NCBI GenBank assembly: GCA_016930085.1 | Contig: JAFGHO010000093.1 | Coordinates: 1-64,000 of the forward strand | Length of the DNA stretch: 64,000 nt | Origin: Spirochaetales bacterium | GTDB lineage: Bacteria > Spirochaetota > Spirochaetia > SZUA-6 > JAFGRV01 | Direction: 5' to 3' | Shown: positions 1 through 64,000 of the stretch, piece by piece | How positions within the stretch are numbered: the first letter of the stretch is position 1 | Layout of the letters: each line of letters opens with the position of its first letter | Notes under the pieces: model-generated | The model's input: the letters and a program-made list of their open reading frames with translations, nothing else | What the model was told of the DNA's origin: nothing | The model's database searches: none | Made by a program: the position numbers and the translations under genes

Positions 1-3000
1 CTTGTTCCGGTGAATGTTGCTTCCCGCTTCGTCTTCATCGCCTTCCTGCCAGAAGGGGTCTTCGGGTGCGATAACGGAAACGCCGAGATTTTCCGGTATT
101 TCGAAAATTCCATTGTCCGCGTCCCTCCCCCGGATAACGACGGAGAACGGCCTGCAGAGTTCATTGGTGTTCGGTATCCAGCGGTCGGGGATGCCGTACA
201 TATCCTGCTGAAACACGATGTCGCAGCTTATTCCGGCCACTTCCGGGGATAATTCCGAACCGAGTGTCGTCGCGGCCGCTTCCGCGCTTTCAGGTGAATC
301 GCCAAGCTCGTTGAAGGAGCGGACGGTATAGGTGTATGAGGTCTCCGGCAGCAATGCATACGAATCCTGATACGTCGTCACGTTCGCTTCATTAATAACG
401 ATGTCTTCTTCGAGATCGTTCCGCTTTATTTTGAAACCATTTTCATTGTGTGAATTGTCGTTCCAGGCGAGACGTATCCGTTTGTGGGAAACGGCGGCCG
501 CGCTTAAATCAGAAGGAGGAGCCGGGATTGTCTGGGGTGTTTTTATACTTTGGACAGATGTGGCGACGGCGCCTGCGCAATTGACGGAAAGGACCCTGTA
601 TGAATACTCCGTATTCGAAAGAATATTGGTGTCGGTAAAACGCCTTGTACTCACGCCGATTTCATCCGCTATTGTTGTAAAATCTTCATCGCCGGTCTTT
701 CTTTCAATCCTGAAGTGGGTGATTTTGTCTTCACTCGAATATTCCCAATCAATGATGATATTGAAAACATCCGTTTCGGGCTCCGTCACTTCAAGGACGA
801 GACCTGACGGACGCGGGGGAGGAACAATACCTTTAACGGTAAACAAAACCTTGTTGACGATATGTGCATATGTTTTCAGATCGTGATAGTAATTGCTTAC
901 CGGTAATTCGACAGATGCCCATCCCTGTACTCCGCAGACATGATCGAAAGAAAAAATGTATGCATTCGCGTTAAAATCATCGATAAATTTATTGACAACA
1001 CGGTTGTTTTCATTCGTATCCGAAAGTCCATCTATTTTCAAGCAATGATCGGTGAGGGGAAAATAAATATTTTCATCATCCTTCATGAAAAGATATGTAT
1101 TTTCAAGCTGTTCAATGGCGGGCTGATCATATGCTTCAAGACCGTATGCCCCCTGGACAAACAGCAGTTTTTCGTCTTCATTCGCATCAATGGTGAAAAG
1201 GTTTAGTAATTTTGAAATCGTCAGGTCGAGTTTGTATATTGGGGGATCGAACGGACTTATATTATCATCAATCAAACAGCTGTCTTTTGTAAATTTGCCG
1301 GGATCACAGAGGTATTCATACGGCAAAACGTAAGGTCCTTCCGTAATATTGTGATTGCCGTCAACTTTTGCGACGATTGTATTACGGTCTGCGGGAGGCC
1401 AGAAATGAACGGTACTGCCGATAAACGCCCAGTCAGCGTTAGCGGCAGGAGCGGAATCAGGGGTTAACGTCATTTCAAGTACGTAAGTTCCCGGGTTTCC
1501 TGAAAAGTTGTATACCAATACCCACCATGTACCGCTTGACGGAAAAGTAATATTTACCTTGTCGTCACCAGTATTTTTCCCATATGCACAATAATCAGTA
1601 ACAACGCCGTTATTAATTACGGGTAAGGATTCATATTGAATATAAATATCGAAGTCAGTTACTCCTCCCGGACAAGTAACCGTTATTTCCAAATCATCGT
1701 AGATTTCATTATCGGGAACGACAATTTTATAAGGAATACTATCATGTCCATTTAATGATCCAGATATTTTTTGTACAATTTTTTGATTTATTTCAGGCAA
1801 ATTTTCTTTATGCGGTATAAGGAAAAAGAAAAAGGAATAAATCTCTTTCTCGAGCTTTTCATTGTGTATTATGTCATCGTCATTGGTATCTCCAAACAAT
1901 TTATAAATATGGTATTTGAAGTTGCCGTCATCTTTTTTAATATCATAGATTATTTGATTGTCTGACATGACATTGAAACCTGATTCATTTAAATTAATAA
2001 ACTTTATATATTCTCCTCCGGTAGGATCAAGATCATTAAGCCGTATCACGTCTTTACCGCTGATGAATATCTTTGCAGTATAAATATCTTCGGGAAAAGT
2101 TTTTTTTCTTTCTAATAGTACTTTTATGGCAACCATACGTTCCAGATCGAGTTCCGAATTGTTAAATTCGATCATATAACGTGAATAATTCTCCTCACAA
2201 TGATTTGTATAAAAATAATCAAGATAAGGTGAATAAAGAATATGGTTATGTAGTCCCGTACACTTTATAGGCCATATTATATCATTATCATAGATGGAAG
2301 AAAAAACGACGGTGTCATAACTTAAATAATCCCATAATGAATCATTGCTTGCATTGGGAAGCCCGAAACGTTTGAGTACATCGGAATCCAGCCTGAAATA
2401 AGGGTCTCTTCCGCCCTCTCCCTCGAAATATTTTAGAATATCCGTACTATATTCACATTCTTTTCCTGTGAGAAAATAGTATAATCCTTTTACCAATTCC
2501 TGTAATGTATATCCCGGATTCTCTTTCTTTCCGAATAATTCCACTATTTTACCTAAATTAATTATACTTTCATTCGGTAAATTCGATTGTTCGTAGCCCT
2601 GTTTATAATCCCTGTCATAATAATTCCCGTTATCAAGCAATTCATATAAAAGGCTTTCAGCGTCACATTTATTATTAAGACTAGAGATATATAATTTTAA
2701 TTCATTGTTTTGCGAAAAACCAAGATTTATTCTTTGCGTATCAGAATAATACGAACTGCCATTTTCATTATAATTTTCATCCAGTAAAGCCTTGCAGAAA
2801 TTTTCAAGGTAATCATTGATATTGAATCCGATGGTACCAAGTGTCAACACTTTGTTACCGGTAATTGTATAGATATCAAAATCGGCTTCGGTATAATCAT
2901 AATTGCCTATTAACGGAATATCGACGCTTTTTATAAAATTACCGGGATAACAGGCATCAAGCGGATATGGGTCTTCCGTGTTTATGATGCCATCCCCGTC

Positions 3001-3231
3001 AAAATCATCCATCACATATTCACCGTTATTTTTTATAAAACCTATATGCCTCGTCCTTCGCTTTTCAGGGAAAATTTGCCTGTAATACATGTCAACATCA
3101 TTTAATGTTGGTCCAAAAGGCTTTGTCCTTTCTGCCCGTGTAGTTATTCCTAGAAAGTAACAGGAGAAGAGAGAAACAAACAGCATGAAAACAGCAATTT
3201 GCTTAATAAATAAAGATTTTTTATTTTTCAA
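1..3231 (-). CDS. Large exported protein with PPC-like and fibronectin-III modules (3' end beyond window)
   Basis: Reading the minus strand, the frame is open without a stop from position 3243 to base 1, so at least 1077 codons are present and the C-terminus lies outside the window. I place the start at TTG 3231, nine bases after an AAGGA Shine-Dalgarno; an internal ATG at 3186 would cut the signal peptide. Residues 1-33 are a signal peptide (KNKK, hydrophobic core, TRA cleavage site). A calcium-loop DFDGDGIINTEDPYPLD lies near residue 70. About residues 510-590 resemble a bacterial pre-peptidase C-terminal (PPC) beta-sandwich. Two fibronectin-III domains follow (about 800-895 and 900-985). 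The domain mix fits a surface or secreted carbohydrate- or protein-binding protein; no catalytic motif was recognised. The first ~900 bases (the FnIII part) are clearly richer in G+C than the rest of the gene. Confidence 0.85.
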   Translation of the reverse strand, partial: MKNKKSLFIKQIAVFMLFVSLFSCYFLGITTRAERTKPFGPTLNDVDMYYRQIFPEKRRTRHIGFIKNNGEYVMDDFDGDGIINTEDPYPLDACYPGNFIKSVDIPLIGNYDYTEADFDIYTITGNKVLTLGTIGFNINDYLENFCKALLDENYNENGSSYYSDTQRINLGFSQNNELKLYISSLNNKCDAESLLYELLDNGNYYDRDYKQGYEQSNLPNESIINLGKIVELFGKKENPGYTLQELVKGLYYFLTGKECEYSTDILKYFEGEGGRDPYFRLDSDVLKRFGLPNASNDSLWDYLSYDTVVFSSIYDNDIIWPIKCTGLHNHILYSPYLDYFYTNHCEENYSRYMIEFNNSELDLERMVAIKVLLERKKTFPEDIYTAKIFISGKDVIRLNDLDPTGGEYIKFINLNESGFNVMSDNQIIYDIKKDDGNFKYHIYKLFGDTNDDDIIHNEKLEKEIYSFFFFLIPHKENLPEINQKIVQKISGSLNGHDSIPYKIVVPDNEIYDDLEITVTCPGGVTDFDIYIQYESLPVINNGVVTDYCAYGKNTGDDKVNITFPSSGTWWVLVYNFSGNPGTYVLEMTLTPDSAPAANADWAFIGSTVHFWPPADRNTIVAKVDGNHNITEGPYVLPYEYLCDPGKFTKDSCLIDDNISPFDPPIYKLDLTISKLLNLFTIDANEDEKLLFVQGAYGLEAYDQPAIEQLENTYLFMKDDENIYFPLTDHCLKIDGLSDTNENNRVVNKFIDDFNANAYIFSFDHVCGVQGWASVELPVSNYYHDLKTYAHIVNKVLFTVKGIVPPPRPSGLVLEVTEPETDVFNIIIDWEYSSEDKITHFRIERKTGDEDFTTIADEIGVSTRRFTDTNILSNTEYSYRVLSVNCAGAVATSVQSIKTPQTIPAPPSDLSAAAVSHKRIRLAWNDNSHNENGFKIKRNDLEEDIVINEANVTTYQDSYALLPETSYTYTVRSFNELGDSPESAEAAATTLGSELSPEVAGISCDIVFQQDMYGIPDRWIPNTNELCRPFSVVIRGRDADNGIFEIPENLGVSVIAPEDPFWQEGDEDEAGSNIHRNK

Positions 3232-3756
3232 TAATATTATTCCTTATAGAATTATAAAATTTGTCCTTCTTTATAGACGGAATTCTTCTATATTAGTAAA
3301 ACGTACTACAAAATCGACACTCTCTTTTCTTTATTATAAAAATATATATATTCTTTCTGTCTTTTCTTATTCCGGCTTTTCAATGTTTACTATATTAACG
3401 CCATTTTTATAAAAATTAGTGTTAGTTTATCATATTTTATAATAAGCTGTCAATATAAAAATATATTTTTCTCTAAATATTTTTATTTGGATACTTGACT
3501 TTAATATATTATTATGATATGATCGCCCTTGTGCAAACATAGTTAAATGTATCTAAATGAGTCAAAATAAAAGATAACGATAATCGAAAAAGGTGATAAT
3601 AAATAATTTATGAATTTGATATATTTATCTGCCTCTTAATACGTCTTTATAATCTTTGCTGAAAAAAAATTATAAAGGTCATAATGTTGTTAATGCAGAT
3701 AAATAGTTGTCTTGTTTATAATTATAAATAGATATTCAAGAAAGCGGCAGAAAGTA
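3232..3756. other. AT-rich divergent intergenic region
   Basis: This 525-base stretch separates two divergently transcribed genes for giant exported proteins. It is visibly very AT-rich (long runs of A and T, few GC dinucleotides). It carries the 1-3231 gene's ribosome binding site at its left side and a good plus-strand promoter in the middle. Short plus-strand open frames here have no ribosome binding site and no protein character. I see no RNA gene or long inverted repeat. Confidence 0.6.
3495..3523 (+). promoter_or_regulatory. Sigma-70 type promoter for the 3757-9390 gene
   Basis: TTGACT at 3495-3500, a 17-base spacer and TATGAT at 3518-3523 match the housekeeping consensus at 10 of 12 positions. 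Transcription would begin near 3530, leaving a 5' leader of roughly 225 bases before the ATG at 3757. In so AT-rich a region chance matches are common, but the perfect spacing and position support it. Confidence 0.55.
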
Positions 3757-6700
3757 ATGAAAAAACACATATTATTTTTTTTATATATATTATCGGGCTA
3801 TTTCCTGCATGGACAGCAAACAATTGATACATCTCTTTTCCAATATGAAAGAAAAATAGACAACCAGCATATAAAGGATGAATATAATGTAACATATGAC
3901 TTTATAAACAGCGTATATGCGATAGATATAAACGAGTATGACAACAGCTATTATTATGCTTCCATAATCGATGACGGTTATAATGTGGGCTTTTATCTCG
4001 ACGATACAGGACACGCGGATTGTTATGCATATAATTCTTCAAATGAAGAACGGTTTCTCGATTTTGCAGGAAAAGTCGCTTTGACCAAATCGGGAAGAAT
4101 TTACGTTGTCGACAATATTAGTAACGAAATCTATTTCTGGAACAAAAACAGCCTTGGTTTCGAACCGGAGGGTAAAATAGATTTTGAGTTTTCATATATT
4201 CAAGACATTTGTTGCGGTGAAGACGATTGCCTGTATATTCTGGATATAAATGAAAAAAAAATATATAAATATTCAACCGCAATTGATACTTTCATAAATT
4301 TCCCGGATACAAAATTCTGTTATACGTCATATTATAATAAAAGCTCTTCAACATGGGGATATGCGTCCGGCATGGCTGTCAGTGACGGTTATATTTATAT
4401 GATTTTCAATCATGCGGCAATTATAAAACTGGACGAAACAGGCAATCTTATCGACTATTTCGTTATCGACAGTACATCGCTCGGTTTATCTTCATATTCG
4501 ACGAAGTTCGCGTCCGACACATGGCTTGAAAATATAAATATAGGGCCATATAAAAATATATATGTATTGGACACAGCAAATCAAAAAATCCATATATTCA
4601 ATCCCGAACTTGAATATATTTGTTCCTGGCACGATCCTGAACATCCTGTCGGCACAGACGCAACCGATTTGTGTTTTGCGCCGGGGAGTTATAGCATGTA
4701 TATTTCACATACATGGGGGGCATATGAATTTGTTTTACGGCCAGGGTTATGCGGCTTCAGTACTCAGGATTCATTTCTCTATCCGGATTGCGTGAACGAA
4801 AATTATAAGGGCTTGGCTATCGATATAAGTTTTTTGGGAGAAGGAAATGCGAAAATTAATATTACAGGTAATGACATAGCGATTACATTACTAAACAAAT
4901 ACTCATCCTTCTCAAATAAAGCTTCACATTTCAGGAGTTATTGGGACGGCAAGGATAATGATGGGAATATCGTGCCGTATGGAGCATATGAGATAGAGTT
5001 TATATTTAATGATTCATTAATATCGAGTGTATCTGTCGATGTTCTCAACTTTCAAGGTGTCGAGATACTTAATGATGAGTACACTGAAATAAGCAACTCG
5101 GAAACAATCGATTATAATTATAGAATTATTGAAAATGGATTTCTCACTATTTCTATTGTAAAACCAGGAGATTTTAATGATATTGAGTGGGAAAATGTTG
5201 TCAATAAAATTAAAATTATTCAAGGCGATTATACTGAAACGATAACAGATACAGACTTACCTGATGGTTATTACTGTGTCGCGTTTAAAATAGTGCCTCC
5301 TGCTTTAATTCTAAGAAATGCAAAGCCTGTGACGTCAGCCGCATATTTCAGTATAAATGATAACGATTTGGAGCTTAGTGATATAACGCTTCTCTCAGGC
5401 GGATTTAGCCCCCATAGTGTCACGGCAAACAAGATCAAATCTCAATTTAATCTCAGTGAAACATCCATGATAAGTGCTTATATATATGACGAGAAGAACA
5501 ATCATATAATAACACTCATCGATAATGTTATCTTCTCCGATGGAACAAATGAAATCGAGTGGGACGGATATAATTCTCAAAACCAAATGGTGCCTGACGG
5601 CAATTATTGTTTCATGGTTCAGGCTGCATCAATCGGGATGCCTGGTTCTCCTGCACAAAAACAAAGTTCTTATTTTATTCTTGATGCATCACCTGTTGAA
5701 ATTGAAATTACCGGTGAACAATCAATTTATTACATATCACCCGACGAACCGTCAAGTATTGGCGTGCAGGATTCATTGGATCTCACAATAAATTTTAATA
5801 AAGATGTAAATGTTTCAGCACGAATAGTAGACAAAAAAGAAAGAGAAATAAATGCAATAATTTCCGGCCTTAATGTTACATGCGGAAATGAATTGCAGCT
5901 GCAATGGGATGGAATGGATTATGAATACAATTATGCAGAAGACGGTAGATATGCCATTATCATCGAAGCAATAGATATATACGGAAGCTTTGGTGAATGC
6001 AAAATTCCGGTCATTGTTGACAACAACAAATCAGTAGATGAAATAAATAACGAAGGAATAACAGGTTATAATGAATATCAGGTTGATGATGATACGGATA
6101 CTTTTATCGAAGATTTGAAAACAGTAAAAATCGATGGCGGCCATGTCATCGCATGGAATGATCTTGATAACGAAATTCATAACGTAATAATATATAACGA
6201 TTCAGGTGTTCCAAAAAGCAAGCAAATAAGCATAATTCCGGATTCATATGGCTTCTCGCGTGAATATTTTATTTCAAAAACGCCGGATGGATTTGTCATT
6301 ATATGGCTTGAGACTGATGTAAATTTCAACTTCGATATTTTAAAAGCACAACAATTTGATGATTCCGGTAAAGAAATAGGAGAAAAACTGGAATTAATAA
6401 GAATCGCAGACTCAAGTTATAAAGTTAAGGGTATAGCATGTACAGAAACAGATGACGGTTACGCATTATTATGGACGCATCAAGATGGAAATACACTTTT
6501 TGTGCAATTTTTTGATAAATATTTCAAAGCAATAAATAATCCGCATATAATTACAGAAAATACGACAGGATTTGTATCAGCCGAAACAACTGGAAGCGGA
6601 ATTATGGCTTTATGGCAATCCGAGCAGGAAAATAACCCTGGTTACTACAAGACATATGTAAAAAAAATAGAACAAGACGATCCTCTATCCGAAAATTTGA

Positions 6701-9390
6701 TTGAGATATATACCGGCGATAAAATAAAATCGAAATTGATAAAATCGAACGCGGGTTTTATTGTGGTGGGACCATTTACAGGTTCTTATATTACGGCGGT
6801 ACAATTGGATAATGACGGGCATAAAACAGGAAAAGAAATTATTATAAACGATCAATTTTATAATCATAGCTACGATGAAAGCGGACCTGATGCCATAAAA
6901 ATCGATGACGGTTTTATTGTCGCATGGTATACGTTAAACTGGCGTATTGCGGCAAGACGTATCGATGAAAGCTTTGCGCCTGTGGGTCGGGAAATAATTC
7001 TAAATACATCAACTATGGACACGTATAATCCTGTGTTATGTCCATCTGCGGATGGTTTTATTGCTGCATGGTTGCTTTCGAAAAAACCCGATCCGGATGG
7101 TAATAGATATTTTAGAGCTGTTTTTTCACGGCAATTCGATGTTTCTCATCCGGTTACAGGAGGAAATCTTTATGCAGAAATCCAGTATCCATTACATGAC
7201 AGCCTCCCCACAGATGAAATTTTATATATACGGGGCATAATCGACGACGCGAATATAGACCGTTTCACTTTATCTTTGATAGATCAGGATAATATCGGTA
7301 AATATCTTATCACTCAATTTGACAGAAACATCGATGGAAATATATATTGTCTTGATACATGTTATTTAGTAAAAGGACATCGACATACACTGAGGCTTGA
7401 AGCATGGGACAAGGCCGGTAATTATAAAAATCACATGGTTGATTTCTATCCTCAACAAAGCAGCAACCATTATCTTCTTTCATATGATATACCTGATCCT
7501 TTTTGTTCAAAAACGAAACATCTTTACGTAAATTTCTCACTATTGCAACCTGCATTCGTTGAATTCACTATGATTAATTGCAGAAATGAAATAGTCGATA
7601 CAGTTGACCTTGGTCTACTACCTGTTGATGATAATGAAGCATCTTTTTATACAGCAGATTTGGAAGAAGGGGCTTATCAACTATTAATTACTTTGAAAGC
7701 TTCCGATGATACATGGGTACAGGAAAGAATAAACGACTTCACCATCGACAACAGCATCCCTGAAATATTCCTGAATGATTTTACAGCCATATTGTCAAAT
7801 CAAAACAATGTAGATATACAATTAAATATCCATGAACAAAATCTGGAGATGATGTCAATAGAATTAATTGATTCTGATTATAATACCATAAAGAAAGATG
7901 AATCAGAAAATATAATTGAATTATTTTCATTCAATCCTTCCGTTTTATCCGAAGGCAGGTATGACCTGATAATCTCTGCAATCGACAAGTCCGGCAACAA
8001 TAATCAGCTCATTGAAAATATATATATTGACAGAACGCCGCCTCAAATCAATATCATGAGTCCAAATCACGCCGATATATTGTCAGGGGAAATCCATATA
8101 GAAGCAGATATCATCGAAGAAACAGAATTTCATGAGTATAATATTTATTATTCAATAGATTCCGGTGAGGAGAATTTACTTCTATCAGGGAATGAATCTT
8201 ATATTAATACGGAATGGAATTCGGGAACGGTAATAAACGATACATTTGAACTTGAATTAAGATTTCTAGCGGCAGATAGTGCGGGCAATTATAATGAAGA
8301 AACGAGAAATGTAATTGTATGCAACCGCAAACCAAAAGTGAATATCGAATTCAATTGTATTAACTATACCGAAAGCATGCAATACTTCGTTAATAACGAA
8401 AACAGTATTGTTTTGAGTGCATCGACGGAATCCGAATATTCATCGATTACAAACATATATTTTTCCCATTCCAGTCCATATAATGATATGCAAGTATATA
8501 TTGAACCGGTAACACTGCCGGCCGGTGTTCATGAATTTCACTATTATGCGGAAGACTCATTGGGTAATATAAGCGAAGAATCGATAGCAATCATTAACGT
8601 TGACACAGCACCGCCGGAATTGTCCCATACGATTATCAAAACACACTATGTAGCGGAAACAACGACCTTCATATCCTCTGAAAATATTATTATAGTCTAT
8701 TGTAATGAGTCGGGATTTCCAAAATCAGGGATAGCACGTCTTGAATATAAAATAAATGATGATGAATGGATTTCACAGGAAGAACTATATAAGAATCAGT
8801 ATCTATATATACAAGTCGAAGATGAAGGATTTGCTGAGATTACAATAATTTCGGAAGACAACGTTAATAATCAAACAGAAAAAAATCTCGGCACATTCTA
8901 TATCGACAATACGGCGCCGGAAACACAAATGGATACAAATATTCAATTAACCGGCGGCCCGGAGATTTTCTCGGCACAAACAGGCTTGACATGTGAATGG
9001 TCGGCAAGCGATTCATCAAGCGGCGTTTATGAGACTGTCGTGACGATAAATGAGGAAGCTGTTTCAAACGGTGACTTGTCTTATACGTTTACCGCGGAAG
9101 GAATGTACACAATAGCATATTACAGTACCGATAATGCAGGCAACATAGAAGCAACAAATAATATTGTCATCGAAATAGAACAGGCTGAAATGGTATTGGG
9201 AGATGTAAATGGCGATGGTGCAATAAACATTATCGATGCCCTAAAGACGGCGCAGTACTATGTCGGTCTGGATCCTTCAAACTTCAATCCCGTTGCGGCT
9301 GATACCGATTGTAACGGCACTATAAATATAGTCGACGCCCTCATCATCGCCCGGTATTATGTCGGGAGTATATCAGTATTTTGCGATTAA
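3757..9390 (+). CDS. Giant exported multi-domain protein with C-terminal dockerin
   Basis: About 1877 residues. I start at ATG 3757 because it gives a clean signal peptide (MKKHILFFLYILSGYFLHG); an in-frame TTG 45 bases upstream only adds a charged tail. Residues about 60-330 look like a beta-propeller (repeated 'IYVVD', 'LYILD', 'IYVLD' strands). Three FlgD/Ig-like modules follow, each with a W-D-G-x-(D/N) signature (YWDGKDNDGN, EWDGYNSQNQ, QWDGMDYEYN). A second propeller-like region covers about 780-1130, then Ig-like modules with a D-x-(T)-(A/P)-P-P motif. Residues about 1812-1877 are a type I dockerin: two DxNxDGxxNIxDAL calcium loops, each followed by a (Q/R)YYVG helix end. No catalytic domain was recognised; it is probably a surface scaffold or binding protein. 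Codon use is AT-rich, unlike the rest of the window. Confidence 0.85.
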   Translation: MKKHILFFLYILSGYFLHGQQTIDTSLFQYERKIDNQHIKDEYNVTYDFINSVYAIDINEYDNSYYYASIIDDGYNVGFYLDDTGHADCYAYNSSNEERFLDFAGKVALTKSGRIYVVDNISNEIYFWNKNSLGFEPEGKIDFEFSYIQDICCGEDDCLYILDINEKKIYKYSTAIDTFINFPDTKFCYTSYYNKSSSTWGYASGMAVSDGYIYMIFNHAAIIKLDETGNLIDYFVIDSTSLGLSSYSTKFASDTWLENINIGPYKNIYVLDTANQKIHIFNPELEYICSWHDPEHPVGTDATDLCFAPGSYSMYISHTWGAYEFVLRPGLCGFSTQDSFLYPDCVNENYKGLAIDISFLGEGNAKINITGNDIAITLLNKYSSFSNKASHFRSYWDGKDNDGNIVPYGAYEIEFIFNDSLISSVSVDVLNFQGVEILNDEYTEISNSETIDYNYRIIENGFLTISIVKPGDFNDIEWENVVNKIKIIQGDYTETITDTDLPDGYYCVAFKIVPPALILRNAKPVTSAAYFSINDNDLELSDITLLSGGFSPHSVTANKIKSQFNLSETSMISAYIYDEKNNHIITLIDNVIFSDGTNEIEWDGYNSQNQMVPDGNYCFMVQAASIGMPGSPAQKQSSYFILDASPVEIEITGEQSIYYISPDEPSSIGVQDSLDLTINFNKDVNVSARIVDKKEREINAIISGLNVTCGNELQLQWDGMDYEYNYAEDGRYAIIIEAIDIYGSFGECKIPVIVDNNKSVDEINNEGITGYNEYQVDDDTDTFIEDLKTVKIDGGHVIAWNDLDNEIHNVIIYNDSGVPKSKQISIIPDSYGFSREYFISKTPDGFVIIWLETDVNFNFDILKAQQFDDSGKEIGEKLELIRIADSSYKVKGIACTETDDGYALLWTHQDGNTLFVQFFDKYFKAINNPHIITENTTGFVSAETTGSGIMALWQSEQENNPGYYKTYVKKIEQDDPLSENLIEIYTGDKIKSKLIKSNAGFIVVGPFTGSYITAVQLDNDGHKTGKEIIINDQFYNHSYDESGPDAIKIDDGFIVAWYTLNWRIAARRIDESFAPVGREIILNTSTMDTYNPVLCPSADGFIAAWLLSKKPDPDGNRYFRAVFSRQFDVSHPVTGGNLYAEIQYPLHDSLPTDEILYIRGIIDDANIDRFTLSLIDQDNIGKYLITQFDRNIDGNIYCLDTCYLVKGHRHTLRLEAWDKAGNYKNHMVDFYPQQSSNHYLLSYDIPDPFCSKTKHLYVNFSLLQPAFVEFTMINCRNEIVDTVDLGLLPVDDNEASFYTADLEEGAYQLLITLKASDDTWVQERINDFTIDNSIPEIFLNDFTAILSNQNNVDIQLNIHEQNLEMMSIELIDSDYNTIKKDESENIIELFSFNPSVLSEGRYDLIISAIDKSGNNNQLIENIYIDRTPPQINIMSPNHADILSGEIHIEADIIEETEFHEYNIYYSIDSGEENLLLSGNESYINTEWNSGTVINDTFELELRFLAADSAGNYNEETRNVIVCNRKPKVNIEFNCINYTESMQYFVNNENSIVLSASTESEYSSITNIYFSHSSPYNDMQVYIEPVTLPAGVHEFHYYAEDSLGNISEESIAIINVDTAPPELSHTIIKTHYVAETTTFISSENIIIVYCNESGFPKSGIARLEYKINDDEWISQEELYKNQYLYIQVEDEGFAEITIISEDNVNNQTEKNLGTFYIDNTAPETQMDTNIQLTGGPEIFSAQTGLTCEWSASDSSSGVYETVVTINEEAVSNGDLSYTFTAEGMYTIAYYSTDNAGNIEATNNIVIEIEQAEMVLGDVNGDGAINIIDALKTAQYYVGLDPSNFNPVAADTDCNGTINIVDALIIARYYVGSISVFCD

Positions 9391-9447
9391 AAAAAACCCC
9401 GCCCGGCGCTATCCGTTCAGTACACATGAACGCCCCTCGCTTCGCGC

Positions 9448-11529
9448 TTAGTAATATACAGTTGTGCCGCCGGCTTCCAGTGACCGAATAACACCTTCCG
9501 CGTTTGCGTCTAACGTATTATTGAGAAGATAAAGCTCGAGTAACCTTGTCAGTCCGGCCAGTGAAGAAATATCGCTGATAGTATTATCGGAAAGCCATAA
9601 TCGTTCCAATGAGGGCAGCTTTGCAGTCGCGAACGCGGATACATCACTGATATTGTTGTTTGAAAGATGAAGGCTTTCCAGTCGAACCAGAGAGGCGGCG
9701 GCCAAAGGGGATAAATCGCTGATAGTATTACCCGACAAATCCAGTATATATAAGACAGCAAGGCCGGGAATGATTGAGATGTCGCTGATGTCGTTGTTCG
9801 AAAGAACCAGAGATTTTAATACCGTAAGACCGGAAAGGGGCGAAATATCGGTAATTTGATTATCTGCAAGCTCGAGAAATTCCATGGATGTAAAATGGGC
9901 AAGGGAAGCGACATCACTGACGGCATTATTGTTAAGGTATAACTCGGACATGGAAGCGATGGTTGAAAGAGACGAGATGTCGCTGATCCGGTTATTGCCG
10001 AGATGGAGGCTGCCGATTGAATCCCTGTTTCCTATCGGTGAAATATCACTTATCAGGTTGTTGTCCAAATGAAGAGCATATATACGACTTGAATTCCGGA
10101 AAGGCGGAAGATTGATTATGTTATTATTATCAAGATATATATAGACTAATGACGGCAGGCCCTCAAGAGGAGACAGATCGCTGATCCGGTTATTAAGTGC
10201 CTTGAATGTTTCCAATGAAATACAGTCTGCAAGAGCGGACAGGTCACTTACCCGGTTATCATCGATATAGATATCTGTCAATACACGCTTGCCCGCAAGA
10301 GCGGACAGGTCACTTATACGGTTATTCTTGATGCTAATAATCTCCAATGAATCGAGGTCGGCCAGAGCGGATAGATCACTGATCTGGTTGTTATTAAACC
10401 CAATCCTTGTTAATGCAGCCAATTCTGCTATTGGAGCAAGATCACTTATCAGATTATCGCTAAAAGATATATGAAGTAACGTGGTACAATCAGCCAGGGG
10501 GGACAGGTCGCTTATCCGGTTGTTATTAAAGCCTATATATTCTATTGCAGGAAGACCGGCCAGTGGAGACAGGTCGCTTACCTGGTTATCGTCAAGAAAA
10601 ATATATGTCAGTGATGTCAGGTTTGCCAGGGCAGAGATATCACTGACCCGGCAATTCTGGATAAATATTTTTGTTAATGAGCGGCAGGCAGCCAGGGGCG
10701 AAATATCACTTACAGGATTATTGGTAATCCAGAGATCGGTTAATGAAGTCAAGCTTGCCAGGGGCGAGATATCGCTTATCTGGTGCCTGGTAAGCTCCAG
10801 ATATGTTAATGAAGTAAAATGCTCCAGTCCCGTTAAATCATATATTTCACCGGTGCCGCCGATTGTGAGTCTTGTCAAATCCTTCACATCACTTGCGCGG
10901 ATGTCTCCGTACGGCCTGCTTAAAACACTCCTGATCCGTTTTTCCAGATTCGGGTCATTGAATACAATTATCGGATCCTGGCTGGGGAATCGATCAATAA
11001 GACCGACATAAAATCGGGCAACCAGAAGCGCATCGATTATATTGATTGCCCCATCGTCGTTGACATCCGCCCAGTCGACGACAAAATTCTCAGGAATAAA
11101 TCCCACATAGTATCGGGCTATTAAAAGGGCATCGATAATATTAACCGAGCCGTCATAATTGACATCACCTGAAAGCACTGTTGAATTAACAGCTTGAACT
11201 TGTATAACACTTGTGACACTGCTTTCTATATCTAAAATAGTAACAAATCCCGTTAATGTCTCCGCTGATGAAAAATAACTCCAGTCCACGGTGAGCGTGA
11301 TTGCTTCTCCCTCTATTCCCGATGCAGGAGAAACCGATAACCAGTCGGAAGAGCCATGAAGCTCCCATCCTCCTGTTGAACAATCCAGAACCGTTGCAGT
11401 CGCAGCGGATTGCGGGTGTTCGATAACAAAATTGGTTTTGGATAGAACGACTCCGGTTGGTGCGGGTGTCTGAGATAAAAGATATACCGAACAAAGAATA
11501 AGAAGTACAATAAAAGAATATTTTTTCAT
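9448..11529 (-). CDS. Exported leucine-rich-repeat protein with BACON-like and dockerin domains
   Basis: 693 residues, start ATG 11529 nine bases after AAGGAG. Residues 1-20 are a signal peptide. About 25-113 resemble a BACON-type beta-sandwich (W-L-S-V-S-P-A-S-G-x-x-G). Residues 120-180 are a dockerin with two DVNxDGxxNIIDALLxAR(Y/F)YVG repeats. From about 205 to the end run some twenty 22-residue leucine-rich repeats of internalin type (L-x-x-L-x-x-L-x-L-x-x-N-x-I-S-D-(I/L)-S-x-L-A). Such LRR arms bind proteins in known internalins; the ligand here is unknown. The dockerin sits between two domains rather than at an end. The gene is convergent with the dockerin protein at 3757-9390, with only 57 bases between the stops. 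Confidence 0.9.
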   Translation of the reverse strand: MKKYSFIVLLILCSVYLLSQTPAPTGVVLSKTNFVIEHPQSAATATVLDCSTGGWELHGSSDWLSVSPASGIEGEAITLTVDWSYFSSAETLTGFVTILDIESSVTSVIQVQAVNSTVLSGDVNYDGSVNIIDALLIARYYVGFIPENFVVDWADVNDDGAINIIDALLVARFYVGLIDRFPSQDPIIVFNDPNLEKRIRSVLSRPYGDIRASDVKDLTRLTIGGTGEIYDLTGLEHFTSLTYLELTRHQISDISPLASLTSLTDLWITNNPVSDISPLAACRSLTKIFIQNCRVSDISALANLTSLTYIFLDDNQVSDLSPLAGLPAIEYIGFNNNRISDLSPLADCTTLLHISFSDNLISDLAPIAELAALTRIGFNNNQISDLSALADLDSLEIISIKNNRISDLSALAGKRVLTDIYIDDNRVSDLSALADCISLETFKALNNRISDLSPLEGLPSLVYIYLDNNNIINLPPFRNSSRIYALHLDNNLISDISPIGNRDSIGSLHLGNNRISDISSLSTIASMSELYLNNNAVSDVASLAHFTSMEFLELADNQITDISPLSGLTVLKSLVLSNNDISDISIIPGLAVLYILDLSGNTISDLSPLAAASLVRLESLHLSNNNISDVSAFATAKLPSLERLWLSDNTISDISSLAGLTRLLELYLLNNTLDANAEGVIRSLEAGGTTVYY

Positions 11530-11555
11530 AATTATTTACTCCTTTTTTATAGGAT

Positions 11556-11584
11556 ATCATAACATTAATAAATCCTGTTGTAAA
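11556..11584 (-). promoter_or_regulatory. Promoter of the LRR-dockerin gene
   Basis: Read on the minus strand: TTTACA, a 17-base spacer, then TATGAT. Initiation about 11549 would give a leader of roughly 20 bases that includes the AAGGAG ribosome binding site of the gene starting at 11529. Confidence 0.5.
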
Positions 11585-11647
11585 TCAAAAATTTATGCCG
11601 GGGCCTTTGATTTTTTTGATCATGGAATAATGATTATTGAAGTAATC

Positions 11648-11702
11648 AGACACGGATTGAATAGACATCGGTGTTAATCCGTGTGAATCCGTGTCTTTTT
11701 TT
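11648..11702. repeat. Short direct/inverted repeat cluster ending in a T-run
   Basis: AGACACGGATT (11648-11658) and its exact complement AATCCGTGTCT (11686-11696) form an 11-bp inverted repeat. A third copy of the core AATCCGTGT lies at 11676-11684, so the right arm is a tandem duplicate with a 10-base period. Seven T residues follow. It resembles an intrinsic terminator on the plus strand, but no plus-strand gene precedes it. Confidence 0.5.
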
Positions 11703-11950
11703 ATACATGACCGGGGGAAGAGAATGACGGGCAAGGGAAATCGAAAAAGCGGCTGTTCGTTTTTGTTGTCGAGGTGACTGTATGAAGTAAAAAACGCGGG
11801 GCGATCTGTAGTTTATCAAAAAATATTATAACGGCAGCGGTGGCATCCGTCATCGTCCCGGATACAAGGCTTGTCAAAGAAGGCTGTTTCCCGGCAAACC
11901 TTTTGCATACTTGTATGAGAAAAGGGAATCTCTCATAAAGCGCACCAAAG

Positions 11951-12015
11951 GACACGGAGGAAAAAAAATTAAATTCTTTCTCTGTGATCTCCGCGGACTC
12001 TGTGAGAAATTTTCT
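11951..12015. repeat. Short-period repeat patch (CTCTGTGA-type)
   Basis: At 11980-12006 the sequence repeats an approximately nine-base unit (CTCTGTGAT, CTCCGCGGA, CTCTGTGAG), preceded by a GGACACGGAGG stretch of similar flavour. The organisation is like that of 11648-11702 and suggests a decayed dispersed intergenic repeat. There is no coding potential. Confidence 0.35.
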
Positions 12016-12048
12016 TAATGCTAATCATACAGAAATCTTATAAAGTTT

Positions 12049-12086
12049 AAAAAAAGCCTGACGGCGCTTCCGCCCCGTCAGGCTTT
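12049..12086 (-). terminator. Intrinsic terminator of the 12107-14308 lipoprotein genes
   Basis: On the minus strand, GCCTGACGG and CCGTCAGGC pair over nine bases around a ten-base loop, followed by seven T residues. It begins about 20 bases after the stop codon of the gene ending at 12107. Confidence 0.85.
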
Positions 12087-12106
12087 CCGTTATAAGGTAG
12101 TTACCG

Positions 12107-13453
12107 TTACTTCGTCGCGTAATGCATCAGCCAGCAGTCGTCTTCATCCGCTTCATTATGAAGGTAGAGAACATGCACCTGACCGGGGTACTTGCTCGCA
12201 CTTCCCCTGTCGAAATAGGTGATCCCTTCGAGTTCGCTGTCTCTTTTCCACCCGTCCCCGTAGTCGGGATCGTATTTGATATTGGCACGCCATTTGGCCG
12301 TCCCTTTTCTTCCCGTTATTTTGAAGATATAGAATCCCGTGTACGCGCTGTCTTCATCGCTTTTGTGGTCCAGGACATAGTAGAACAGTCCGTCGGGTCC
12401 GAACTCGCCGCCCTGGTTCCAGACACCGTTCCACCAGGACCCGTCGCTGTGCCCCAGACTTCCGAAGTCGAGACTGACGGAAAACAGATACGTAAGCGTT
12501 GCGCCCGCGTAGGGGATGCTGCTGTCATACACCTTGAGTACCTTATAGTCGTCGGTGGAATAAATCAGGCCGTTTACCGGATTGATCGCGACCCAGGCCG
12601 CCTTTGCCTGAATGTTTGTGGGAAAATACGCATAGGTTTGATACCGAAGCAGATAATCGTATACCACCACCACGGAGGCTTTACTCGAATCCTTTTTATA
12701 ATGCGGGACGTAAAGACGTCCGTCATAATAGGCGAGATCCCCGAAATGGTTGTAGTCGTCGATTGCGGACGGGAGACTGCCCGCGCTGGTACTTCCATGA
12801 ACATAGGTGATGTCGTTTTGATTGCACCGGTATATCCTCGTCCTGTTGCAGATATACCAGTAGGAACCATTGTTGGCTATCCCCTGTACTTCATTCACAT
12901 TCACATCGCCGCCGAACTCGGAATCTTTCGGTTCGGATTTGATATAGTCCAGTTTCGACGGAATGGTGATTTTCTTCCGCACTTCCATTGAACTGACCCT
13001 GTTGTCCCAGTTCATGTCCCCGCTCATTGTTATGTTTTTCAGGTTCCAGAAATGGGACGGCGATGAGTTTTCCGTCAACAGCCTGTAATCCCCCTTGTAG
13101 TCGGCATAACGGTAAATGATCGCTTCCCTGTTCTCGGGCACATGGATACTCGATATGGAATCCGTGATCCGGGTGCCGTCGCTCCACGTCTCGTGCATCG
13201 TCTGCGCGGAATAATAATAGTACTCGACGGGGGTCCCCATCCCCGTGTTTTTGTACGCCTTTACGGGAACCAGGTTCAGCCGCGAGTCTTTTACATATTC
13301 CGTCGCGCCCTGCCCCCCTTCATCGACGGACTCGCCCGGCTTTGCGGGTATTCGGGCGCCCGTATCGTTCCGGGCAACATCCATATCGCAGCCCGAAATA
13401 AAAACAACGAGTGCCGTAATTGAAACAGTTAAAATAATCGATGCCTTTCTCAT
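12107..13453 (-). CDS. Lipoprotein with probable beta-propeller fold
   Basis: 448 residues. The signal peptide ends in a lipobox (FISGC, Cys22), so the protein is probably lipid-anchored. AAGGAGG stands eight bases before ATG 13453. The mature part is rich in aromatic and glycine residues and has repeated beta-strand patterns such as 'YWYICNRTRIYRC', 'RLYVPHY' and 'GLIYSTDDYKVLKVYD', which look like propeller blades; this is inference from pattern only. No catalytic motif was recognised. It follows the lipoprotein gene 13490-14308 by 36 bases, so the two are probably one transcript ending at the 12049-12086 terminator. Confidence 0.8.
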   Translation of the reverse strand: MRKASIILTVSITALVVFISGCDMDVARNDTGARIPAKPGESVDEGGQGATEYVKDSRLNLVPVKAYKNTGMGTPVEYYYYSAQTMHETWSDGTRITDSISSIHVPENREAIIYRYADYKGDYRLLTENSSPSHFWNLKNITMSGDMNWDNRVSSMEVRKKITIPSKLDYIKSEPKDSEFGGDVNVNEVQGIANNGSYWYICNRTRIYRCNQNDITYVHGSTSAGSLPSAIDDYNHFGDLAYYDGRLYVPHYKKDSSKASVVVVYDYLLRYQTYAYFPTNIQAKAAWVAINPVNGLIYSTDDYKVLKVYDSSIPYAGATLTYLFSVSLDFGSLGHSDGSWWNGVWNQGGEFGPDGLFYYVLDHKSDEDSAYTGFYIFKITGRKGTAKWRANIKYDPDYGDGWKRDSELEGITYFDRGSASKYPGQVHVLYLHNEADEDDCWLMHYATK

Positions 13454-13489
13454 TGCTTCTTCCTCCTTTAAAAAAAGTAACCCTTCCGG

Positions 13490-14308
13490 TTATTTGTTGA
13501 GAATGAACTTGACCGCGTATCCGATGATCCGGATGGTATCCGCGCAATCGGCGATCGCATAATGGTCGATGATATGCCGGTAGTAATACCCCGCGTCGGT
13601 GAACATGTATCCCCGCGGCCAGTGGCTGCGCTGGAAAATATTGTAGAACTCCAGTCTTCCGTTGATAATCATATCGTTCCATGCCGACTGCCAGGCCAGG
13701 TCGTAATTACCGTTCCAGTCGGAACTGTGGCATCTGAACTTGACGTAGTCGTACCAGTAATTACACCGTCCCTCGTCACCCGGCGCGCCGGGTTCATGGG
13801 GATCGACGAGGACCACGGCGACCCGCGCGAAATCGTCGAAAAAGGGTTCGTTCTTCGCGATCATCCTGTAGGTTTTCGCGCCGCCCAGGCTTTTCCCGAT
13901 CAAAAGACAGATAAGCTGCGATTTGGACACCCCGTAAGCGTTCACCATATCGTTCACCCTGTTCTTCGCGTCCCCGATGTCGTATCCGCCTGACAGCCAG
14001 TACTTCCGCCAGGCACTCCAGCCCGATACATTGTCCATGGCCGCGTAAAACGCCCGGTCGATTCTCTTTTCATTCGCCGCCCCGTCCCATACGAGGGCGA
14101 CTATTTTCGTGGGGGTCGAGCCCCTTGTTCCGGAAACGATTTGGCTTTGTCCGCTGTCTTCCTCCGCAATTGAAGGCCCCTCGGTTTCGACCGCGGTATC
14201 CTTTTTTGCCGGACTGTCTTCCGTGACATCACAGCCGGCCGCCGCAAAAAACAGAACCAGCAGGGCACATAAAAAAGGACTCACCGTTTTGAACATCGTC
14301 ACTTTCAT
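13490..14308 (-). CDS. Lipoprotein with alpha/beta-hydrolase-like nucleophile motif
   Basis: 272 residues from ATG 14308, which has GAAGGAG eight bases upstream; an open frame extends 14 codons further but has no ribosome binding site. The lipobox is AAAGC (Cys26). Residues 132-145 contain L-I-G-K-S-L-G-G, a G-x-S-x-G nucleophile elbow (Ser140), after a beta strand as in alpha/beta hydrolases. A later strand VVLVDPHEPG (acid candidate Asp169) and I-I-D-H-Y (His249) could complete a Ser-Asp-His triad. This suggests an envelope esterase or lipase-like enzyme; the substrate is unknown. It is followed by the propeller-like lipoprotein and lies downstream of the hybrid kinase gene on the same strand, which may hint at shared control. 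Confidence 0.75.
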   Translation of the reverse strand: MKVTMFKTVSPFLCALLVLFFAAAGCDVTEDSPAKKDTAVETEGPSIAEEDSGQSQIVSGTRGSTPTKIVALVWDGAANEKRIDRAFYAAMDNVSGWSAWRKYWLSGGYDIGDAKNRVNDMVNAYGVSKSQLICLLIGKSLGGAKTYRMIAKNEPFFDDFARVAVVLVDPHEPGAPGDEGRCNYWYDYVKFRCHSSDWNGNYDLAWQSAWNDMIINGRLEFYNIFQRSHWPRGYMFTDAGYYYRHIIDHYAIADCADTIRIIGYAVKFILNK

Positions 14309-14447
14309 CCTTGTTTCTCCTTCTATTGATAAAATTAAAAATACATACATAAAAACTATGACATAGTTTTATAGACCGATGTAAAACGTAACACACATTT
14401 ATATCGTTCCGCCATATCTGGAAATGCGACAAATGATGCGACGGGGA

Positions 14448-16589
14448 TCAGGACAATGCTTCGAAAAGCTGGGCCGTCGAATTGATATCGAGTTTTTTGT
14501 GGATTCTGCGAACGTATGTCCGCACGGAGTTGATCGAGACGTGCAGGTTCGCCGCGATCTCTTTATAAAGGAGTCCCTGTTTCAGCATGGCAATGACCCG
14601 TATTTCCTGGTCGGAAATGCCGAGACGGGTATAGACATGCCCTTTGACCGTCTGAAAGGATTCGTCGACCTGCTTTTGCAGCCTGTCTTTAATATGCCGG
14701 TCCACCCTTTTTTTCACTTCTTCCAGGTTCTTTTCACTCAATGCCCTGCGCATCCTGATAAGCGAGGCGATTTTGTATCGCAATTCATCGACGGAAAACG
14801 GCTTGATGATGTAATCCACCGCGCCGTCGGCGAGGCATTGGAGTTTGGTCTGGTGCGACGACTGGGCCGTCAGGAAAATAAAGGGGACGGAGCAATATGC
14901 GGTATTCTCGTTTATTTTTGTCCGGAAGGTCTGCCCGTCCATTTCGTCCATCATGATGTCCGAAATGATGATATCAGGGGGGCTTTCCATCCGGCCGATT
15001 TCCTCCAATCCCTCTTTCCCGTTTCGCGCGCAGGCGACATTGTATTCATTGTTCAGTTTTTGCACAAGAAACGAAAGCAGGTCTTCATTATCCTCGACAA
15101 GCAATACCGTTGGCCGCTCGCCGTTTGACCGGGAATCCCCGGTCACCGGTCTGTCTTCCGGCGCCCCCGCATCGCTGCCGGTTATCGCGCCGGTCGAAAC
15201 CGTATCGGTTTCCTTTTTTTCATACGGCCGGAAACCGATGGCGATGCGTGTTCCCTCGTTCTCTTTACTTTCCAGTGAAATACCGGCGCCGATATCATCG
15301 CATATCTCCTTGACGATCGCCAGCCCCATGCCCAGTCCCTGAATATTACGTTTCTTGTGGGATATCTGGTAATAAGGCCTGAAGACATGTTCGATGACTT
15401 CGGCTGGAATACCGAGCCCGGTATCGGATACCTCGAGCACAATGGCACGAGATGTCCGGGAGAGGGAAATGGAAACCCTTCCCCCGGGGTTATTGTATTT
15501 TATCGAATTCTCGATGAGATTGTTAGCTATCCTGTCGAATGCAAACGGATCGATTTTCGTATAAAGGGCTTCAGGGGCCGCCGTAACCTCGAGACGAATA
15601 CCCTTGCTGCCGGCGGAACGGCTGAAAAGGGAAACAGACTGTTTCAGCATGCCGGAGACATCGACAATCTGTTCGTGATTATAAAAAAATCTTCCGGATT
15701 CCAGTTTGTGGAGGTCCAGAAAATTGACGATATCCCTTTTCATTTTCTCGAGGCCCGTCCTGATAAGGGAAATCTCTTCCGGTCTTTCATATGATTTGTA
15801 AAACTCGGAAAAAACGTTCGAGACAATGGTGAGCGGGGTCTTAATTTCATGGGCGATATTGATAAAAAAGGTTTCCTTCTGTTCCTTCGCCTCCTTGAGC
15901 TGGCGCGTCCGTTCCTGGACTTTCTGTTCGAGTGAGTTTTTGAGTACCAGAAGCTCCCTGTGCTCTTTATTGAAATTGTTCGTCAGGCTCCAGGAAAAAG
16001 AGAATGTCATGACAATGAAAAACATCCGGATAATCATGGAAGGGACCATCTCGAGAGAGACGGCGAGTATCAGTGTATGGAACAAGAGCAGACCGGAAAG
16101 CAGAATATAACCGATCAGAATGATCAGTTCATTCCTGTCCCTGATATTTTTTTTGAGAACGAGTGAATGGAGGATGATGCCGATGTAGATCAGCATCGCC
16201 GCGGAAAGCATCGAGTAAAGCCCGCGGAGAAAACCGACATGCTTGATTATCCCGAAAAGCAGAATGAACGCGGTTCCTAAAACAAAAAGTACGGAAGAAA
16301 GAATAATCGATTTCTTCCCGGTTTTCTTCAGATCGAAAATGGTATGCGGAAGATAGATAAAAATCATCGCAAAAACAATACAGGTGCCTGAATAGACCAG
16401 ATGAAAAAGGGAAAACCGGTAATACGGGGTATATTGATAGATGGAGTTCCAGTAGAGAAAGAAACTGTAACACAGGCAAAACAACGCGAACAACAAATTG
16501 CTCAAATCACGCCTCCTGCCGGAAAATATGAGGAGGTGGTATATTGCAAGTGCGATATAGATGCCGATAAAAAATAATGCCATATTCAT
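14448..16589 (-). CDS. Hybrid sensor histidine kinase - receiver - LuxR-type HTH in one chain
   Basis: 713 residues. Residues 1-205 hold about seven hydrophobic segments, reminiscent of 7TM sensor kinases. A short coiled coil (210-235) leads to the HisKA domain (phospho-accepting His247 in A-H-E-I-K-T-P) and HATPase domain (N-box N-N-L-I-E-N-S around 356-362, G1 D-T-G-L-G-I-P, G2 G-L-G-M-G-L-A). Residues 494-610 are a receiver with Asp544 as phosphorylation site, plus conserved T and K in FLTAQS and IKPF. The last ~60 residues are a LuxR/GerE helix-turn-helix. Sensor, kinase, receiver and DNA-binding output are therefore in one membrane protein, as in the hybrid two-component systems known mainly from gut Bacteroidetes, which use an AraC-type output. 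The DNA target is unknown; the two lipoprotein genes next downstream are candidates. Confidence 0.93.
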   Translation of the reverse strand: MNMALFFIGIYIALAIYHLLIFSGRRRDLSNLLFALFCLCYSFFLYWNSIYQYTPYYRFSLFHLVYSGTCIVFAMIFIYLPHTIFDLKKTGKKSIILSSVLFVLGTAFILLFGIIKHVGFLRGLYSMLSAAMLIYIGIILHSLVLKKNIRDRNELIILIGYILLSGLLLFHTLILAVSLEMVPSMIIRMFFIVMTFSFSWSLTNNFNKEHRELLVLKNSLEQKVQERTRQLKEAKEQKETFFINIAHEIKTPLTIVSNVFSEFYKSYERPEEISLIRTGLEKMKRDIVNFLDLHKLESGRFFYNHEQIVDVSGMLKQSVSLFSRSAGSKGIRLEVTAAPEALYTKIDPFAFDRIANNLIENSIKYNNPGGRVSISLSRTSRAIVLEVSDTGLGIPAEVIEHVFRPYYQISHKKRNIQGLGMGLAIVKEICDDIGAGISLESKENEGTRIAIGFRPYEKKETDTVSTGAITGSDAGAPEDRPVTGDSRSNGERPTVLLVEDNEDLLSFLVQKLNNEYNVACARNGKEGLEEIGRMESPPDIIISDIMMDEMDGQTFRTKINENTAYCSVPFIFLTAQSSHQTKLQCLADGAVDYIIKPFSVDELRYKIASLIRMRRALSEKNLEEVKKRVDRHIKDRLQKQVDESFQTVKGHVYTRLGISDQEIRVIAMLKQGLLYKEIAANLHVSINSVRTYVRRIHKKLDINSTAQLFEALS

Positions 16590-16632
16590 ACAAAAACCTG
16601 TTCCGTTTTAGTGTAAAAATATTAAAAAAATT

Positions 16633-16661
16633 ATTATGCCATTGTAGTATGTGCCTGTAAA
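16633..16661 (-). promoter_or_regulatory. Promoter of the hybrid kinase gene
   Basis: Minus strand: TTTACA, 17-base spacer, CATAAT, placed about 45 bases before the ATG at 16589. The surrounding sequence is AT-rich, so confidence is moderate. Confidence 0.4.
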
Positions 16662-16785
16662 ATACTTATTTTTTATTTAATTTACCTGTTTTTAATCAAT
16701 AAAAACAAATGGTTGTCGGTACACCAATGAATGTATACAATGGTATAGCATACATTATTATCAATGAAAAGCAGGATAACCGGTT

Positions 16786-18159
16786 TTATCGCACCCGTTC
16801 AAGAACAGTCTTCGGGGTTATCTGATGAACCTTCCCGTTTCCCGATACGGCCTTTTTTGTCCAAACGGCATAGACGATATCCTTTTTGTTATCGCCTGCC
16901 AGATACCGTGCCTTTTGTTCAAGGGATGTCTCAATTGAGGCAATATCCGGCGAATCCGCCCATTTCACTTCTCCGATCAACAGACTTTTATTATCCAATG
17001 ATTCCGCAACAATATCTATCTCGATCGGATTTTTATCGGGGGCCTTGCCCCACCACCGCGCCGCGACGTTCCATTCAATCCCTCCGATGTCGAGGCGGGG
17101 CACCGAGTCCCTGGCAATATCCTCCCAGACACCCCCGATATGATGGTTTATATCCTTTTGTATTTTCGAAAAAACCGGTTCGATCATATCCATTTCAAGC
17201 ATTGATTTATACGGCTGTATATACTTGAAATAAAAGCGAAGAAAGGGGTCTGAGAGTTTGTAAAGCGTTTTTTTTGTGCTTTTTATGTTCTCTCCGAAAG
17301 GAAGCTCCCTTTTTATATAACCGAGATCGATAAGGTACGAAAGCGTCCGCGAGAGATGGCCTGCCGGTTTCATAAGCCGTCCCGCTATTTCCGAAAGGCG
17401 GTGACAGCCGTTTCCGATCAGGTATAACAGGGAATACGGCTGTGTCGTACTCCTCATATCGTCCAGCAAAAGCCTGACGGGCTCATTGTGGAGGATACCG
17501 TTTTTATCGAGTATCAACTCTTTTATTGCGGTATCCGTATCCTCATAATTTTTTGCCAGTTCCCAGTAACGGGGCACACCCCCGAAGACGGCGTATGTAC
17601 CGACCGATTCTTCGGGATTTTTTCCCAGTGCTTCCGATATCCAGCCCGCTTTCAGGGGTTCGATATGGATGATCTGTTGCGCGCGGCCGTAAAGCGGTGA
17701 TGTCGCCTTTAATGCAAATCCGTACATCATCCGCTGGGATGATCCGCAGAGGACGATATCGATTCTGTTTATTTTCGGCAGATCGAGAAAACGCTGAAGA
17801 ATACTCGGAAGCTCCGGGCTGTTTTGCACCAAATAGGGAAACTCGTCGATAAAAAGGGTAACCCTTTCGCCGGCGAACCTGTCCAGGTTATCGAAAAGGG
17901 ATCTCCAGTCGGGATATTCCACGGATGAAAAACCATGCACTACCTTACCGATCTCTCCGCTCAACGCCTTAATCTGTAAACGTTTATCGGACTGATCGGC
18001 AAGGAAATAAATATCACGCTCTTTGAGAATATGACGGATAAGCCTTGATTTGCCGCAGCGTCTTCTCCCGTACAAAATAACGCATTGTGCTTCCGGTGAA
18101 GCAAGCGCTTTCCCTATTCGTTTCAATTCTTTCTGTCTGTCGAGAAACGGAAGTTTCAT
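16786..18159 (-). CDS. Archaeal-type AAA ATPase with C-terminal DUF234-like domain
   Basis: 457 residues. I use ATG 18159, preceded by AAGGAAAGG; the frame opens seven codons earlier at a TTG without a ribosome binding site. Walker A is G-R-R-R-C-G-K-S (residues 31-38) and Walker B is T-L-F-I-D-E-F. A winged-helix-like middle ('ILYLIGNGCHRLSEIAGRL'-type helices) precedes a C-terminal domain with nuclease-fold-like pattern (I-D-I-V-A-E-S ... L-L-I-G-E-V-K-W), typical of the DUF234/DUF4143 ATPases. In this family the C-terminal E-x-K resembles PD-(D/E)xK enzymes. The biological role is undefined; genes of this family are often multi-copy and patchily distributed. A near-perfect inverted repeat lies immediately upstream (18180-18226). 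Confidence 0.88.
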   Translation of the reverse strand: MKLPFLDRQKELKRIGKALASPEAQCVILYGRRRCGKSRLIRHILKERDIYFLADQSDKRLQIKALSGEIGKVVHGFSSVEYPDWRSLFDNLDRFAGERVTLFIDEFPYLVQNSPELPSILQRFLDLPKINRIDIVLCGSSQRMMYGFALKATSPLYGRAQQIIHIEPLKAGWISEALGKNPEESVGTYAVFGGVPRYWELAKNYEDTDTAIKELILDKNGILHNEPVRLLLDDMRSTTQPYSLLYLIGNGCHRLSEIAGRLMKPAGHLSRTLSYLIDLGYIKRELPFGENIKSTKKTLYKLSDPFLRFYFKYIQPYKSMLEMDMIEPVFSKIQKDINHHIGGVWEDIARDSVPRLDIGGIEWNVAARWWGKAPDKNPIEIDIVAESLDNKSLLIGEVKWADSPDIASIETSLEQKARYLAGDNKKDIVYAVWTKKAVSGNGKVHQITPKTVLERVR

Positions 18160-18179
18160 TCGATTCCTTTCCTTATACA

Positions 18180-18226
18180 ATGCATGTCAAACATTATGTT
18201 TCTCATACATAATGTTTGACATGCAT
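18180..18226. repeat. 20-bp perfect inverted repeat upstream of the ATPase gene
   Basis: Arms 18180-18199 (ATGCATGTCAAACATTATGT) and 18207-18226 are exact reverse complements around a 7-base loop. The element ends 21 bases before the ATPase start codon at 18159. It has no following T-run, so it is unlikely to be the terminator of the esterase gene ending at 18301. It is a candidate operator for autoregulation or a structured leader. Confidence 0.8.
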
Positions 18227-18300
18227 AATAGTATATTATTGAAACATTATCAAGGGGAAATACCTTATTTTTCTTTTCCTTATATTACAATGAGTGCCTC

Positions 18301-19590
18301 CTACCACCCGAGATCGGTCCTGATCTGCGCGGCAAGCTGGTTTGCCATGAGTTCGTGCGTTTTTACCGAGGGGTGCCAGTCTTCCCCGTAACCGTTTGCG
18401 GCGTCCTGAACGGGAAACTCGATGAAGTGGATGCGCGAATCGCCGCCGGACGTGAGTGTATTGACGACCGAGCCGATATAATCCCTCGCACTCGCGAGTT
18501 TGTCGTCGGAAAGCATGGGACCGACCGCGCAGTAGATATGGGTCTGCGGATACTGCGTCCTGATTTTCCGCACGAAGTTCGTGTATGCGGTCGTGAACTG
18601 TGTCCTGTCGGGAATCCCGACGCTGTAATCGTTCGTACAAAGATTGACGACCGTCGCATGAGGTATCCATTCGCCGGGGTTCCAGAGGTTCGTCGTATCG
18701 TAGGGGAGAATCCGGTCATAAAGGGCCGGCATGACTTCGTCCGTGTCGCCTCCGTAATTGCGAATCACTCCCTTACCGGACCAGGCGACCGTGATCTGAT
18801 CGGCGCCGAGAAGCCGCGCCGTCACAGAACCGTATGCGAGGTACGCGTTTTCGTTTTTCGTCGTGAAACTCTGGTACCGGTCAGTGCCCTCGTTCCCGTA
18901 CCCGCAGGTGATCGAGTCGCCGATAAACTCGATTCGCCTTGATGATGCTTCAGGCGGCGGGAGAGGGGTTCCCGATCCGAACGAGAAACCCAGAAACTGC
19001 ATGTCGCCGACCCAGGCTTCGGTCCTGCGGACGATCTCGACGGTATGCCGGCCCGATGAAAGCCCCGATGCAAGGAGTATCGGAGCCGACCCGTCCGTAC
19101 CCGACGGAACATTAATCGGCGTGCGGACAATCCCGTCGATAATCACATTGATCCAGTTGTCTCCGGTCGATGCCAGTCCGACACTCGCCTCGGTCCCCTG
19201 AAAGCCGGCCTTTACGGTCGTCGCACTCCAGCCGAACTTCGGGCCGGAGGGATCGCCCGTGTTGAATCTGCCGATGAGAAGGGCGCCTGAATCCGGCGCC
19301 GCGGCCGGCACGGGTGTCGCCGGACATGGAAACTCCGAAATAAGACCGACGTAGTACTGTGCGACGAGCAGTGCATCCACGATATCGATGCCGCCGGAGC
19401 AATTGACATCCGCGTTCGCCGCTGAAAATCCCGACGGATCGAGCCCCACATAATGCCGGGCGACAAGCAGCGCATCGACGATATCGATGCTTCCGCTTGC
19501 ATTGACGTCGCCTGAGGCCTGCGCATGTATGGAAAGCCCCGAAATGCAAAACAGGGTGCAAAGAAAAATTCGAAATAATACGGTATTCAC
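18301..19590 (-). CDS. Exported dockerin-linked carbohydrate esterase (CE2-like, SGNH fold)
   Basis: 429 residues. The start is GTG 19590, eight bases after AAAGGAG; an ATG seven codons earlier overlaps that ribosome binding site and is rejected. A signal peptide ends near residue 24 (IHAQA). Residues 26-85 are a dockerin: two calcium-loop helices ending in ARHYVGL and AQYYVGL; loop residues include serine (DVNASGS, DVNCSGG). After a Pro/Ala linker, about 100-215 form a beta-sandwich and 218-429 an SGNH hydrolase with nucleophile Ser226 in E-F-I-G-D-S-I-T-C-G, an N-L-C-T-N-D block and D-W-H-P-S with His406. This arrangement is that of family CE2 acetyl esterases, which remove acetyl groups from xylan or glucomannan. 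The AraC-type regulator gene lies 160 bases upstream on the same strand. Confidence 0.88.
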   Translation of the reverse strand: MNTVLFRIFLCTLFCISGLSIHAQASGDVNASGSIDIVDALLVARHYVGLDPSGFSAANADVNCSGGIDIVDALLVAQYYVGLISEFPCPATPVPAAAPDSGALLIGRFNTGDPSGPKFGWSATTVKAGFQGTEASVGLASTGDNWINVIIDGIVRTPINVPSGTDGSAPILLASGLSSGRHTVEIVRRTEAWVGDMQFLGFSFGSGTPLPPPEASSRRIEFIGDSITCGYGNEGTDRYQSFTTKNENAYLAYGSVTARLLGADQITVAWSGKGVIRNYGGDTDEVMPALYDRILPYDTTNLWNPGEWIPHATVVNLCTNDYSVGIPDRTQFTTAYTNFVRKIRTQYPQTHIYCAVGPMLSDDKLASARDYIGSVVNTLTSGGDSRIHFIEFPVQDAANGYGEDWHPSVKTHELMANQLAAQIRTDLGW

Positions 19591-19750
19591 TTTTTTATCT
19601 CCTTTTATCATTTTGTTTGATATCGTCGAACCGTGTGATTCAAACTCACATCATTGATAATAATTAACAGGATTGTGTAAAAATATCTTTGCATTTTTGC
19701 AGAAATAACGGGATTTTTGTCAATGTAGGGTATAATCGGCCGTTTTTCCG

Positions 19751-20878
19751 TCAACTGCCGCGGTATTGACGGGGAGTCATTCCTTCCGCCTGTTTGAAAC
19801 ACCTGTTGAACGTGGAGATGTCATTAAATCCGACCTCCAGCGCTATCTCCGTTATCCGGCGGTCGGTCTCTTTTAATAGACGTTTCGCTTCGGTGATTCT
19901 TATCCGGTTGATAATCTGCTTGCAGGAACGGCCGTACCGGTTTCTCATGAGTTCAGTAATATGTACTCTCGGAATGCCGGTTTCCCCGGAAATCATGCTG
20001 CCGGAAATCCGTGGGTCCGCATAATGTTCTTCGAGATATGCCAGGACACGGGCAAGTTCCTCATCGGCATAATTTCCGAGTGCCAGCTTTCTGTACGGTA
20101 TTTCTTTCAGCGGAGGAGCAATATGTTTGTTTTTTGCGCTGATAATCCCCTTCTTTATTACGATTCCCGCAACCAGTGCCATGCCGTAAAGCATTGTTAT
20201 GACGTTGAGAATGATATACGTAACAGGGTAGGATTTACGGAATTGAATTCTTTTTACCTCGAACACCTCCTTTCTTTCCGCCGGAGGATCGGTCCCCCTT
20301 TGAATGAACTGAAAATCCAATGCCGCCACTTTTCTGTACGTTTCCTTGAAACGTTTTCCCCCGGGGACATTCATCAGATCGAACCACCAATCCGGTGTAA
20401 AAAAATCGTCCCGATGTATTCGATACACGGATACATCGGGAGTAAACGAAAGCGTATATTCGTTGTGGCGCAGGTCGAGACCGCCGGATTTCTCCGGCTT
20501 CGAGACGCCTTGTTCGAAGGTTTTTATAAAAACGACAACATTACCCGCAGTCACGTTTTCCGTCTCAAGCAGCAGGTAATCGAAACCGGAGAGATCAAGG
20601 CAGGTGTTATCCCTTTTCAAGCGGATGAGAAGGCTGACATATGGATAAGGCTCATCATCCGGTTTTTCCCTTATGATAAAAGAAAGCGCAAGTCTTTCCG
20701 GTCCGATATGAAAATCTTCCACGGTGCTGTTCGGGCTTGTATAGGTTTCGGTGAGATTCCGGTACCTTGTATTCGGAAAAAGGATCAGCGTATTGTCAAA
20801 GATATACAGTATGGAAGGGGTCAAGAGAACGAGAGGTAATAATAGAAAAAACAGCCGCAAAATTACTGTTACCCGCAC
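19751..20878 (-). CDS. Membrane-anchored AraC-family regulator
   Basis: 375 residues. The only plausible start after an in-frame stop is GTG 20878; AGGGAG lies 15 bases upstream, further than usual. One hydrophobic segment at about 7-30 and a second at about 213-237 flank a region that should be periplasmic; it contains beta-rich sequence with conserved-looking motifs (L-L-I-R-L-K, Y-T-L-S-F-T-P-D) and may bind a ligand. Residues 275-375 are an AraC/XylS double helix-turn-helix, ending in the family pattern I-A-L-E-V-G-F-N-D-I-S-T-F-N-R-C-F-K and M-T-P-R-Q-Y-R. The architecture links an outside signal directly to transcription. The CE2 esterase gene directly downstream is the obvious candidate target. 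Confidence 0.88.
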   Translation of the reverse strand: MRVTVILRLFFLLLPLVLLTPSILYIFDNTLILFPNTRYRNLTETYTSPNSTVEDFHIGPERLALSFIIREKPDDEPYPYVSLLIRLKRDNTCLDLSGFDYLLLETENVTAGNVVVFIKTFEQGVSKPEKSGGLDLRHNEYTLSFTPDVSVYRIHRDDFFTPDWWFDLMNVPGGKRFKETYRKVAALDFQFIQRGTDPPAERKEVFEVKRIQFRKSYPVTYIILNVITMLYGMALVAGIVIKKGIISAKNKHIAPPLKEIPYRKLALGNYADEELARVLAYLEEHYADPRISGSMISGETGIPRVHITELMRNRYGRSCKQIINRIRITEAKRLLKETDRRITEIALEVGFNDISTFNRCFKQAEGMTPRQYRGS

Positions 20879-20991
20879 CGCGTCTTTTTTTTACTCCCTG
20901 AAATTTCAGCATCGCTTTTTCTTGAATAATATTAGAATTCCTTCTCCCATGCAAGTGCGTTTGCGATTGAACCTGATTCCGGTCGCCGCCA

Positions 20992-21021
20992 GAACATGGT
21001 GAAGGCAGCTTCCTTCATGTT
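20992..21021. other. Hairpin between the barrel protein and AraC genes
   Basis: GAACAT-GGT-GAAGG and CCTTC-ATGTTC can pair over 11 bases with a three-base bulge and six-base loop. It stands shortly after the stop of the 21047-21889 gene (minus strand) but has no T-run. It may be a weak terminator or a processing structure. Confidence 0.3.
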
Positions 21022-21046
21022 CACCCTGCTGTGATGAACAAACCGG

Positions 21047-21889
21047 TTATTTAAGCACAAAACCCATGGTAATGGTAACGGTCGCGATATAGTTCGCCGT
21101 ATAATCACCCACACTCTCCGACCAGAGCCGGTCGTCATTTTCCGATGTCCCTTTCGCACTCCCCCCGAAAAAGCGGAGGTTGAGAAAGGATTCAATACCG
21201 GCGGCAAGCGGGAATCCGGCGCGAAGGGACGCGTCGAGTATCGATCCCTCGAATTCGAAGTCGGCGCCGTTTATGATCGCCGATGAAGCGTATAGACCGG
21301 TCACATCGGCGGCAAGATAAAAACCTCCGGGGAAGATATACGTTCCGGTCAGGACCACTGCCGGTACCGGACCCAGATTCTGACTAACCGAAAGCCCCGT
21401 CCCGTCCCGGTCTTCGAAGATGATGGATGCATTCCTCATCTGGAGGGCCAGTCCCGCGCCGAGTGAAAAGGAGTCCGTTATCCGGAAGTCGTAGATATAA
21501 CTCACCCGGTAAAAAGGAAATCCGTAAACGAGATCGAGATTCGTTCCGGCGGGGAACGTCACGTCATCGATGGTAATATCCTCGTACACCCGCGTTTTCG
21601 TCTCTATCCTGAACGGTTGATAGAGAAACCTGAACGTATGATGATCGAAGAGTGTCACGGATGCGGTAAATCGCTGAAAAGGGAAGAGAATTTCCTGACC
21701 GCCCCGGCTTATATAATCGAACTCGGTGGTTCCTTCGCCTATCTGAAGTGTGTGGTGAAAGAGTTTGATGAAACCCAGTTCATACTCGAGGCTGAACATA
21801 TACCACGAATCGGTATTATTGAGAATGGTCTGGGCGCCTGCCGAAAAGGAGAATAGTACCAGAATACTCATAACCAATAAAGCTTTCAT
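21047..21889 (-). CDS. Probable outer-membrane beta-barrel protein
   Basis: 280 residues from ATG 21889 (AGGAGG seven bases upstream; the adjacent ATG at 21892 is equally in frame but too close to it). A signal peptide is evident (M-K-A-L-L-V-M-S-I-L-V-L-F-S-F-S-A-G-A). The mature protein is made of alternating hydrophobic/polar strands with many aromatic residues and glycine turns, for example 'TASVTLFDHHTFRFLYQPF', 'FYRVSYIYDFRI' and a last strand TVTITMGFVL. This is the pattern of small outer-membrane barrels. No specific family or transport substrate can be named. An inverted repeat lies in its promoter area. Confidence 0.72.
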   Translation of the reverse strand: MKALLVMSILVLFSFSAGAQTILNNTDSWYMFSLEYELGFIKLFHHTLQIGEGTTEFDYISRGGQEILFPFQRFTASVTLFDHHTFRFLYQPFRIETKTRVYEDITIDDVTFPAGTNLDLVYGFPFYRVSYIYDFRITDSFSLGAGLALQMRNASIIFEDRDGTGLSVSQNLGPVPAVVLTGTYIFPGGFYLAADVTGLYASSAIINGADFEFEGSILDASLRAGFPLAAGIESFLNLRFFGGSAKGTSENDDRLWSESVGDYTANYIATVTITMGFVLK

Positions 21890-21922
21890 CATAATTCCTC
21901 CTTTTTGTTATCACATTCACTA

Positions 21923-21946
21923 TAAGGTAATTAATTATTACCCTTA
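21923..21946. promoter_or_regulatory. Imperfect inverted repeat in the barrel-protein promoter area
   Basis: TAAGGTAAT (from 21923) and ATTACCCTTA (to 21946) form an inverted repeat with one extra C. It lies 35-60 bases upstream of the start codon at 21889, a usual position for an operator. No regulator can be assigned. Confidence 0.3.
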
Positions 21947-22034
21947 AGAACAGACGAAAAATAAAAAAAAAGATAATTGACTTAATGGACCGGCGCATAT
22001 CATGCGGGAGGTAAGGGTCGGGGTTTATCGAAAT

Positions 22035-24308
22035 TTACTGCTTTTTCTCTTTGATATCAAAAACAAGCCCTTCCCCGGGGGGGGCATCGATCACGACATG
22101 CCCTCCGTTCTCGAGTTTTCCGAAAAGAATCTCGTCGACGAGAGGGGTTTTGATCCTGTCCTGGATAACCTTTGCCATGGGACGCGCGCCGTAAGCCGGA
22201 TCGTATCCCTCTTTTGCAAGATAGACTTCGGCATTATCGGTCAGCTCCAGGCTGATTTTCTTCGGTTCGAGCTGCGCCCTCAATTCATCGATGAACTTCC
22301 ATACGATCTTTTTAATGGTGGCGGTATCGAGGTGCGAGAAGATGATGATATCGTCGAGACGGTTCCTGAACTCGGGCGCAAAATGATTTTCAATCGCCTG
22401 TTTCGGGCTCGACTTGAAAAAATCCTCCTCGCCGCCGGAAAATCCGATACTCTGCCTGCTCATCTCACGCGAACCGATGTTGGATGTCATGACGAGAAGG
22501 ACATTCCTGAAATCCGCCTTTCTTCCCGTATTGTCGGTGAGGGTCGCGTGATCCATGATTTGAAGCAGGACATTGTAGATGTCCATATGCGCCTTTTCTA
22601 TCTCATCGAGAAGAAGAACGCTGTTCGGGTGCCGCCGTATCGCATTGGTAAGGAGTCCCCCCTGTTCGAATCCAACATATCCGGCGGGAGAACCGATAAG
22701 ACGGGACACCGTATGCTTTTCCATGTACTCACTCATGTCAAACCGTATCAGTTCGATGCCGAGAATACCGGCGATCTGTTTGCAGAGTTCGGTCTTTCCG
22801 ACCCCGGTCGGCCCGCTGAAAAGAAAACAGCCGACCGGCTTTTCGGGATTTCCCAAACCGGCCCGGTTTCGTTTGATCGATGTCGAAAGCTTCCGCACGG
22901 CCTCTTCCTGACTGAATATCACGGCATTGAGTTTTGCCTCAAGGTCTTTCAGATGATCCTTTTCGGCAAGGGCGACGCTTTTGATCGGAACACGCGCTAT
23001 CTTTGCCACCGTCTTCTCGATATCCAGATTGGTGATATGGGTGCGTTCGGGGTAATAGAGTGAAACATGGGCGCCGGACTCATCGATGACATCGATCGCC
23101 TTGTCCGGCAGATATTTCTCGTTGATATATTTCGCAGAAAGCTCCGCGGCTGCGGTCAGCGCGTTCCTTTTATACACGACATTATGAAAAACCTCATAAC
23201 TCTTCTTCAATCCTTCCAGGATTTTCACCGTCTCTTCGATGGACGGCTCTGCAATCTCGATCTTCTGAAAGCGTCTGCTCAATGCCCTGTCCTTCTCGAA
23301 GTAGCTTTTATATTCTTCGAATGTCGTGGAGCCGATGCACTTGAGTCCGCCCATCGTTATCGCCGGCTTCAGAATATTCGACGCGTCGAGGCTTCCTCCG
23401 CTGACGGCGCCCGCGCCGACAATCGTGTGGATCTCGTCGATATACAGAATCACCTTCTCCTTTGACTGAAGGGCCTTTATCACTTCCTTGAGACGCTCTT
23501 CGAAATCCCCCCGGAACCGCGTTCCCGCTATCATGCCTCCCAGATCGAGTGCGTATATCTCGTACCCCTTGAGTTTATCCGGCACTTTATCTTCGACAAT
23601 CGACTGTGCGAGTCCCTGTGTGATGGCCGTTTTGCCCACGCCGGCGTCCCCGACATGGACGGGATTGTTCTTTGTCCGTCTGCAAAGGATTTCGATCGTT
23701 CGTTCGAGTTCCTGTTTTCGGCCGACAAGAACATCGAATTTCCCGGCCCGTGCCATTTCAGTCCAGTTCTGCGCATAAAGCTCGAGGTAATCCTTCCCCT
23801 TTTTTCTTCCCGATTCATTTCCGAACCGCGGGGCGGCCCCCTGTTTTTCTTCTCCCCCTGCGTATTCTCCGTTTTCGAATCCGGGTTTTGAAATTCCATG
23901 GGAAATATACTTCAATATATCGAGACGGGAAATTCCCTGATTTTTAAGAAGTGAAAGAGCATGAGTATCCTCCTCCTCAAAAAGAGAAATAAGCACATCC
24001 CCGATCTCGACCTCTTTCTTTTCCGCCGATTTTGCATGAATGAATGCCCGGTGAAGGGTCCGCTGAAACGCGATTGTCTGAATCGGTTCATTTCCCTGTG
24101 TCTCGACCTTTTCCAATGTCATGAAGTACTCGTTGATTTTTCCGTCCAGTTCTTCAATATCGCCGCCGCTGCTTCTGATAATCGCCGTTCCTTCCTTGCT
24201 CGAAAGAATCGCCTTGAGAAGGTGCTCGATGCAGAGATACATATGCCCCTGTTTTTTGGCAAGTTCATAGGCGCGTTTGATCACATTTTCGAGATCCTGA
24301 CTGATCAT
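22035..24308 (-). CDS. clpA: ATP-dependent Clp protease ATP-binding subunit ClpA
   Basis: 757 residues. ATG 24308 follows GGAGG and overlaps the clpS stop by four bases (ATGA), a translationally coupled pair. Residues 1-140 are the Clp N-terminal domain. The first AAA+ module has G-D-A-G-V-G-K-T (slightly unlike the usual G-E-P-G-V-G-K-T), the second G-P-T-G-V-G-K-T-E. Between sensor regions of the second module the tripeptide IGF (in 'RQSIGFSGG') occupies the place of the E. coli ClpA IGL loop that docks on ClpP. ClpA unfolds substrates, including N-degron proteins delivered by ClpS, for degradation by ClpP; clpP is not in this window. Confidence 0.96.
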   Translation of the reverse strand: MISQDLENVIKRAYELAKKQGHMYLCIEHLLKAILSSKEGTAIIRSSGGDIEELDGKINEYFMTLEKVETQGNEPIQTIAFQRTLHRAFIHAKSAEKKEVEIGDVLISLFEEEDTHALSLLKNQGISRLDILKYISHGISKPGFENGEYAGGEEKQGAAPRFGNESGRKKGKDYLELYAQNWTEMARAGKFDVLVGRKQELERTIEILCRRTKNNPVHVGDAGVGKTAITQGLAQSIVEDKVPDKLKGYEIYALDLGGMIAGTRFRGDFEERLKEVIKALQSKEKVILYIDEIHTIVGAGAVSGGSLDASNILKPAITMGGLKCIGSTTFEEYKSYFEKDRALSRRFQKIEIAEPSIEETVKILEGLKKSYEVFHNVVYKRNALTAAAELSAKYINEKYLPDKAIDVIDESGAHVSLYYPERTHITNLDIEKTVAKIARVPIKSVALAEKDHLKDLEAKLNAVIFSQEEAVRKLSTSIKRNRAGLGNPEKPVGCFLFSGPTGVGKTELCKQIAGILGIELIRFDMSEYMEKHTVSRLIGSPAGYVGFEQGGLLTNAIRRHPNSVLLLDEIEKAHMDIYNVLLQIMDHATLTDNTGRKADFRNVLLVMTSNIGSREMSRQSIGFSGGEEDFFKSSPKQAIENHFAPEFRNRLDDIIIFSHLDTATIKKIVWKFIDELRAQLEPKKISLELTDNAEVYLAKEGYDPAYGARPMAKVIQDRIKTPLVDEILFGKLENGGHVVIDAPPGEGLVFDIKEKKQ

Positions 24309-24607
24309 TCTTCCTCCATAACACACCGAAGCGGATAACCGGCACTCTCACTCATATCGTGAACAGTCGCGACTTTGGTTTCTGCTATTTCTTTCGTATA
24401 GATGCCGCAGATCCCGTATCCCCGTTTATGAACATCCATGGTAATCTGAATCGCTTCGGGTTCCGGTTTTCTGAACACCTCAACCAGCACACGGATGACG
24501 AAATCAAAGGTCGTATAATCATCATTAAGGAGAATCACCTTGAATTTGGGAGGTTCGGCCGTGCGTTCCTCATATTGAACCTCTTCTTTGTATTCGTGAT
24601 CACTCAA
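24305..24607 (-). CDS. clpS: ATP-dependent Clp protease adaptor ClpS
   Basis: 100 residues. The core contains the N-degron pocket signature K-V-I-L-L-N-D-D-Y-T-T-F-D-F-V and the downstream M-D-V-H-K-R-G-Y-G-I-C-G block, both diagnostic of ClpS. It delivers proteins with destabilising N-terminal residues to ClpA. The start appears to be TTG 24607, with GGAGGA about 13 bases upstream, rather far. A short open frame (24600-24710) ends across this start codon, which could couple translation. The stop overlaps the clpA start by four bases. Confidence 0.93.
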   Translation of the reverse strand: MSDHEYKEEVQYEERTAEPPKFKVILLNDDYTTFDFVIRVLVEVFRKPEPEAIQITMDVHKRGYGICGIYTKEIAETKVATVHDMSESAGYPLRCVMEEE

Positions 24608-24710
24608 TGGTTATTTCATCCTCCGGTATCGATAAACCGTCGTCCCGCGATGATACGTTCCCGTTCTTCACGATATCGTATCCCATGAGGCGATCATCAT
24701 TATTCTTCAC
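24600..24710 (-). CDS. Possible 36-residue leader ORF overlapping the clpS start
   Basis: On the minus strand GTG 24710 opens a 36-codon frame (M-K-N-N-D-D-R-L-M-G-Y-D-I-V ... E-D-E-I-T-I-E) whose TGA lies inside the first codons of clpS (sequence TTGAGTGA). It lies downstream of the clpS promoter. The clpS start itself is a weak TTG with a distant ribosome binding site, so re-initiation after this ORF would make sense. No strong ribosome binding site precedes the GTG, and the peptide resembles nothing I know. It could equally be chance. Confidence 0.25.
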   Translation of the reverse strand: MKNNDDRLMGYDIVKNGNVSSRDDGLSIPEDEITIE

Positions 24711-24742
24711 CCCGGACAACTTCTTTGCTTGTGTTCATCTAA

Positions 24743-24771
24743 ATTTTAACAACAAAATTTTATTAAATCAA
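24743..24771 (-). promoter_or_regulatory. clpS: Promoter of clpS-clpA
   Basis: Minus strand: TTGATT, 17-base spacer, TAAAAT. Initiation near 24736 would leave a leader of about 130 bases before the clpS TTG at 24607, room for the small ORF 24600-24710. Confidence 0.5.
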
Positions 24772-24901
24772 GAGGGAAAACCACCCGGCTTTCTCCGCCG
24801 CCGTTTTATGTCCTCATATTTTCATGCCTGTACCGCTACGGTCTCTCCTACAGAGAGAAGGGACGACATCGCGTTGAAACCTTACGGAACATGAACCTGT
24901 C

Positions 24902-25957
24902 TCAGTTTTGTAATTTGTCCCTGCCGTCAATGAGTATCTCATTGCACGATTGACCGATCTCGAGGGTACAGGTAAGAATCCTTTCTTTTTGCAGTACCTT
25001 TTTACCCGCGATCAACGCAAAAAGCATCTCAAAAGCCGCACGTGCGAGTTCTTCGATAGGCTGCCGGATTGCCGTGATCCTGGGGGAGAGGTAGTTGAAA
25101 AAACTAAGAAAATCAAAACTTGCAAATCCTATCTGATCCGGAATGTCGAGGTTCAGTTCGCGCAATGCCATGATCGTGCAGAGAACAAGATCGCCCGCCC
25201 CGGCAATAATCGCTTCGGGCATATATCCGCTTCCGATCTGTTCGACAAGTATCGATTTGACGGAAGGTTTTTCATACGGTGTATGGATGACCTTGCACCG
25301 GTCGATGCCGGCCTTTGAAACCGCTTTCTGAAATCCTTCAATTCTTTCGATGACGTTTGTATATTTTTTCGGACCGCCCAGAAACAGAATCTTCCTGTAA
25401 CCGCATCCGATCATGTGTTCGGTAAGCCTGAATGCCGCCTGGCTGTTATCGATATCCACATAATAATCGGGGATATACGGACTTTTTCCAACCATGACAA
25501 AGGGTATTTCCATCTGATAAAGATCGGAAAGCTGCTTTTCACCCAGCATTTCCGAGCCCGCGATGATTCCGTCGATACGCTTACCATTGAGCATCAATTC
25601 ATAGGCCGATTCGATGTCGCCCTCGACCTTGGAAGTCGACAACAGGACGGTATAACCGACGGTCGCGGCCGCCTTTGTGATGACGGAGAGAAGCATCGGC
25701 CAGTAACCATTTGAAAGATAGAAACCCGCTTCGTGGGGAATGATCACCCCGATATTTCCCGTCCGCTTCGAGGCAAGGCTCTGGGCAATCGCATTCGGTT
25801 GATAATTGAGCTTTTTGATAAGCTGCTTTATCCGCTCTCTGGTTTTTTTACCGACACCGGGCAGATCATTGATAACCCTCGATACCGTCCCTTTGGATAC
25901 ATTTGCCCGATGGGCGATATCCTTTATGGTAAGTTTTTTCTGTTTGCTTGAATTCAT
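24902..25957 (-). CDS. LacI-family transcriptional regulator
   Basis: 351 residues. Residues 8-55 are a complete LacI helix-turn-helix with hinge (L-T-I-K-D-I-A-H-R-A-N-V-S-K-G-T-V-S-R-V-I, then N-Y-Q-P-N-A-I-A-Q-S-L). Residues 60-340 are a type 1 periplasmic-binding-like sugar domain (N-I-G-V-I-I-P, A-I-I-A-G-A-G-D, G-F-A-S-F-D, T-A-I-R-Q-P). It is cytosolic and should repress sugar genes until an effector binds. It lies just downstream of, and on the same strand as, three large genes carrying HTH-less versions of the same sugar domain. A consensus promoter with a LacI-like pseudo-palindrome next to its -10 suggests autoregulation. The effector and regulon are unknown. Confidence 0.95.
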   Translation of the reverse strand: MNSSKQKKLTIKDIAHRANVSKGTVSRVINDLPGVGKKTRERIKQLIKKLNYQPNAIAQSLASKRTGNIGVIIPHEAGFYLSNGYWPMLLSVITKAAATVGYTVLLSTSKVEGDIESAYELMLNGKRIDGIIAGSEMLGEKQLSDLYQMEIPFVMVGKSPYIPDYYVDIDNSQAAFRLTEHMIGCGYRKILFLGGPKKYTNVIERIEGFQKAVSKAGIDRCKVIHTPYEKPSVKSILVEQIGSGYMPEAIIAGAGDLVLCTIMALRELNLDIPDQIGFASFDFLSFFNYLSPRITAIRQPIEELARAAFEMLFALIAGKKVLQKERILTCTLEIGQSCNEILIDGRDKLQN

Positions 25958-26010
25958 TATTGCCGTTTACCGCCTCTTACCGGGAGTCAATACACACCCG
26001 TTGGTTCGAA

Positions 26011-26022
26011 TAATTCGCATTA
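26011..26022. promoter_or_regulatory. Candidate LacI-type operator upstream of the lacI-family gene
   Basis: TAATTCGCATTA is a pseudo-palindrome (TAAT-tCGc-ATTA) with the central CG characteristic of LacI/GalR operators. It lies between the -10 element (26023-26028) and the start codon at 25957, where a repressor would block transcription. Confidence 0.4.
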
Positions 26023-26050
26023 ATAGTATCACATTCCCGTTTTTTGTCAA
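26023..26050 (-). promoter_or_regulatory. Promoter of the lacI-family gene
   Basis: Minus strand: a perfect TTGACA -35 element, 16-base spacer and TACTAT. The start codon is about 65 bases downstream. Confidence 0.5.
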
Positions 26051-26150
26051 GATTGTTTCATTGCCGGTCATGTGCCCTGTATAAGCGGGCGGCTTTCTCC
26101 GAAAAACAAAAAACACCTCGTAATCGACGGGCGAATGCCGCCAGATGATC

Positions 26151-29100
26151 TCACAATACAAGCAGCTCGGGTTTTGCTATTTCATAACCCTGGGCATAGT
26201 CCACGCCGATCTGTTTCAATCGCTTGAGTGTTTCCTCATCCTCGACATATTCCGCAATCGTCTTCAGTCCCATGACATGCCCGATATCATTCATCGTTCT
26301 TACCAGCACCAGATCGAGGGAATTCTTTGAAATTTCCTTGACGAACGCGCCCTCGATCTTGAGAAAATCGACGGGAAGAAGTTTCAGGTAGTTAAAGGAT
26401 GAAAACCCGCTTCCAAAATCGTCAAGCGAGAAAAAACAACCGATTTTCTTCAGTTCCTTGATGAATCGTTTGACCTGCGCGAAGTTTGAAATAGCGTACG
26501 TTTCCGTGATTTCAAAACATATCATATAGGGGGGAATATCGTATTCTATCAGTTTGTCCATAACGAAATCGAGAAACTTCGTATCGTTCAACGTTGTTCC
26601 GTTGAGATTTATATTATATTTCGCATATGCTTTATCAGGCGTTTCATAATAATCGATGATGTATGATGAAAACAGTTTTTCGATGACCCATCGATCGATA
26701 TCGGGCATAAGATTGTATCTTTCCGCGATTGCGATAAAAATCGAGGGGGGAATAATCCTTCCTTCCTCATCGATCATGCGTATGAATATTTCAAAATGAT
26801 CGTTTTCCGGAAGGCCGTAACCGATCGGGCGTATCACCTGTTTATAAAGGCAGAACCTGTTTTCCTTCAGGGCTCGTGTAATATGGGGAAGGAAATAGAT
26901 CTCGCTGTGGTACTTGATGAACTCCTCGTCCTCGGTATGATAGACATGCACCTGGTTTTTCCCTTTCTTTTTTGCCAGGTGGCACGCGATATTCGCCGCC
27001 GTCAATATCTTCGAGATATCATGCGTGAATGAATCAAAATGGACAAATCCGATACCCAGACTTATCTTGAAATGTTCGCCCTTCCACTCGAAAGAAAAAT
27101 CCGCCACTTTTTTCAAAATCGTATCGACGATCTCCCGGGCGCGGTGAAAGGGGCATAACGGAAGCAGCAGTCCGAACTGGTCCCCGCCGAGCCGCGAGAG
27201 GATATCGGTCTGCCGCACGATTCCCTTTAAAAGGGCACCGATATCGCGTAAAAGCTCGTCTCCCGCAACCGACCCGCAAGAATCGTTGATCACCCTGAAG
27301 TTGTCGATATCCAGAAAACATATAACATTCTCTTTTTTCTCATGTTTCAGCGAATCCATCACCTCGGCCAGAAAATCTTCGAACTTTATGCGGTTATAAA
27401 GGCCGGTAAGCATATCGTGTGTACTCTGATACGATATCTGCCGCGACATCCGCTGCGTCTCGCTTACATTGTGTATAACAATGACGACGCCGATAATTCT
27501 GCCGTCAAAATCGCGAATGGGAGAAATCGATTCGGTGATTTCATATTCCTGCATGTCGCGGCTTTTGAGGAGAATCAAACCCGAAAGCTTGAATCCTCGA
27601 TCCCTTCCCATGACTATCTCCACCGGATCGGAAATCCGACACTCACTCAGCCGATACACGACATTGAACACCTTCTTCAGCGGCATTCCGATCGCTTCTT
27701 TCTGGGGCCATCCGGTCAAATCTTCCGCCACGGGGTTAATGTAGGTGATGATTCCCTTCGTATTGGTCGTGATGACACCGTCGCCGATTGATTCAAGGGT
27801 CACAAGGGCCTGCCCCTTTTCAACGATAAGGGCGTCTTCGGTTTTTTTTCTCTTCTCTATTTCATCCTTGAGCTTTTTGTTCGTCTTCTTGAGATCGTCG
27901 GTACGTTTATCGACGGTCACCGCCAACTCCCTGGCGTGTTTTTCCACCTGAGCGACCAGCATCGCCCCCTTGAGCGAACCGGCGAATTGATTGGAAAAAT
28001 TCTCGTAGATCACGGGATTGTCGGGGCCGTATTCGAAAACGATGAATCCGAGATTCTCTTCCCTGAAACAAAGCGCCAGCACAATGAACGTGGCTTTTTC
28101 TTTCTGTTTCCTTAACGTTCCGGGAACAAGCAGGCGTGAAGGAAAAGAAGCTTTTTTACCGGAGAACACGACTTCCTTGCCGTCGCGATACGACATTATC
28201 ACTTTCGAGAACGCTCGGCCGCTGTTATGCGATTTATCGTAGAGCGCGATCGAACACATGTCGATGCCGAGATAGGAAAGCCAATCCATAACTATTTTTT
28301 TCAGATTATCGAGGTCGAAATAGGCGATCATTTCCTCGTTGATTCTGTACATATCGACCAGTTCTTCACCGAGTTTGTTTTTCTCCGCCTCCTCGACACG
28401 GAAAGCGACGCGCCCTATAACCTCGAAAGCGAACGCATGAAGCCGGCGTAAAAACCGTTTTTCCTCTTCAGCACGTGTTAAAAAAAACTCCGCCCACTCG
28501 CAGAGTGTTCCGACGATCCGGTACCACCCCTGAACGGGCCGGCCGCGGACGGCGGCTTCGAGGATTATCTTTTCCAGTCCCGGCAGAAACAGGTCATACT
28601 TTTTTTCCCCGACATCATGAGTCAGTGCCGTGCAAAGTACATCGGCCCATTCCGCAAAAAGCCCGGTATCGCCGGCTGAGAGAAACCGATTCTTCATCGC
28701 TTCGACCAGCCGTTCGGTGCATTGAGACCTGCCGCTCAGGCGCCGTTTTCTCCCGGCTTTTTTGCCCGCCGAATGCTCCCGCAAATCGGCATACTCCTCC
28801 CTCTGTAAAAAACATCCGCAGGATTGCCGAATGACGAGTTCGGTCGAAAGGAGCGTCACCGGCGGCGCGTCCCCGCCTCGCATAACTTCAACAAGGCGTT
28901 CGACCGCCAGCTCCCCCATCCTCGCAAGCGGCTGGCGGACGGTAGTCAAAGGCGGATCCATATTACGGGCTTTCACGATATCGTCGAATCCTGCGAGTAT
29001 AACGTCATCGGGAATTCTCATTCCCCTTCGCTTGAGTTCCTCGGCCGCGCAGATGATCATGCTGTCATTCGCGCCGATAAGCGCGTCGAATTTCACCTTT

Positions 29101-29705
29101 CGTTTATCGACAAGCAGTTTCGCCGCCTCCGCCCCCGAATGGCCCAAAAAATCACCCGGCACCACAAGATCGGGTTCATAGGGGATATTGTACGCTTCAA
29201 GCGTCTCCCTGTAGATGCCGAATCTCAGGACCGCTTCGGGATTGTTTTTCGTGCCGCGGATATATGCGATACGGCGGGCTCCGTGCGTTTCGATGACGTG
29301 TTTCATGAGATCGCGCATCCCGTTCTCGTTGTCCACGATGATTGACGGCACACCTTCAATGGCGACGCCGACACTTGTCATGGGGAGAGGTGCGAATTTC
29401 GAATAGAATGCGAGAAGTTCAGCGGGCGAGACGTGGTTGCCGAGCGAACCGGAAATGCCGATAATCCCGTCGACATTCTCGGGACCGACGAGTTCATATA
29501 TGACATTCCTCTGCTTCCTGTAGAAATGCGGCGAATCGAGACTGTTCCCCACGAAGCAAACGAGGCGGACTCCGGCCATTTCTACATAACGGCGGACTCC
29601 GGTAAAAATAGCGTACTGGTAATCATCGAAAAAACTGACCAGCAGCAGGGCAATCGTCTTACCCGAACGAGACGTATCGGCATGTATGCTCTTTTTTCGA
29701 GTCAT
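26151..29705 (-). CDS. LacI-type sugar sensor - GAF-like - PAS - degenerate GGDEF - EAL protein (paralogue A)
   Basis: 1184 residues, no signal peptide or membrane segment, so cytosolic. Residues 15-300 are a LacI/GalR sugar-binding domain (S-I-I-V-D-N, F-D-A-L-I-G-A-N-D-S-M, A-G-F-D-D-I, P-P-L-T-T-V-R-Q-P) but the ~60-residue helix-turn-helix is absent. About 305-460 are helical, 460-590 GAF-like, 590-628 coiled coil, 629-755 PAS. The GGDEF domain (756-915) has GGDQF at 840-844 instead of GG(D/E)EF but keeps the inhibitory-site R-x-x-D at 831-834. The EAL domain (930-1184) retains Glu972, Asn1033, Glu1065, Asp1095-Asp1096, Lys1116, Glu1152 and Gln1172, matching catalytic positions known in RocR-type phosphodiesterases; K-I-E replaces the usual K-I-D. 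I infer a sugar-regulated c-di-GMP phosphodiesterase. It starts 17 bases after paralogue B and is probably co-transcribed with it. Confidence 0.92.
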   Translation of the reverse strand: MTRKKSIHADTSRSGKTIALLLVSFFDDYQYAIFTGVRRYVEMAGVRLVCFVGNSLDSPHFYRKQRNVIYELVGPENVDGIIGISGSLGNHVSPAELLAFYSKFAPLPMTSVGVAIEGVPSIIVDNENGMRDLMKHVIETHGARRIAYIRGTKNNPEAVLRFGIYRETLEAYNIPYEPDLVVPGDFLGHSGAEAAKLLVDKRKVKFDALIGANDSMIICAAEELKRRGMRIPDDVILAGFDDIVKARNMDPPLTTVRQPLARMGELAVERLVEVMRGGDAPPVTLLSTELVIRQSCGCFLQREEYADLREHSAGKKAGRKRRLSGRSQCTERLVEAMKNRFLSAGDTGLFAEWADVLCTALTHDVGEKKYDLFLPGLEKIILEAAVRGRPVQGWYRIVGTLCEWAEFFLTRAEEEKRFLRRLHAFAFEVIGRVAFRVEEAEKNKLGEELVDMYRINEEMIAYFDLDNLKKIVMDWLSYLGIDMCSIALYDKSHNSGRAFSKVIMSYRDGKEVVFSGKKASFPSRLLVPGTLRKQKEKATFIVLALCFREENLGFIVFEYGPDNPVIYENFSNQFAGSLKGAMLVAQVEKHARELAVTVDKRTDDLKKTNKKLKDEIEKRKKTEDALIVEKGQALVTLESIGDGVITTNTKGIITYINPVAEDLTGWPQKEAIGMPLKKVFNVVYRLSECRISDPVEIVMGRDRGFKLSGLILLKSRDMQEYEITESISPIRDFDGRIIGVVIVIHNVSETQRMSRQISYQSTHDMLTGLYNRIKFEDFLAEVMDSLKHEKKENVICFLDIDNFRVINDSCGSVAGDELLRDIGALLKGIVRQTDILSRLGGDQFGLLLPLCPFHRAREIVDTILKKVADFSFEWKGEHFKISLGIGFVHFDSFTHDISKILTAANIACHLAKKKGKNQVHVYHTEDEEFIKYHSEIYFLPHITRALKENRFCLYKQVIRPIGYGLPENDHFEIFIRMIDEEGRIIPPSIFIAIAERYNLMPDIDRWVIEKLFSSYIIDYYETPDKAYAKYNINLNGTTLNDTKFLDFVMDKLIEYDIPPYMICFEITETYAISNFAQVKRFIKELKKIGCFFSLDDFGSGFSSFNYLKLLPVDFLKIEGAFVKEISKNSLDLVLVRTMNDIGHVMGLKTIAEYVEDEETLKRLKQIGVDYAQGYEIAKPELLVL

Positions 29706-29722
29706 AAATCGTTTTTTCCATC

Positions 29723-32700
29723 CTAATCCAATACAAGGAGTTTGGGTTTTGCTATACCGTAACCCTGGGCGTAATTGACGCCGATTTCCCTTATCTTTTC
29801 CAAAACGATATCGTTCTCGACGTATTCGGCGACGGTCTGCAGACCCATCATGTGACCGAGATTATTGATGGTCTTGACCAGAACAAAATCCCTTGGATCG
29901 TTCGCGATTTCTTTCACGAAAGAACCGTCTATTTTGAGATAATCGACCGGAAAATGTTTCAAATAACTGAACGAAGTCCAGCCGCTTCCGAAATCATCCA
30001 GCGAGAACGAACACCCCATTTCTTTCAATTCTTTCATGAATTCAGTCACTTTCGCAAGATTGAGAATCGCCGCGTTTTCGGTAATCTCGAAACAAATGCA
30101 AAAAGGGGGAACTTTATATTTTTCGAATTGCTCGATGACGAAACCGAGAAACTTGTCGTCGTTCAATGTCAGCCCCGAGAGATTGATACTGTATTTCATC
30201 ATCGAATCCTTTAGATCCGACCAGTGCTTTAATTTGTAGGAAGAAAAAAGCTTTGTGATAACCCAACGGTCGATCTGGGGCATGATGTTGTACCGTTCGG
30301 CCGAGGGGATGAACCGCTGCGGGAAGATGATATTTCCGTTTTCATCCTTCATGCGGATCAAAATCTCCGAATGATGCCGGTCTCCGTTGAGTTTTTTTCC
30401 GATCGGGAGAATCTGCTGATGATATAAACAAAACCGCCCCTCTTCGAGCGCCCTCGAAATCTGCGGTAAAAAAAACAATTCGCTGTGATATCTGACAAGA
30501 TCCTCGTCTTCATAACTATAGACATGGATCCTGTTCCCTCCGTTCTTTTTTGCAAGACAGCAGGCGACATTCGCCGAACTCATAATATCGGCAACGTCGT
30601 CGCTTGACATATTGATCGTGACAATCCCGATGCTGACCGTAATTTTAAAGGTTTCTCCCTTCCATATAAACGAAAAATCCTTGATGTTCCTTCTCAACGC
30701 GTCCGTAATGAGTTTAGCCCGGTGCAGCGGACATGAGTCCAGAATCAACCCGAATTGATCGCCGCCGAGTCTGGCAAGAATGTCCGAATGACGGATACCC
30801 TGTTTGAAAATAGCCGTTATCCGGCGCAACAATTCATCGCCGGCGATGTCGCCGAGTGAATCATTGATAATCCTGAAACTGTCGATATCAAGAAAACAAA
30901 AAATATGTTCGTTCTTCTTTTTTCTGGCATGCTCGAGCAATTCGGCCATCACTTCATTGAACTTGACGCGGTTATAGAGACCGGTCAGCCTGTCATGAGT
31001 CGTATGATAATCGATAAGGCGGGACATCTTGTGCGCTTCACTCACATTATGTATGACGATCACCACCCCGTAATTGCTGTTGTCCGTTCGTATCGGGGCG
31101 ATCGATTCCTTAATGGTAAACTCCCTCCCGTCCTTGCTTTTGAGCAGAATGGAACCCGATAGCTTCAACCCCCTGTCCTCGCTCAACACAATTTCCACTT
31201 TGTCCTTTAAAAAGTCATCCGACATGTTATACGTCACGTTAAGTACCTTTTTCAGCGGATTCCCCAATGCGTCTTCATGCTTCCATCCGGTAAGGACTTC
31301 AGCGATCGGATTCATGTAGGTGATGATCCCCTCGGTATTGGTGGTGATGACGCCGTCGGCGATCGACGCCAGGGTGACGAGCGCCAGTTCTTTCTGCTTA
31401 CTTAACGCCTCCTCTGTTTTTAGCCGTTCCTTCATCTCTATCTTGAGTTTTTTATTCGCGTCCCGCAGGGTTACCGTTTTTTCCTTGACCTTTGTTTCCA
31501 GTATATCGGCCTCCATACGGGCGGCTTTAAGCAACGCCGATCCCTTGAGCGTACTTCCGATTTCACTCGCCAGTGTTTCATAGATAATTCCGTCAATCGG
31601 TCCGGGTTCGAAGAGGACAAACCCGAGTTGTTCTTCCCGGAAATAAAGAGGCAATACAACGGCGGTATATCTCGTCCGGGCGTTTCTCATACCCCCCGGC
31701 ACAAGGTGAACGGAAGAAAACTTCCGCAGCCCCCTCTCGAAGACAATAGACGATTCATGCTGATAAGAAAACAAAAGTCTCGAAAAACCGCCGGGATTCG
31801 AATTGTTTTGATATACCGAAAGGAAACAGCTTCGAATCCCCAGATTGGGAAGCTGGGCTTCGAGATTTTCTTTCAGGTGGTCTTCATCGAATGTCGTTAT
31901 CAATTCCCTGTTGAGCTGATGGATGACCCTGTTCGCTTCATCGTTTTTCACCCGAAGGAAAACCTGATGGTTCTCCGACAAAAGGCCGAGAAAAACCAGT
32001 GTTTTCCTCCAGAGGGCTTCGAGAATGCATTCACGATCCCGTCCGTTCACACCTTTTTTAAATCGTGTAAAAAGCATTGAAAATACCGGATGCCAGGCCT
32101 GCACCCGGATGCCCCTCGCCGTCGAATCCGCGATTATTTTTTCGATTTCATCAAGGAAAGACTCTCCCGCGAACCCTTCCTTTTCACAGATTAAAGCGTC
32201 ATATATGCGTTCCGCCCATTCCCTCAGTACATTTTTTTCCTTCATACCGTTTAACGAGTTTTGCATTATATCGGCAAGCTCCATGATAAGTCTGCGGGGA
32301 GCGGCGTCCTCCATACTTTCATCATTGCCGGAAGGAAGGGTATAATATTTTTTTTCCAGGCTTCTGTAAATACGGCATCCACACGAAGGGCGAATCACAA
32401 GCCTGGTCGGGAACACAATACGATCGGGCACATCCCTGCCGGACAGTTTCTGGAGAATGATCGCCACCGCCTGCCTTCCCAATTCGTCATAAGGTTGCCG
32501 CACGGTCGTCAACGCCGGGACGACGCCGCACGCTTCATCGATATCGTCGAAACCCGCGACGGCAACATCATCCGGAATTTTTATATTCCTCTCCCCGAGT
32601 GCCTTCATGGCACTCAGGGCCATATAATCATTCGCCGCAACAAGCGCATCGAAAGCCGCCTTTCGTTCGTCCAGAAGACGCACCACCGCCTTTCGTCCCG

Positions 32701-33265
32701 CCGCACGGTCAAAATCCCCCTCGACCACAATATCGGGATCAAAAGGAATCCGGTACTCTTTCAGTACCTGTTTATAAAGCTGGAAACGCAGATCTGCATC
32801 GGAGTTGCCTCGCGGACCGGAAATAAACGCGATCCGCTTTCTCCCGTGAACCTCTATGATATGCGACAACAACTCTCGCATCCCTTTGGCATTGTCGACC
32901 AGAATGGAGGGAATATCGCGAAGGGGAACACCGATACTCACGATGGGTATATCGGGTAGCCCTTTATAGAAACTCCGGAGTTCCTCCAAACCGATATAAT
33001 TGCCGATCGATCCGGAAATTGCGATAAATCCGTCCACATTATCTTCGTTTACCAGATCATAGAGAATATTGCGTTGCGTATGAAACAATTCAGGGGAGTT
33101 GAGCGAACCGCCGGGAAAACAAATCAGATTCACGCCTTCTTCTTCACAGGCTTTTACCACCGCCGTCCAGATGTTTTCCTCATAATCCTCGAACAGATTA
33201 TCAAGAAGCATGCCAATGACGGGGGACCCCGGCACATCCCCTCGTTTTACTCCGGATACACCCAT
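29723..33265 (-). CDS. LacI-type sugar sensor - GAF-like - PAS - degenerate GGDEF - EAL protein (paralogue B)
   Basis: 1180 residues, ATG 33265 preceded by a G-rich GAGGAG...GGGGTGAT leader. Domain order is that of paralogue A: sugar-binding domain without HTH (15-300, with S-I-L-V-D-N, F-D-A-L-V-A-A-N-D-Y-M, A-G-F-D-D-I, A-L-T-T-V-R-Q-P, ending P-S-C-G-C), helical part, GAF-like part, coiled coil about 590-625, PAS about 626-745, GGDEF about 750-910 and EAL about 925-1180. GGDQF is at 834-838 and R-x-x-D at 825-828. EAL residues are complete, with the standard K-I-D-G. The charged coiled coil between GAF and PAS suggests a dimeric signal helix. It has its own candidate promoter (33308-33337). 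Sequence similarity to A and C along the full length shows that they arose by gene duplication. Confidence 0.92.
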   Translation of the reverse strand: MGVSGVKRGDVPGSPVIGMLLDNLFEDYEENIWTAVVKACEEEGVNLICFPGGSLNSPELFHTQRNILYDLVNEDNVDGFIAISGSIGNYIGLEELRSFYKGLPDIPIVSIGVPLRDIPSILVDNAKGMRELLSHIIEVHGRKRIAFISGPRGNSDADLRFQLYKQVLKEYRIPFDPDIVVEGDFDRAAGRKAVVRLLDERKAAFDALVAANDYMALSAMKALGERNIKIPDDVAVAGFDDIDEACGVVPALTTVRQPYDELGRQAVAIILQKLSGRDVPDRIVFPTRLVIRPSCGCRIYRSLEKKYYTLPSGNDESMEDAAPRRLIMELADIMQNSLNGMKEKNVLREWAERIYDALICEKEGFAGESFLDEIEKIIADSTARGIRVQAWHPVFSMLFTRFKKGVNGRDRECILEALWRKTLVFLGLLSENHQVFLRVKNDEANRVIHQLNRELITTFDEDHLKENLEAQLPNLGIRSCFLSVYQNNSNPGGFSRLLFSYQHESSIVFERGLRKFSSVHLVPGGMRNARTRYTAVVLPLYFREEQLGFVLFEPGPIDGIIYETLASEIGSTLKGSALLKAARMEADILETKVKEKTVTLRDANKKLKIEMKERLKTEEALSKQKELALVTLASIADGVITTNTEGIITYMNPIAEVLTGWKHEDALGNPLKKVLNVTYNMSDDFLKDKVEIVLSEDRGLKLSGSILLKSKDGREFTIKESIAPIRTDNSNYGVVIVIHNVSEAHKMSRLIDYHTTHDRLTGLYNRVKFNEVMAELLEHARKKKNEHIFCFLDIDSFRIINDSLGDIAGDELLRRITAIFKQGIRHSDILARLGGDQFGLILDSCPLHRAKLITDALRRNIKDFSFIWKGETFKITVSIGIVTINMSSDDVADIMSSANVACCLAKKNGGNRIHVYSYEDEDLVRYHSELFFLPQISRALEEGRFCLYHQQILPIGKKLNGDRHHSEILIRMKDENGNIIFPQRFIPSAERYNIMPQIDRWVITKLFSSYKLKHWSDLKDSMMKYSINLSGLTLNDDKFLGFVIEQFEKYKVPPFCICFEITENAAILNLAKVTEFMKELKEMGCSFSLDDFGSGWTSFSYLKHFPVDYLKIDGSFVKEIANDPRDFVLVKTINNLGHMMGLQTVAEYVENDIVLEKIREIGVNYAQGYGIAKPKLLVLD

Positions 33266-33605
33266 ATCACCCCCGGCTCCTCTTTTTTTATATTTCGATT
33301 CTCCTTAACTATAATCCACCACGATGTCTCTTTGCAAATTTATATCCCCACGGATGATGAATGTTTTCGGTGAAACGGCATCGACCGGCTCCACACCTCA
33401 TCATATACCGGCCAACTCCGTCGAAAAAGATATCATCCCGGTGACAAGAGACGGGAATAACGAAACATCATGAAAAATACGGCTGAACAATACGTACGTT
33501 TTAATCGGCCGTATAACAATTCGAATGCCGGACAGGCAAAGGTCGCGATATTGCCCTGCTATTACCGGTATACCGCCGTTAACGGCATTTCTCAACGGTT
33601 TAATT
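33266..33605. other. Intergenic region between paralogues C and B
   Basis: 340 bases. The right-hand part of the minus-strand leader of paralogue B contains a candidate promoter (33308-33337). A perfect 12-bp palindrome GCCGTTAACGGC lies at 33575-33586, about 20 bases after the stop of paralogue C; it has no T-run. No gene or RNA was recognised in the rest. Confidence 0.5.
33308..33337 (-). promoter_or_regulatory. Promoter of paralogues B and A
   Basis: Minus strand: TTGCAA, 18-base spacer, TATAGT, ending about 43 bases before ATG 33265. The same two hexamers occur before the diguanylate cyclase gene (38664-38691). Confidence 0.4.
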
Positions 33606-36600
33606 TCACAGCCTGTGCTGTCTGAACGGTTCCGGCTTTGATATAAAATAACCCTGAGCGTAATTGACGCCGATTTCCAGCAATTTCTCGAGTATATACT
33701 TGGTTTCGACATACTCGGCGATCGTCTCCAACCCCATAACATGGCCTATATGGTTAATCGTTTTCACGAGCTCATAATCGAGGGGGTTTTTATCGATTCC
33801 CTTGACGAAAGACCCGTCGATTTTCAGAAAATCCAGGGGAAGTTGTTTCAAATAGTTGAACGATGTCCAGCCCGCCCCGAAATCGTCAAGCGAGAAACAA
33901 CAGCCGATTCGTTTCATTTTCTTCATGAAATTTATTACGCGCGAAAGATTATAGATCGCCTGTCGTTCCGTAATTTCAAAACAGATCATAAAGGGAGGAA
34001 TGTCGTATAAATCGAACTGCTGAAAAACAAAATCGAGGAAACTCTCGTCATTGAGGGTCGCCCCGGATAAATTAATCGTATACTTCCCCCTTGTATGATA
34101 CACCGTTGCATTATAATCTATTTTATAGGAAGAAAAGAGTTTTCGGATTGCCCACCGGTCTATGATCGGCATGACATTGTATCGTTCGGCGGTCGAGATA
34201 AAGGTTTCGGGCGCGAGAATCTGACCGTTTTCGTCTATCATCCTTATGAGTACTTCGTAATGCTCTCCGTAGGTGATTGTCTTCCCGATCGGTTTTATTG
34301 TCTGCGTATAAAGGCAGAACCTGTCGTCCTCGAGCGCCTTTGTTATATGGGAAAGATAATAGATTTCACTCCTGTATTGAATCAGTTCCTTGTCCTCGGG
34401 TGTGTGAACATGTATCCTGTTGCCTCCTTTTTTCTTTGCCAGAGAACACGAGACATTCGCCTGGCTGAAGAGATTCGTCGTGCTGTCGCTGTATCTGACA
34501 ATGGGGACGAGTCCGACGCTTATCGTCACCGCGTAATCCCTCTCCTGCCAGGTAAACTTCTCTTTGCTCACCATTTTGCAGAGATCCTTCGCAATCCCTT
34601 CCGCGGTGGCGACGGGACAACAGGAGAATAATACGCCGAACTGATCCGCGCCGAGCCGGGCAAGGGCATCGGAACTGCGGATTCCTTTTTTGAGAATATT
34701 GCTGACATGGCGCAGGAGTTCGTCTCCCGCGACCGAGCCGCACGTTTCATTGACTATCTTGAAATTATCAATATCGATGAAACAGAAAATATGTTCCGTT
34801 TCTTCCTTTTTTGACAGCATAATATGCTCGTTAAGCAATTCCTCGAATTTTGATCTGTTATAAAATCCGGTAAGCGCGTCATGCGTGCTTTGATAGACGA
34901 TCTGCTGCGACATCAACTGTATTTCACTGACATTATGGATGGTGATGACGACACCGATGGTTTTATTTTCGCTATTCCGTATCGGTGATATGGTTTCCCG
35001 GATTGAAAACACCCTTCCGTCTTTACTCGTGAGAATGATCGAACCTGAGAGTTTGATACTCCGGTTTTCATTGAAAACGACCTCGGTCGGATCATTGATA
35101 ATACCGTCGCCGAGATTGTACGTGACATTCAACACCTTTTGAAGGGAAAGCCCCACGGCCTGACTGATTTCCCAGCCCGTCAGTTTTTCAGCCACAGGAT
35201 TCAGATAGGTAATGATCCCCTGATTGTCCGTGGTAATAACGCCATCCCCTATCGATTCAAGGGTGACAATGGCCCTCTCTTTTTCCAGACAAAGCTCCTG
35301 TTGCACCTTTACCTTTTCAGCGATCTCCTCTTTGAGCTGCCGGTTGGCATCATCGAGATCGTATATCCTGTTTTCGATCTCTTCCATCAGTTTCCCCGCC
35401 TGATTCTCCACCTTCTCGAACAGATGCGCCCCCTCGAGTGTCCCCGATATTTGCATGGACAGGCTTTGATACAGCATCCCGTTCATGGGGCCTATCGTAA
35501 AAAGAACAAACCCAAGATGAGTATTCTTGAAATAAAGCGGCAGTAAAATGAAATTGTTGTTTCCGTCGAACAGATCGATTGAATCAGGCGCCAGTTGATT
35601 CGAAACGAACCTGCCGCTTCCGTTCTCCTTGGAATCGAGCAATCTCTCTTGATTATATGCAAAAAACAGTTTTGCATAATGTGTATCGGTATGCTGCCTG
35701 TCATAGAGGGACAGGCAGCAACGCTCGATTCCCAGACCGGGAAGACACTGGTACAGGACACTTTTAAGGGTTTCAAAGCAAAAGGCCGTGGCAAGCTCCT
35801 GGTTTATATGCTGAAGTTCCACGGCTTCCTTTTCGCTGCACAATCTTAAGAAAGCATGACTCCTTCCGCCGAGTTCTCCGATAAGAACAAGCGATTCTTT
35901 CCAGAGTCGTTCAATATAGTGCCTGTTTTTTTCCGGAAAAGAGAATGAAGATGCTTTCTGAAAGAAAGAGATGACAACCGGATACCAGAAAAGGGTATCG
36001 ATTCCCATCTCCGATGATTCCAGGACGCTCGATTCGAGCATATGTAAAAATATCTTTTCACTTTGACCGTTCAGTTCCTTGAGAAGCGATGCGGAGAGTT
36101 GTTTCGCCCACTCGAAACCCTTGATCGCGTCCTGAAAACCGGTGAAATTTTTCTCCATTTCATCGACCAGAAGAGAAAGAAGTTCACCGTTTTCCACCAC
36201 ATATTTCTCGCTCAACCCGATCGATACAGGGGTAAAATCCGATAAAGAGGAAACCGATTTTGCGTTCCCGACACAATTGCACGAACGACGGACGACAAGT
36301 CTGGTCGTGAGTTCAGCTTTGACGGGCACATTCTCTCCCCTGAGAATTGAAATCATCATTTTCACCGCCTTGCACCCGAGGTTGAAAAGGGGCTGATGTA
36401 CCGTAGTCAGGGGAGGATTATTGAACCGGCCTTCTTCGATATCATCGAATCCCATGACCACGATATCCTGGGGAACGCGAATTCCCCTGTTTTTCATTTC
36501 TTTTATCGAACCGATCGCCATATAATCATTTGCCGCGATAAGGGCGTCAAACTCGACCTTTTTATCGTCGAGAAGCTCCGATACGGCCCGCTGTCCCGAA

Positions 36601-37145
36601 TATTTCTTGAAATCGCCGCAAGCGACGAGACGGGGATCAAAGGCAATCCCGAGATCCGTCAGTATTCTCTTGAACGCGCGGAAGCGCTCCTCGGCTTCAG
36701 GATTCTTGACTGGCCCCCGTATAAAGGCGATCCGCTTCCTGCCGTGCACCTTGACCAGGTGAGTGACACCTTCAAGCATTCCCGTAACATTATCGACCAG
36801 AATGCTCGTACACCCGTCGACAAGCATACCGATACTCACAATCGGAAGCGTATTATATTTCCTGTAAAAGCTGCTTACGCCTTCCGTCCCGACGTAGTTC
36901 CCCAGAGAACCCGAAATGCCGATAATTCCATGAAGACGTTCCGGACTTACCAGATCATAGATACTGTTTCGCTGGGACATGAAGCCGTTCGGATCACCCA
37001 ATGTACCGCCTGCATAACAGATTAATTGTATGTGTTCCTCTTTTGCGGCAGCAACGGCTCCGGTCCATACACCTTCCTCATATCTGCCCCAAAAATGTCC
37101 AAGAAATAGGCCTATTTTATAACTACCGCCGCCACTCACATTCAT
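33606..37145 (-). CDS. LacI-type sugar sensor - GAF-like - PAS - degenerate GGDEF - EAL protein (paralogue C)
   Basis: 1179 residues, ATG 37145 with AGGA and ACAGG upstream. It is the first gene of the tandem triplet in transcription order. The HTH-less sugar domain occupies about 8-292 (S-I-L-V-D-N, F-D-A-L-I-A-A-N-D-Y-M, M-G-F-D-D-I, P-P-L-T-T-V-H-Q-P, ending R-S-C-N-C). Helical, GAF-like, coiled-coil and PAS parts follow as in A and B. The GGDEF signature has decayed further to GADQF, while R-S-S-D is kept five residues before it. The EAL domain keeps E-V-L-I-R, I-N-L-S-G, E-I-T-E, L-D-D-F-G, K-I-D-G, A-E-Y-V-E and A-Q-G-Y. No export signal is present. The LacI fold binds sugars or nucleosides in known members; which ligand is bound here cannot be read from the sequence. 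Confidence 0.92.
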   Translation of the reverse strand: MNVSGGGSYKIGLFLGHFWGRYEEGVWTGAVAAAKEEHIQLICYAGGTLGDPNGFMSQRNSIYDLVSPERLHGIIGISGSLGNYVGTEGVSSFYRKYNTLPIVSIGMLVDGCTSILVDNVTGMLEGVTHLVKVHGRKRIAFIRGPVKNPEAEERFRAFKRILTDLGIAFDPRLVACGDFKKYSGQRAVSELLDDKKVEFDALIAANDYMAIGSIKEMKNRGIRVPQDIVVMGFDDIEEGRFNNPPLTTVHQPLFNLGCKAVKMMISILRGENVPVKAELTTRLVVRRSCNCVGNAKSVSSLSDFTPVSIGLSEKYVVENGELLSLLVDEMEKNFTGFQDAIKGFEWAKQLSASLLKELNGQSEKIFLHMLESSVLESSEMGIDTLFWYPVVISFFQKASSFSFPEKNRHYIERLWKESLVLIGELGGRSHAFLRLCSEKEAVELQHINQELATAFCFETLKSVLYQCLPGLGIERCCLSLYDRQHTDTHYAKLFFAYNQERLLDSKENGSGRFVSNQLAPDSIDLFDGNNNFILLPLYFKNTHLGFVLFTIGPMNGMLYQSLSMQISGTLEGAHLFEKVENQAGKLMEEIENRIYDLDDANRQLKEEIAEKVKVQQELCLEKERAIVTLESIGDGVITTDNQGIITYLNPVAEKLTGWEISQAVGLSLQKVLNVTYNLGDGIINDPTEVVFNENRSIKLSGSIILTSKDGRVFSIRETISPIRNSENKTIGVVITIHNVSEIQLMSQQIVYQSTHDALTGFYNRSKFEELLNEHIMLSKKEETEHIFCFIDIDNFKIVNETCGSVAGDELLRHVSNILKKGIRSSDALARLGADQFGVLFSCCPVATAEGIAKDLCKMVSKEKFTWQERDYAVTISVGLVPIVRYSDSTTNLFSQANVSCSLAKKKGGNRIHVHTPEDKELIQYRSEIYYLSHITKALEDDRFCLYTQTIKPIGKTITYGEHYEVLIRMIDENGQILAPETFISTAERYNVMPIIDRWAIRKLFSSYKIDYNATVYHTRGKYTINLSGATLNDESFLDFVFQQFDLYDIPPFMICFEITERQAIYNLSRVINFMKKMKRIGCCFSLDDFGAGWTSFNYLKQLPLDFLKIDGSFVKGIDKNPLDYELVKTINHIGHVMGLETIAEYVETKYILEKLLEIGVNYAQGYFISKPEPFRQHRL

Positions 37146-37312
37146 CCTGTTTTCCTATCCTTACATACCATTCCACACCACGTACGATTACCCCACACCC
37201 GCCGTAAAAAGATTTTTTACACACTGTCATGGATTATTTTTTATTAATCGTCATCTGACATATTGAAAACGTGGAATCACCCATAGATCAACCATTTCTT
37301 TTATGTAATATA

Positions 37313-37341
37313 AATATAATAAAAGGATACCCATAACTCAA
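37313..37341 (-). promoter_or_regulatory. Promoter of paralogue C
   Basis: Minus strand: TTGAGT, 17-base spacer, TATATT, about 170 bases before ATG 37145. The region is AT-rich and the match is 9 of 12. Confidence 0.35.
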
Positions 37342-37380
37342 ATTTATTTCCATGATTTTATAAAAAAAGACGATTAAACT

Positions 37381-38625
37381 CTATATATCATTACCCTGAC
37401 CGAATATTTTTTCATAGATGATTATCTGATTTCTTCCGTTCTGTTTGGCATAATACATCGCCCTGTCCGCCCGAAAGATTATCGCTTCATTGTCTTTATC
37501 TGTCGGATGATATTCCGATACCCCGATCGAGAGGGTGACTTTGAATGCCCGTCCGTCATCCGTTTTGAACTCTATTTTATTCAATTCCTGCGCAAGCCTG
37601 ATAGCCGGTCCAAGGGCATTATATGCGTTCGTGTTCGGCAAAATGACGATAAACTCCTCGCCGCCGAACCTGCCGGGAATATCGTGATCGCGGAGGATAC
37701 CCTTTCTTTGCAGCAAATCCCCTACCGTCTTCAGCACCCTGTCCCCGACAAGATGCCCATATGTGTCGTTTACCCTTTTAAAATGATCCAGGTCGATCAT
37801 CATGATGGAAAAAATTCCAAAGTGATCGGCAATCTCTTCATCGAAGTTTTCCCTGACGGAGGGTTCATCCTCTACCACTGCCTTCTCTGCTTCTCCGCTT
37901 TGATGATAAACGACCGCTTTGTCTTCCTTCTTTTTCCTCTTCTTTCGTTCCTGGCGGCCTTTATAATCCATCAGCACATCACTGCCGCCGCCCAGCCGCT
38001 GAAGATTGCGGATCGTCCTGTTTCTTTCCTTTTCCAGAAACTCAAAAAGGGCTCTCCGGTTGTAAAGGTTGGTAAGGTTATCGATTTTATTTTTTCGGGC
38101 GAGCTCCTTGTTGAGTTCTTCGATATCGTCTTTCTGTTTTTTAAGCATTTCACTATAGACGACTTCCATGAACGCGTGCTTTATATAATCCGAGAGTCTG
38201 TATGAAAGCATCGCCTTATCGAAGAGAATTACCATAAACAGATTGAACTGTATCGCCTGGGTAAGATTATCCGCTTTTTCGAAAAAGAGGTAGCAAGGTT
38301 TGTTCCCGTTCATAAAAGCGGGATCCTCGGCACATCGCGGTTCGGTAAAAAGATAGAGAAAATTGTTAAACGTAGCTTTATCAATCGATTTAAAGTAAGC
38401 GCGCAATTTTTCCTCGTTTTCCTCAAAAAAATTACCCTCGATAGCAATAAAAATATCGGAAGGGCCGGCATTGTCCAATTGTTGCTTGTTTGATCCGGCG
38501 AGAAAAGTAGAAAAGCTGATTATATCGGTATAATACGGGGCCCGTTCTTTGATCCTCTCGAGCAAGGGCGAGAATCTGTCGAGACAGTCATTAATAATCA
38601 ACAGATATTTGTCTTTCATCTTCAT
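37381..38625 (-). CDS. Diguanylate cyclase (canonical GGDEF) with charged insertion
   Basis: 414 residues from ATG 38625 (a TTG directly before it is also in frame; the ribosome binding site is weak for both). Residues 1-160 form an alpha/beta region beginning K-Y-L-L-I-I-N-D that resembles a receiver-like fold but lacks a clear phosphorylation signature. A coiled coil (about 160-180) leads to the GGDEF domain. The active site is intact (G-G-E-E-F around 321-325; D-L-D-H-F-K metal site), and the inhibitory R-D-H-D stands five residues upstream, so c-di-GMP feedback is expected. Between the first helix and the metal-binding strand is a highly charged insertion of about 60 residues (R-K-K-R-K-K-K-E-D-K) not usual in the family. 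It is cytosolic. It is the synthesis counterpart of the three neighbouring EAL proteins. Confidence 0.92.
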   Translation of the reverse strand: MKMKDKYLLIINDCLDRFSPLLERIKERAPYYTDIISFSTFLAGSNKQQLDNAGPSDIFIAIEGNFFEENEEKLRAYFKSIDKATFNNFLYLFTEPRCAEDPAFMNGNKPCYLFFEKADNLTQAIQFNLFMVILFDKAMLSYRLSDYIKHAFMEVVYSEMLKKQKDDIEELNKELARKNKIDNLTNLYNRRALFEFLEKERNRTIRNLQRLGGGSDVLMDYKGRQERKKRKKKEDKAVVYHQSGEAEKAVVEDEPSVRENFDEEIADHFGIFSIMMIDLDHFKRVNDTYGHLVGDRVLKTVGDLLQRKGILRDHDIPGRFGGEEFIVILPNTNAYNALGPAIRLAQELNKIEFKTDDGRAFKVTLSIGVSEYHPTDKDNEAIIFRADRAMYYAKQNGRNQIIIYEKIFGQGNDI

Positions 38626-38663
38626 CAAGACCCAATAATCTGGATAAAACCTCTCTATGTAAT

Positions 38664-38691
38664 ACTATAGTTCAAAAACGGCATATTGCAA
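38664..38691 (-). promoter_or_regulatory. Promoter of the diguanylate cyclase gene
   Basis: Minus strand: TTGCAA, 16-base spacer, TATAGT, about 40 bases before the start codon. Confidence 0.35.
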
Positions 38692-38849
38692 GGATTTATC
38701 GCCAAAAAAGGGTGGCGGGCCGATCGGGATAACAATGCCGATAACGCCATGAATTCCCCTGAAAAACAGAACTCGGGGTGTATGAACCATTATTATGTGT
38801 CACTTTATCATCAAGATTATACCCGTTTTTTTCGAAATTAAAAGAGTCA

Positions 38850-39284
38850 ATGACAACAACACCATTCAAGACAGATTATAACAATACCGGACTAAAGGCC
38901 GAACAACCGGGATCGCTTATTACCGAACTTGCGACACTTCTTGAGACCTATTTCAACCGCAACTGGTTTTTCATCCTCATCGAGGATATTCCGGTCGATA
39001 TCGACTCGATTATGGAGATGAGCCGTCTCCTCTCGATACAGACCGAACCGGATGAGGCAAAGATACGGGAATTGGTACATGGCCTGGATCAATTCATACA
39101 ATCACTCAGGAGATATGTTATTCCGTTCCTGAGACAGAAGCTGAGAATCTCTTACCTTATCCCGCATGCCATGATCAAGGATAAAAATAATCTTCTGGTG
39201 TACCGGCTTATCGCCTCTGTTTTTCCCGACAATGTCAACCGCCTCGCTTTGTTGACGGATATGTTGAAAGAATATTGCCGATAG
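38850..39284 (+). CDS. Small helical protein of unknown function
   Basis: 144 residues from ATG 38850; the frame opens 24 codons earlier but the upstream part has no ribosome binding site. The AAAAGAG before ATG 38850 is itself weak. The sequence is mostly predicted helix, with acidic N-terminal and basic C-terminal halves ('FIQSLRRYVIPFLRQKLRIS'). It has no cysteine pairs, signal peptide, membrane segment or motif that I recognise. It is divergent from the diguanylate cyclase gene and lies 61 bases upstream of the MoxR-type ATPase gene on the same strand, so it may be the first gene of that operon. Confidence 0.65.
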   Translation: MTTTPFKTDYNNTGLKAEQPGSLITELATLLETYFNRNWFFILIEDIPVDIDSIMEMSRLLSIQTEPDEAKIRELVHGLDQFIQSLRRYVIPFLRQKLRISYLIPHAMIKDKNNLLVYRLIASVFPDNVNRLALLTDMLKEYCR

Positions 39285-39345
39285 GCGGCAAATTCTTGCC
39301 TTTTCCTCATTGAACTTTCCGCAGTAACATATTACACTCATTTCC

Positions 39346-40425
39346 ATGGCAAAACAGAAAGAGAAACCGTCAGCGGATAAAAAAAAAAGAATGGCAACAC
39401 GCGCATCCGGTAAAAAACAAATAAAAAAGACGTACGGGAAAAAACGGAAGATTTCATATCTGACTGAAACCGAATTACGCACGTTTCATGGCTTCGTCCG
39501 GACCCTTATCGACAACCTCGAACAGGTGATCAGGGGGAAACGGCCGGTTCTCGAGTACCTCGTCACGGCCCTTATCGCCGGAGGCCACGTTCTCATCGAA
39601 GATGTCCCCGGTCTTGGAAAAACGACCCTCGCAAAGACCCTTGCCCACCTCATTTCGTTATCCGAACGTGGGAACCCCGTTGTTTTCAAACGTATCCAGT
39701 TTACACCGGACCTCCTCCCTTATGATATTACGGGGGTTGATATTTACGACCAGAAAAACAACGCATTCGTTTTTTCTCCGGGCCCGGCCTTCGCGAACAT
39801 TCTTCTGGCCGACGAGATCAATAGAACAACGCCCAAGGTACAGTCCGCCCTCCTTGAAGTAATGGCGGAAAACCAGATAACCGTTGGAAACAGAACACAC
39901 TCGATGGATCCGTTCTTTTTTGTCATAGCCACCCAGAATCCCGTTGAGACCGAAGGCACCTATCCCCTCCCGCTCGCACAAATAGACCGGTTTCTTATGA
40001 AGCTTCACATCGGCTACCCCGACGAGGAAGTTGAAATAAACATCGTCAAGGACGATCCCGCCTTTAATATCATGCCGCATATCACCCCGGTTTGCGGTAA
40101 AGAGGATATTCTTTTGATACGTAATGCCGTTAACAACATCTATTGCGACGAAAGACTCATACGGGCGGCGGTAAACATTTCAGCCGCCACAAGAAAACAC
40201 AGGGGAATCGAACTCGGTGCATCTCCACGGGCAAGTCTCATGCTTGTCAAGGCGGCCCGTGCCTATGCTCTCGTCAAAGGGAGAAGTTACATTATCGATC
40301 AGGATCTGGTTGATCTGGCACCCCTTGTCATCTCACACCGGCTCAGAATGAAAGCCCTGAAACTCGAACCCGAAGCCCTTATAAGGGAACTGACACTCGA
40401 TGCGCTTCAGAAACTCTCGTATTAA
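39346..40425 (+). CDS. MoxR-family AAA+ ATPase
   Basis: 359 residues. A lysine-rich N-terminal extension of about 40 residues precedes the AAA_3 core. Walker A is E-D-V-P-G-L-G-K-T-T (about 85-94), Walker B L-L-A-D-E-I-N-R-T-T-P-K, followed by the family motif V-Q-S-A-L-L-E-V-M-A-E and sensor A-T-Q-N-P-V-E-T-E-G-T-Y-P-L-P. MoxR ATPases act as chaperone-like partners for von Willebrand/DUF58 proteins encoded beside them. That partner is the next gene. Cytosolic. No strong ribosome binding site precedes ATG 39346. Confidence 0.95.
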   Translation: MAKQKEKPSADKKKRMATRASGKKQIKKTYGKKRKISYLTETELRTFHGFVRTLIDNLEQVIRGKRPVLEYLVTALIAGGHVLIEDVPGLGKTTLAKTLAHLISLSERGNPVVFKRIQFTPDLLPYDITGVDIYDQKNNAFVFSPGPAFANILLADEINRTTPKVQSALLEVMAENQITVGNRTHSMDPFFFVIATQNPVETEGTYPLPLAQIDRFLMKLHIGYPDEEVEINIVKDDPAFNIMPHITPVCGKEDILLIRNAVNNIYCDERLIRAAVNISAATRKHRGIELGASPRASLMLVKAARAYALVKGRSYIIDQDLVDLAPLVISHRLRMKALKLEPEALIRELTLDALQKLSY

Positions 40426-40484
40426 TGTTTTCGCGATTCACTTCACTTTATACCGATATCATGATACCATTGTAATGAAACCAT

Positions 40485-41783
40485 ATGAATGATATCAGTA
40501 AACTGATAAAAAAGGTTATTCCTTTGACAGGGCGCGGCCTGTTTTTTTTTCTCCTCTCCGGCGCGATATTAATCGCCGGCATACTGAGGGCCGATCTGGC
40601 CGCACTTTTCTGGGGATGCGGATTTTATCTGCTTGCCCTCTATTCTTTGGTCGGAAATCACCTCTCGAAATCAATCGCACGGCGTTTTTTAAAGACACAT
40701 CTCAATCCGGCAACCTTCACTCTCTCCTCAAACGGTATTTTCCCGAAAACGGAAACATGGGCCGAAATCAAGGCAGAAATGCCCTCGTTCTTTATACCCG
40801 GATTCACCGTCAGGGCAAATATCGCGCTTCACTGGCAGGACCGTATCCCTTTGCTGATATCCGCGTTCCTGACCCCGGGAATCAACAAGGAAACAATCGG
40901 GTTTACGCCGGTTTATCGGGGAATCTATAAAAGCAGTACATATGATTTTATTTTTCAGGACTTACTCGGCTTCACCTTATCAACGTTTTCGCTTCCTCTG
41001 GAGGAATATATCAAGGTCTATCCGGCCGTTATAAAGCGGGATGAACTCATGATAAAAATCGCAGGTGAAGCGACGACCGATGCACGAAAAATAAAAAAAA
41101 CAAGCGATGAATTACTCGAAATAAAAAAATATTATCCGGGCGATGACGTGCGCAGACTAAACTGGAAGGTGTTCGCCCATACGGGCGAGCTTTTTATAAG
41201 AAAAGGAGAGGAAACACCTCCGCCTGATGTGCGGCTTCTCTTTATCCTTGATCCGACACGAACCCCTCTTCTCAGCCTTCTGCCGGAAGCCGATTATCTC
41301 GACAGCCTTATCGAAGTAATCGGTTCCATCATGATCGCAGCCTGTGACAATGGCAACCCCGTCAATCTCGCGATACCGGGACACAAGCGGATCGAGGTCT
41401 TTTCATCGAAACAAAAAAAGGATCTCCTCTCTTTATTTGCCGGTATATGGTGGAAAGATGAAGAGAAAAACATCATCCTTCCTTCAAAAAAGGACATGCA
41501 TGCGCTGATTTTTACCTCACCCGGATCGACGTCACTCCCGCATATACTCGGGACAATCAAGGAAAGGGGATGGGGAGTAAGCCTGTATTTCAAACATTGT
41601 TACTTTCCCGACAATGGGGAAAGGTCATTCGACATCAAACGGCTACTTTTCATTCGCGACGGTGACACGGGCAACCGGACGGGTGGCGAAACGGCCGGGA
41701 ATATTTTTCAAAAGACCCTTACCGCGGAGATCGACCGGTACAAAAGGACTCCATGGAGATTGAAATATGTTTCGGAAATTTAG
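40485..41783 (+). CDS. DUF58-family protein (MoxR partner)
   Basis: 432 residues. Two hydrophobic segments at about 15-55 anchor it in the inner membrane. The DUF58 signature D-D-V-R-R-L-N-W-K-V-F-A-H-T-G-E-L-F-I-R-K lies around 222-242, followed by a vWA-like strand L-L-F-I-L-D-P-T. Genes of this family almost always adjoin moxR and a transglutaminase-like gene; the module is implicated in envelope integrity and stress in several bacteria. The stop overlaps the next gene by 17 bases, so the two are translationally coupled. Confidence 0.92.
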   Translation: MNDISKLIKKVIPLTGRGLFFFLLSGAILIAGILRADLAALFWGCGFYLLALYSLVGNHLSKSIARRFLKTHLNPATFTLSSNGIFPKTETWAEIKAEMPSFFIPGFTVRANIALHWQDRIPLLISAFLTPGINKETIGFTPVYRGIYKSSTYDFIFQDLLGFTLSTFSLPLEEYIKVYPAVIKRDELMIKIAGEATTDARKIKKTSDELLEIKKYYPGDDVRRLNWKVFAHTGELFIRKGEETPPPDVRLLFILDPTRTPLLSLLPEADYLDSLIEVIGSIMIAACDNGNPVNLAIPGHKRIEVFSSKQKKDLLSLFAGIWWKDEEKNIILPSKKDMHALIFTSPGSTSLPHILGTIKERGWGVSLYFKHCYFPDNGERSFDIKRLLFIRDGDTGNRTGGETAGNIFQKTLTAEIDRYKRTPWRLKYVSEI

Positions 41784-43953
41784 GCTATTATCGGTTTCGA
41801 TACCGGACCTCATTATATTCATACTCCGTAATATCGCCCTGCTGGGCCTTCTTCTTCACGCGTATCTCCATTTCAAGGATGTACTCAACCCCGTCTACCT
41901 CATCGTCGCTTTCTGTCTGGCAATCATTTTCGCCCTCTGGATGGAAAAAATAAAGCTGCGGTTCCTCCCCGCTCTTGTGACGGCGATACTCCTCATCATT
42001 ATAGTCCGTTTTATTTTCTTTTTTATTTTCACCCTCCTCTCCCCCTTTGACACGGGTATAGAAAAGGACTTTATATTCTTCCTGTTTGACAAGGATTTCT
42101 TTCCCGCGCTCATTCCCTCCTTTATCGCCTGGCTGTTTAACTTTCTGGCGCTTCGGAAAAAGGGATTTGTCCCTGTTGAAACGGGTTTAAACTCACTTCT
42201 TCTTGTCATCGTCTTTTTTACCCAGGCACACTTCAACGTTACCTTTTATCACCCCACTTTTTTCGGGCTTTTTCTCGCATCGTTTATCCTTGTCGAGATA
42301 GCTGTCCTTGTTCTCTCGCAGCTTGATGACAATCACCGAGCGTCGTCAGGGGCAAAAAAGGGAAAAAACCGTCTTCCTGTGGTTTTTTCATACTTCTGGG
42401 TATTGATACCTCTCTTTCTCCTTCTTCTTTTTTACCTCTTTTTATTGAACAGGTACAATGAAGAATCGACAAGAAACAAGGGGGGTCTTATGGAATCGAC
42501 CTTATTCAGGTTCGACTTCTCAAAATACGTAAAGCTTCAAAGCGAAATCAAGCTGAGTGACGATCTTGTCCTCCTCTTCCGGAAGAACGGCCCCGCGGAA
42601 CGGCTCCTGCTTCGACGATTCGTCCTTTCGGACTATAAACCGGAGAGCGGTTTCTACCAGTCCCCGAAAAAAGGGGTCGACGACATTCCCGCGGTGGTCC
42701 CCGATATACCGACATTACTTGACGATCCGGGCTATAAAGCAAGAGAACCGGTCGAGCAGGAATATTTTTTTATCAACTTCGACCCCACTTCCCTTATCGC
42801 CATGAATTACCCCGTAAAGATAATCCCATTGAAAAACTGGGACGGCTCGTCATTTTTACGCATTTACAGGGTCGAATCGAAAGTTTCGCAGCTCGATCCC
42901 CAGGAAGATCTTTACCGTGGAAATCCCCTCTCGAGTTTCCCGCCGGAAGCCTACGCTTTTTATACAAATTACGGCGACGACGATATCATCAGGACGTACG
43001 CGGAAGAGATTACCTCGGAAGCCGGAGATTATCTCGGGAAGGTTCTCGCGATCAGGGATCGTTTAAAGAACGAGTATAAATATTCACTCAAACCCGGTAT
43101 CGCACCAGACGGGAATCAACTCCACCACTTTCTTTTTAACAGTAAAAAAGGCTACTGCTCGTACTTTGCATTCGCCATGGCACTCATGTGCAGAAGCATC
43201 GGAATACCGGCGAGGGTGGCCGTGGGATTTTTCGCCAACCCGGAGTGGGAAGTCCTCAACTTTTATGAAATAAAAGCAAACCAGGCCCATGCCTGGGTGG
43301 AAGTCTTTTTTGAGGATTACGGCTGGATGGAATTCGACCCCACATCGACCACCATTGCGCCGGGAGAAGATATCAGTTTCATGTTCGGATTTCAGTTCGA
43401 CGACCGGCTAAAAAACCTTATTTCGGAAATCCTCGAAAACCAGGACAAGCTGGTCGAAATCGAGGGGGGGCATGAGGTTTCATCGCAAAGCGCATTCCGT
43501 TTCCCGGAACTCGTTATCGCCATAACGAGCTGGCTTTTGAGGTACTGGTTTTTCACCCTTCCGTCTCTCTTGCTGCTTATCATTCTGCTTCTCAAATATT
43601 CACCGTATCTATTTTTTATCGCATCGAAATCCCGACGGAAAAAGGTCAAATATCTTTTTCTTCACACACTCGGGATTCTTTACGGGCTGCGGATGGTACG
43701 AGAAACGGACGAATCCCTCCTCGAATACTCGGAACGGCTCGATCGTACCTTTTTCGACGATTTAGCGGTATTGTCCGCCTGGACGGGAAGTTATCTCAAA
43801 GCGGTATTCGGCAATGAGTTTCACGATATCGATTACACAAACGCACTGGAACGCTATCGCGCGTTTAAAACCCTCTTCAACGCGAAGGTATCACTTTTCA
43901 TACGATTACTCGGCATCCTCAATCCCGTTAACAGCATCAGGAGGAAAATCTGA
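41767..43953 (+). CDS. Membrane transglutaminase-like protein (TgpA/DUF3488 type)
   Basis: 728 residues. Residues 1-235 hold about six membrane segments. A large extracytoplasmic domain contains the transglutaminase/cysteine-protease-like core with Cys464 (K-K-G-Y-C-S-Y-F-A), His508 (N-Q-A-H-A-W-V-E-V) and Asp524 (M-E-F-D-P-T), and the usual I-P-A-R-V-A-V-G-F between them. A further membrane segment at about 580-605 is followed by a cytoplasmic C-terminal tail of the DUF4129 kind. In Pseudomonas, the related TgpA is essential; the substrate of such proteins is not firmly known. It overlaps its upstream neighbour by 17 bases and shares one base with the next start codon. Confidence 0.93.
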   Translation: MFRKFRLLSVSIPDLIIFILRNIALLGLLLHAYLHFKDVLNPVYLIVAFCLAIIFALWMEKIKLRFLPALVTAILLIIIVRFIFFFIFTLLSPFDTGIEKDFIFFLFDKDFFPALIPSFIAWLFNFLALRKKGFVPVETGLNSLLLVIVFFTQAHFNVTFYHPTFFGLFLASFILVEIAVLVLSQLDDNHRASSGAKKGKNRLPVVFSYFWVLIPLFLLLLFYLFLLNRYNEESTRNKGGLMESTLFRFDFSKYVKLQSEIKLSDDLVLLFRKNGPAERLLLRRFVLSDYKPESGFYQSPKKGVDDIPAVVPDIPTLLDDPGYKAREPVEQEYFFINFDPTSLIAMNYPVKIIPLKNWDGSSFLRIYRVESKVSQLDPQEDLYRGNPLSSFPPEAYAFYTNYGDDDIIRTYAEEITSEAGDYLGKVLAIRDRLKNEYKYSLKPGIAPDGNQLHHFLFNSKKGYCSYFAFAMALMCRSIGIPARVAVGFFANPEWEVLNFYEIKANQAHAWVEVFFEDYGWMEFDPTSTTIAPGEDISFMFGFQFDDRLKNLISEILENQDKLVEIEGGHEVSSQSAFRFPELVIAITSWLLRYWFFTLPSLLLLIILLLKYSPYLFFIASKSRRKKVKYLFLHTLGILYGLRMVRETDESLLEYSERLDRTFFDDLAVLSAWTGSYLKAVFGNEFHDIDYTNALERYRAFKTLFNAKVSLFIRLLGILNPVNSIRRKI

Positions 43954-45788
43954 TGAAGACCGCCGCTTTGCGGAGATCCGGGAAAACCCGCGCCTTCATA
44001 TTTATGATCCTTTGCAGCTTCATGCTGATTCAAACCGGCGCGCTGTCGCAGGAGTCAAAGGACAGCGATTGGTACTATGAAGAAGCGGAAAAAGCGATTT
44101 CAGAAGAACACTATGAATACGCGGTCACATTGTTACAGGAAGCGAAAAGGCTGTTCCCCGATACACCCCAATTTCACCTCGAATTGGGGGATCTTTACTA
44201 CGAAAAAAAATTTTACAACCTCGCCCTCGATGAATATCTCGGGGCGGAGACGATCGATCCATACGACTACGATACCCTCGACCAGATTCAGCGTTGTTAC
44301 GGGTACCTCAACCGGGAACAGAAATCGATCGAATACCTCGAGAAAATACTCGAGCTTTTCCCCCTCGACGAGTACTCCTCGAGTGTCGATACGGTTGACG
44401 ATCTCGGCTGGATGTACTTCAAAACCCATCAACTCGAAAAAGGAGAAAAGCTTTTACTCGAAACGCTTCAGTCGAGGGATGATTATGAGGTAAACCGGGG
44501 ATTGACGATGACCCTCGGCACCATTTATTCGGGAATTTACGATTACGAACAATCGAAAAAATACTACCTCGAAGCCATTGATGAAGCGGAGGAAGACGGA
44601 GATTATCATTTCTCCTCGGTAGCGTATTACAACCTTTCCCTTCTCGAACACAGCTTCTTCAATTTCAATTCGGCACTCCTCTATACCAACCGGTCGATCG
44701 AAAGCCAGGACAGGGCGACCGGCCATCTCGCAAAAGGCGAACTCTTCCAGTCCCAGATGAACTTCGATAAGGCATTATCGGAATATGAGGCGGGAATGGC
44801 AAAAGACGAAACGCCTTTGACAAAGATAAATATAGCGATTCTGCATAGAATCTTCGGCGATCTGGAAACCGCCCTGGCATACGCGAACGATGTTTTCAAC
44901 CTGAAAGATCAGTCATGGATGCTCAACTTCGGTACGGATCTGATACGCCATTCCGAAGAACTCCATGAAATTCTTGCTGATATCTATACAAGTCTTGCCG
45001 CCAGGGAGATGCGTATTCCGCGAGCGGGACTCTACGAACAGGCCGTTTCGTTTATCAGCTACATCCGGTATGGTTTGCTGGCATACTATCACCGGCAGCA
45101 GTGCAGAATGGCCTGCCTCACGGTGGGAAAGGAATACCTCAGGGAAAAAAATCTCAAGGATGCCTACTGGCAGTTCTATCAGGCAAACAAAGATTACCCC
45201 GACATCGCCCTGAAATATCTCAGGCTGGCCCGCGATATTGAAACGGCGGTTGCTCCCCATGCGGAAGCGTATTATCTTCTCGAAGAGGGAATCCTCCTTA
45301 AAAACGCCCGCATCATCCGTGAAGTCCTTGATAAATTCGATCCCTTCTGGGAAAAAGAGGAAATCGCAGAAGCTCTCTCCGCCCTGGTTCCCCTGCTGCC
45401 GGAAGGAAGCGAAGAACGAAGGGCATCAATCAACAGGCTTTATGGGATTAATCCGGGGGCACTTCTCCAGAACGGATTCGGTCTTCCCCTTGAAGTCGAA
45501 TTGAACTTATCGGGAATGGTCCGGACGGCTTCCGAATCGATTATCGCGCTGCTCAAAAGGGCGGGCTCGGAAATCTCACAGGGGAAAGGCCGTTCCGGAT
45601 ACGGATTCAGGTATCGGCTCGAAATAGCCTGGGACGCAGAAGATGATCCCGCATGCCGTCTCATTGACGGTGAAAAGGACGAGACGATTATCGACGAACG
45701 CTTCACACTCCCCCCGGGGACGCCGGACCGGAAGGCGGCCGTCCTGCTTGAAAAGCTGCTTCTCGGCTATATATATAAGGTTGAGTGA
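43953..45788 (+). CDS. Exported tetratricopeptide-repeat protein
   Basis: 611 residues. Its ATG overlaps the preceding TGA by one base (TGATG), marking it as the fourth gene of the moxR operon. A signal peptide covers about 1-33 (R-A-F-I-F-M-I-L-C-S-F-M-L-I-Q-T-G-A-L-S-Q), so the TPR solenoid is in the periplasm. Repeats are clear in the first 320 residues (A-V-T-L-L-Q-E-A-K-R-L-F-P, L-A-L-D-E-Y-L-G-A, S-I-E-Y-L-E-K-I-L-E-L-F-P, A-L-S-E-Y-E-A-G). The C-terminal part is less regular. It may scaffold the extracytoplasmic side of the transglutaminase protein. No enzymatic motif. Confidence 0.9.
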   Translation: MKTAALRRSGKTRAFIFMILCSFMLIQTGALSQESKDSDWYYEEAEKAISEEHYEYAVTLLQEAKRLFPDTPQFHLELGDLYYEKKFYNLALDEYLGAETIDPYDYDTLDQIQRCYGYLNREQKSIEYLEKILELFPLDEYSSSVDTVDDLGWMYFKTHQLEKGEKLLLETLQSRDDYEVNRGLTMTLGTIYSGIYDYEQSKKYYLEAIDEAEEDGDYHFSSVAYYNLSLLEHSFFNFNSALLYTNRSIESQDRATGHLAKGELFQSQMNFDKALSEYEAGMAKDETPLTKINIAILHRIFGDLETALAYANDVFNLKDQSWMLNFGTDLIRHSEELHEILADIYTSLAAREMRIPRAGLYEQAVSFISYIRYGLLAYYHRQQCRMACLTVGKEYLREKNLKDAYWQFYQANKDYPDIALKYLRLARDIETAVAPHAEAYYLLEEGILLKNARIIREVLDKFDPFWEKEEIAEALSALVPLLPEGSEERRASINRLYGINPGALLQNGFGLPLEVELNLSGMVRTASESIIALLKRAGSEISQGKGRSGYGFRYRLEIAWDAEDDPACRLIDGEKDETIIDERFTLPPGTPDRKAAVLLEKLLLGYIYKVE

Positions 45789-45942
45789 CGAAGGGCATCA
45801 ATGGGGAGAGCAAAGAATGAGTCGATATCAAACGGTCTTGAGACAATCCCGATAAACGCCGGGAACATGTGCGTGTAAGAGTATTCTACATGACATATCA
45901 AAAATAATCACACACAAATCTTCCAATCCCGGTACCCACTTA

Positions 45943-46566
45943 TCATATTTCAAGAAAACCCAGTGACGGGCCGTCGCCCACGGCGAAAAGCTTGAGGCGA
46001 TTTTCTTCATCGAAAATATACACGATATATATCCATTCCCGAAGACGCGTTTCATACGCCGCGTCGTATGTCCCCCCTTCGAGATATTCGAGCGACTCTG
46101 CTTCGACAGCCTTATCCGATGTCACGGCCTTTTTTCGTATGTCGTAAATGAACCGAATCATACGGCCGTTTTCGACCATGAATTGCCGCTCTGCCTTGTA
46201 CGCGTTTTTCACTTTTTCGAAGGAATCCCCGTACCCGATACCCCTTGACGTTGCATAATAGTCTTTCGGTTTTTTTTCTTCATTACCGAGTATAATCGCC
46301 GATACCCTGCCCTCATCGTAACAAAAAGAAAAAGGGTAAGATGAAATGCCGTCTCCCGATGAACCGGCCTTCAAATCACCCCCAAAGCGTCTGATAATCT
46401 CCGATCTCTCCATTCCCAGCCGCAATGTCAGGTTCTCTTCGATCAACCTTACCTCGAGTTCATCGTCATACATTCCGGTCGTCTCAGGGCTTAAAAGCGA
46501 TCTGGTGATCCCGCAGCCGGCAAGCAGCAGGAACACAAGGCATACGGCGCCGTAATATCTGATCAT
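45943..46566 (-). CDS. Lipoprotein with two BamE-like half repeats
   Basis: 207 residues. The lipobox is LLAGC (Cys18), and AAGGAAG stands eight bases before ATG 46566. Two segments share the pattern of the small BamE/SmpA fold: L-R-L-G-M-E-R-S-E-I-I-R-R-F-G-G and G-I-G-Y-G-D-S-F-E-K-V-K-N-A-Y. In BamE-like proteins the G-M-(S/T)-x-x-x-V-x-x-x-(F/L)-G stretch is diagnostic, but several unrelated lipoproteins use it too. A specific role in outer-membrane assembly is therefore not claimed. It is convergent with the TPR gene and divergent from the flavoprotein gene. Confidence 0.75.
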   Translation of the reverse strand: MIRYYGAVCLVFLLLAGCGITRSLLSPETTGMYDDELEVRLIEENLTLRLGMERSEIIRRFGGDLKAGSSGDGISSYPFSFCYDEGRVSAIILGNEEKKPKDYYATSRGIGYGDSFEKVKNAYKAERQFMVENGRMIRFIYDIRKKAVTSDKAVEAESLEYLEGGTYDAAYETRLREWIYIVYIFDEENRLKLFAVGDGPSLGFLEI

Positions 46567-46761
46567 AGCGTTATCTTCCTTTTCGCCTTCCGGGTGACCG
46601 GCGGACCGGTCATCGTGAGGCTATCACTATTTTTGTTTTTCATCAATATACGGCCACGCTTTTCCTTCTTCCCTTCTGGGCTAAATCCGGTTTTTCGATT
46701 ATATTTTAGTGATGGCACGAGAAGCGGACAGCAATACATCATACAGAAAGGACAAAACGGC

Positions 46762-48471
46762 ATGAAAAAAAGGCTTATAATTGTGGGCGGCGTTGCCGGC
46801 GGCTCATCGTGCGCCGTACGCTCGCGCAGGCTTTCCGAGGAAGCGGAAATTATTCTTTTCGAACAGGGCTCCCATGTCTCGTTTGCAAGCTGCGGTCTTC
46901 CCTACTACGTCGGTGACATTATAAAGGAAAGGGACAGGTTGATCGTCACAAAACCCAGCCTCTTCAAAAAGCGGTTCAACATCGATGTCAGGCTGCATCA
47001 TCGTGTTGTTTCCATAGAGAGTGAGAAAAAGGAAGTCGAAGTCGAGGATCGCGAGGCGGGGACAAGGTACCGTGAATCATATGACGAGCTTCTCCTTTCA
47101 CCGGGGGCGTCCCCCCTTGTTCCCGATATCGATGGCATCGATGCAAAGGCGATATTCACCGTCAAAACCATCGAAGATACCGACGCGATACACTCGTGGA
47201 TCGACGGACACAATGTTGCCAGAGCGGCCGTGATCGGCGGCGGATTTATCGGGCTTGAAATGGCGGAAAATCTACACGAACGAAAGATAGCGGTGACGTT
47301 GATCGAGATGCTCGATCAACTCATGCCCCAGATCGATCCCGAAATGGCGGCCGTCATTCACCGGCATCTGAACGATCAAGGGGTCTCGCTTCGTTTGGGA
47401 AACCGGGTAACCGGATTCATTCATAATGACGACAATACACTCACCGTCGTCTGCGCCTCCGGCGCCAGGATCACGGTGGATATGGTGATTCTTTCGATCG
47501 GCGTCAAACCCGAAACACAACTCGCCCGCGGCGCGGGGTGCGAGATCGGGGAATCGGGGGGTATTTCGGTGAACGGCCATATGCAGACCTCCGTCCCCCA
47601 TATCTGGGCCGTCGGCGATGCGGTCGAGGTCACCAATATCACAACGGGCAGACCGGCGCTGCTTCCCCTAGCCGGTCCCGCGAACCGCCAGGGCAGGCTG
47701 GTCGCAGATTGCATATTCGGCAAGCCCCCGATGCCCGAATTTCGCGGCGTTCAGGGAACGTTCGTCTGCGGCATCGCCGGACTCACCATTGCCGCAACCG
47801 GGTTGAGTGAGAATCAGATAAAAAAAATGTACGGAGACTCCCCCCCGTTTTCCTTTGAGAAGATCCACCTCAATCCCGCGAATCACGCGGAATACTATCC
47901 CGGAGCCGAATACATGCTTATAAAGCTTCTTTTTTCCCCCGACGACGGGAAAATACTCGGCGCCCAGGCGATCGGGGGAACTGGAACGGAAAAACGGATC
48001 GACGTGATCAGTATGGCGATACAAAAAGGGGGGACCGTGTACGATCTCGAGCAGGCCGAACTCTGTTACGCTCCCCAGTACGGCGCGGCCAGGGACCCCG
48101 TTAATATCGCGGGAATGATCGCCGCCAACATTCTCCGCGGATACGTCGGGATTGTTCATTGGGACGATTATCCCGACCGGAACGTATTCCTCCTCGATGT
48201 CAGGACACGTCGGGAATATGAGGCGGCGCATCTGGAAAACGCGGTCAATATCAATGTGAATGTTTTAAGGGAAGAGACGGCTTCGCTGCCCCGGGACAGG
48301 GACATCTGGGTGTATTGCCTGAGCGGTCAGCGGTCTTACTACGCAGCACGCCAGCTTCTCCAGCAGGGATTCATGGCCAAAAATATGAACGGCGGTTATT
48401 ATCTCTACGGTCTGTACAGGGAAATGAACATGACGGGAGACGCTCACGACAAAGAGGACCTCCCGGCATAA
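46762..48471 (+). CDS. CoA-disulfide reductase / rhodanese fusion flavoprotein
   Basis: 569 residues from ATG 46762 (AAAGGA ten bases upstream); the frame is open 56 codons further but that part looks non-coding. FAD-binding G-G-V-A-G-G-S lies at 9-15, and NAD(P)-binding A-V-I-G-G-G-F-I-G-L-E near 150. Cys44 in S-F-A-S-C-G-L-P-Y-Y is the single redox cysteine of CoA-disulfide reductases. A dimerisation domain follows. From about 465 a rhodanese domain has Cys519 in V-Y-C-L-S-G-Q-R-S. Fusions of this type (CoADR-RHD) reduce CoA disulfide, CoA persulfide or polysulfide with NAD(P)H in the cytosol, for thiol balance or sulfur respiration. Which substrate is used here is not determined. Confidence 0.93.
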   Translation: MKKRLIIVGGVAGGSSCAVRSRRLSEEAEIILFEQGSHVSFASCGLPYYVGDIIKERDRLIVTKPSLFKKRFNIDVRLHHRVVSIESEKKEVEVEDREAGTRYRESYDELLLSPGASPLVPDIDGIDAKAIFTVKTIEDTDAIHSWIDGHNVARAAVIGGGFIGLEMAENLHERKIAVTLIEMLDQLMPQIDPEMAAVIHRHLNDQGVSLRLGNRVTGFIHNDDNTLTVVCASGARITVDMVILSIGVKPETQLARGAGCEIGESGGISVNGHMQTSVPHIWAVGDAVEVTNITTGRPALLPLAGPANRQGRLVADCIFGKPPMPEFRGVQGTFVCGIAGLTIAATGLSENQIKKMYGDSPPFSFEKIHLNPANHAEYYPGAEYMLIKLLFSPDDGKILGAQAIGGTGTEKRIDVISMAIQKGGTVYDLEQAELCYAPQYGAARDPVNIAGMIAANILRGYVGIVHWDDYPDRNVFLLDVRTRREYEAAHLENAVNINVNVLREETASLPRDRDIWVYCLSGQRSYYAARQLLQQGFMAKNMNGGYYLYGLYREMNMTGDAHDKEDLPA

Positions 48472-48493
48472 CCGATATGATTCGGGCGGTGTT

Positions 48494-50179
48494 CTATTCG
48501 TCAAGCCGCCCGGTCTGCGTTTCGATAAATGCACAGAACGCCGAATACTTCTCGTAAAGCCTTTCGTATTGCCGGTTTCTGTCCGGATCGGGGACATATT
48601 CCTTCTCGAAACCACTTTCCATGGCCGCCTGGGCGGTTTCGATGTCCTTGTGAATCCCCGCCGCGACAGCGGCAAACATCGCCGCACCGAGAGCGCAGGC
48701 CTGCTCCGATGCCGCTACTTTTATCTTTTTGCCGAGCACGTCCGCGACAACCTGCATGATAAACGGCGATTTTTTTGCTACCCCGCCAAGGGCGATCACT
48801 TCCTTTATTTCTATTCCTTCTTCATGAAAACGGTCCACGATTTTTTTTGCACCGAAGGCGGTACTTTCAACGAGTGCCCGGAAAATTCGCGGAGCGTCGC
48901 TTCCGAGATTGAGTCCGGCAATCGCGCCTTTGACCAGCTGATTGGCATACGGCGTCCTCCTCCCGTTCATCCAGTCGATCGCGATAATCGATTCATCGAC
49001 AGGAAGTGCCGCCGCCTGCCGTGAAAGCTCCGGAATGATCCGGTCCTCCGCCTTCCCGGTTATGTTTTCCCTTTTCCTTTCATCCGTATCGGCCTTGCCG
49101 ATAACATGCAGAAGCGGCCATGCGAGAAGTTGTTGAAACCATGCATAAATGTCGCCGAAGGCGCTTTGTCCCGCTTCCATTCCCATCATACCGGGAACGA
49201 TTGAACCATCCACCTGGCCGCAGATTCCCCTGATGAGTTTGTCGCCGATATCGTCAAGCGGGGCGATCAACATGTCACAGGTCGAAGTTCCCATCACCTT
49301 GCTCAGCACATACGGTCTTATTCCGCCCCCGACAGCGCCCATGTGGGCGTCGAACGCACCGACACCCACGGCCACCTCGCGGCCGCCTATCCCGAGCCGC
49401 TTCGCCCACACAGGTGAAAGGCTTCCCGCTTTTTCACAACTCGTGTACGTATCCCGATACAACCTTCCCCTTATTTCGTCAAGAAGGGGATCGAGTTTTA
49501 CAAGAAAGTCCCGATGGGGTAGACCGTGAAAGGATTCGTGCCACATTGCCTTATGCCCGGCCGCGCACCTGCTGCGTTTGACCGACGCCGCGTCGCTGCA
49601 CCCGGTCAATAACGCGGGTATCCAGTCGCAATGTTCGATCCAGGAACAGGCGGCTTCCCTGACGGACGAATCGGTTCTGATGACATGCAGCAATTTCGCC
49701 CAGAACCATTCGGAGGAATAGACACCCCCCGAATATTTCGTGTAATCGGTTCCCCCCCATGTTTTTGCCAGATGATTGATCTCATCCGCCTCTTTCACGG
49801 CGGAATGGTCCTTCCAGAGCACGAACATCGCGTTCGGATTGTCGTTGAATTCGGACCTCAGGGCAAGCGGCATTCCCCGTCTGTCGACGGCGCAGGGGGT
49901 GGAACCGGTCGTATCCACGGAAATACCCGCGACGTTTCTTGCCGCTTCTTTCGGGGCTTTTTTCAGACACCCGGTGACAACCTCCTCCAATCCCTCAATA
50001 TAATCCAGGGGATGCTGCCTGAACCGGTTGTTGACGGGATCACAATAGAGGCCCGATTTCCACAGCCGGTAATGATAAATATGCGTTGAGATTTCACTCC
50101 CGTCCGATGCGTCGACGAGCAGGGCTCGGACGGAATCCGTTCCAAAATCGATTCCGATAACATATCCTTTTTCTTTCAT
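48494..50179 (-). CDS. araB: Ribulokinase
   Basis: 561 residues, similar to E. coli AraB over its full length: G-I-D-F-G-T-D-S-V-R-A-L-L-V-D at the N-terminus, F-V-L-W-K-D-H, Y-S-S-E-W-F-W-A-K, A-F-D-A-H-M-G-A-V-G, G-Q-V-D-G-S-(I)-V-P-G, D-W-(M)-N-G-R-R-T-P and G-G-(V)-A-(K)-K. It phosphorylates L-ribulose (and in E. coli also other ketopentoses) with ATP to the 5-phosphate, the second step of L-arabinose use. araA and araD are not nearby. A LacI-type palindrome lies about 110 bases upstream. It is the last gene of a run of minus-strand genes that includes transketolase subunits, which could process the resulting pentose phosphate. Its stop is 22 bases from that of the convergent flavoprotein gene. 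Confidence 0.95.
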   Translation of the reverse strand: MKEKGYVIGIDFGTDSVRALLVDASDGSEISTHIYHYRLWKSGLYCDPVNNRFRQHPLDYIEGLEEVVTGCLKKAPKEAARNVAGISVDTTGSTPCAVDRRGMPLALRSEFNDNPNAMFVLWKDHSAVKEADEINHLAKTWGGTDYTKYSGGVYSSEWFWAKLLHVIRTDSSVREAACSWIEHCDWIPALLTGCSDAASVKRSRCAAGHKAMWHESFHGLPHRDFLVKLDPLLDEIRGRLYRDTYTSCEKAGSLSPVWAKRLGIGGREVAVGVGAFDAHMGAVGGGIRPYVLSKVMGTSTCDMLIAPLDDIGDKLIRGICGQVDGSIVPGMMGMEAGQSAFGDIYAWFQQLLAWPLLHVIGKADTDERKRENITGKAEDRIIPELSRQAAALPVDESIIAIDWMNGRRTPYANQLVKGAIAGLNLGSDAPRIFRALVESTAFGAKKIVDRFHEEGIEIKEVIALGGVAKKSPFIMQVVADVLGKKIKVAASEQACALGAAMFAAVAAGIHKDIETAQAAMESGFEKEYVPDPDRNRQYERLYEKYSAFCAFIETQTGRLDE

Positions 50180-50289
50180 ACCTGGTACCGCTTCCTTCTT
50201 TCATACTATTGATCGAAACAGTAACGCCTGTCTTTTTTCCGGCCGCTTTTCATTCCGAAGTAAAGACCGGTCCGCACATCGGCGTCCAT

Positions 50290-50305
50290 ACGATAACGTT
50301 ATCGT
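50290..50305. promoter_or_regulatory. LacI-type palindromic operator upstream of araB
   Basis: ACGATAACGTTATCGT is a perfect 16-bp palindrome with a central CG, the hallmark of LacI/GalR operators. It lies 111 bases upstream of the araB start in a 179-base gap. The lacI-family gene at 24902-25957 is the only such regulator visible here, but the regulator could be elsewhere. Confidence 0.6.
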
Positions 50306-50358
50306 TACCGCAGATATGCAATCACATCGTATTCACCCCGGCCTGATTTGTCAAGCGA

Positions 50359-51513
50359 TCAGCGGTCTTTCAACTGCTGCCGTATGAACTCGCGGACATC
50401 CTCCGTCTCGAATCCGGAGCCGTCTTCATGCGAGGCGTCCCTGATCGGCTTGTCGAACTGCTCTTCGGTAATGGAAAAATGCTCCATAATGAGCCCGGCA
50501 TCGACCCCGGATAATTCCGATACCTGTCTGAAGGTATCCCGACCCTTGATATCGTCCGGATTGAACGCGCCTTGTTCGCCGGTCGTTTCTTCCAGTGTTT
50601 TCAACGTCCATTCGAAACCGCCGGTTATCGTCGCCGCCCCGATAACGGCCGCGAAGATAAGAAAGGAGGCCGTTGTAACGGTAAAGGGAGAGACTCTGCT
50701 TTTTTTGGGCCCTTCGATAAACAGTGTATTTTCGACCGGACAAACGTTCACGCATTCCGAACAGGCGATGCATTCGGAAGAGTCGACTGTAACCGTCTCC
50801 TCGACCTTGATATTGACCGGACAGGCCTTGTTGCACGCGTGGCAATGAATACAGGTCGTGTCGTTTCTCCTGATCCGGAAAAGACCGATCCTGTTGATCA
50901 GTCCCAGGAAGGCCCCCATGGGACAAAGGTATTTGCAGAAAAAACGGTCCACGAAGAAGGAACCGGCCAGGCTAACCGCCAGCACTGCGAATCCTATTGA
51001 AAACTCGGTGAAAAGATCGGAAGAGAAGAGGTGGTGGTAGGTTGCCCACGGATCGTATGGCCGTATTGCGAGTTCCCCCAGGATTGCCGATAGAACGACA
51101 AATACGACCAGAACAATATACTTGATGTACCGCGCCGGTTTGTCGAGTACGGCCGGAACTTCGAGACGTTTTTTGAAGATCTTTTTACCAGCCCTCCCGA
51201 ACAACTCCTGCAATGTACCGAGGGGGCAGAGGCTGCCGCAGAACGACCGGCGGAAGAGGACCGCCACAATGAGGGTGGCGAAAAGCAGGATAAAACTGCT
51301 CCATGCGATCTTGCTCAACATCGCGCCCGTGGTAATGAGGGTGATGGCCGATTCGATCCCCCCGAAAGGACAGAATGCGTCCACACCCGCCGGGGTCCAC
51401 CCTTTCCCGTACTGATGCAGTAAACCGAGGGTTGTCGATGTCGCCAGCACGAGCAATAAAACGACGATGCGGACGACGCGGCGTCCTTTTTGCAGTTGTC
51501 TGATTTTTTTCAT
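50359..51513 (-). CDS. NapH/CcoG-like membrane polyferredoxin
   Basis: 384 residues, ATG 51513 eight bases after AAGGAG. Residues 1-210 contain about five membrane segments with two C-x-x-x-C-P motifs (F-C-G-S-L-C-P-L-G and F-C-K-Y-L-C-P-M-G). Residues 215-275 hold two 4Fe-4S clusters (C-I-H-C-H-A-C-N-K-A-C-P and C-I-A-C-S-E-C-V-N-V-C-P). This is the architecture of NapH/NosR-like electron-transfer proteins. A third hydrophobic stretch precedes a soluble C-terminal tail of about 80 acidic residues of unknown role. The first membrane segment is followed by F-C-P-F-G-G, another possible redox or metal site. Why it lies between araB and the RuBisCO-like operon is unclear. Confidence 0.88.
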   Translation of the reverse strand: MKKIRQLQKGRRVVRIVVLLLVLATSTTLGLLHQYGKGWTPAGVDAFCPFGGIESAITLITTGAMLSKIAWSSFILLFATLIVAVLFRRSFCGSLCPLGTLQELFGRAGKKIFKKRLEVPAVLDKPARYIKYIVLVVFVVLSAILGELAIRPYDPWATYHHLFSSDLFTEFSIGFAVLAVSLAGSFFVDRFFCKYLCPMGAFLGLINRIGLFRIRRNDTTCIHCHACNKACPVNIKVEETVTVDSSECIACSECVNVCPVENTLFIEGPKKSRVSPFTVTTASFLIFAAVIGAATITGGFEWTLKTLEETTGEQGAFNPDDIKGRDTFRQVSELSGVDAGLIMEHFSITEEQFDKPIRDASHEDGSGFETEDVREFIRQQLKDR

Positions 51514-51647
51514 GGGCGATACTCCTTAATAAAGCATATTAACCATAAAATATACTTTTTTTCGCGATACGGAAAGCGTATGGCGAACAAAGTATACGGC
51601 ATCGGCAATGACGGGTTTCCATACAAAATCCCGGTCTTCCCTTTGAT

Positions 51648-52775
51648 TTAAACCGACATGACGATTTCCCTGAACATCCGGCATGTGGAGACGATGTCGT
51701 TTCCATGGGCGAAAAGGTCACCGCCTATGAGAAACGCCACATCCGTTCCGTAAAAATCTTTCATCATATCAAGCGACGAAAGTCCCATACCGCCCCCCGG
51801 TACCGGAAAGATCTTCCTGATTCCCGTCATATCTCTCACGCAGCCGTCCCTGACACCCCCGCATGAGGCCTTGCTGAATGTGAACCTTCCCCCGAAATTC
51901 GGAAAAATAGCCGCGTCCGAGCCCGCGAGACGGGGAAGTTCTCCAAAAAGAACCGCCGGAGAAATCCCCGACATGCCGTTCGTGACAAAACTTCCTTGAA
52001 ATGCCGGGTGGTAGATGAGGGGAAGGTCCAGATCATCGCTTGAAGCGATCCGTTTCACGGCGTCGTAGCCCGCGAGCCCGGGCGAGATCAGAAAAGCACC
52101 GGCCCCCACCCTTTTCGCGAATACGGCCCGCTCGAATAGTTCGTCACATCCGGAGGTGATATTCGGCGCGTAGATTGCAGCACCGCCCGTACGGGCATTT
52201 GCCTTATGTATCGCTTCCGCACACCTGGAAGCGCGTTCCTTGAAAGGGGCGAACACCTGATTCGAGAGGCCGTGATCGTCCTTGATGATATCGATGCCCC
52301 CGTATGCGAACCGGTAGGCGCGATGCGCGAGTTCGCGCGCCGGCAGCCCGAGTGGTTTGATGGCGGTGCAGAGAAGCGGGCGATCGTACGCGCCGCAGCG
52401 TTTCCGCAGACCGTCTATCCCGAAACGGGGTCCCTTGAAAAACCCAAGCATATGCGGCGACAGGTCGATCCGTTCGACCCGTATACCGGGTTTCAGGCTT
52501 GAATTACCGAACAGGACATTCAAAAATTGCGGGAAATCGGGTCCCGCTGTTTCATCGAGAAAACTGATAACGGCATCGTAACACCGGCGCCCGGCTTTCC
52601 GTAATGATTCGACCCTTCCGATCACCTCCCGTCCGATGTTTTCTTTCCGCACATATTGGAGGGGAAACTCGATTGTCTGCTCGATACATAAAGCCTCCGC
52701 CATCACCTCGGCTTCACCTTCACGGCAAAAAAGGCGGTAGGTAACGGTAAATCTATCTTTTACCGGTTCCTTCAT
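51648..52775 (-). CDS. RuBisCO-like protein (form IV)
   Basis: 375 residues, shorter than true RuBisCO large subunits (~470). The alpha/beta barrel carries T-A-I-K-P (Lys140, equivalent to catalytic Lys175), G-G-I-D-I-I-K-D-D-H with Lys165 at the position carbamylated in RuBisCO (Lys201) and both Asp residues, but His168 replaces the metal-ligand Glu204. Y-H-P-A-F-Q-G (His256) matches the His294 region. Loop 6 has no lysine corresponding to Lys334, and phosphate-site glycines remain (P-G-G-G-M-G, I-G-G-D). CO2 fixation is therefore unlikely; it should enolise or isomerise a sugar phosphate. Its ATG overlaps the stop of the transketolase C-subunit by one base, so the proteins are made together. 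Known form IV functions include methionine salvage and isoapionate breakdown; neither is supported by neighbours here except the transketolase. Confidence 0.92.
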   Translation of the reverse strand: MKEPVKDRFTVTYRLFCREGEAEVMAEALCIEQTIEFPLQYVRKENIGREVIGRVESLRKAGRRCYDAVISFLDETAGPDFPQFLNVLFGNSSLKPGIRVERIDLSPHMLGFFKGPRFGIDGLRKRCGAYDRPLLCTAIKPLGLPARELAHRAYRFAYGGIDIIKDDHGLSNQVFAPFKERASRCAEAIHKANARTGGAAIYAPNITSGCDELFERAVFAKRVGAGAFLISPGLAGYDAVKRIASSDDLDLPLIYHPAFQGSFVTNGMSGISPAVLFGELPRLAGSDAAIFPNFGGRFTFSKASCGGVRDGCVRDMTGIRKIFPVPGGGMGLSSLDMMKDFYGTDVAFLIGGDLFAHGNDIVSTCRMFREIVMSV

Positions 52776-53782
52776 TACAGCGCCTCGGAAGGCGAACCCT
52801 TGGGTGTATCGGGGAGCACACCGGCCGAGATTTCCGATTCAGGTATGTCAAGGGGTCTGCCGACAAGGGTTTCCACGGCCCGTATGACGGCGGACGCGTC
52901 CAGCCCGTGTTCCTTCATGAGATACGCCCGCCCCCCGCCGTGTGAAAAGGTATCGCGGATTCCGCACGCGAGAAGCCTTTTAACGGTACCGCATTCCACC
53001 ATACGCTCTGCGACCAGGGTAGCGAGGCCCCCGTTCGTCAGGTGATTCTCGACGGTCACCACCCCGTACGACGCACCGGCAATCGCTTCGGTCACTATCG
53101 GACTTTTACAGGGCTTGAAGGTCGACATATGGATGTGGGCGGCCGCCACACCCCGCTTTTCGAGCGCGGGGATCACCCGCATCACCTCTTCCGTGCAGAT
53201 TCCGGAAGAAAAAACGGCCACATCAGCCCCCTTCCGCAAAACCCGAGGTTTGTCGCAGACAAAAGGTTTATCGGCATCGAACAGCCGGGGAATATCCCCC
53301 CTGATCATCCGCACGTACACGGGCCCGTTTACCGCGATGGCGGCATCGAGAACGCTTTCGACCTCGGTCGCGTCTCCGCACTCAAAGACGGTCATGTTGG
53401 GCAGAAGCCGCATCACGGCGATATCCTCGATCGCCTGGTGGGTCGCGCCGCCTGGCGTGGTGATGCCGGGAAGAAAGCCGAAAAGCTTCACCGGCAGATT
53501 CGGGTAGGCGACGGACATTGCGATCTGGTCGCAGGCGCGGCGGTAGAGGAACACGGCAAAGGTATGGACAAAGGGGATATAACCCTCCCGCGCGAGCCCC
53601 CCGGCGACGCTTACCATGTTCTGCTCCGCGATCCCGGCCGAAATAAACCGGTCCGGATAGGCGTCCCTGAACAGATCCACTTCCGTCGAGGAGGTGAGGT
53701 CGGCCGAGAGGACGAGTACTTCGGGTTTGTCTTTGGCCCATTCGACAAGATGACGGGCGTGAACACGGCTGCATCGTTCCAT
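52775..53782 (-). CDS. Transketolase C-terminal subunit
   Basis: 335 residues. It corresponds to the pyrimidine-binding and C-terminal domains of transketolase; the catalytic glutamate is Glu53 in A-G-I-A-E-Q-N-M. T-P-G-G-A-T-H-Q-A-I-E-D-I-A is the conserved substrate-side loop. Together with the N-terminal subunit encoded 11 bases upstream it would form a thiamine-diphosphate enzyme that transfers two-carbon ketol units between sugar phosphates. Split transketolases occur in many bacteria and archaea, and some are dedicated to special catabolic pathways rather than the pentose phosphate cycle. The one-base overlap with the RuBisCO-like gene suggests such a dedicated role here. Confidence 0.93.
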   Translation of the reverse strand: MERCSRVHARHLVEWAKDKPEVLVLSADLTSSTEVDLFRDAYPDRFISAGIAEQNMVSVAGGLAREGYIPFVHTFAVFLYRRACDQIAMSVAYPNLPVKLFGFLPGITTPGGATHQAIEDIAVMRLLPNMTVFECGDATEVESVLDAAIAVNGPVYVRMIRGDIPRLFDADKPFVCDKPRVLRKGADVAVFSSGICTEEVMRVIPALEKRGVAAAHIHMSTFKPCKSPIVTEAIAGASYGVVTVENHLTNGGLATLVAERMVECGTVKRLLACGIRDTFSHGGGRAYLMKEHGLDASAVIRAVETLVGRPLDIPESEISAGVLPDTPKGSPSEAL

Positions 53783-53793
53783 GGCACCTTCCT

Positions 53794-54738
53794 TTAACCG
53801 GATTCCCGTTCGATTTCCGTTTCATACGATTGAAGCGCATCGGCGAGGGACTGTCTCTCTTCATCCGTATGAAACCGGATATAGTGGAACTTCGGTTCCC
53901 GTTGTCTGAGTACCTCGATGCCCTGCCACGGTACTGTCTGCGCCAGTACGACGAGGGGACGTTCCCCTTTCCATTCGGAAGCGGCGGCGGCAAGGCGGAC
54001 GACGTCATGGCCGGGACAGGAGACGACTTCCGCCCCAAACGCCTCGAGCCGCCTGTCCAGGGGATCGATTCCCATAACCGAATCGATCTTCCCGTCGCAC
54101 TGGTAACTGTTCACATCGACATACATACCGATGTTCGTCAAACCGTGGTACGCGGCGAATTCGACCGCCTCCCAGGTTTGTCCGATCTGGAACTCGCCGT
54201 CGGACATAAAAACCCAGACCTTGCCGGACTCCCCTTTCTTTTTCCTGGCAAGCGCGATGCCCGCGGCCTGGCTGATGCCCTGCCCGAGCGAACCGGTCAT
54301 CACCTCCATGCCGGGCGAATGCTCGGCGCCGATCATCTCGACTGACGATCCGTCTTTATTGAAATCACGAAGCCCCGCTTCGTGCATTCTTCCCGTTTCG
54401 ATCAACGCCGCATAGAGGGCGAGTGCGTAATGGGCGGGAGAAAGGATGAAGCGGTCGTGTTCGGCGTCCCGCGGGCCGTTGTAAAGGGCGCCTGTCGTGT
54501 AATCCCGATTATTCGGCCCGGGAACCCCGCGAAACGCTCCTGGAAGCAGCGGGGAACCGGGTGCGGGGAGACGCATGACCTTTGTGTACATGACGGCGAG
54601 GATTTCCGCCGACGAACACGCCTGGCTCAAATACCCGCCGCCCGCTTCGAGCGTATGAAAAAGCACCCGGTAACGGATTCCCCTCGCAACACATTTTGCA
54701 ATACCGATCCATGACGCTTCGTTCCCGACGGTTCGCAT
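53794..54738 (-). CDS. Transketolase N-terminal subunit
   Basis: 314 residues, ATG 54738 after GAAGGAG. It is the thiamine-diphosphate pyrophosphate-binding half of transketolase: S-P-A-H-Y-A-L-A-L-Y around 100-109, T-G-S-L-G-Q-G-I-S-Q-A-A-G around 148-160, and the S-D-G-E (179-182) plus downstream asparagine motif (D-V-N-S-Y-Q-C-D-G) that binds Mg and ThDP. The usual first residue of G-D-G-E is Ser here, as in some relatives. It is the first gene of the operon with the C-terminal subunit and the RuBisCO-like protein. It is divergent from the WD40-caspase gene; the 238-base gap between them should contain both promoters, but I found no convincing one for this direction. Confidence 0.93.
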   Translation of the reverse strand: MRTVGNEASWIGIAKCVARGIRYRVLFHTLEAGGGYLSQACSSAEILAVMYTKVMRLPAPGSPLLPGAFRGVPGPNNRDYTTGALYNGPRDAEHDRFILSPAHYALALYAALIETGRMHEAGLRDFNKDGSSVEMIGAEHSPGMEVMTGSLGQGISQAAGIALARKKKGESGKVWVFMSDGEFQIGQTWEAVEFAAYHGLTNIGMYVDVNSYQCDGKIDSVMGIDPLDRRLEAFGAEVVSCPGHDVVRLAAAASEWKGERPLVVLAQTVPWQGIEVLRQREPKFHYIRFHTDEERQSLADALQSYETEIERESG

Positions 54739-54976
54739 GACTTCTCCTTCTGTTGGCCCGATCTCATCGAAAGGCTTTTCACCCCGTTAACCGCAACGTG
54801 CGGCGACAACAGGCTTCACATGCCCGACCGATATATCATTGTTACTACATGGTTCGCCGCCGGTCAAATCCTTTTTCAAGGCAGTACCCGCACTCCGAAT
54901 CCTTTTCATTTCACGGGATACCTTCTCGATTTTTCCCATTCTTGACCCGTTTTTTTATGTATGATACCTTTTTATC

Positions 54977-57868
54977 ATGAAACCTGCAATCGCCGCCTTC
55001 CTGATTCTTTGTATCGCCTCTTTCACCGCTTCGTCCGGGGATACATCCACACCCGGGCTGCGGATAAACACGGAAATGCACACATCGACCGTTCACAAGA
55101 TCGATCGCGACGCGGCGGGGAAATACCTTCTCAGCTGTTCTTCGGATAAAACCGCCCGCCTGTGGGATGCGGCCGGCGGAGCCTTGATCCGTGTTTTCAG
55201 ACCCCCGATCGCACCGGGAAACGAAGGAAAATTGTATGCGTGCGCGCTTTCGCCCGACGGGTCGACCGCCGTGACCGGCGGCTGGACCGGAAAGAATGTG
55301 GCGGGTGAATACTGCCTGTATGTATTCAATACGGCGACGGGTGAGATGACGGGGAGGATCGGCGGGCTCGATCATGTCGTCTTTGATTGCGAGTTTTCAC
55401 CGGACGGCGCATGGCTTTCCGTCTGTCTCGGCGGGGGTAAGGGTATCGCCGTCGTTTCCGCCGAAACATGGAAAATATCCCGTATCCTCGAAAATTACGG
55501 TGAAGCGGGTTACAACGCTTGTTTTTCAAAAGACATGAGGCTGGCTTCGGTATGCGACGACGGAACGATAAGGCTTTACGACGATTCGTATCGGTTGATC
55601 GCCCGGCGCGAAGGGGCGGGCAGGGAACCGTATGGCATCGACTTCTCACCCGACGGCGCCCGGTGCGCGATCGGCTACGTCGGCTTGAAAAAACTCGAAG
55701 TCCTTTCATCGGAATCCCTCGCCCCGCTGTACGAACCGCCGGCCGGCGGCCTGTCGCAGGGTTCCGATCTCTCCTGCGTCTGCTGGTCCGCTGACGGAAC
55801 CTTCCTTGCCGCCGGAGGCAGACACCGGACCGACGAAGGGCGGTACTGGCGATACCCCGTCCGTATGTACAAAAACGGGGGCAAAGGGGCATACGAGGAT
55901 TATCCCGTATGCAGGAACACGATTTTCGACCTCAAACCATTACCCGGTAATTCCGTCGCGTACTGCAGCGGGTTTCCCGAAATCGGGAGAATCGGTTGCG
56001 ACGGCAAGCCGTATTTCCACCGGGAAGCCGAGATCCCGGATTTCGGCAACTATCAATCCCGGTACCTGAGGTTTTCACCCGACGCCTCGACGGTGTCATT
56101 CAAACCGCAAGGCCCGGCCACATTTACCTTTTCGATCGGGATGAGAGAACTGAGACGTGAAACTTCATCTTTTCCCCTCGCGGTAACGGACAGGGAAGGT
56201 CTCGCCGTGACGCACTGGCTCGACGACGTCTCGCCGTGCATCAACGGGAAAAAATGCGGGTTCCTGGTTAAAAACGAACGATCGAGAAGCGCCGCCGTAT
56301 CGAAGGACGGCAAACGGTGCGTTCTGGGTACGAGTCAACATCTTTATTGCGCCGATGAAAAAGGAACTTTACTCTGGAAAGCCCCCCTTCCCGATCACGG
56401 ATGGGCGGTCAATATCGCTGACGAAAAAAAAATATGTGTCGTCGCCTGCGGCAACGGCACCCTTCAATGGTACGGTCTCGACAGCGGGAACCTCCTGCTT
56501 ACCCTTTTCGTTCACGGCGACGGCAAACGATGGATCCTCTTCAGTCCGTCCGGCTATTACGATTGTTCGGCCGGCGCCCAGGATCTTATCGGATGGCATG
56601 TCGAAAACGGTATCGACCGCGCGGCGGACTTTTTCCCGGCAGGCCGGTTTTCGTCCCGTTTCTACCGGCCCGATGTCATCCCTTTCCTTCTCGAGGAAAA
56701 GAACGAAACGGAATCCCTGAAAGCGGCGGACGGTATCGCCGTCGAAGCGGCGGACGGTATCGCCGGCGGTAAGACGGCGAAAAAAGAAATATTCGAAATC
56801 CTCCCCCCCGTTGTCAGTATCGTCAAACCCGCCCCGTTTACGGAAACCGCCGAGAAATCGGTTTCCCTCGTCGTCTCGGTCCGTACACCGTCAAACCAGC
56901 CGGTAACGCAACTGAAAATATTGCGGGGGGGCAGACCTTATGAAACAAAAAACCTGAAAAATTTCATCGCGCCCGAAGGAAAGGAAATCCCGCTTTCCTG
57001 CGAACTCGTACCGGGACCGAACGATATCACGGTCTGCGCGCGAAACGCTTTCGGATGGAGTGAACCGGTTTGTATCAGCATCACCAAAACCGGTACATCC
57101 GGTCATGATTCCCTGATGCCGAAACTATATCTGCTTTCCGTTGGTGTTTCGGCGTATGAAGACCCCCAGCTGCGTCTTGGATTCGCGGCAAAGGACGCGG
57201 CGGACTTCTCAAAGGCGATGGCCGTACAGAAAAAACGGCTCTACGGCGAAGTGACCGTCACCCTGCTTACCGATGAAAAGGCGACGAAAGACAATATTCT
57301 GGACGGCCTCGACTGGATTCAGAAGGAAACAACCTCCCGCGACATCGCGATGATTTTCTTTGCCGGCCACGGCATCAATGACAATACGGGAAACCTCTAT
57401 TATCTCCCCGTGGAGGCGGATCTTCAAAAGATAAAACGGACCTGCCTCCCCTCGAACGATATCGCCACAACCATACAATCGATAGCCGGCAAGGTGGTCT
57501 ACTTTATGGACACATGTCATTCGGGGCTCATCAGTGTCACCGGACGGAGGGGCATTCTCCACCTCGACACGAACAAGGAGGTCATGGAACTCATTCACGC
57601 GGAAAACGGCGCCGTTGTTTTCTGTTCCTCATCAGGCAACCAGTACTCTTTGGAAAACGAAGGATGGGGGAACGGCGCGTTCACCCTCGCCCTGGTGGAA
57701 GGAATAAGCGGAAAAGCGGATTATATCGGTGAAGGAACCATTACCATCAATCAACTCGATCTCTACATCTCCGAGCGCGTCAAAAAGCTGACCGGGGGAA
57801 GGCAGACACCGGTCACCGCAAAGCCGGATACGATCAGGGATTTTCCCATAGCACTGGCCGGGAAATAA
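54977..57868 (+). CDS. Exported WD40-repeat / caspase-like (C14) protease
   Basis: 963 residues. A signal peptide (1-20, ending T-A-S-S-G-D) targets it out of the cytosol. About 40-560 are WD40-type repeats forming one or two propellers (L-L-S-C-S-S-D-K-T-A-R-L-W-D is a textbook blade; others are more diverged). About 610-710 look like an Ig-like strand domain. Residues 716-960 are a caspase-fold peptidase (Peptidase_C14) with His798 in F-F-A-G-H-G and Cys847 in M-D-T-C-H-S-G, the His-Cys dyad of metacaspase-like enzymes. Substrate and activation are unknown; WD40-caspase fusions occur in large-genome bacteria. A 24-base tandem duplication lies in the linker (56721-56764). No ribosome binding site precedes the ATG; a small inverted repeat (ATGATA/TATCAT, 54961-54978) covers it. 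nadD-like gene follows after 12 bases. Confidence 0.92.
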   Translation: MKPAIAAFLILCIASFTASSGDTSTPGLRINTEMHTSTVHKIDRDAAGKYLLSCSSDKTARLWDAAGGALIRVFRPPIAPGNEGKLYACALSPDGSTAVTGGWTGKNVAGEYCLYVFNTATGEMTGRIGGLDHVVFDCEFSPDGAWLSVCLGGGKGIAVVSAETWKISRILENYGEAGYNACFSKDMRLASVCDDGTIRLYDDSYRLIARREGAGREPYGIDFSPDGARCAIGYVGLKKLEVLSSESLAPLYEPPAGGLSQGSDLSCVCWSADGTFLAAGGRHRTDEGRYWRYPVRMYKNGGKGAYEDYPVCRNTIFDLKPLPGNSVAYCSGFPEIGRIGCDGKPYFHREAEIPDFGNYQSRYLRFSPDASTVSFKPQGPATFTFSIGMRELRRETSSFPLAVTDREGLAVTHWLDDVSPCINGKKCGFLVKNERSRSAAVSKDGKRCVLGTSQHLYCADEKGTLLWKAPLPDHGWAVNIADEKKICVVACGNGTLQWYGLDSGNLLLTLFVHGDGKRWILFSPSGYYDCSAGAQDLIGWHVENGIDRAADFFPAGRFSSRFYRPDVIPFLLEEKNETESLKAADGIAVEAADGIAGGKTAKKEIFEILPPVVSIVKPAPFTETAEKSVSLVVSVRTPSNQPVTQLKILRGGRPYETKNLKNFIAPEGKEIPLSCELVPGPNDITVCARNAFGWSEPVCISITKTGTSGHDSLMPKLYLLSVGVSAYEDPQLRLGFAAKDAADFSKAMAVQKKRLYGEVTVTLLTDEKATKDNILDGLDWIQKETTSRDIAMIFFAGHGINDNTGNLYYLPVEADLQKIKRTCLPSNDIATTIQSIAGKVVYFMDTCHSGLISVTGRRGILHLDTNKEVMELIHAENGAVVFCSSSGNQYSLENEGWGNGAFTLALVEGISGKADYIGEGTITINQLDLYISERVKKLTGGRQTPVTAKPDTIRDFPIALAGK

Positions 57869-57880
57869 GGGATACGGAAC

Positions 57881-58555
57881 ATGTCGGATCTGCAAAGAGA
57901 AATCGACGAGGCCTTCTCGAAACGTTTCGGCCGGTACCGGGGGAGGGAAAAGAAAATCCAGGTCGCGATTCTCGGCGGGGCGTTCAATCCCGTTACCAGA
58001 GCGCATATCGAGATCGCGTCGTTTGTCCTCGATACCGTCCGGATTTTCGACGTCGTGTGGATTATGCCCTGTTTCACCCATATCTTCAACAAACGCCTGG
58101 CATCGCCGGAACATAGACTCACTATGTGTTCCATGGCCGCTTCAAAGGATGCGCGCGTCGAGGTGTGCGACTACGAAATAAGAAACGAATTTTCAGGCGG
58201 TACTTATTATCTCATGAAAAAGCTGCTCGATGAAGCATTTATAAAGGAAGGGTACGAAATCAGTCTCATTATCGGCCTGGATAACGCCAATGCATTTCAT
58301 ACATGGGTCGAGTACGAGGCACTGGAAAAACTCGTGAGATTTGTCGTCGTTCCGAGACAGGGAGTGGCGGTCGACAATACCGTGGAATGGTACCGCAAGC
58401 CCCCGCACATGTATCTTTCCGCGGACAAGCCGATAATGAAGGTTTCATCGACACAGGTGAGGGAATTATTGAAGGATAAAAAAGACATCGAAGCATCGCG
58501 ATACCTCGATCCGGCGGTTTTTGCATATATTGTCGAACACGGGCTTTACAGGTGA
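57881..58555 (+). CDS. Nicotinate-nucleotide adenylyltransferase (NadD-like)
   Basis: 224 residues. The nucleotidyltransferase signature is I-L-G-G-A-F-N-P-V-T-R-A-H-I-E (31-44); the second histidine of the H/T-x-x-H motif is present and Thr stands in the first position, as allowed in the superfamily. The C-terminal V-S-S-T-Q-V-R (ISSTxxR-type) binds ATP phosphates. NadD makes nicotinate adenine dinucleotide from NaMN and ATP in NAD synthesis. The N-terminal ~25 residues are an extra basic helix before the Rossmann core. A related adenylyltransferase (NMN- or FMN-type) cannot be excluded. It lies 12 bases after the caspase gene and is probably co-transcribed. Confidence 0.82.
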   Translation: MSDLQREIDEAFSKRFGRYRGREKKIQVAILGGAFNPVTRAHIEIASFVLDTVRIFDVVWIMPCFTHIFNKRLASPEHRLTMCSMAASKDARVEVCDYEIRNEFSGGTYYLMKKLLDEAFIKEGYEISLIIGLDNANAFHTWVEYEALEKLVRFVVVPRQGVAVDNTVEWYRKPPHMYLSADKPIMKVSSTQVRELLKDKKDIEASRYLDPAVFAYIVEHGLYR

Positions 58556-58581
58556 ACAAAGACAGCGGGGCAGAAAATTGC

Positions 58582-58610
58582 TTGACTTTTTTTATGACAC
58601 TCTTTACAAA
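58582..58610 (+). promoter_or_regulatory. Promoter of the OmpA-like lipoprotein gene
   Basis: TTGACT, 17-base spacer, TACAAA; the start codon is about 88 bases downstream at 58698. Confidence 0.45.
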
Positions 58611-58697
58611 TTATATACGTTTACGATCGCTTTTTTAAATAACAATAAAGCGTGCCGGACTTTTTCACCTTTTGTTCCATGAGAGGAGGAGCATTAT

Positions 58698-59912
58698 ATG
58701 AAACGAAATATTTTGGGTATCACGGTATTATGCTTTGGCTTATTATTTCTGGGATGCGGAACAACTCCGCAGGAACCTGAACCGACCGCCGAACCGGAAG
58801 CCGAACCGACTCCGGCAAACCTCGGGGCCGCCAAATTCGACACGAGCGCGATCTCTGCGTCAATCCGGGCGATTTCACCGGGCTTTTCTCCCAATGGAGA
58901 CGGGGTTGTCGATACCATCGAATTTGAAATCGCAGCGAGTCAGACGGATAAATTACAATCATGGAAGGTTGAAATGACGCATTCCGCAAGGGGTGCACAG
59001 AAAACCTTTTCCGGCAACGGAGCGCCGCCCGAATCCCTGCTCTGGGACGGCAAAAAGAACGGCGGTCTTGCCGATGAAGGCGTTTACACGGGCGTGCTTA
59101 CCCTCAATTACATAAACGGGAACAAACCTGTTTCTGAGAATTCGGGAAAATTCACCCTCGACAATACACCGCCGCAGCCCCGGATCGAGGCAAATCCCCT
59201 CCCTTTTTCACCGGACGGTGACGGCCGGAACGATATGCTTACCATATCCTTTTCCTCCGATGATATAAGCGGAACCGAAAGCTGGAAGATCGAAATATAT
59301 AATGAAGAGAATGAATTGTTTAAAACCTTTACCGGCATGGCAATCCCTTCAGGCGGTGTCACCTGGGACGGGATCGGTGACGACAGTACGATCGTCGATA
59401 TCGCGACGGATTACCGGGCAAAGATAACCATGACGGACGCGTGCAACAATACGGGAAGCTCAGAGACAAAGATTCCCGTGGATGTCCTCCTTGAAAGGAC
59501 AAAAGACGGGCGATACCGGATAAAGATATGGGCCGTCGTATTCAACGCCTATGAAGCTGATTACTCGAGGGTCGACAGCGATAAAGTCAAAATGAACAAA
59601 AAAACCATCAGGACAATCACCCGACTCCTGAAGCGGTATCCGGATTACAGACTTCAGATCGAAGGCCACGCCCTCATGCCTAAATCAAAAATAAACGATA
59701 AAAAGGCGGCCGAAGCCGAGAACACCAATGTGCTCATCCCCCTGACAAAGAAACGGGCGGAAGCGATAAAAAAAGAGCTTGTCGATGAGGGCTGTGATCC
59801 GTCAAAAATTGAAACCATTGGTCATGGGGCAACCTATCCCCTCGTTCCCCATAACGATATGGTCAACAGGTGGAAAAACAGGCGCGTCGAGTTTTATCTC
59901 GTAAGGGATTGA
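58698..59912 (+). CDS. OmpA-family lipoprotein with FlgD/Ig-like domains
   Basis: 404 residues, ATG seven bases after AGGAGG. The lipobox is LFLGC (Cys20), followed by a Pro/Glu-rich linker ([14 protein letters not shown]) typical for spanning the peptidoglycan space. Two Ig-like modules start with [10 protein letters not shown] and [10 protein letters not shown], each with a W-D-G turn. About 285-404 form an OmpA/MotB peptidoglycan-binding domain ([26 protein letters not shown]). It should connect the outer membrane to the cell wall. The combination of F-S-P-N-G-D-G modules with OmpA is common in spirochaetes. Confidence 0.92.
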
Positions 59913-59950
59913 CAATACATCGATATATAAAAAGGGGGAGGAGAATAGTG

Positions 59951-61666
59951 ATGGGAAACGAGGAGACGAATATTCAGGGAGAAGAAAGATCTCTGGATTT
60001 TATTCGTGCAATAATTGCCGAGGACATAAAAAACAACAAGAACGGGGGAAGGGTTCATACGCGGTTTCCCCCGGAACCGAACGGATACCTCCATATCGGC
60101 CACGCCAAAGCGATCTGTATCAATTTTGAGATCGCCCTGGATTATAGCGGTCTATGCAATCTTCGATTCGACGATACAAATCCCGAAAAAGAGGAGGTTG
60201 AATACATTGAGTCGATACGTGAGGACATACGGTGGCTCGGTTTCGACTGGGAAGACCGGGAATATTTCGCATCGGACTATTTCGAAGCGCTTTACGAGTA
60301 CGCGGTTGCCCTGATTAAAAAGGGAAAGGCATATGTCGATAATCTGAGTCCCGATGAAATACGTGCATATCGGGGAACACTCACCGAACCGGGGGAAAAC
60401 AGTCCCTACCGTGACCGCAGCGTCGAAGAAAACCTTTCCCTCTTCCAAAAAATGAAAAACGGGGAATTCGATGAAGGCGCCTGCGTTCTTCGCGCCAAAA
60501 TCGATATGGCCCATCCGAATCTCAATATGCGCGATCCCACGATATACAGGATCAAAAAAGCGCATCACCATCGAACAGAAGATATATGGTGTATTTATCC
60601 GATGTACGATTTCACCCACTGCCTTTCGGATTCGATCGAGGGCATCACCCATTCGCTCTGTTCGCTTGAATTCGAGGACCACCGGCCGCTTTACGACTGG
60701 TTTCTGGACGAACTCGATGTCGAATGCCACCCGCAGCAGATCGAGTTTTCCCGGCTCAATCTCACCTATACGGTCATGAGCAAACGCAGGCTTTTGGAAC
60801 TCGTGCAGAAGGGATATGTGTCCGGATGGGACGATCCGCGGATGCCGACGCTTTCAGGACTCAGACGCCGCGGCTATACACCCGCGGCGATACGGGCATT
60901 TATTGCCCGTGCCGGTATTTCCAAAACCCTGAGTACTGCCGATATCGCCATGCTCGAATACTATATCCGGGAAGAGTTGAACAAACACGCCCCGCGGGTG
61001 ATGGCGGTCCTGAAGCCCCTGCGGGTCGTTATCGACAATTACCCCGAAGACAAAGTCGATTGGTTCGATGCCGACAACAACCCTGAAGACGAAAGCATGG
61101 GAACGAGGCAAATACCCTTTTCCCGTGTCATTTACATCGAACAGGACGATTTCCTCGAGAATCCGCCGAAGAAATTCTTCAGGCTGTCTCCGGGAAAAGA
61201 AATCAGACTCAAACATGCCTACTATATCACATGTATCGACGTGGTTAAGGATAAAAAAACCGGAGACATCATCGAACTGCACTGCACTTATGATCCCGAA
61301 TCCCGCGGCGGATGGACGTCCGACGGAAGAAAGGTCCTCGGCACCTCACATTGGGTGTCGGCGGCCCATGCGATACGTGCCGAAGTGCGGATGTATGACC
61401 GGCTTTTTACAAAGGAGAACCCCCTCGATATAGAAGAAGGAGATGATTGGACGGTCAATATCAACAAGGAATCACTCGATGTGATAATGGATTGTATGAT
61501 CGAACCCGGATGCGCGGAAACTCAGCCGGGACAGACATTCCAGTTTTTACGCCAGGGGTATTTTTGCGTCGATCCCGATTCCTCCCCAGGCCATCCCGTC
61601 TTCAATATGACGGTAAACCTCAAGGATTCGTGGGCGAAAATACAGCGTTCCATGACGAAAAAATAA
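59951..61666 (+). CDS. glnS: Glutaminyl-tRNA synthetase
   Basis: 571 residues from ATG 59951 (GGGGGAGGAG seven bases upstream); the frame opens 27 codons earlier inside the lipoprotein gene, which is rejected. The class I signatures are [12 protein letters not shown] (HIGH at 48-51) and V-M-S-K-R (about 273-277). [12 protein letters not shown] and the C-terminal anticodon-binding beta-barrel are characteristic of GlnRS rather than GluRS. It charges tRNA-Gln directly. Many bacteria lack GlnRS and use GatCAB transamidation instead, so its presence is a useful lineage trait. It lies 38 bases downstream of the OmpA lipoprotein gene. Confidence 0.97.
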
Positions 61667-61737
61667 ATACGGCGATGATACGGCGCGCCGGTAAAAGGCA
61701 CCACGCCGGGGGCGAACGCCTTCATTAGGTATTACGG

Positions 61738-62064
61738 CTAATATTCGACACCGAATGTTCTGTATGTGCCGGAATAGGGTATGGGGTGTGAATCGACTCT
61801 GTCGACCCGGGAACCGGTGGGCCCCTTTTTGAGCCAGGAAAGCAGGCGACGGAGATGTTCGACATCCCCTTCCGCGACAACCTCGACACTCCCGTCGTCC
61901 ATATTTCTTGCATACCCGCAAAGAAACAGCCCCCTCCCCTGCATTATGGTGGAATATCTGAATCCCACGCCCTGCACCCGGCCGTATATACGGGCATACA
62001 ATCCCTTGTTATTTGAAATATCCTGTTTTTTGCTTCTTTTCTCTTCCATGATAATATTTATCAT
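61738..62064 (-). CDS. acyP: Acylphosphatase
   Basis: 108 residues from ATG 62064; ATG 62049 is an equally possible start, and neither has a good ribosome binding site. The acylphosphatase core begins near residue 21: A-R-I-Y-G-R-V-Q-G-V-G-F-R contains the phosphate loop and catalytic arginine, and G-Y-A-R-N-M-D-D-G-S-V-E-V the catalytic asparagine. The last residues T-F-G-V-E-Y fit the family's usual end. It hydrolyses carboxyl-phosphate bonds of small metabolites in the cytosol. The N-terminal 15-20 residues are lysine/glutamate-rich and not part of the fold. It is convergent with glnS and divergent from the DUF434 gene. Confidence 0.92.
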   Translation of the reverse strand: MINIIMEEKRSKKQDISNNKGLYARIYGRVQGVGFRYSTIMQGRGLFLCGYARNMDDGSVEVVAEGDVEHLRRLLSWLKKGPTGSRVDRVDSHPIPYSGTYRTFGVEY

Positions 62065-62150
62065 TGTATAGTATTTGTTTGAGCATTGTCAATGACGGAA
62101 AACCGCAGGACGCAAATACCGGTATTGAAAAAAAAACGCAAGGGATTTCC

Positions 62151-62810
62151 ATGTCGTTCAGAGACGCAATCGACGATTACCGTTTTCTCAGAAACAGACA
62201 GTATCCGCCAAAAGCACTCCTGAAGCTCGTCGGAGACAGATACCGATTGACGAGGCTGCAGAGAAACTGTTTGTTCAGGGGAGTCATTCAGGATGAGGTG
62301 GCCGCGACACGAAAAAAGAAAATGATCCGGCATGAAGCGGTAAAAGCACGTCCTTTAGGTATTGACTGGTATAACGTCCTCATCACGATCGAAAGTTATT
62401 TAAAGGGTTTTCCGGTTTTTATTTCGGACGACGGTGTGGTGAGGGATTCTTCCGGAATTCACGGCAGCTATCGTCCAACGAAAATAACGGAGCGCGCCAT
62501 CAGCGAAATTTTCAGCGTTTTTACGGTCCTGTTACCCGGACGACTCGATCTCTATATCGATGCCCCTGTTTCACACTCGGGAGAAATGGCCCGCGATTTG
62601 CGCGGGTATTGCAAGGCGCGGTTTCATTTCCCGATTTCCATCGAAGTGGTACCGTCCGCGGATTATCCGCTGAAAAATTATACGGGTATTGTCATTTCAT
62701 CGGATTCGATTGTCCTGGATCACGCCGAATCGGTCTTCGATCTCGTACGCCACGTGCTTGCGACGCGCTTCGAATTTACTCCTCCCGGACTCGATCGACT
62801 CGTTATATGA
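62151..62810 (+). CDS. DUF434-family protein
   Basis: 219 residues from ATG 62151 (AAGGGA six bases upstream); an open extension of 29 codons upstream overlaps the divergent gene and is rejected. The first 60 residues have the DUF434 pattern (D-D-Y-R-F-L-R-N-R-Q-Y-P-P-K-A-L-L-K-L-V-G-D-R-Y-R-L followed by R-N-C-L-F-R-G-V). The remainder has alternating strands and helices with conserved-looking acidic positions (W-Y-N-V-L-I-T-I-E-S, D-L-Y-I-D-A-P-V-S, D-S-I-V-L-D-H-A). It resembles a nuclease-like or nucleotide-binding fold, but no function is established to my knowledge. Cytosolic. Confidence 0.8.
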   Translation: MSFRDAIDDYRFLRNRQYPPKALLKLVGDRYRLTRLQRNCLFRGVIQDEVAATRKKKMIRHEAVKARPLGIDWYNVLITIESYLKGFPVFISDDGVVRDSSGIHGSYRPTKITERAISEIFSVFTVLLPGRLDLYIDAPVSHSGEMARDLRGYCKARFHFPISIEVVPSADYPLKNYTGIVISSDSIVLDHAESVFDLVRHVLATRFEFTPPGLDRLVI

Positions 62811-62898
62811 ACACGAGATATCGATACGCCGTTCACAAGCGAGGATCGCGCCCTTCGAAAACGGTTATCCGTTTTCGAGAACCCGGTACGTACGGCCG

Positions 62899-64000
62899 CT
62901 ATTCCTTTTCGATAACGGCGAGTACCGCGCCCTTTGCCACGGAATCCCCTGCCGAATGAGATATTTCCTTGACGACCCCGTTGCAGGGAGCGTCAATGTT
63001 GTTGTTCATCTTCATTGCTTCGATGACGAGGATCGTCTCTCCGGCCTTTACCTTGTCACCCACCCCTTTCTGGTAATCGACGATCATACCGGGCATCGGT
63101 GCCGTAACGACCGCACCTCCTTCAGCCACGGCGATCGCAACAGGTGTTTCAACCGGTTTTGATGCCTGCTTAACCGCCCCGGCGGATTTTTCAGCGGGTT
63201 TCTGATAGGTCGCCTTTATGGGAGGAGTGACGGATGCCTGCACATCCCCCTGTTCGTTTACTTCGACCTTGAAATATTCTCCGTCGACGAATACGTCGAA
63301 CGCCCTGATATGTTCCGGTTTCTGGGGAACTTCCTTTTTGGGTTTTTCCGCAAGCTCACCGGCGAGTGCCTTTTCGATAAGCTCGTTTTCCTTTTTGACA
63401 TCTTCGAGTGTTTTTGGTTTTACTTCGGGCGGTATTTCCTCGAGACCGTATTTCCATTTTAAAAACCGTTTACCCGTTACCGGGAAAAGCGCGCATACGA
63501 GCACATCGTCCATATCCTTTGCGAGATCCTTGACGTCTTCCTTCACCTTCCCGAGTTCCGGTTCGAGAATCTCCCCGGGCCTGCATGTTATCGGTTTATT
63601 GCCGCGCGGATAATCTTTCAGGGCTTTCTCCATTACTTCGGGATTTATCGGTACCGGGGTTTTCCCGTATAGCCCGAAACAAAGATCCTTTACCTGTTCG
63701 GTGATTTTTGAGTACCGATCGCCGTCCTTGTCGAAAAGAACATTGTTGACTGTCTGAATACCGACAATCTGGCTTGTCGGGGTGACGAGGGGCACCTGCC
63801 CCAGATCCTTCCTTACTCTGGGGAGTTCTTCGAACACGTCGTGCAGCCGATCGAGTTCTCCCATCTGTTTCAGCTGATTCACGAGATTGGAAAGCATTCC
63901 TCCCGGTGTTTGATGAAGCAGGACATTGATATCGATGACCGAAAGCCTCGTGGAATCGAGAAAATGTCTGTACTTGGGAACCAGTCCCTCGATTTCCTTG
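62899..64000 (-). CDS. Oxaloacetate decarboxylase alpha / pyruvate carboxylase B-type subunit (5' end beyond window)
   Basis: The frame is open to the right edge, so the N-terminal catalytic part is missing; 366 codons plus the stop are present. The visible part starts inside the carboxyltransferase barrel (V-L-L-H-Q-T-P-G-G-M-L-S-N-L is diagnostic of the family) and passes through the PYC_OADA helical domain. A Pro/Ala/Lys-rich linker leads to a biotinyl domain with the biotin-accepting lysine in V-I-E-A-M-K-M-N-N. Such subunits move CO2 between biotin and oxaloacetate or pyruvate, either as part of a Na+-pumping decarboxylase or a two-subunit carboxylase. The partner subunits are not in the window, so the choice stays open. 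Confidence 0.93.
   Translation of the reverse strand, partial: KEIEGLVPKYRHFLDSTRLSVIDINVLLHQTPGGMLSNLVNQLKQMGELDRLHDVFEELPRVRKDLGQVPLVTPTSQIVGIQTVNNVLFDKDGDRYSKITEQVKDLCFGLYGKTPVPINPEVMEKALKDYPRGNKPITCRPGEILEPELGKVKEDVKDLAKDMDDVLVCALFPVTGKRFLKWKYGLEEIPPEVKPKTLEDVKKENELIEKALAGELAEKPKKEVPQKPEHIRAFDVFVDGEYFKVEVNEQGDVQASVTPPIKATYQKPAEKSAGAVKQASKPVETPVAIAVAEGGAVVTAPMPGMIVDYQKGVGDKVKAGETILVIEAMKMNNNIDAPCNGVVKEISHSAGDSVAKGAVLAVIEKE

Follow-up and report, generated by a model that had tools for sequence, protein, structure and literature searches.

A split transketolase encoded with a RuBisCO-like protein as the candidate lower part of an oxygen-independent methylthioadenosine route

Results

Positions 51648–54738 of a 64,000-nucleotide stretch of a Spirochaetales genome (hereafter, the window) hold an operon that, we consider fairly likely, codes for the lower part of a route that processes methylthioadenosine (MTA) without need for oxygen—one in which a RuBisCO-like protein (RLP) and a split transketolase (TktNC) would together bring about the cleavage of 1-methylthioxylulose-5-P (MTXu-5P). 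The same route probably also handles the 5-deoxy analogue of MTA. The reaction assigned to the RLP is that of homologues in the literature; the use of MTXu-5P by TktNC and all product chemistry are proposals that we draw from sequence.

Three minus-strand open reading frames make up the unit, in the order tktN–tktC–RLP: tktN (53794–54738; 314 aa; Pfam Transketolase_N) encodes the N-terminal, thiamine-diphosphate (ThDP)-binding subunit of a split transketolase, tktC (52775–53782; 335 aa; Pfam Transket_pyr and Transketolase_C) encodes its pyrimidine-binding and C-terminal subunit, and the third gene (51648–52775; 375 aa; Pfam RuBisCO_large) encodes the RLP. The tight packing reported in the preliminary description was borne out by the reading-frame positions, with 11 bases between tktN and tktC and a one-base stop/start overlap (TAATG) between tktC and the RLP gene. 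The region upstream of the operon (54739–54976, minus strand) is shared with a divergent caspase-like gene and carries a Shine–Dalgarno-like AGAAGGAG directly before tktN; a promoter scan of this region returned one weak sigma-70-like match, and shuffled sequences give as many. No Rfam match was found in the upstream region, and no riboswitch was found in the window or at Spirochaete loci. We rejected the flanking NapH-like (50359–51513), ribulokinase (48494–50179), and caspase-like (54977–57868) genes as partners because no close homologue of them recurs beside the trio in relatives. No methionine-salvage gene adjoins the trio within the window.

Phylogenetic placement, a check proposed in the preliminary description, put the window RLP in an 18-row clade with 3qfw and the RLP L121 (support 100/100); it groups with 3qfw and a cupin-linked Terrarubrum RLP, apart from the DK-MTP-1P enolases, the Photo-type RLPs, and the OiaX-like RLPs. 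Its best solved match is likewise 3qfw (242 bits, at an identity of only ~38%), which ranks 1–2 in the fold search and is presumably R. palustris RLP1, although the structure record does not state so. In the alignment, a KDDH motif (K165–H168; 52272–52283, minus strand) replaces the KDDE of RuBisCO, MtnW, and OiaX; KDDH is kept in 91/93 members of the RLP clade, and all 12 outgroup RLPs examined have KDDE. The DeepYkr RLPs of Rhodospirillum rubrum and Rhodopseudomonas palustris turn 5-methylthioribulose-1-P (MTRu-1P) into MTXu-5P (PMC5893883); formation of both MTXu-5P and MTRu-5P from this substrate characterizes the DeepYkr type. By placement, the window RLP is a member of this MTRu-1P-isomerase-like (DeepYkr) clade—so that the earlier label of form IV stands in the broad sense, with a clade that corresponds to neither of the two roles then named, and the doubt expressed about both roles is upheld by tree and model scores alike.

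The first of those roles survives only as an extremely improbable reading, one that takes the RLP for a variant DK-MTP-1P enolase and TktNC for a co-inherited pentose-phosphate enzyme. Enolase (MtnW) models do give the RLP its top raw NCBIfam scores, but these lie far under the curated cut-offs (205 of 409 and 164 of 513.6 bits), and the tree keeps the RLP out of the enolase clade at 100/100. In addition, the acireductone dioxygenase (ARD) of the universal pathway is missing in 12/12 genomes (PF03079; the family was detected in control genomes), and a full-length transketolase is already present in the host. Taken together, the variant-enolase reading is strongly disfavored. The second role, branched-sugar (apiose/apionate) catabolism, or else pentose catabolism, with the ribulokinase two genes downstream as partner, is highly improbable as well. 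Split transketolases act on apulose-4-P, which counts in its favor; however, the RLP scores 69 of 700 bits on the curated OiaX model, under its cut-off, and an OiaX-like RLP from Rufibacter sits in a different clade, on which grounds we rejected the RLP as OiaX, the 3-oxo-isoapionate-4-P decarboxylase. Nor does the ribulokinase have a close homologue in the related trio clusters examined, where only distant FGGY kinases occur, near a few RLPs. Among the clusters read, we recognized no apiose gene.

TktNC has the features of a split-type transketolase—two chains bearing ThDP and Mg motifs—and its best solved matches are split transketolase chains, 6yak (N chain) for TktN and 6yaj (C chain) for TktC. 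TktN keeps the GDG and Asn Mg-binding residues, and the pair retains the ThDP glutamate and the equivalents of S385 and R520 (E. coli TktA numbering here and below). Contacts to ThDP and phosphate are thus kept, and the histidines and aspartate that bind the donor hydroxyls are replaced. The GGYLSQ motif of TktN (residues 34–39; 54622–54639, minus strand) has Tyr36 in place of H26, a position held by Tyr in 66/66 aligned family members and by His in all canonical references. Position H100 is Met or Leu in 67/67 aligned members, and the TktC motif FGFLPGITTPGGATHQ (53435–53482, minus strand) lacks equivalents of H461 and D469 and keeps H473: no aligned family member has His at the H461 position, and 71/71 have Gly at D469 and His at H473. 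A histidine at the H26 position is near-universal in transketolases and in 1-deoxyxylulose-5-P synthase (DXS).

With His26, His100, His461, and Asp469 all replaced, we rejected TktNC as a canonical transketolase taking ketose donors with a free C1-OH. We also rejected it as DXS: TktC scores 158 of 466 bits on the DXS model, Tyr and Gly stand at the DXS His and Asp positions, and the host genome encodes a separate DXS alongside its full-length transketolase. It is quite unlikely that TktNC is instead a true C2 transferase, with an aldose phosphate accepting the C2 unit (methylthio- or deoxy-) of the RLP product and an unusual ketose arising for other use. The fold and all ThDP residues are transketolase-like, and a cyanobacterial transketolase makes 7-deoxysedoheptulose from 5-deoxyribose (PMC8102628); yet the missing D469 and H461 equivalents would weaken ordinary acceptor binding, and the trio has no conserved neighbor to use such a ketose.

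Among the 79 comparable RLP loci (those with at least 2.2 kb of upstream sequence), TktN and TktC both lie upstream on the same strand at 62, and TktC alone at two. The tktN–tktC–RLP block occurs in Clostridia, Chloroflexota, Nitrospirota, Spirochaetes, rhizobia, and others, and distances between RLPs correlate with those between TktC proteins (Mantel r 0.80; 0/2000 permutations). The pairing exceeds chance, and its presence in many other genomes answers the concern, raised at the outset, that it might be absent elsewhere; coupling of the RLP and the transketolase in one pathway, as first described, is supported. A search of viral contigs found no relative. In the open-access literature searched, no paper ties an RLP to a transketolase in MTA metabolism, and a mention outside open-access texts is possible.

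The genomic context of the trio points to methionine salvage. Searching the host genome family by family, we found mtnA (C16) and mtnP (C53, C75) above cut-offs, as well as metY; the same family searches returned no ARD, no mtnK, and no MTXu-5P cupin. A match to mtnA is present in 8/8 class relatives bearing the RLP versus 200/395 genomes sampled. In many relatives, mtnK–mtnA share the operon with the trio—for example, as ABC transporter–mtnK–mtnA–tktN–tktC–RLP in Clostridium ljungdahlii and C. drakei, where a SAM riboswitch heads the operon, and as mtnK–mtnA–tktN–tktC–RLP on rhizobial plasmids—and in a Sporomusaceae MAG a SAM riboswitch lies immediately 5′ of tktN. The initial statement that methionine salvage lacks any partner therefore applies to the window only. 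Counting against our favored explanation, some trio clusters carry aldolases that would take MTRu-1P or 5-deoxyribulose-1-P directly. Ald2-like genes were seen in relatives. Members of the family may also differ in substrate, since a diverged cluster in Vibrio nigripulchritudo lacks mtnA and carries FGGY kinases.

The same RLP clade pairs with either tktNC or a cupin of the R. rubrum type. In Propionispora and Pelotomaculum, the cupin adjoins the RLP instead of tktNC, together with metY (and, in one of them, metA), and in the tree the cupin-linked RLPs are nested among tktNC-linked ones, implying at least five changes. Across 30 whole genomes, the TktC family was found in 19, the cupin in 7, both in none, and neither in 4 (Fisher p 1.6e-4), for a hand-chosen set in which p = 0.05 once genomes picked for an adjacent cupin are excluded; 2/7 of the cupins are weak matches (38–44%). 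A tree-aware test on well-supported branches yielded only 4 independent pairs and a non-significant sign test, such that few independent events underlie the counts of the swap. MAGs among the four genomes with neither partner may be incomplete. Two RLPs with no adjacent partner have one elsewhere in their genomes: a cupin for L099, and a fused TktN–TktC for L074. One Spirochaete relative, G304, encodes a good homologue of the cupin; the end of its RLP contig hides the tkt state.

These observations also bear on an unlikely alternative, that the operon serves carbon salvage of 5-deoxyribose from radical-SAM 5′-deoxyadenosine, with the RLP turning 5-deoxyribulose-1-P into 1-deoxyxylulose-5-P, TktNC splitting this into glyceraldehyde-3-P and a C2 unit (transferred, or freed as acetaldehyde), and sulfur being incidental. 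MtnK and MtnA also accept 5-deoxyribose in the DHAP shunt (PMC10986504), anaerobes produce 5′-deoxyadenosine abundantly, many clusters hold sugar or nucleoside ABC transporters, and the lost C1-hydroxyl contacts of TktNC fit a 1-deoxy ketose too. Sulfur is nonetheless indicated by the swap with a methylthio-specific cupin, by metY/metA beside cupin-linked RLPs, and by SAM riboswitches on the tktNC operon. Both methylthio and 5-deoxy substrates may be used.

Discussion

An RLP-dependent methylthioadenosine/methylthioribose route fits best, rather than pentose, apiose, or tetronate catabolism; of the new ketose-phosphate pathway first envisaged, a new step remains plausible, now placed inside methionine salvage. 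MtnP would cleave MTA to methylthioribose-1-P, which MtnA, encoded by an unlinked gene in the host, would isomerize to MTRu-1P. A 1,3-isomerization by the RLP would then give MTXu-5P, with C5 carrying the phosphate and with the 3,4-configuration needed by a transketolase, and TktNC would break the C2–C3 bond, yielding glyceraldehyde-3-P and leaving a methylthio-C2 unit bound to thiamine. For this unit, β-elimination of methanethiol would be the most attractive fate, comparable to the loss of water in phosphoketolase, with acetyl-thiamine left to be freed as acetate or acetyl phosphate; O-acetylhomoserine sulfhydrylase could rebuild methionine from the methanethiol. Tentatively, then, TktNC might be a thiamine-dependent “thio-ketolase” (MTXu-5P to glyceraldehyde-3-P, methanethiol, and acetate or acetyl phosphate) that, with the RLP, provides oxygen- and glutathione-independent methionine salvage across many anaerobic phyla. 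The distribution of the trio suggests a new oxygen-free recycling of the sulfur by-product of SAM, replacing the known glutathione-dependent step.

How anaerobes recycle MTA without oxygen is only partly known, and the trio is a defined, widespread candidate gene set with a reaction testable in tractable Clostridium ljungdahlii, Heliobacterium, and rhizobia. If the proposal is true, the partners of the RuBisCO superfamily gain a function, transketolases gain a new reaction, and the way methanethiol and sulfur turnover is modeled for anoxic settings is affected.

Among known systems, the split transketolase of Carboxydothermus hydrogenoformans (6yaj/6yak) shares the two-chain arrangement and, among solved structures, is the closest to TktN and TktC; however, it retains the canonical His and Asp that are replaced in TktNC. 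In phosphoketolase and sulfoacetaldehyde acetyltransferase, the ThDP enamine sheds a β leaving group to give acetyl-ThDP, and the chemistry proposed for TktNC is analogous, although TktNC is not a member of either by sequence and its leaving group would be methanethiol. Bacillus MtnW has a RuBisCO-like fold and a link to methionine salvage in common with the window RLP, which differs in its separate clade and in having KDDH rather than KDDE; moreover, MtnW needs oxygen-dependent downstream enzymes. The DHAP shunt, comprised of MtnK or MtnP, MtnA, and the Ald2 aldolase (PMC10986504), resembles the proposed route in substrates and first steps, and class II aldolases occur in some trio clusters, but its single aldolase cuts MTRu-1P to DHAP where an isomerase and a transketolase would act here. 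Finally, the MTA-isoprenoid shunt of R. rubrum and R. palustris—MtnP, MtnA, the DeepYkr RLP, and a cupin MTXu-5P methylsulfurylase (PMC5893883)—is similar in RLP clade, upstream genes, and oxygen independence; it differs in that our host lacks the cupin, and the step after the RLP apparently falls to a split transketolase yielding glyceraldehyde-3-P, not 1-deoxyxylulose-5-P.

A conserved operon of a split transketolase and a RuBisCO-like protein

The preliminary description had reported a split transketolase (TktNC) packed against a RuBisCO-like protein (RLP), and this layout was borne out: tktN (53794-54738), tktC (52775-53782) and the RLP gene (51648-52775), all with clear domain assignments, lie on the minus strand, with an 11-base gap between the first two and a one-base overlap (TAATG) between the last two. 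Downstream follow genes for a NapH/NosR-type membrane ferredoxin protein (50359-51513, minus strand, just 3' of the RLP gene) and then a ribulokinase; we rejected both as operon parts because no close homologues occur beside the trio elsewhere. Divergent from the operon, 54977-57868 (plus strand) encodes a caspase domain (Peptidase_C14, EACC1-associated type) joined to WD40 repeats, and 26151-37145 (minus strand) encodes three similar tandem proteins of ~1180 aa that, judged from sequence, appear to be LacI-type sensor/PAS/GGDEF/EAL fusions.

RLPs of this kind were found in 8 of 395 genomes of the host's class, the host being one of them and all 8 representing different genera; the seven others share 41-52% identity with the host RLP, and the order tktN-tktC-RLP holds wherever the contig extends far enough. 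A scan of GTDB genomes yielded 80 named loci from Chloroflexota, Bacillota, Nitrospirota, Planctomycetota, Myxococcales, purple sulfur bacteria, Spirochaetes, and others; further loci, from rhizobia, Ponticoccus, and Vibrio, came from a plasmid collection. The pairing seen in the host recurs in other genomes: both transketolase genes lie 5' of the RLP gene on the same strand in 62 of the 79 RLP loci that offer 2.2 kb or more of upstream sequence, frequently with overlaps of 1 or 4 bases, and TktC distances track RLP distances (Mantel r 0.80).

The RLP groups with methylthioribulose-phosphate isomerase-like proteins

Phylogenetic placement set the host RLP outside the DK-MTP-1P enolase (MtnW) clade, and apart from Photo-type and OiaX-like RLPs; it also scored far under the curated cut-offs for both DK-MTP-1P enolase and OiaX. 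Instead, it groups with the R. palustris RLP of structure 3qfw and a cupin-adjacent Terrarubrum RLP (support 100/100), and 3qfw is its best solved relative by both sequence and predicted fold (pLDDT 86). Members of this clade carry KDDH, whereas RuBisCO and other RLPs carry KDDE. In R. rubrum and R. palustris, the characterised DeepYkr RLPs turn 5-methylthioribulose-1-P (MTRu-1P) into its isomer 1-methylthioxylulose-5-P (MTXu-5P), from which a cupin then makes 1-deoxyxylulose-5-P, releasing the methylthio group (PMC5893883).

A Vibrio nigripulchritudo plasmid (L120) bears a diverged tktN-tktC-RLP cluster without KDDH or mtnA, accompanied by FGGY kinases, a sugar transporter, and dehydrogenases; perhaps it performs the same chemistry on a different sugar.

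Methionine-salvage genes accompany the trio in many relatives

In C. ljungdahlii and C. drakei, a SAM riboswitch heads a single tight run of sugar ABC transporter-mtnK-mtnA-tktN-tktC-RLP, and in a Sporomusaceae MAG tktN lies immediately 3' of one. SAM (S-box) riboswitches map to L059:1565-1674, L056:1434-1544, L049:7851-7952, and L046:11443-11543, the last ahead of metX, immediately 3' of the RLP gene. On plasmids of Ensifer, Agrobacterium, Pararhizobium, Rhizobium, and Mariluticola the order is mtnK-mtnA-tktN-tktC-RLP, and an ABC transporter is encoded divergently; in Ponticoccus the trio is joined by mtnA, an amidohydrolase, a purine nucleoside phosphorylase, and a nucleoside-type transporter. 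An mtnA match was present in all 8 RLP-carrying genomes of the class, versus 200 of the 395 sampled. The host genome encodes mtnA, two mtnP genes, and metY; searches of it found no mtnK, acireductone dioxygenase, or MTXu-5P cupin. In this host, methylthioadenosine thus most likely enters by phosphorolysis.

At four loci (L016, L019, L052, L075), a DhnA/LsrF-like class I aldolase, possibly an alternative DHAP-shunt aldolase, is encoded close to the trio or mtnA/mtnK; an MDR alcohol dehydrogenase gene adjoins it in L016 and L052 and shares its cluster in L019.

TktNC and the cupin appear to replace one another

Where clade RLPs lack adjacent tktNC, the cupin often takes its place, as in Propionispora (RLP-cupin-metY), Pelotomaculum (metY-metA-cupin-RLP), and a Syntrophomonadaceae MAG, among others; no tktNC locus examined contained the cupin. 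Cupin-linked RLPs are nested inside tktNC-linked RLPs in the tree, requiring at least 5 changes. Across 30 whole genomes, 19 encode the TktC family, 7 the cupin (two being weak matches), none both, and 4 neither (Fisher p 1.6e-4 in this non-random sample, rising to 0.05 once genomes chosen for an adjacent cupin are left out; phylogenetically independent pairs number only 4, too few for significance). Two RLPs without an adjacent partner have one elsewhere in the genome: that of L099 encodes a cupin, and that of L074 a fused TktN-TktC bearing the family motifs. The simplest reading is that TktNC and the cupin share one substrate, the RLP product.

At two Chloroflexota loci with clade RLPs (L034, L043), the genes immediately 5' of the RLP gene encode an FGGY kinase and a sugar ABC transporter, and searches of both genomes found neither Tkt nor cupin.

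A modified transketolase active site

TktNC is not the housekeeping transketolase, since the host also encodes a full-length transketolase and DXS. In transketolase, His26, His100, His461, and Asp469 (E. coli TktA numbering throughout) contact donor and acceptor hydroxyls, His461 also contacting phosphate. By alignment, TktNC retains the residues for ThDP and Mg, the catalytic glutamate, and two contacts to phosphate (S385 and R520); in the family, His26 is replaced by Tyr (66/66 aligned TktN members), His100 by Met or Leu, and Asp469 by Gly (71/71 TktC members), and His461 is lost. Such a site would fit a donor with a 5-phosphate and no C1 hydroxyl, for example MTXu-5P or 1-deoxyxylulose-5-P.

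In the reaction sequence we propose, RLP isomerisation would shift the carbonyl to give a ketose 5-phosphate of the xylulose type; ordinary MTRu-1P is not of this type. TktNC would split this product into glyceraldehyde-3-P and a methylthio-C2-thiamine adduct, and the adduct would lose methanethiol by elimination to leave acetyl-thiamine. Alternatively, TktNC may release methylthioacetaldehyde or transfer the C2 unit to an acceptor, and 5-deoxyribose may serve as a second substrate or as the principal one. Among the open-access papers searched, none ties an RLP to a transketolase in methylthioadenosine metabolism, and we place the trio, as a probable new form, within RLP-dependent methionine salvage. 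If TktNC eliminates methanethiol, it would be the functional equivalent of the cupin in methylthio release, which would account for their mutual exclusion; its proposed route to acetyl-thiamine resembles phosphoketolase-type chemistry.
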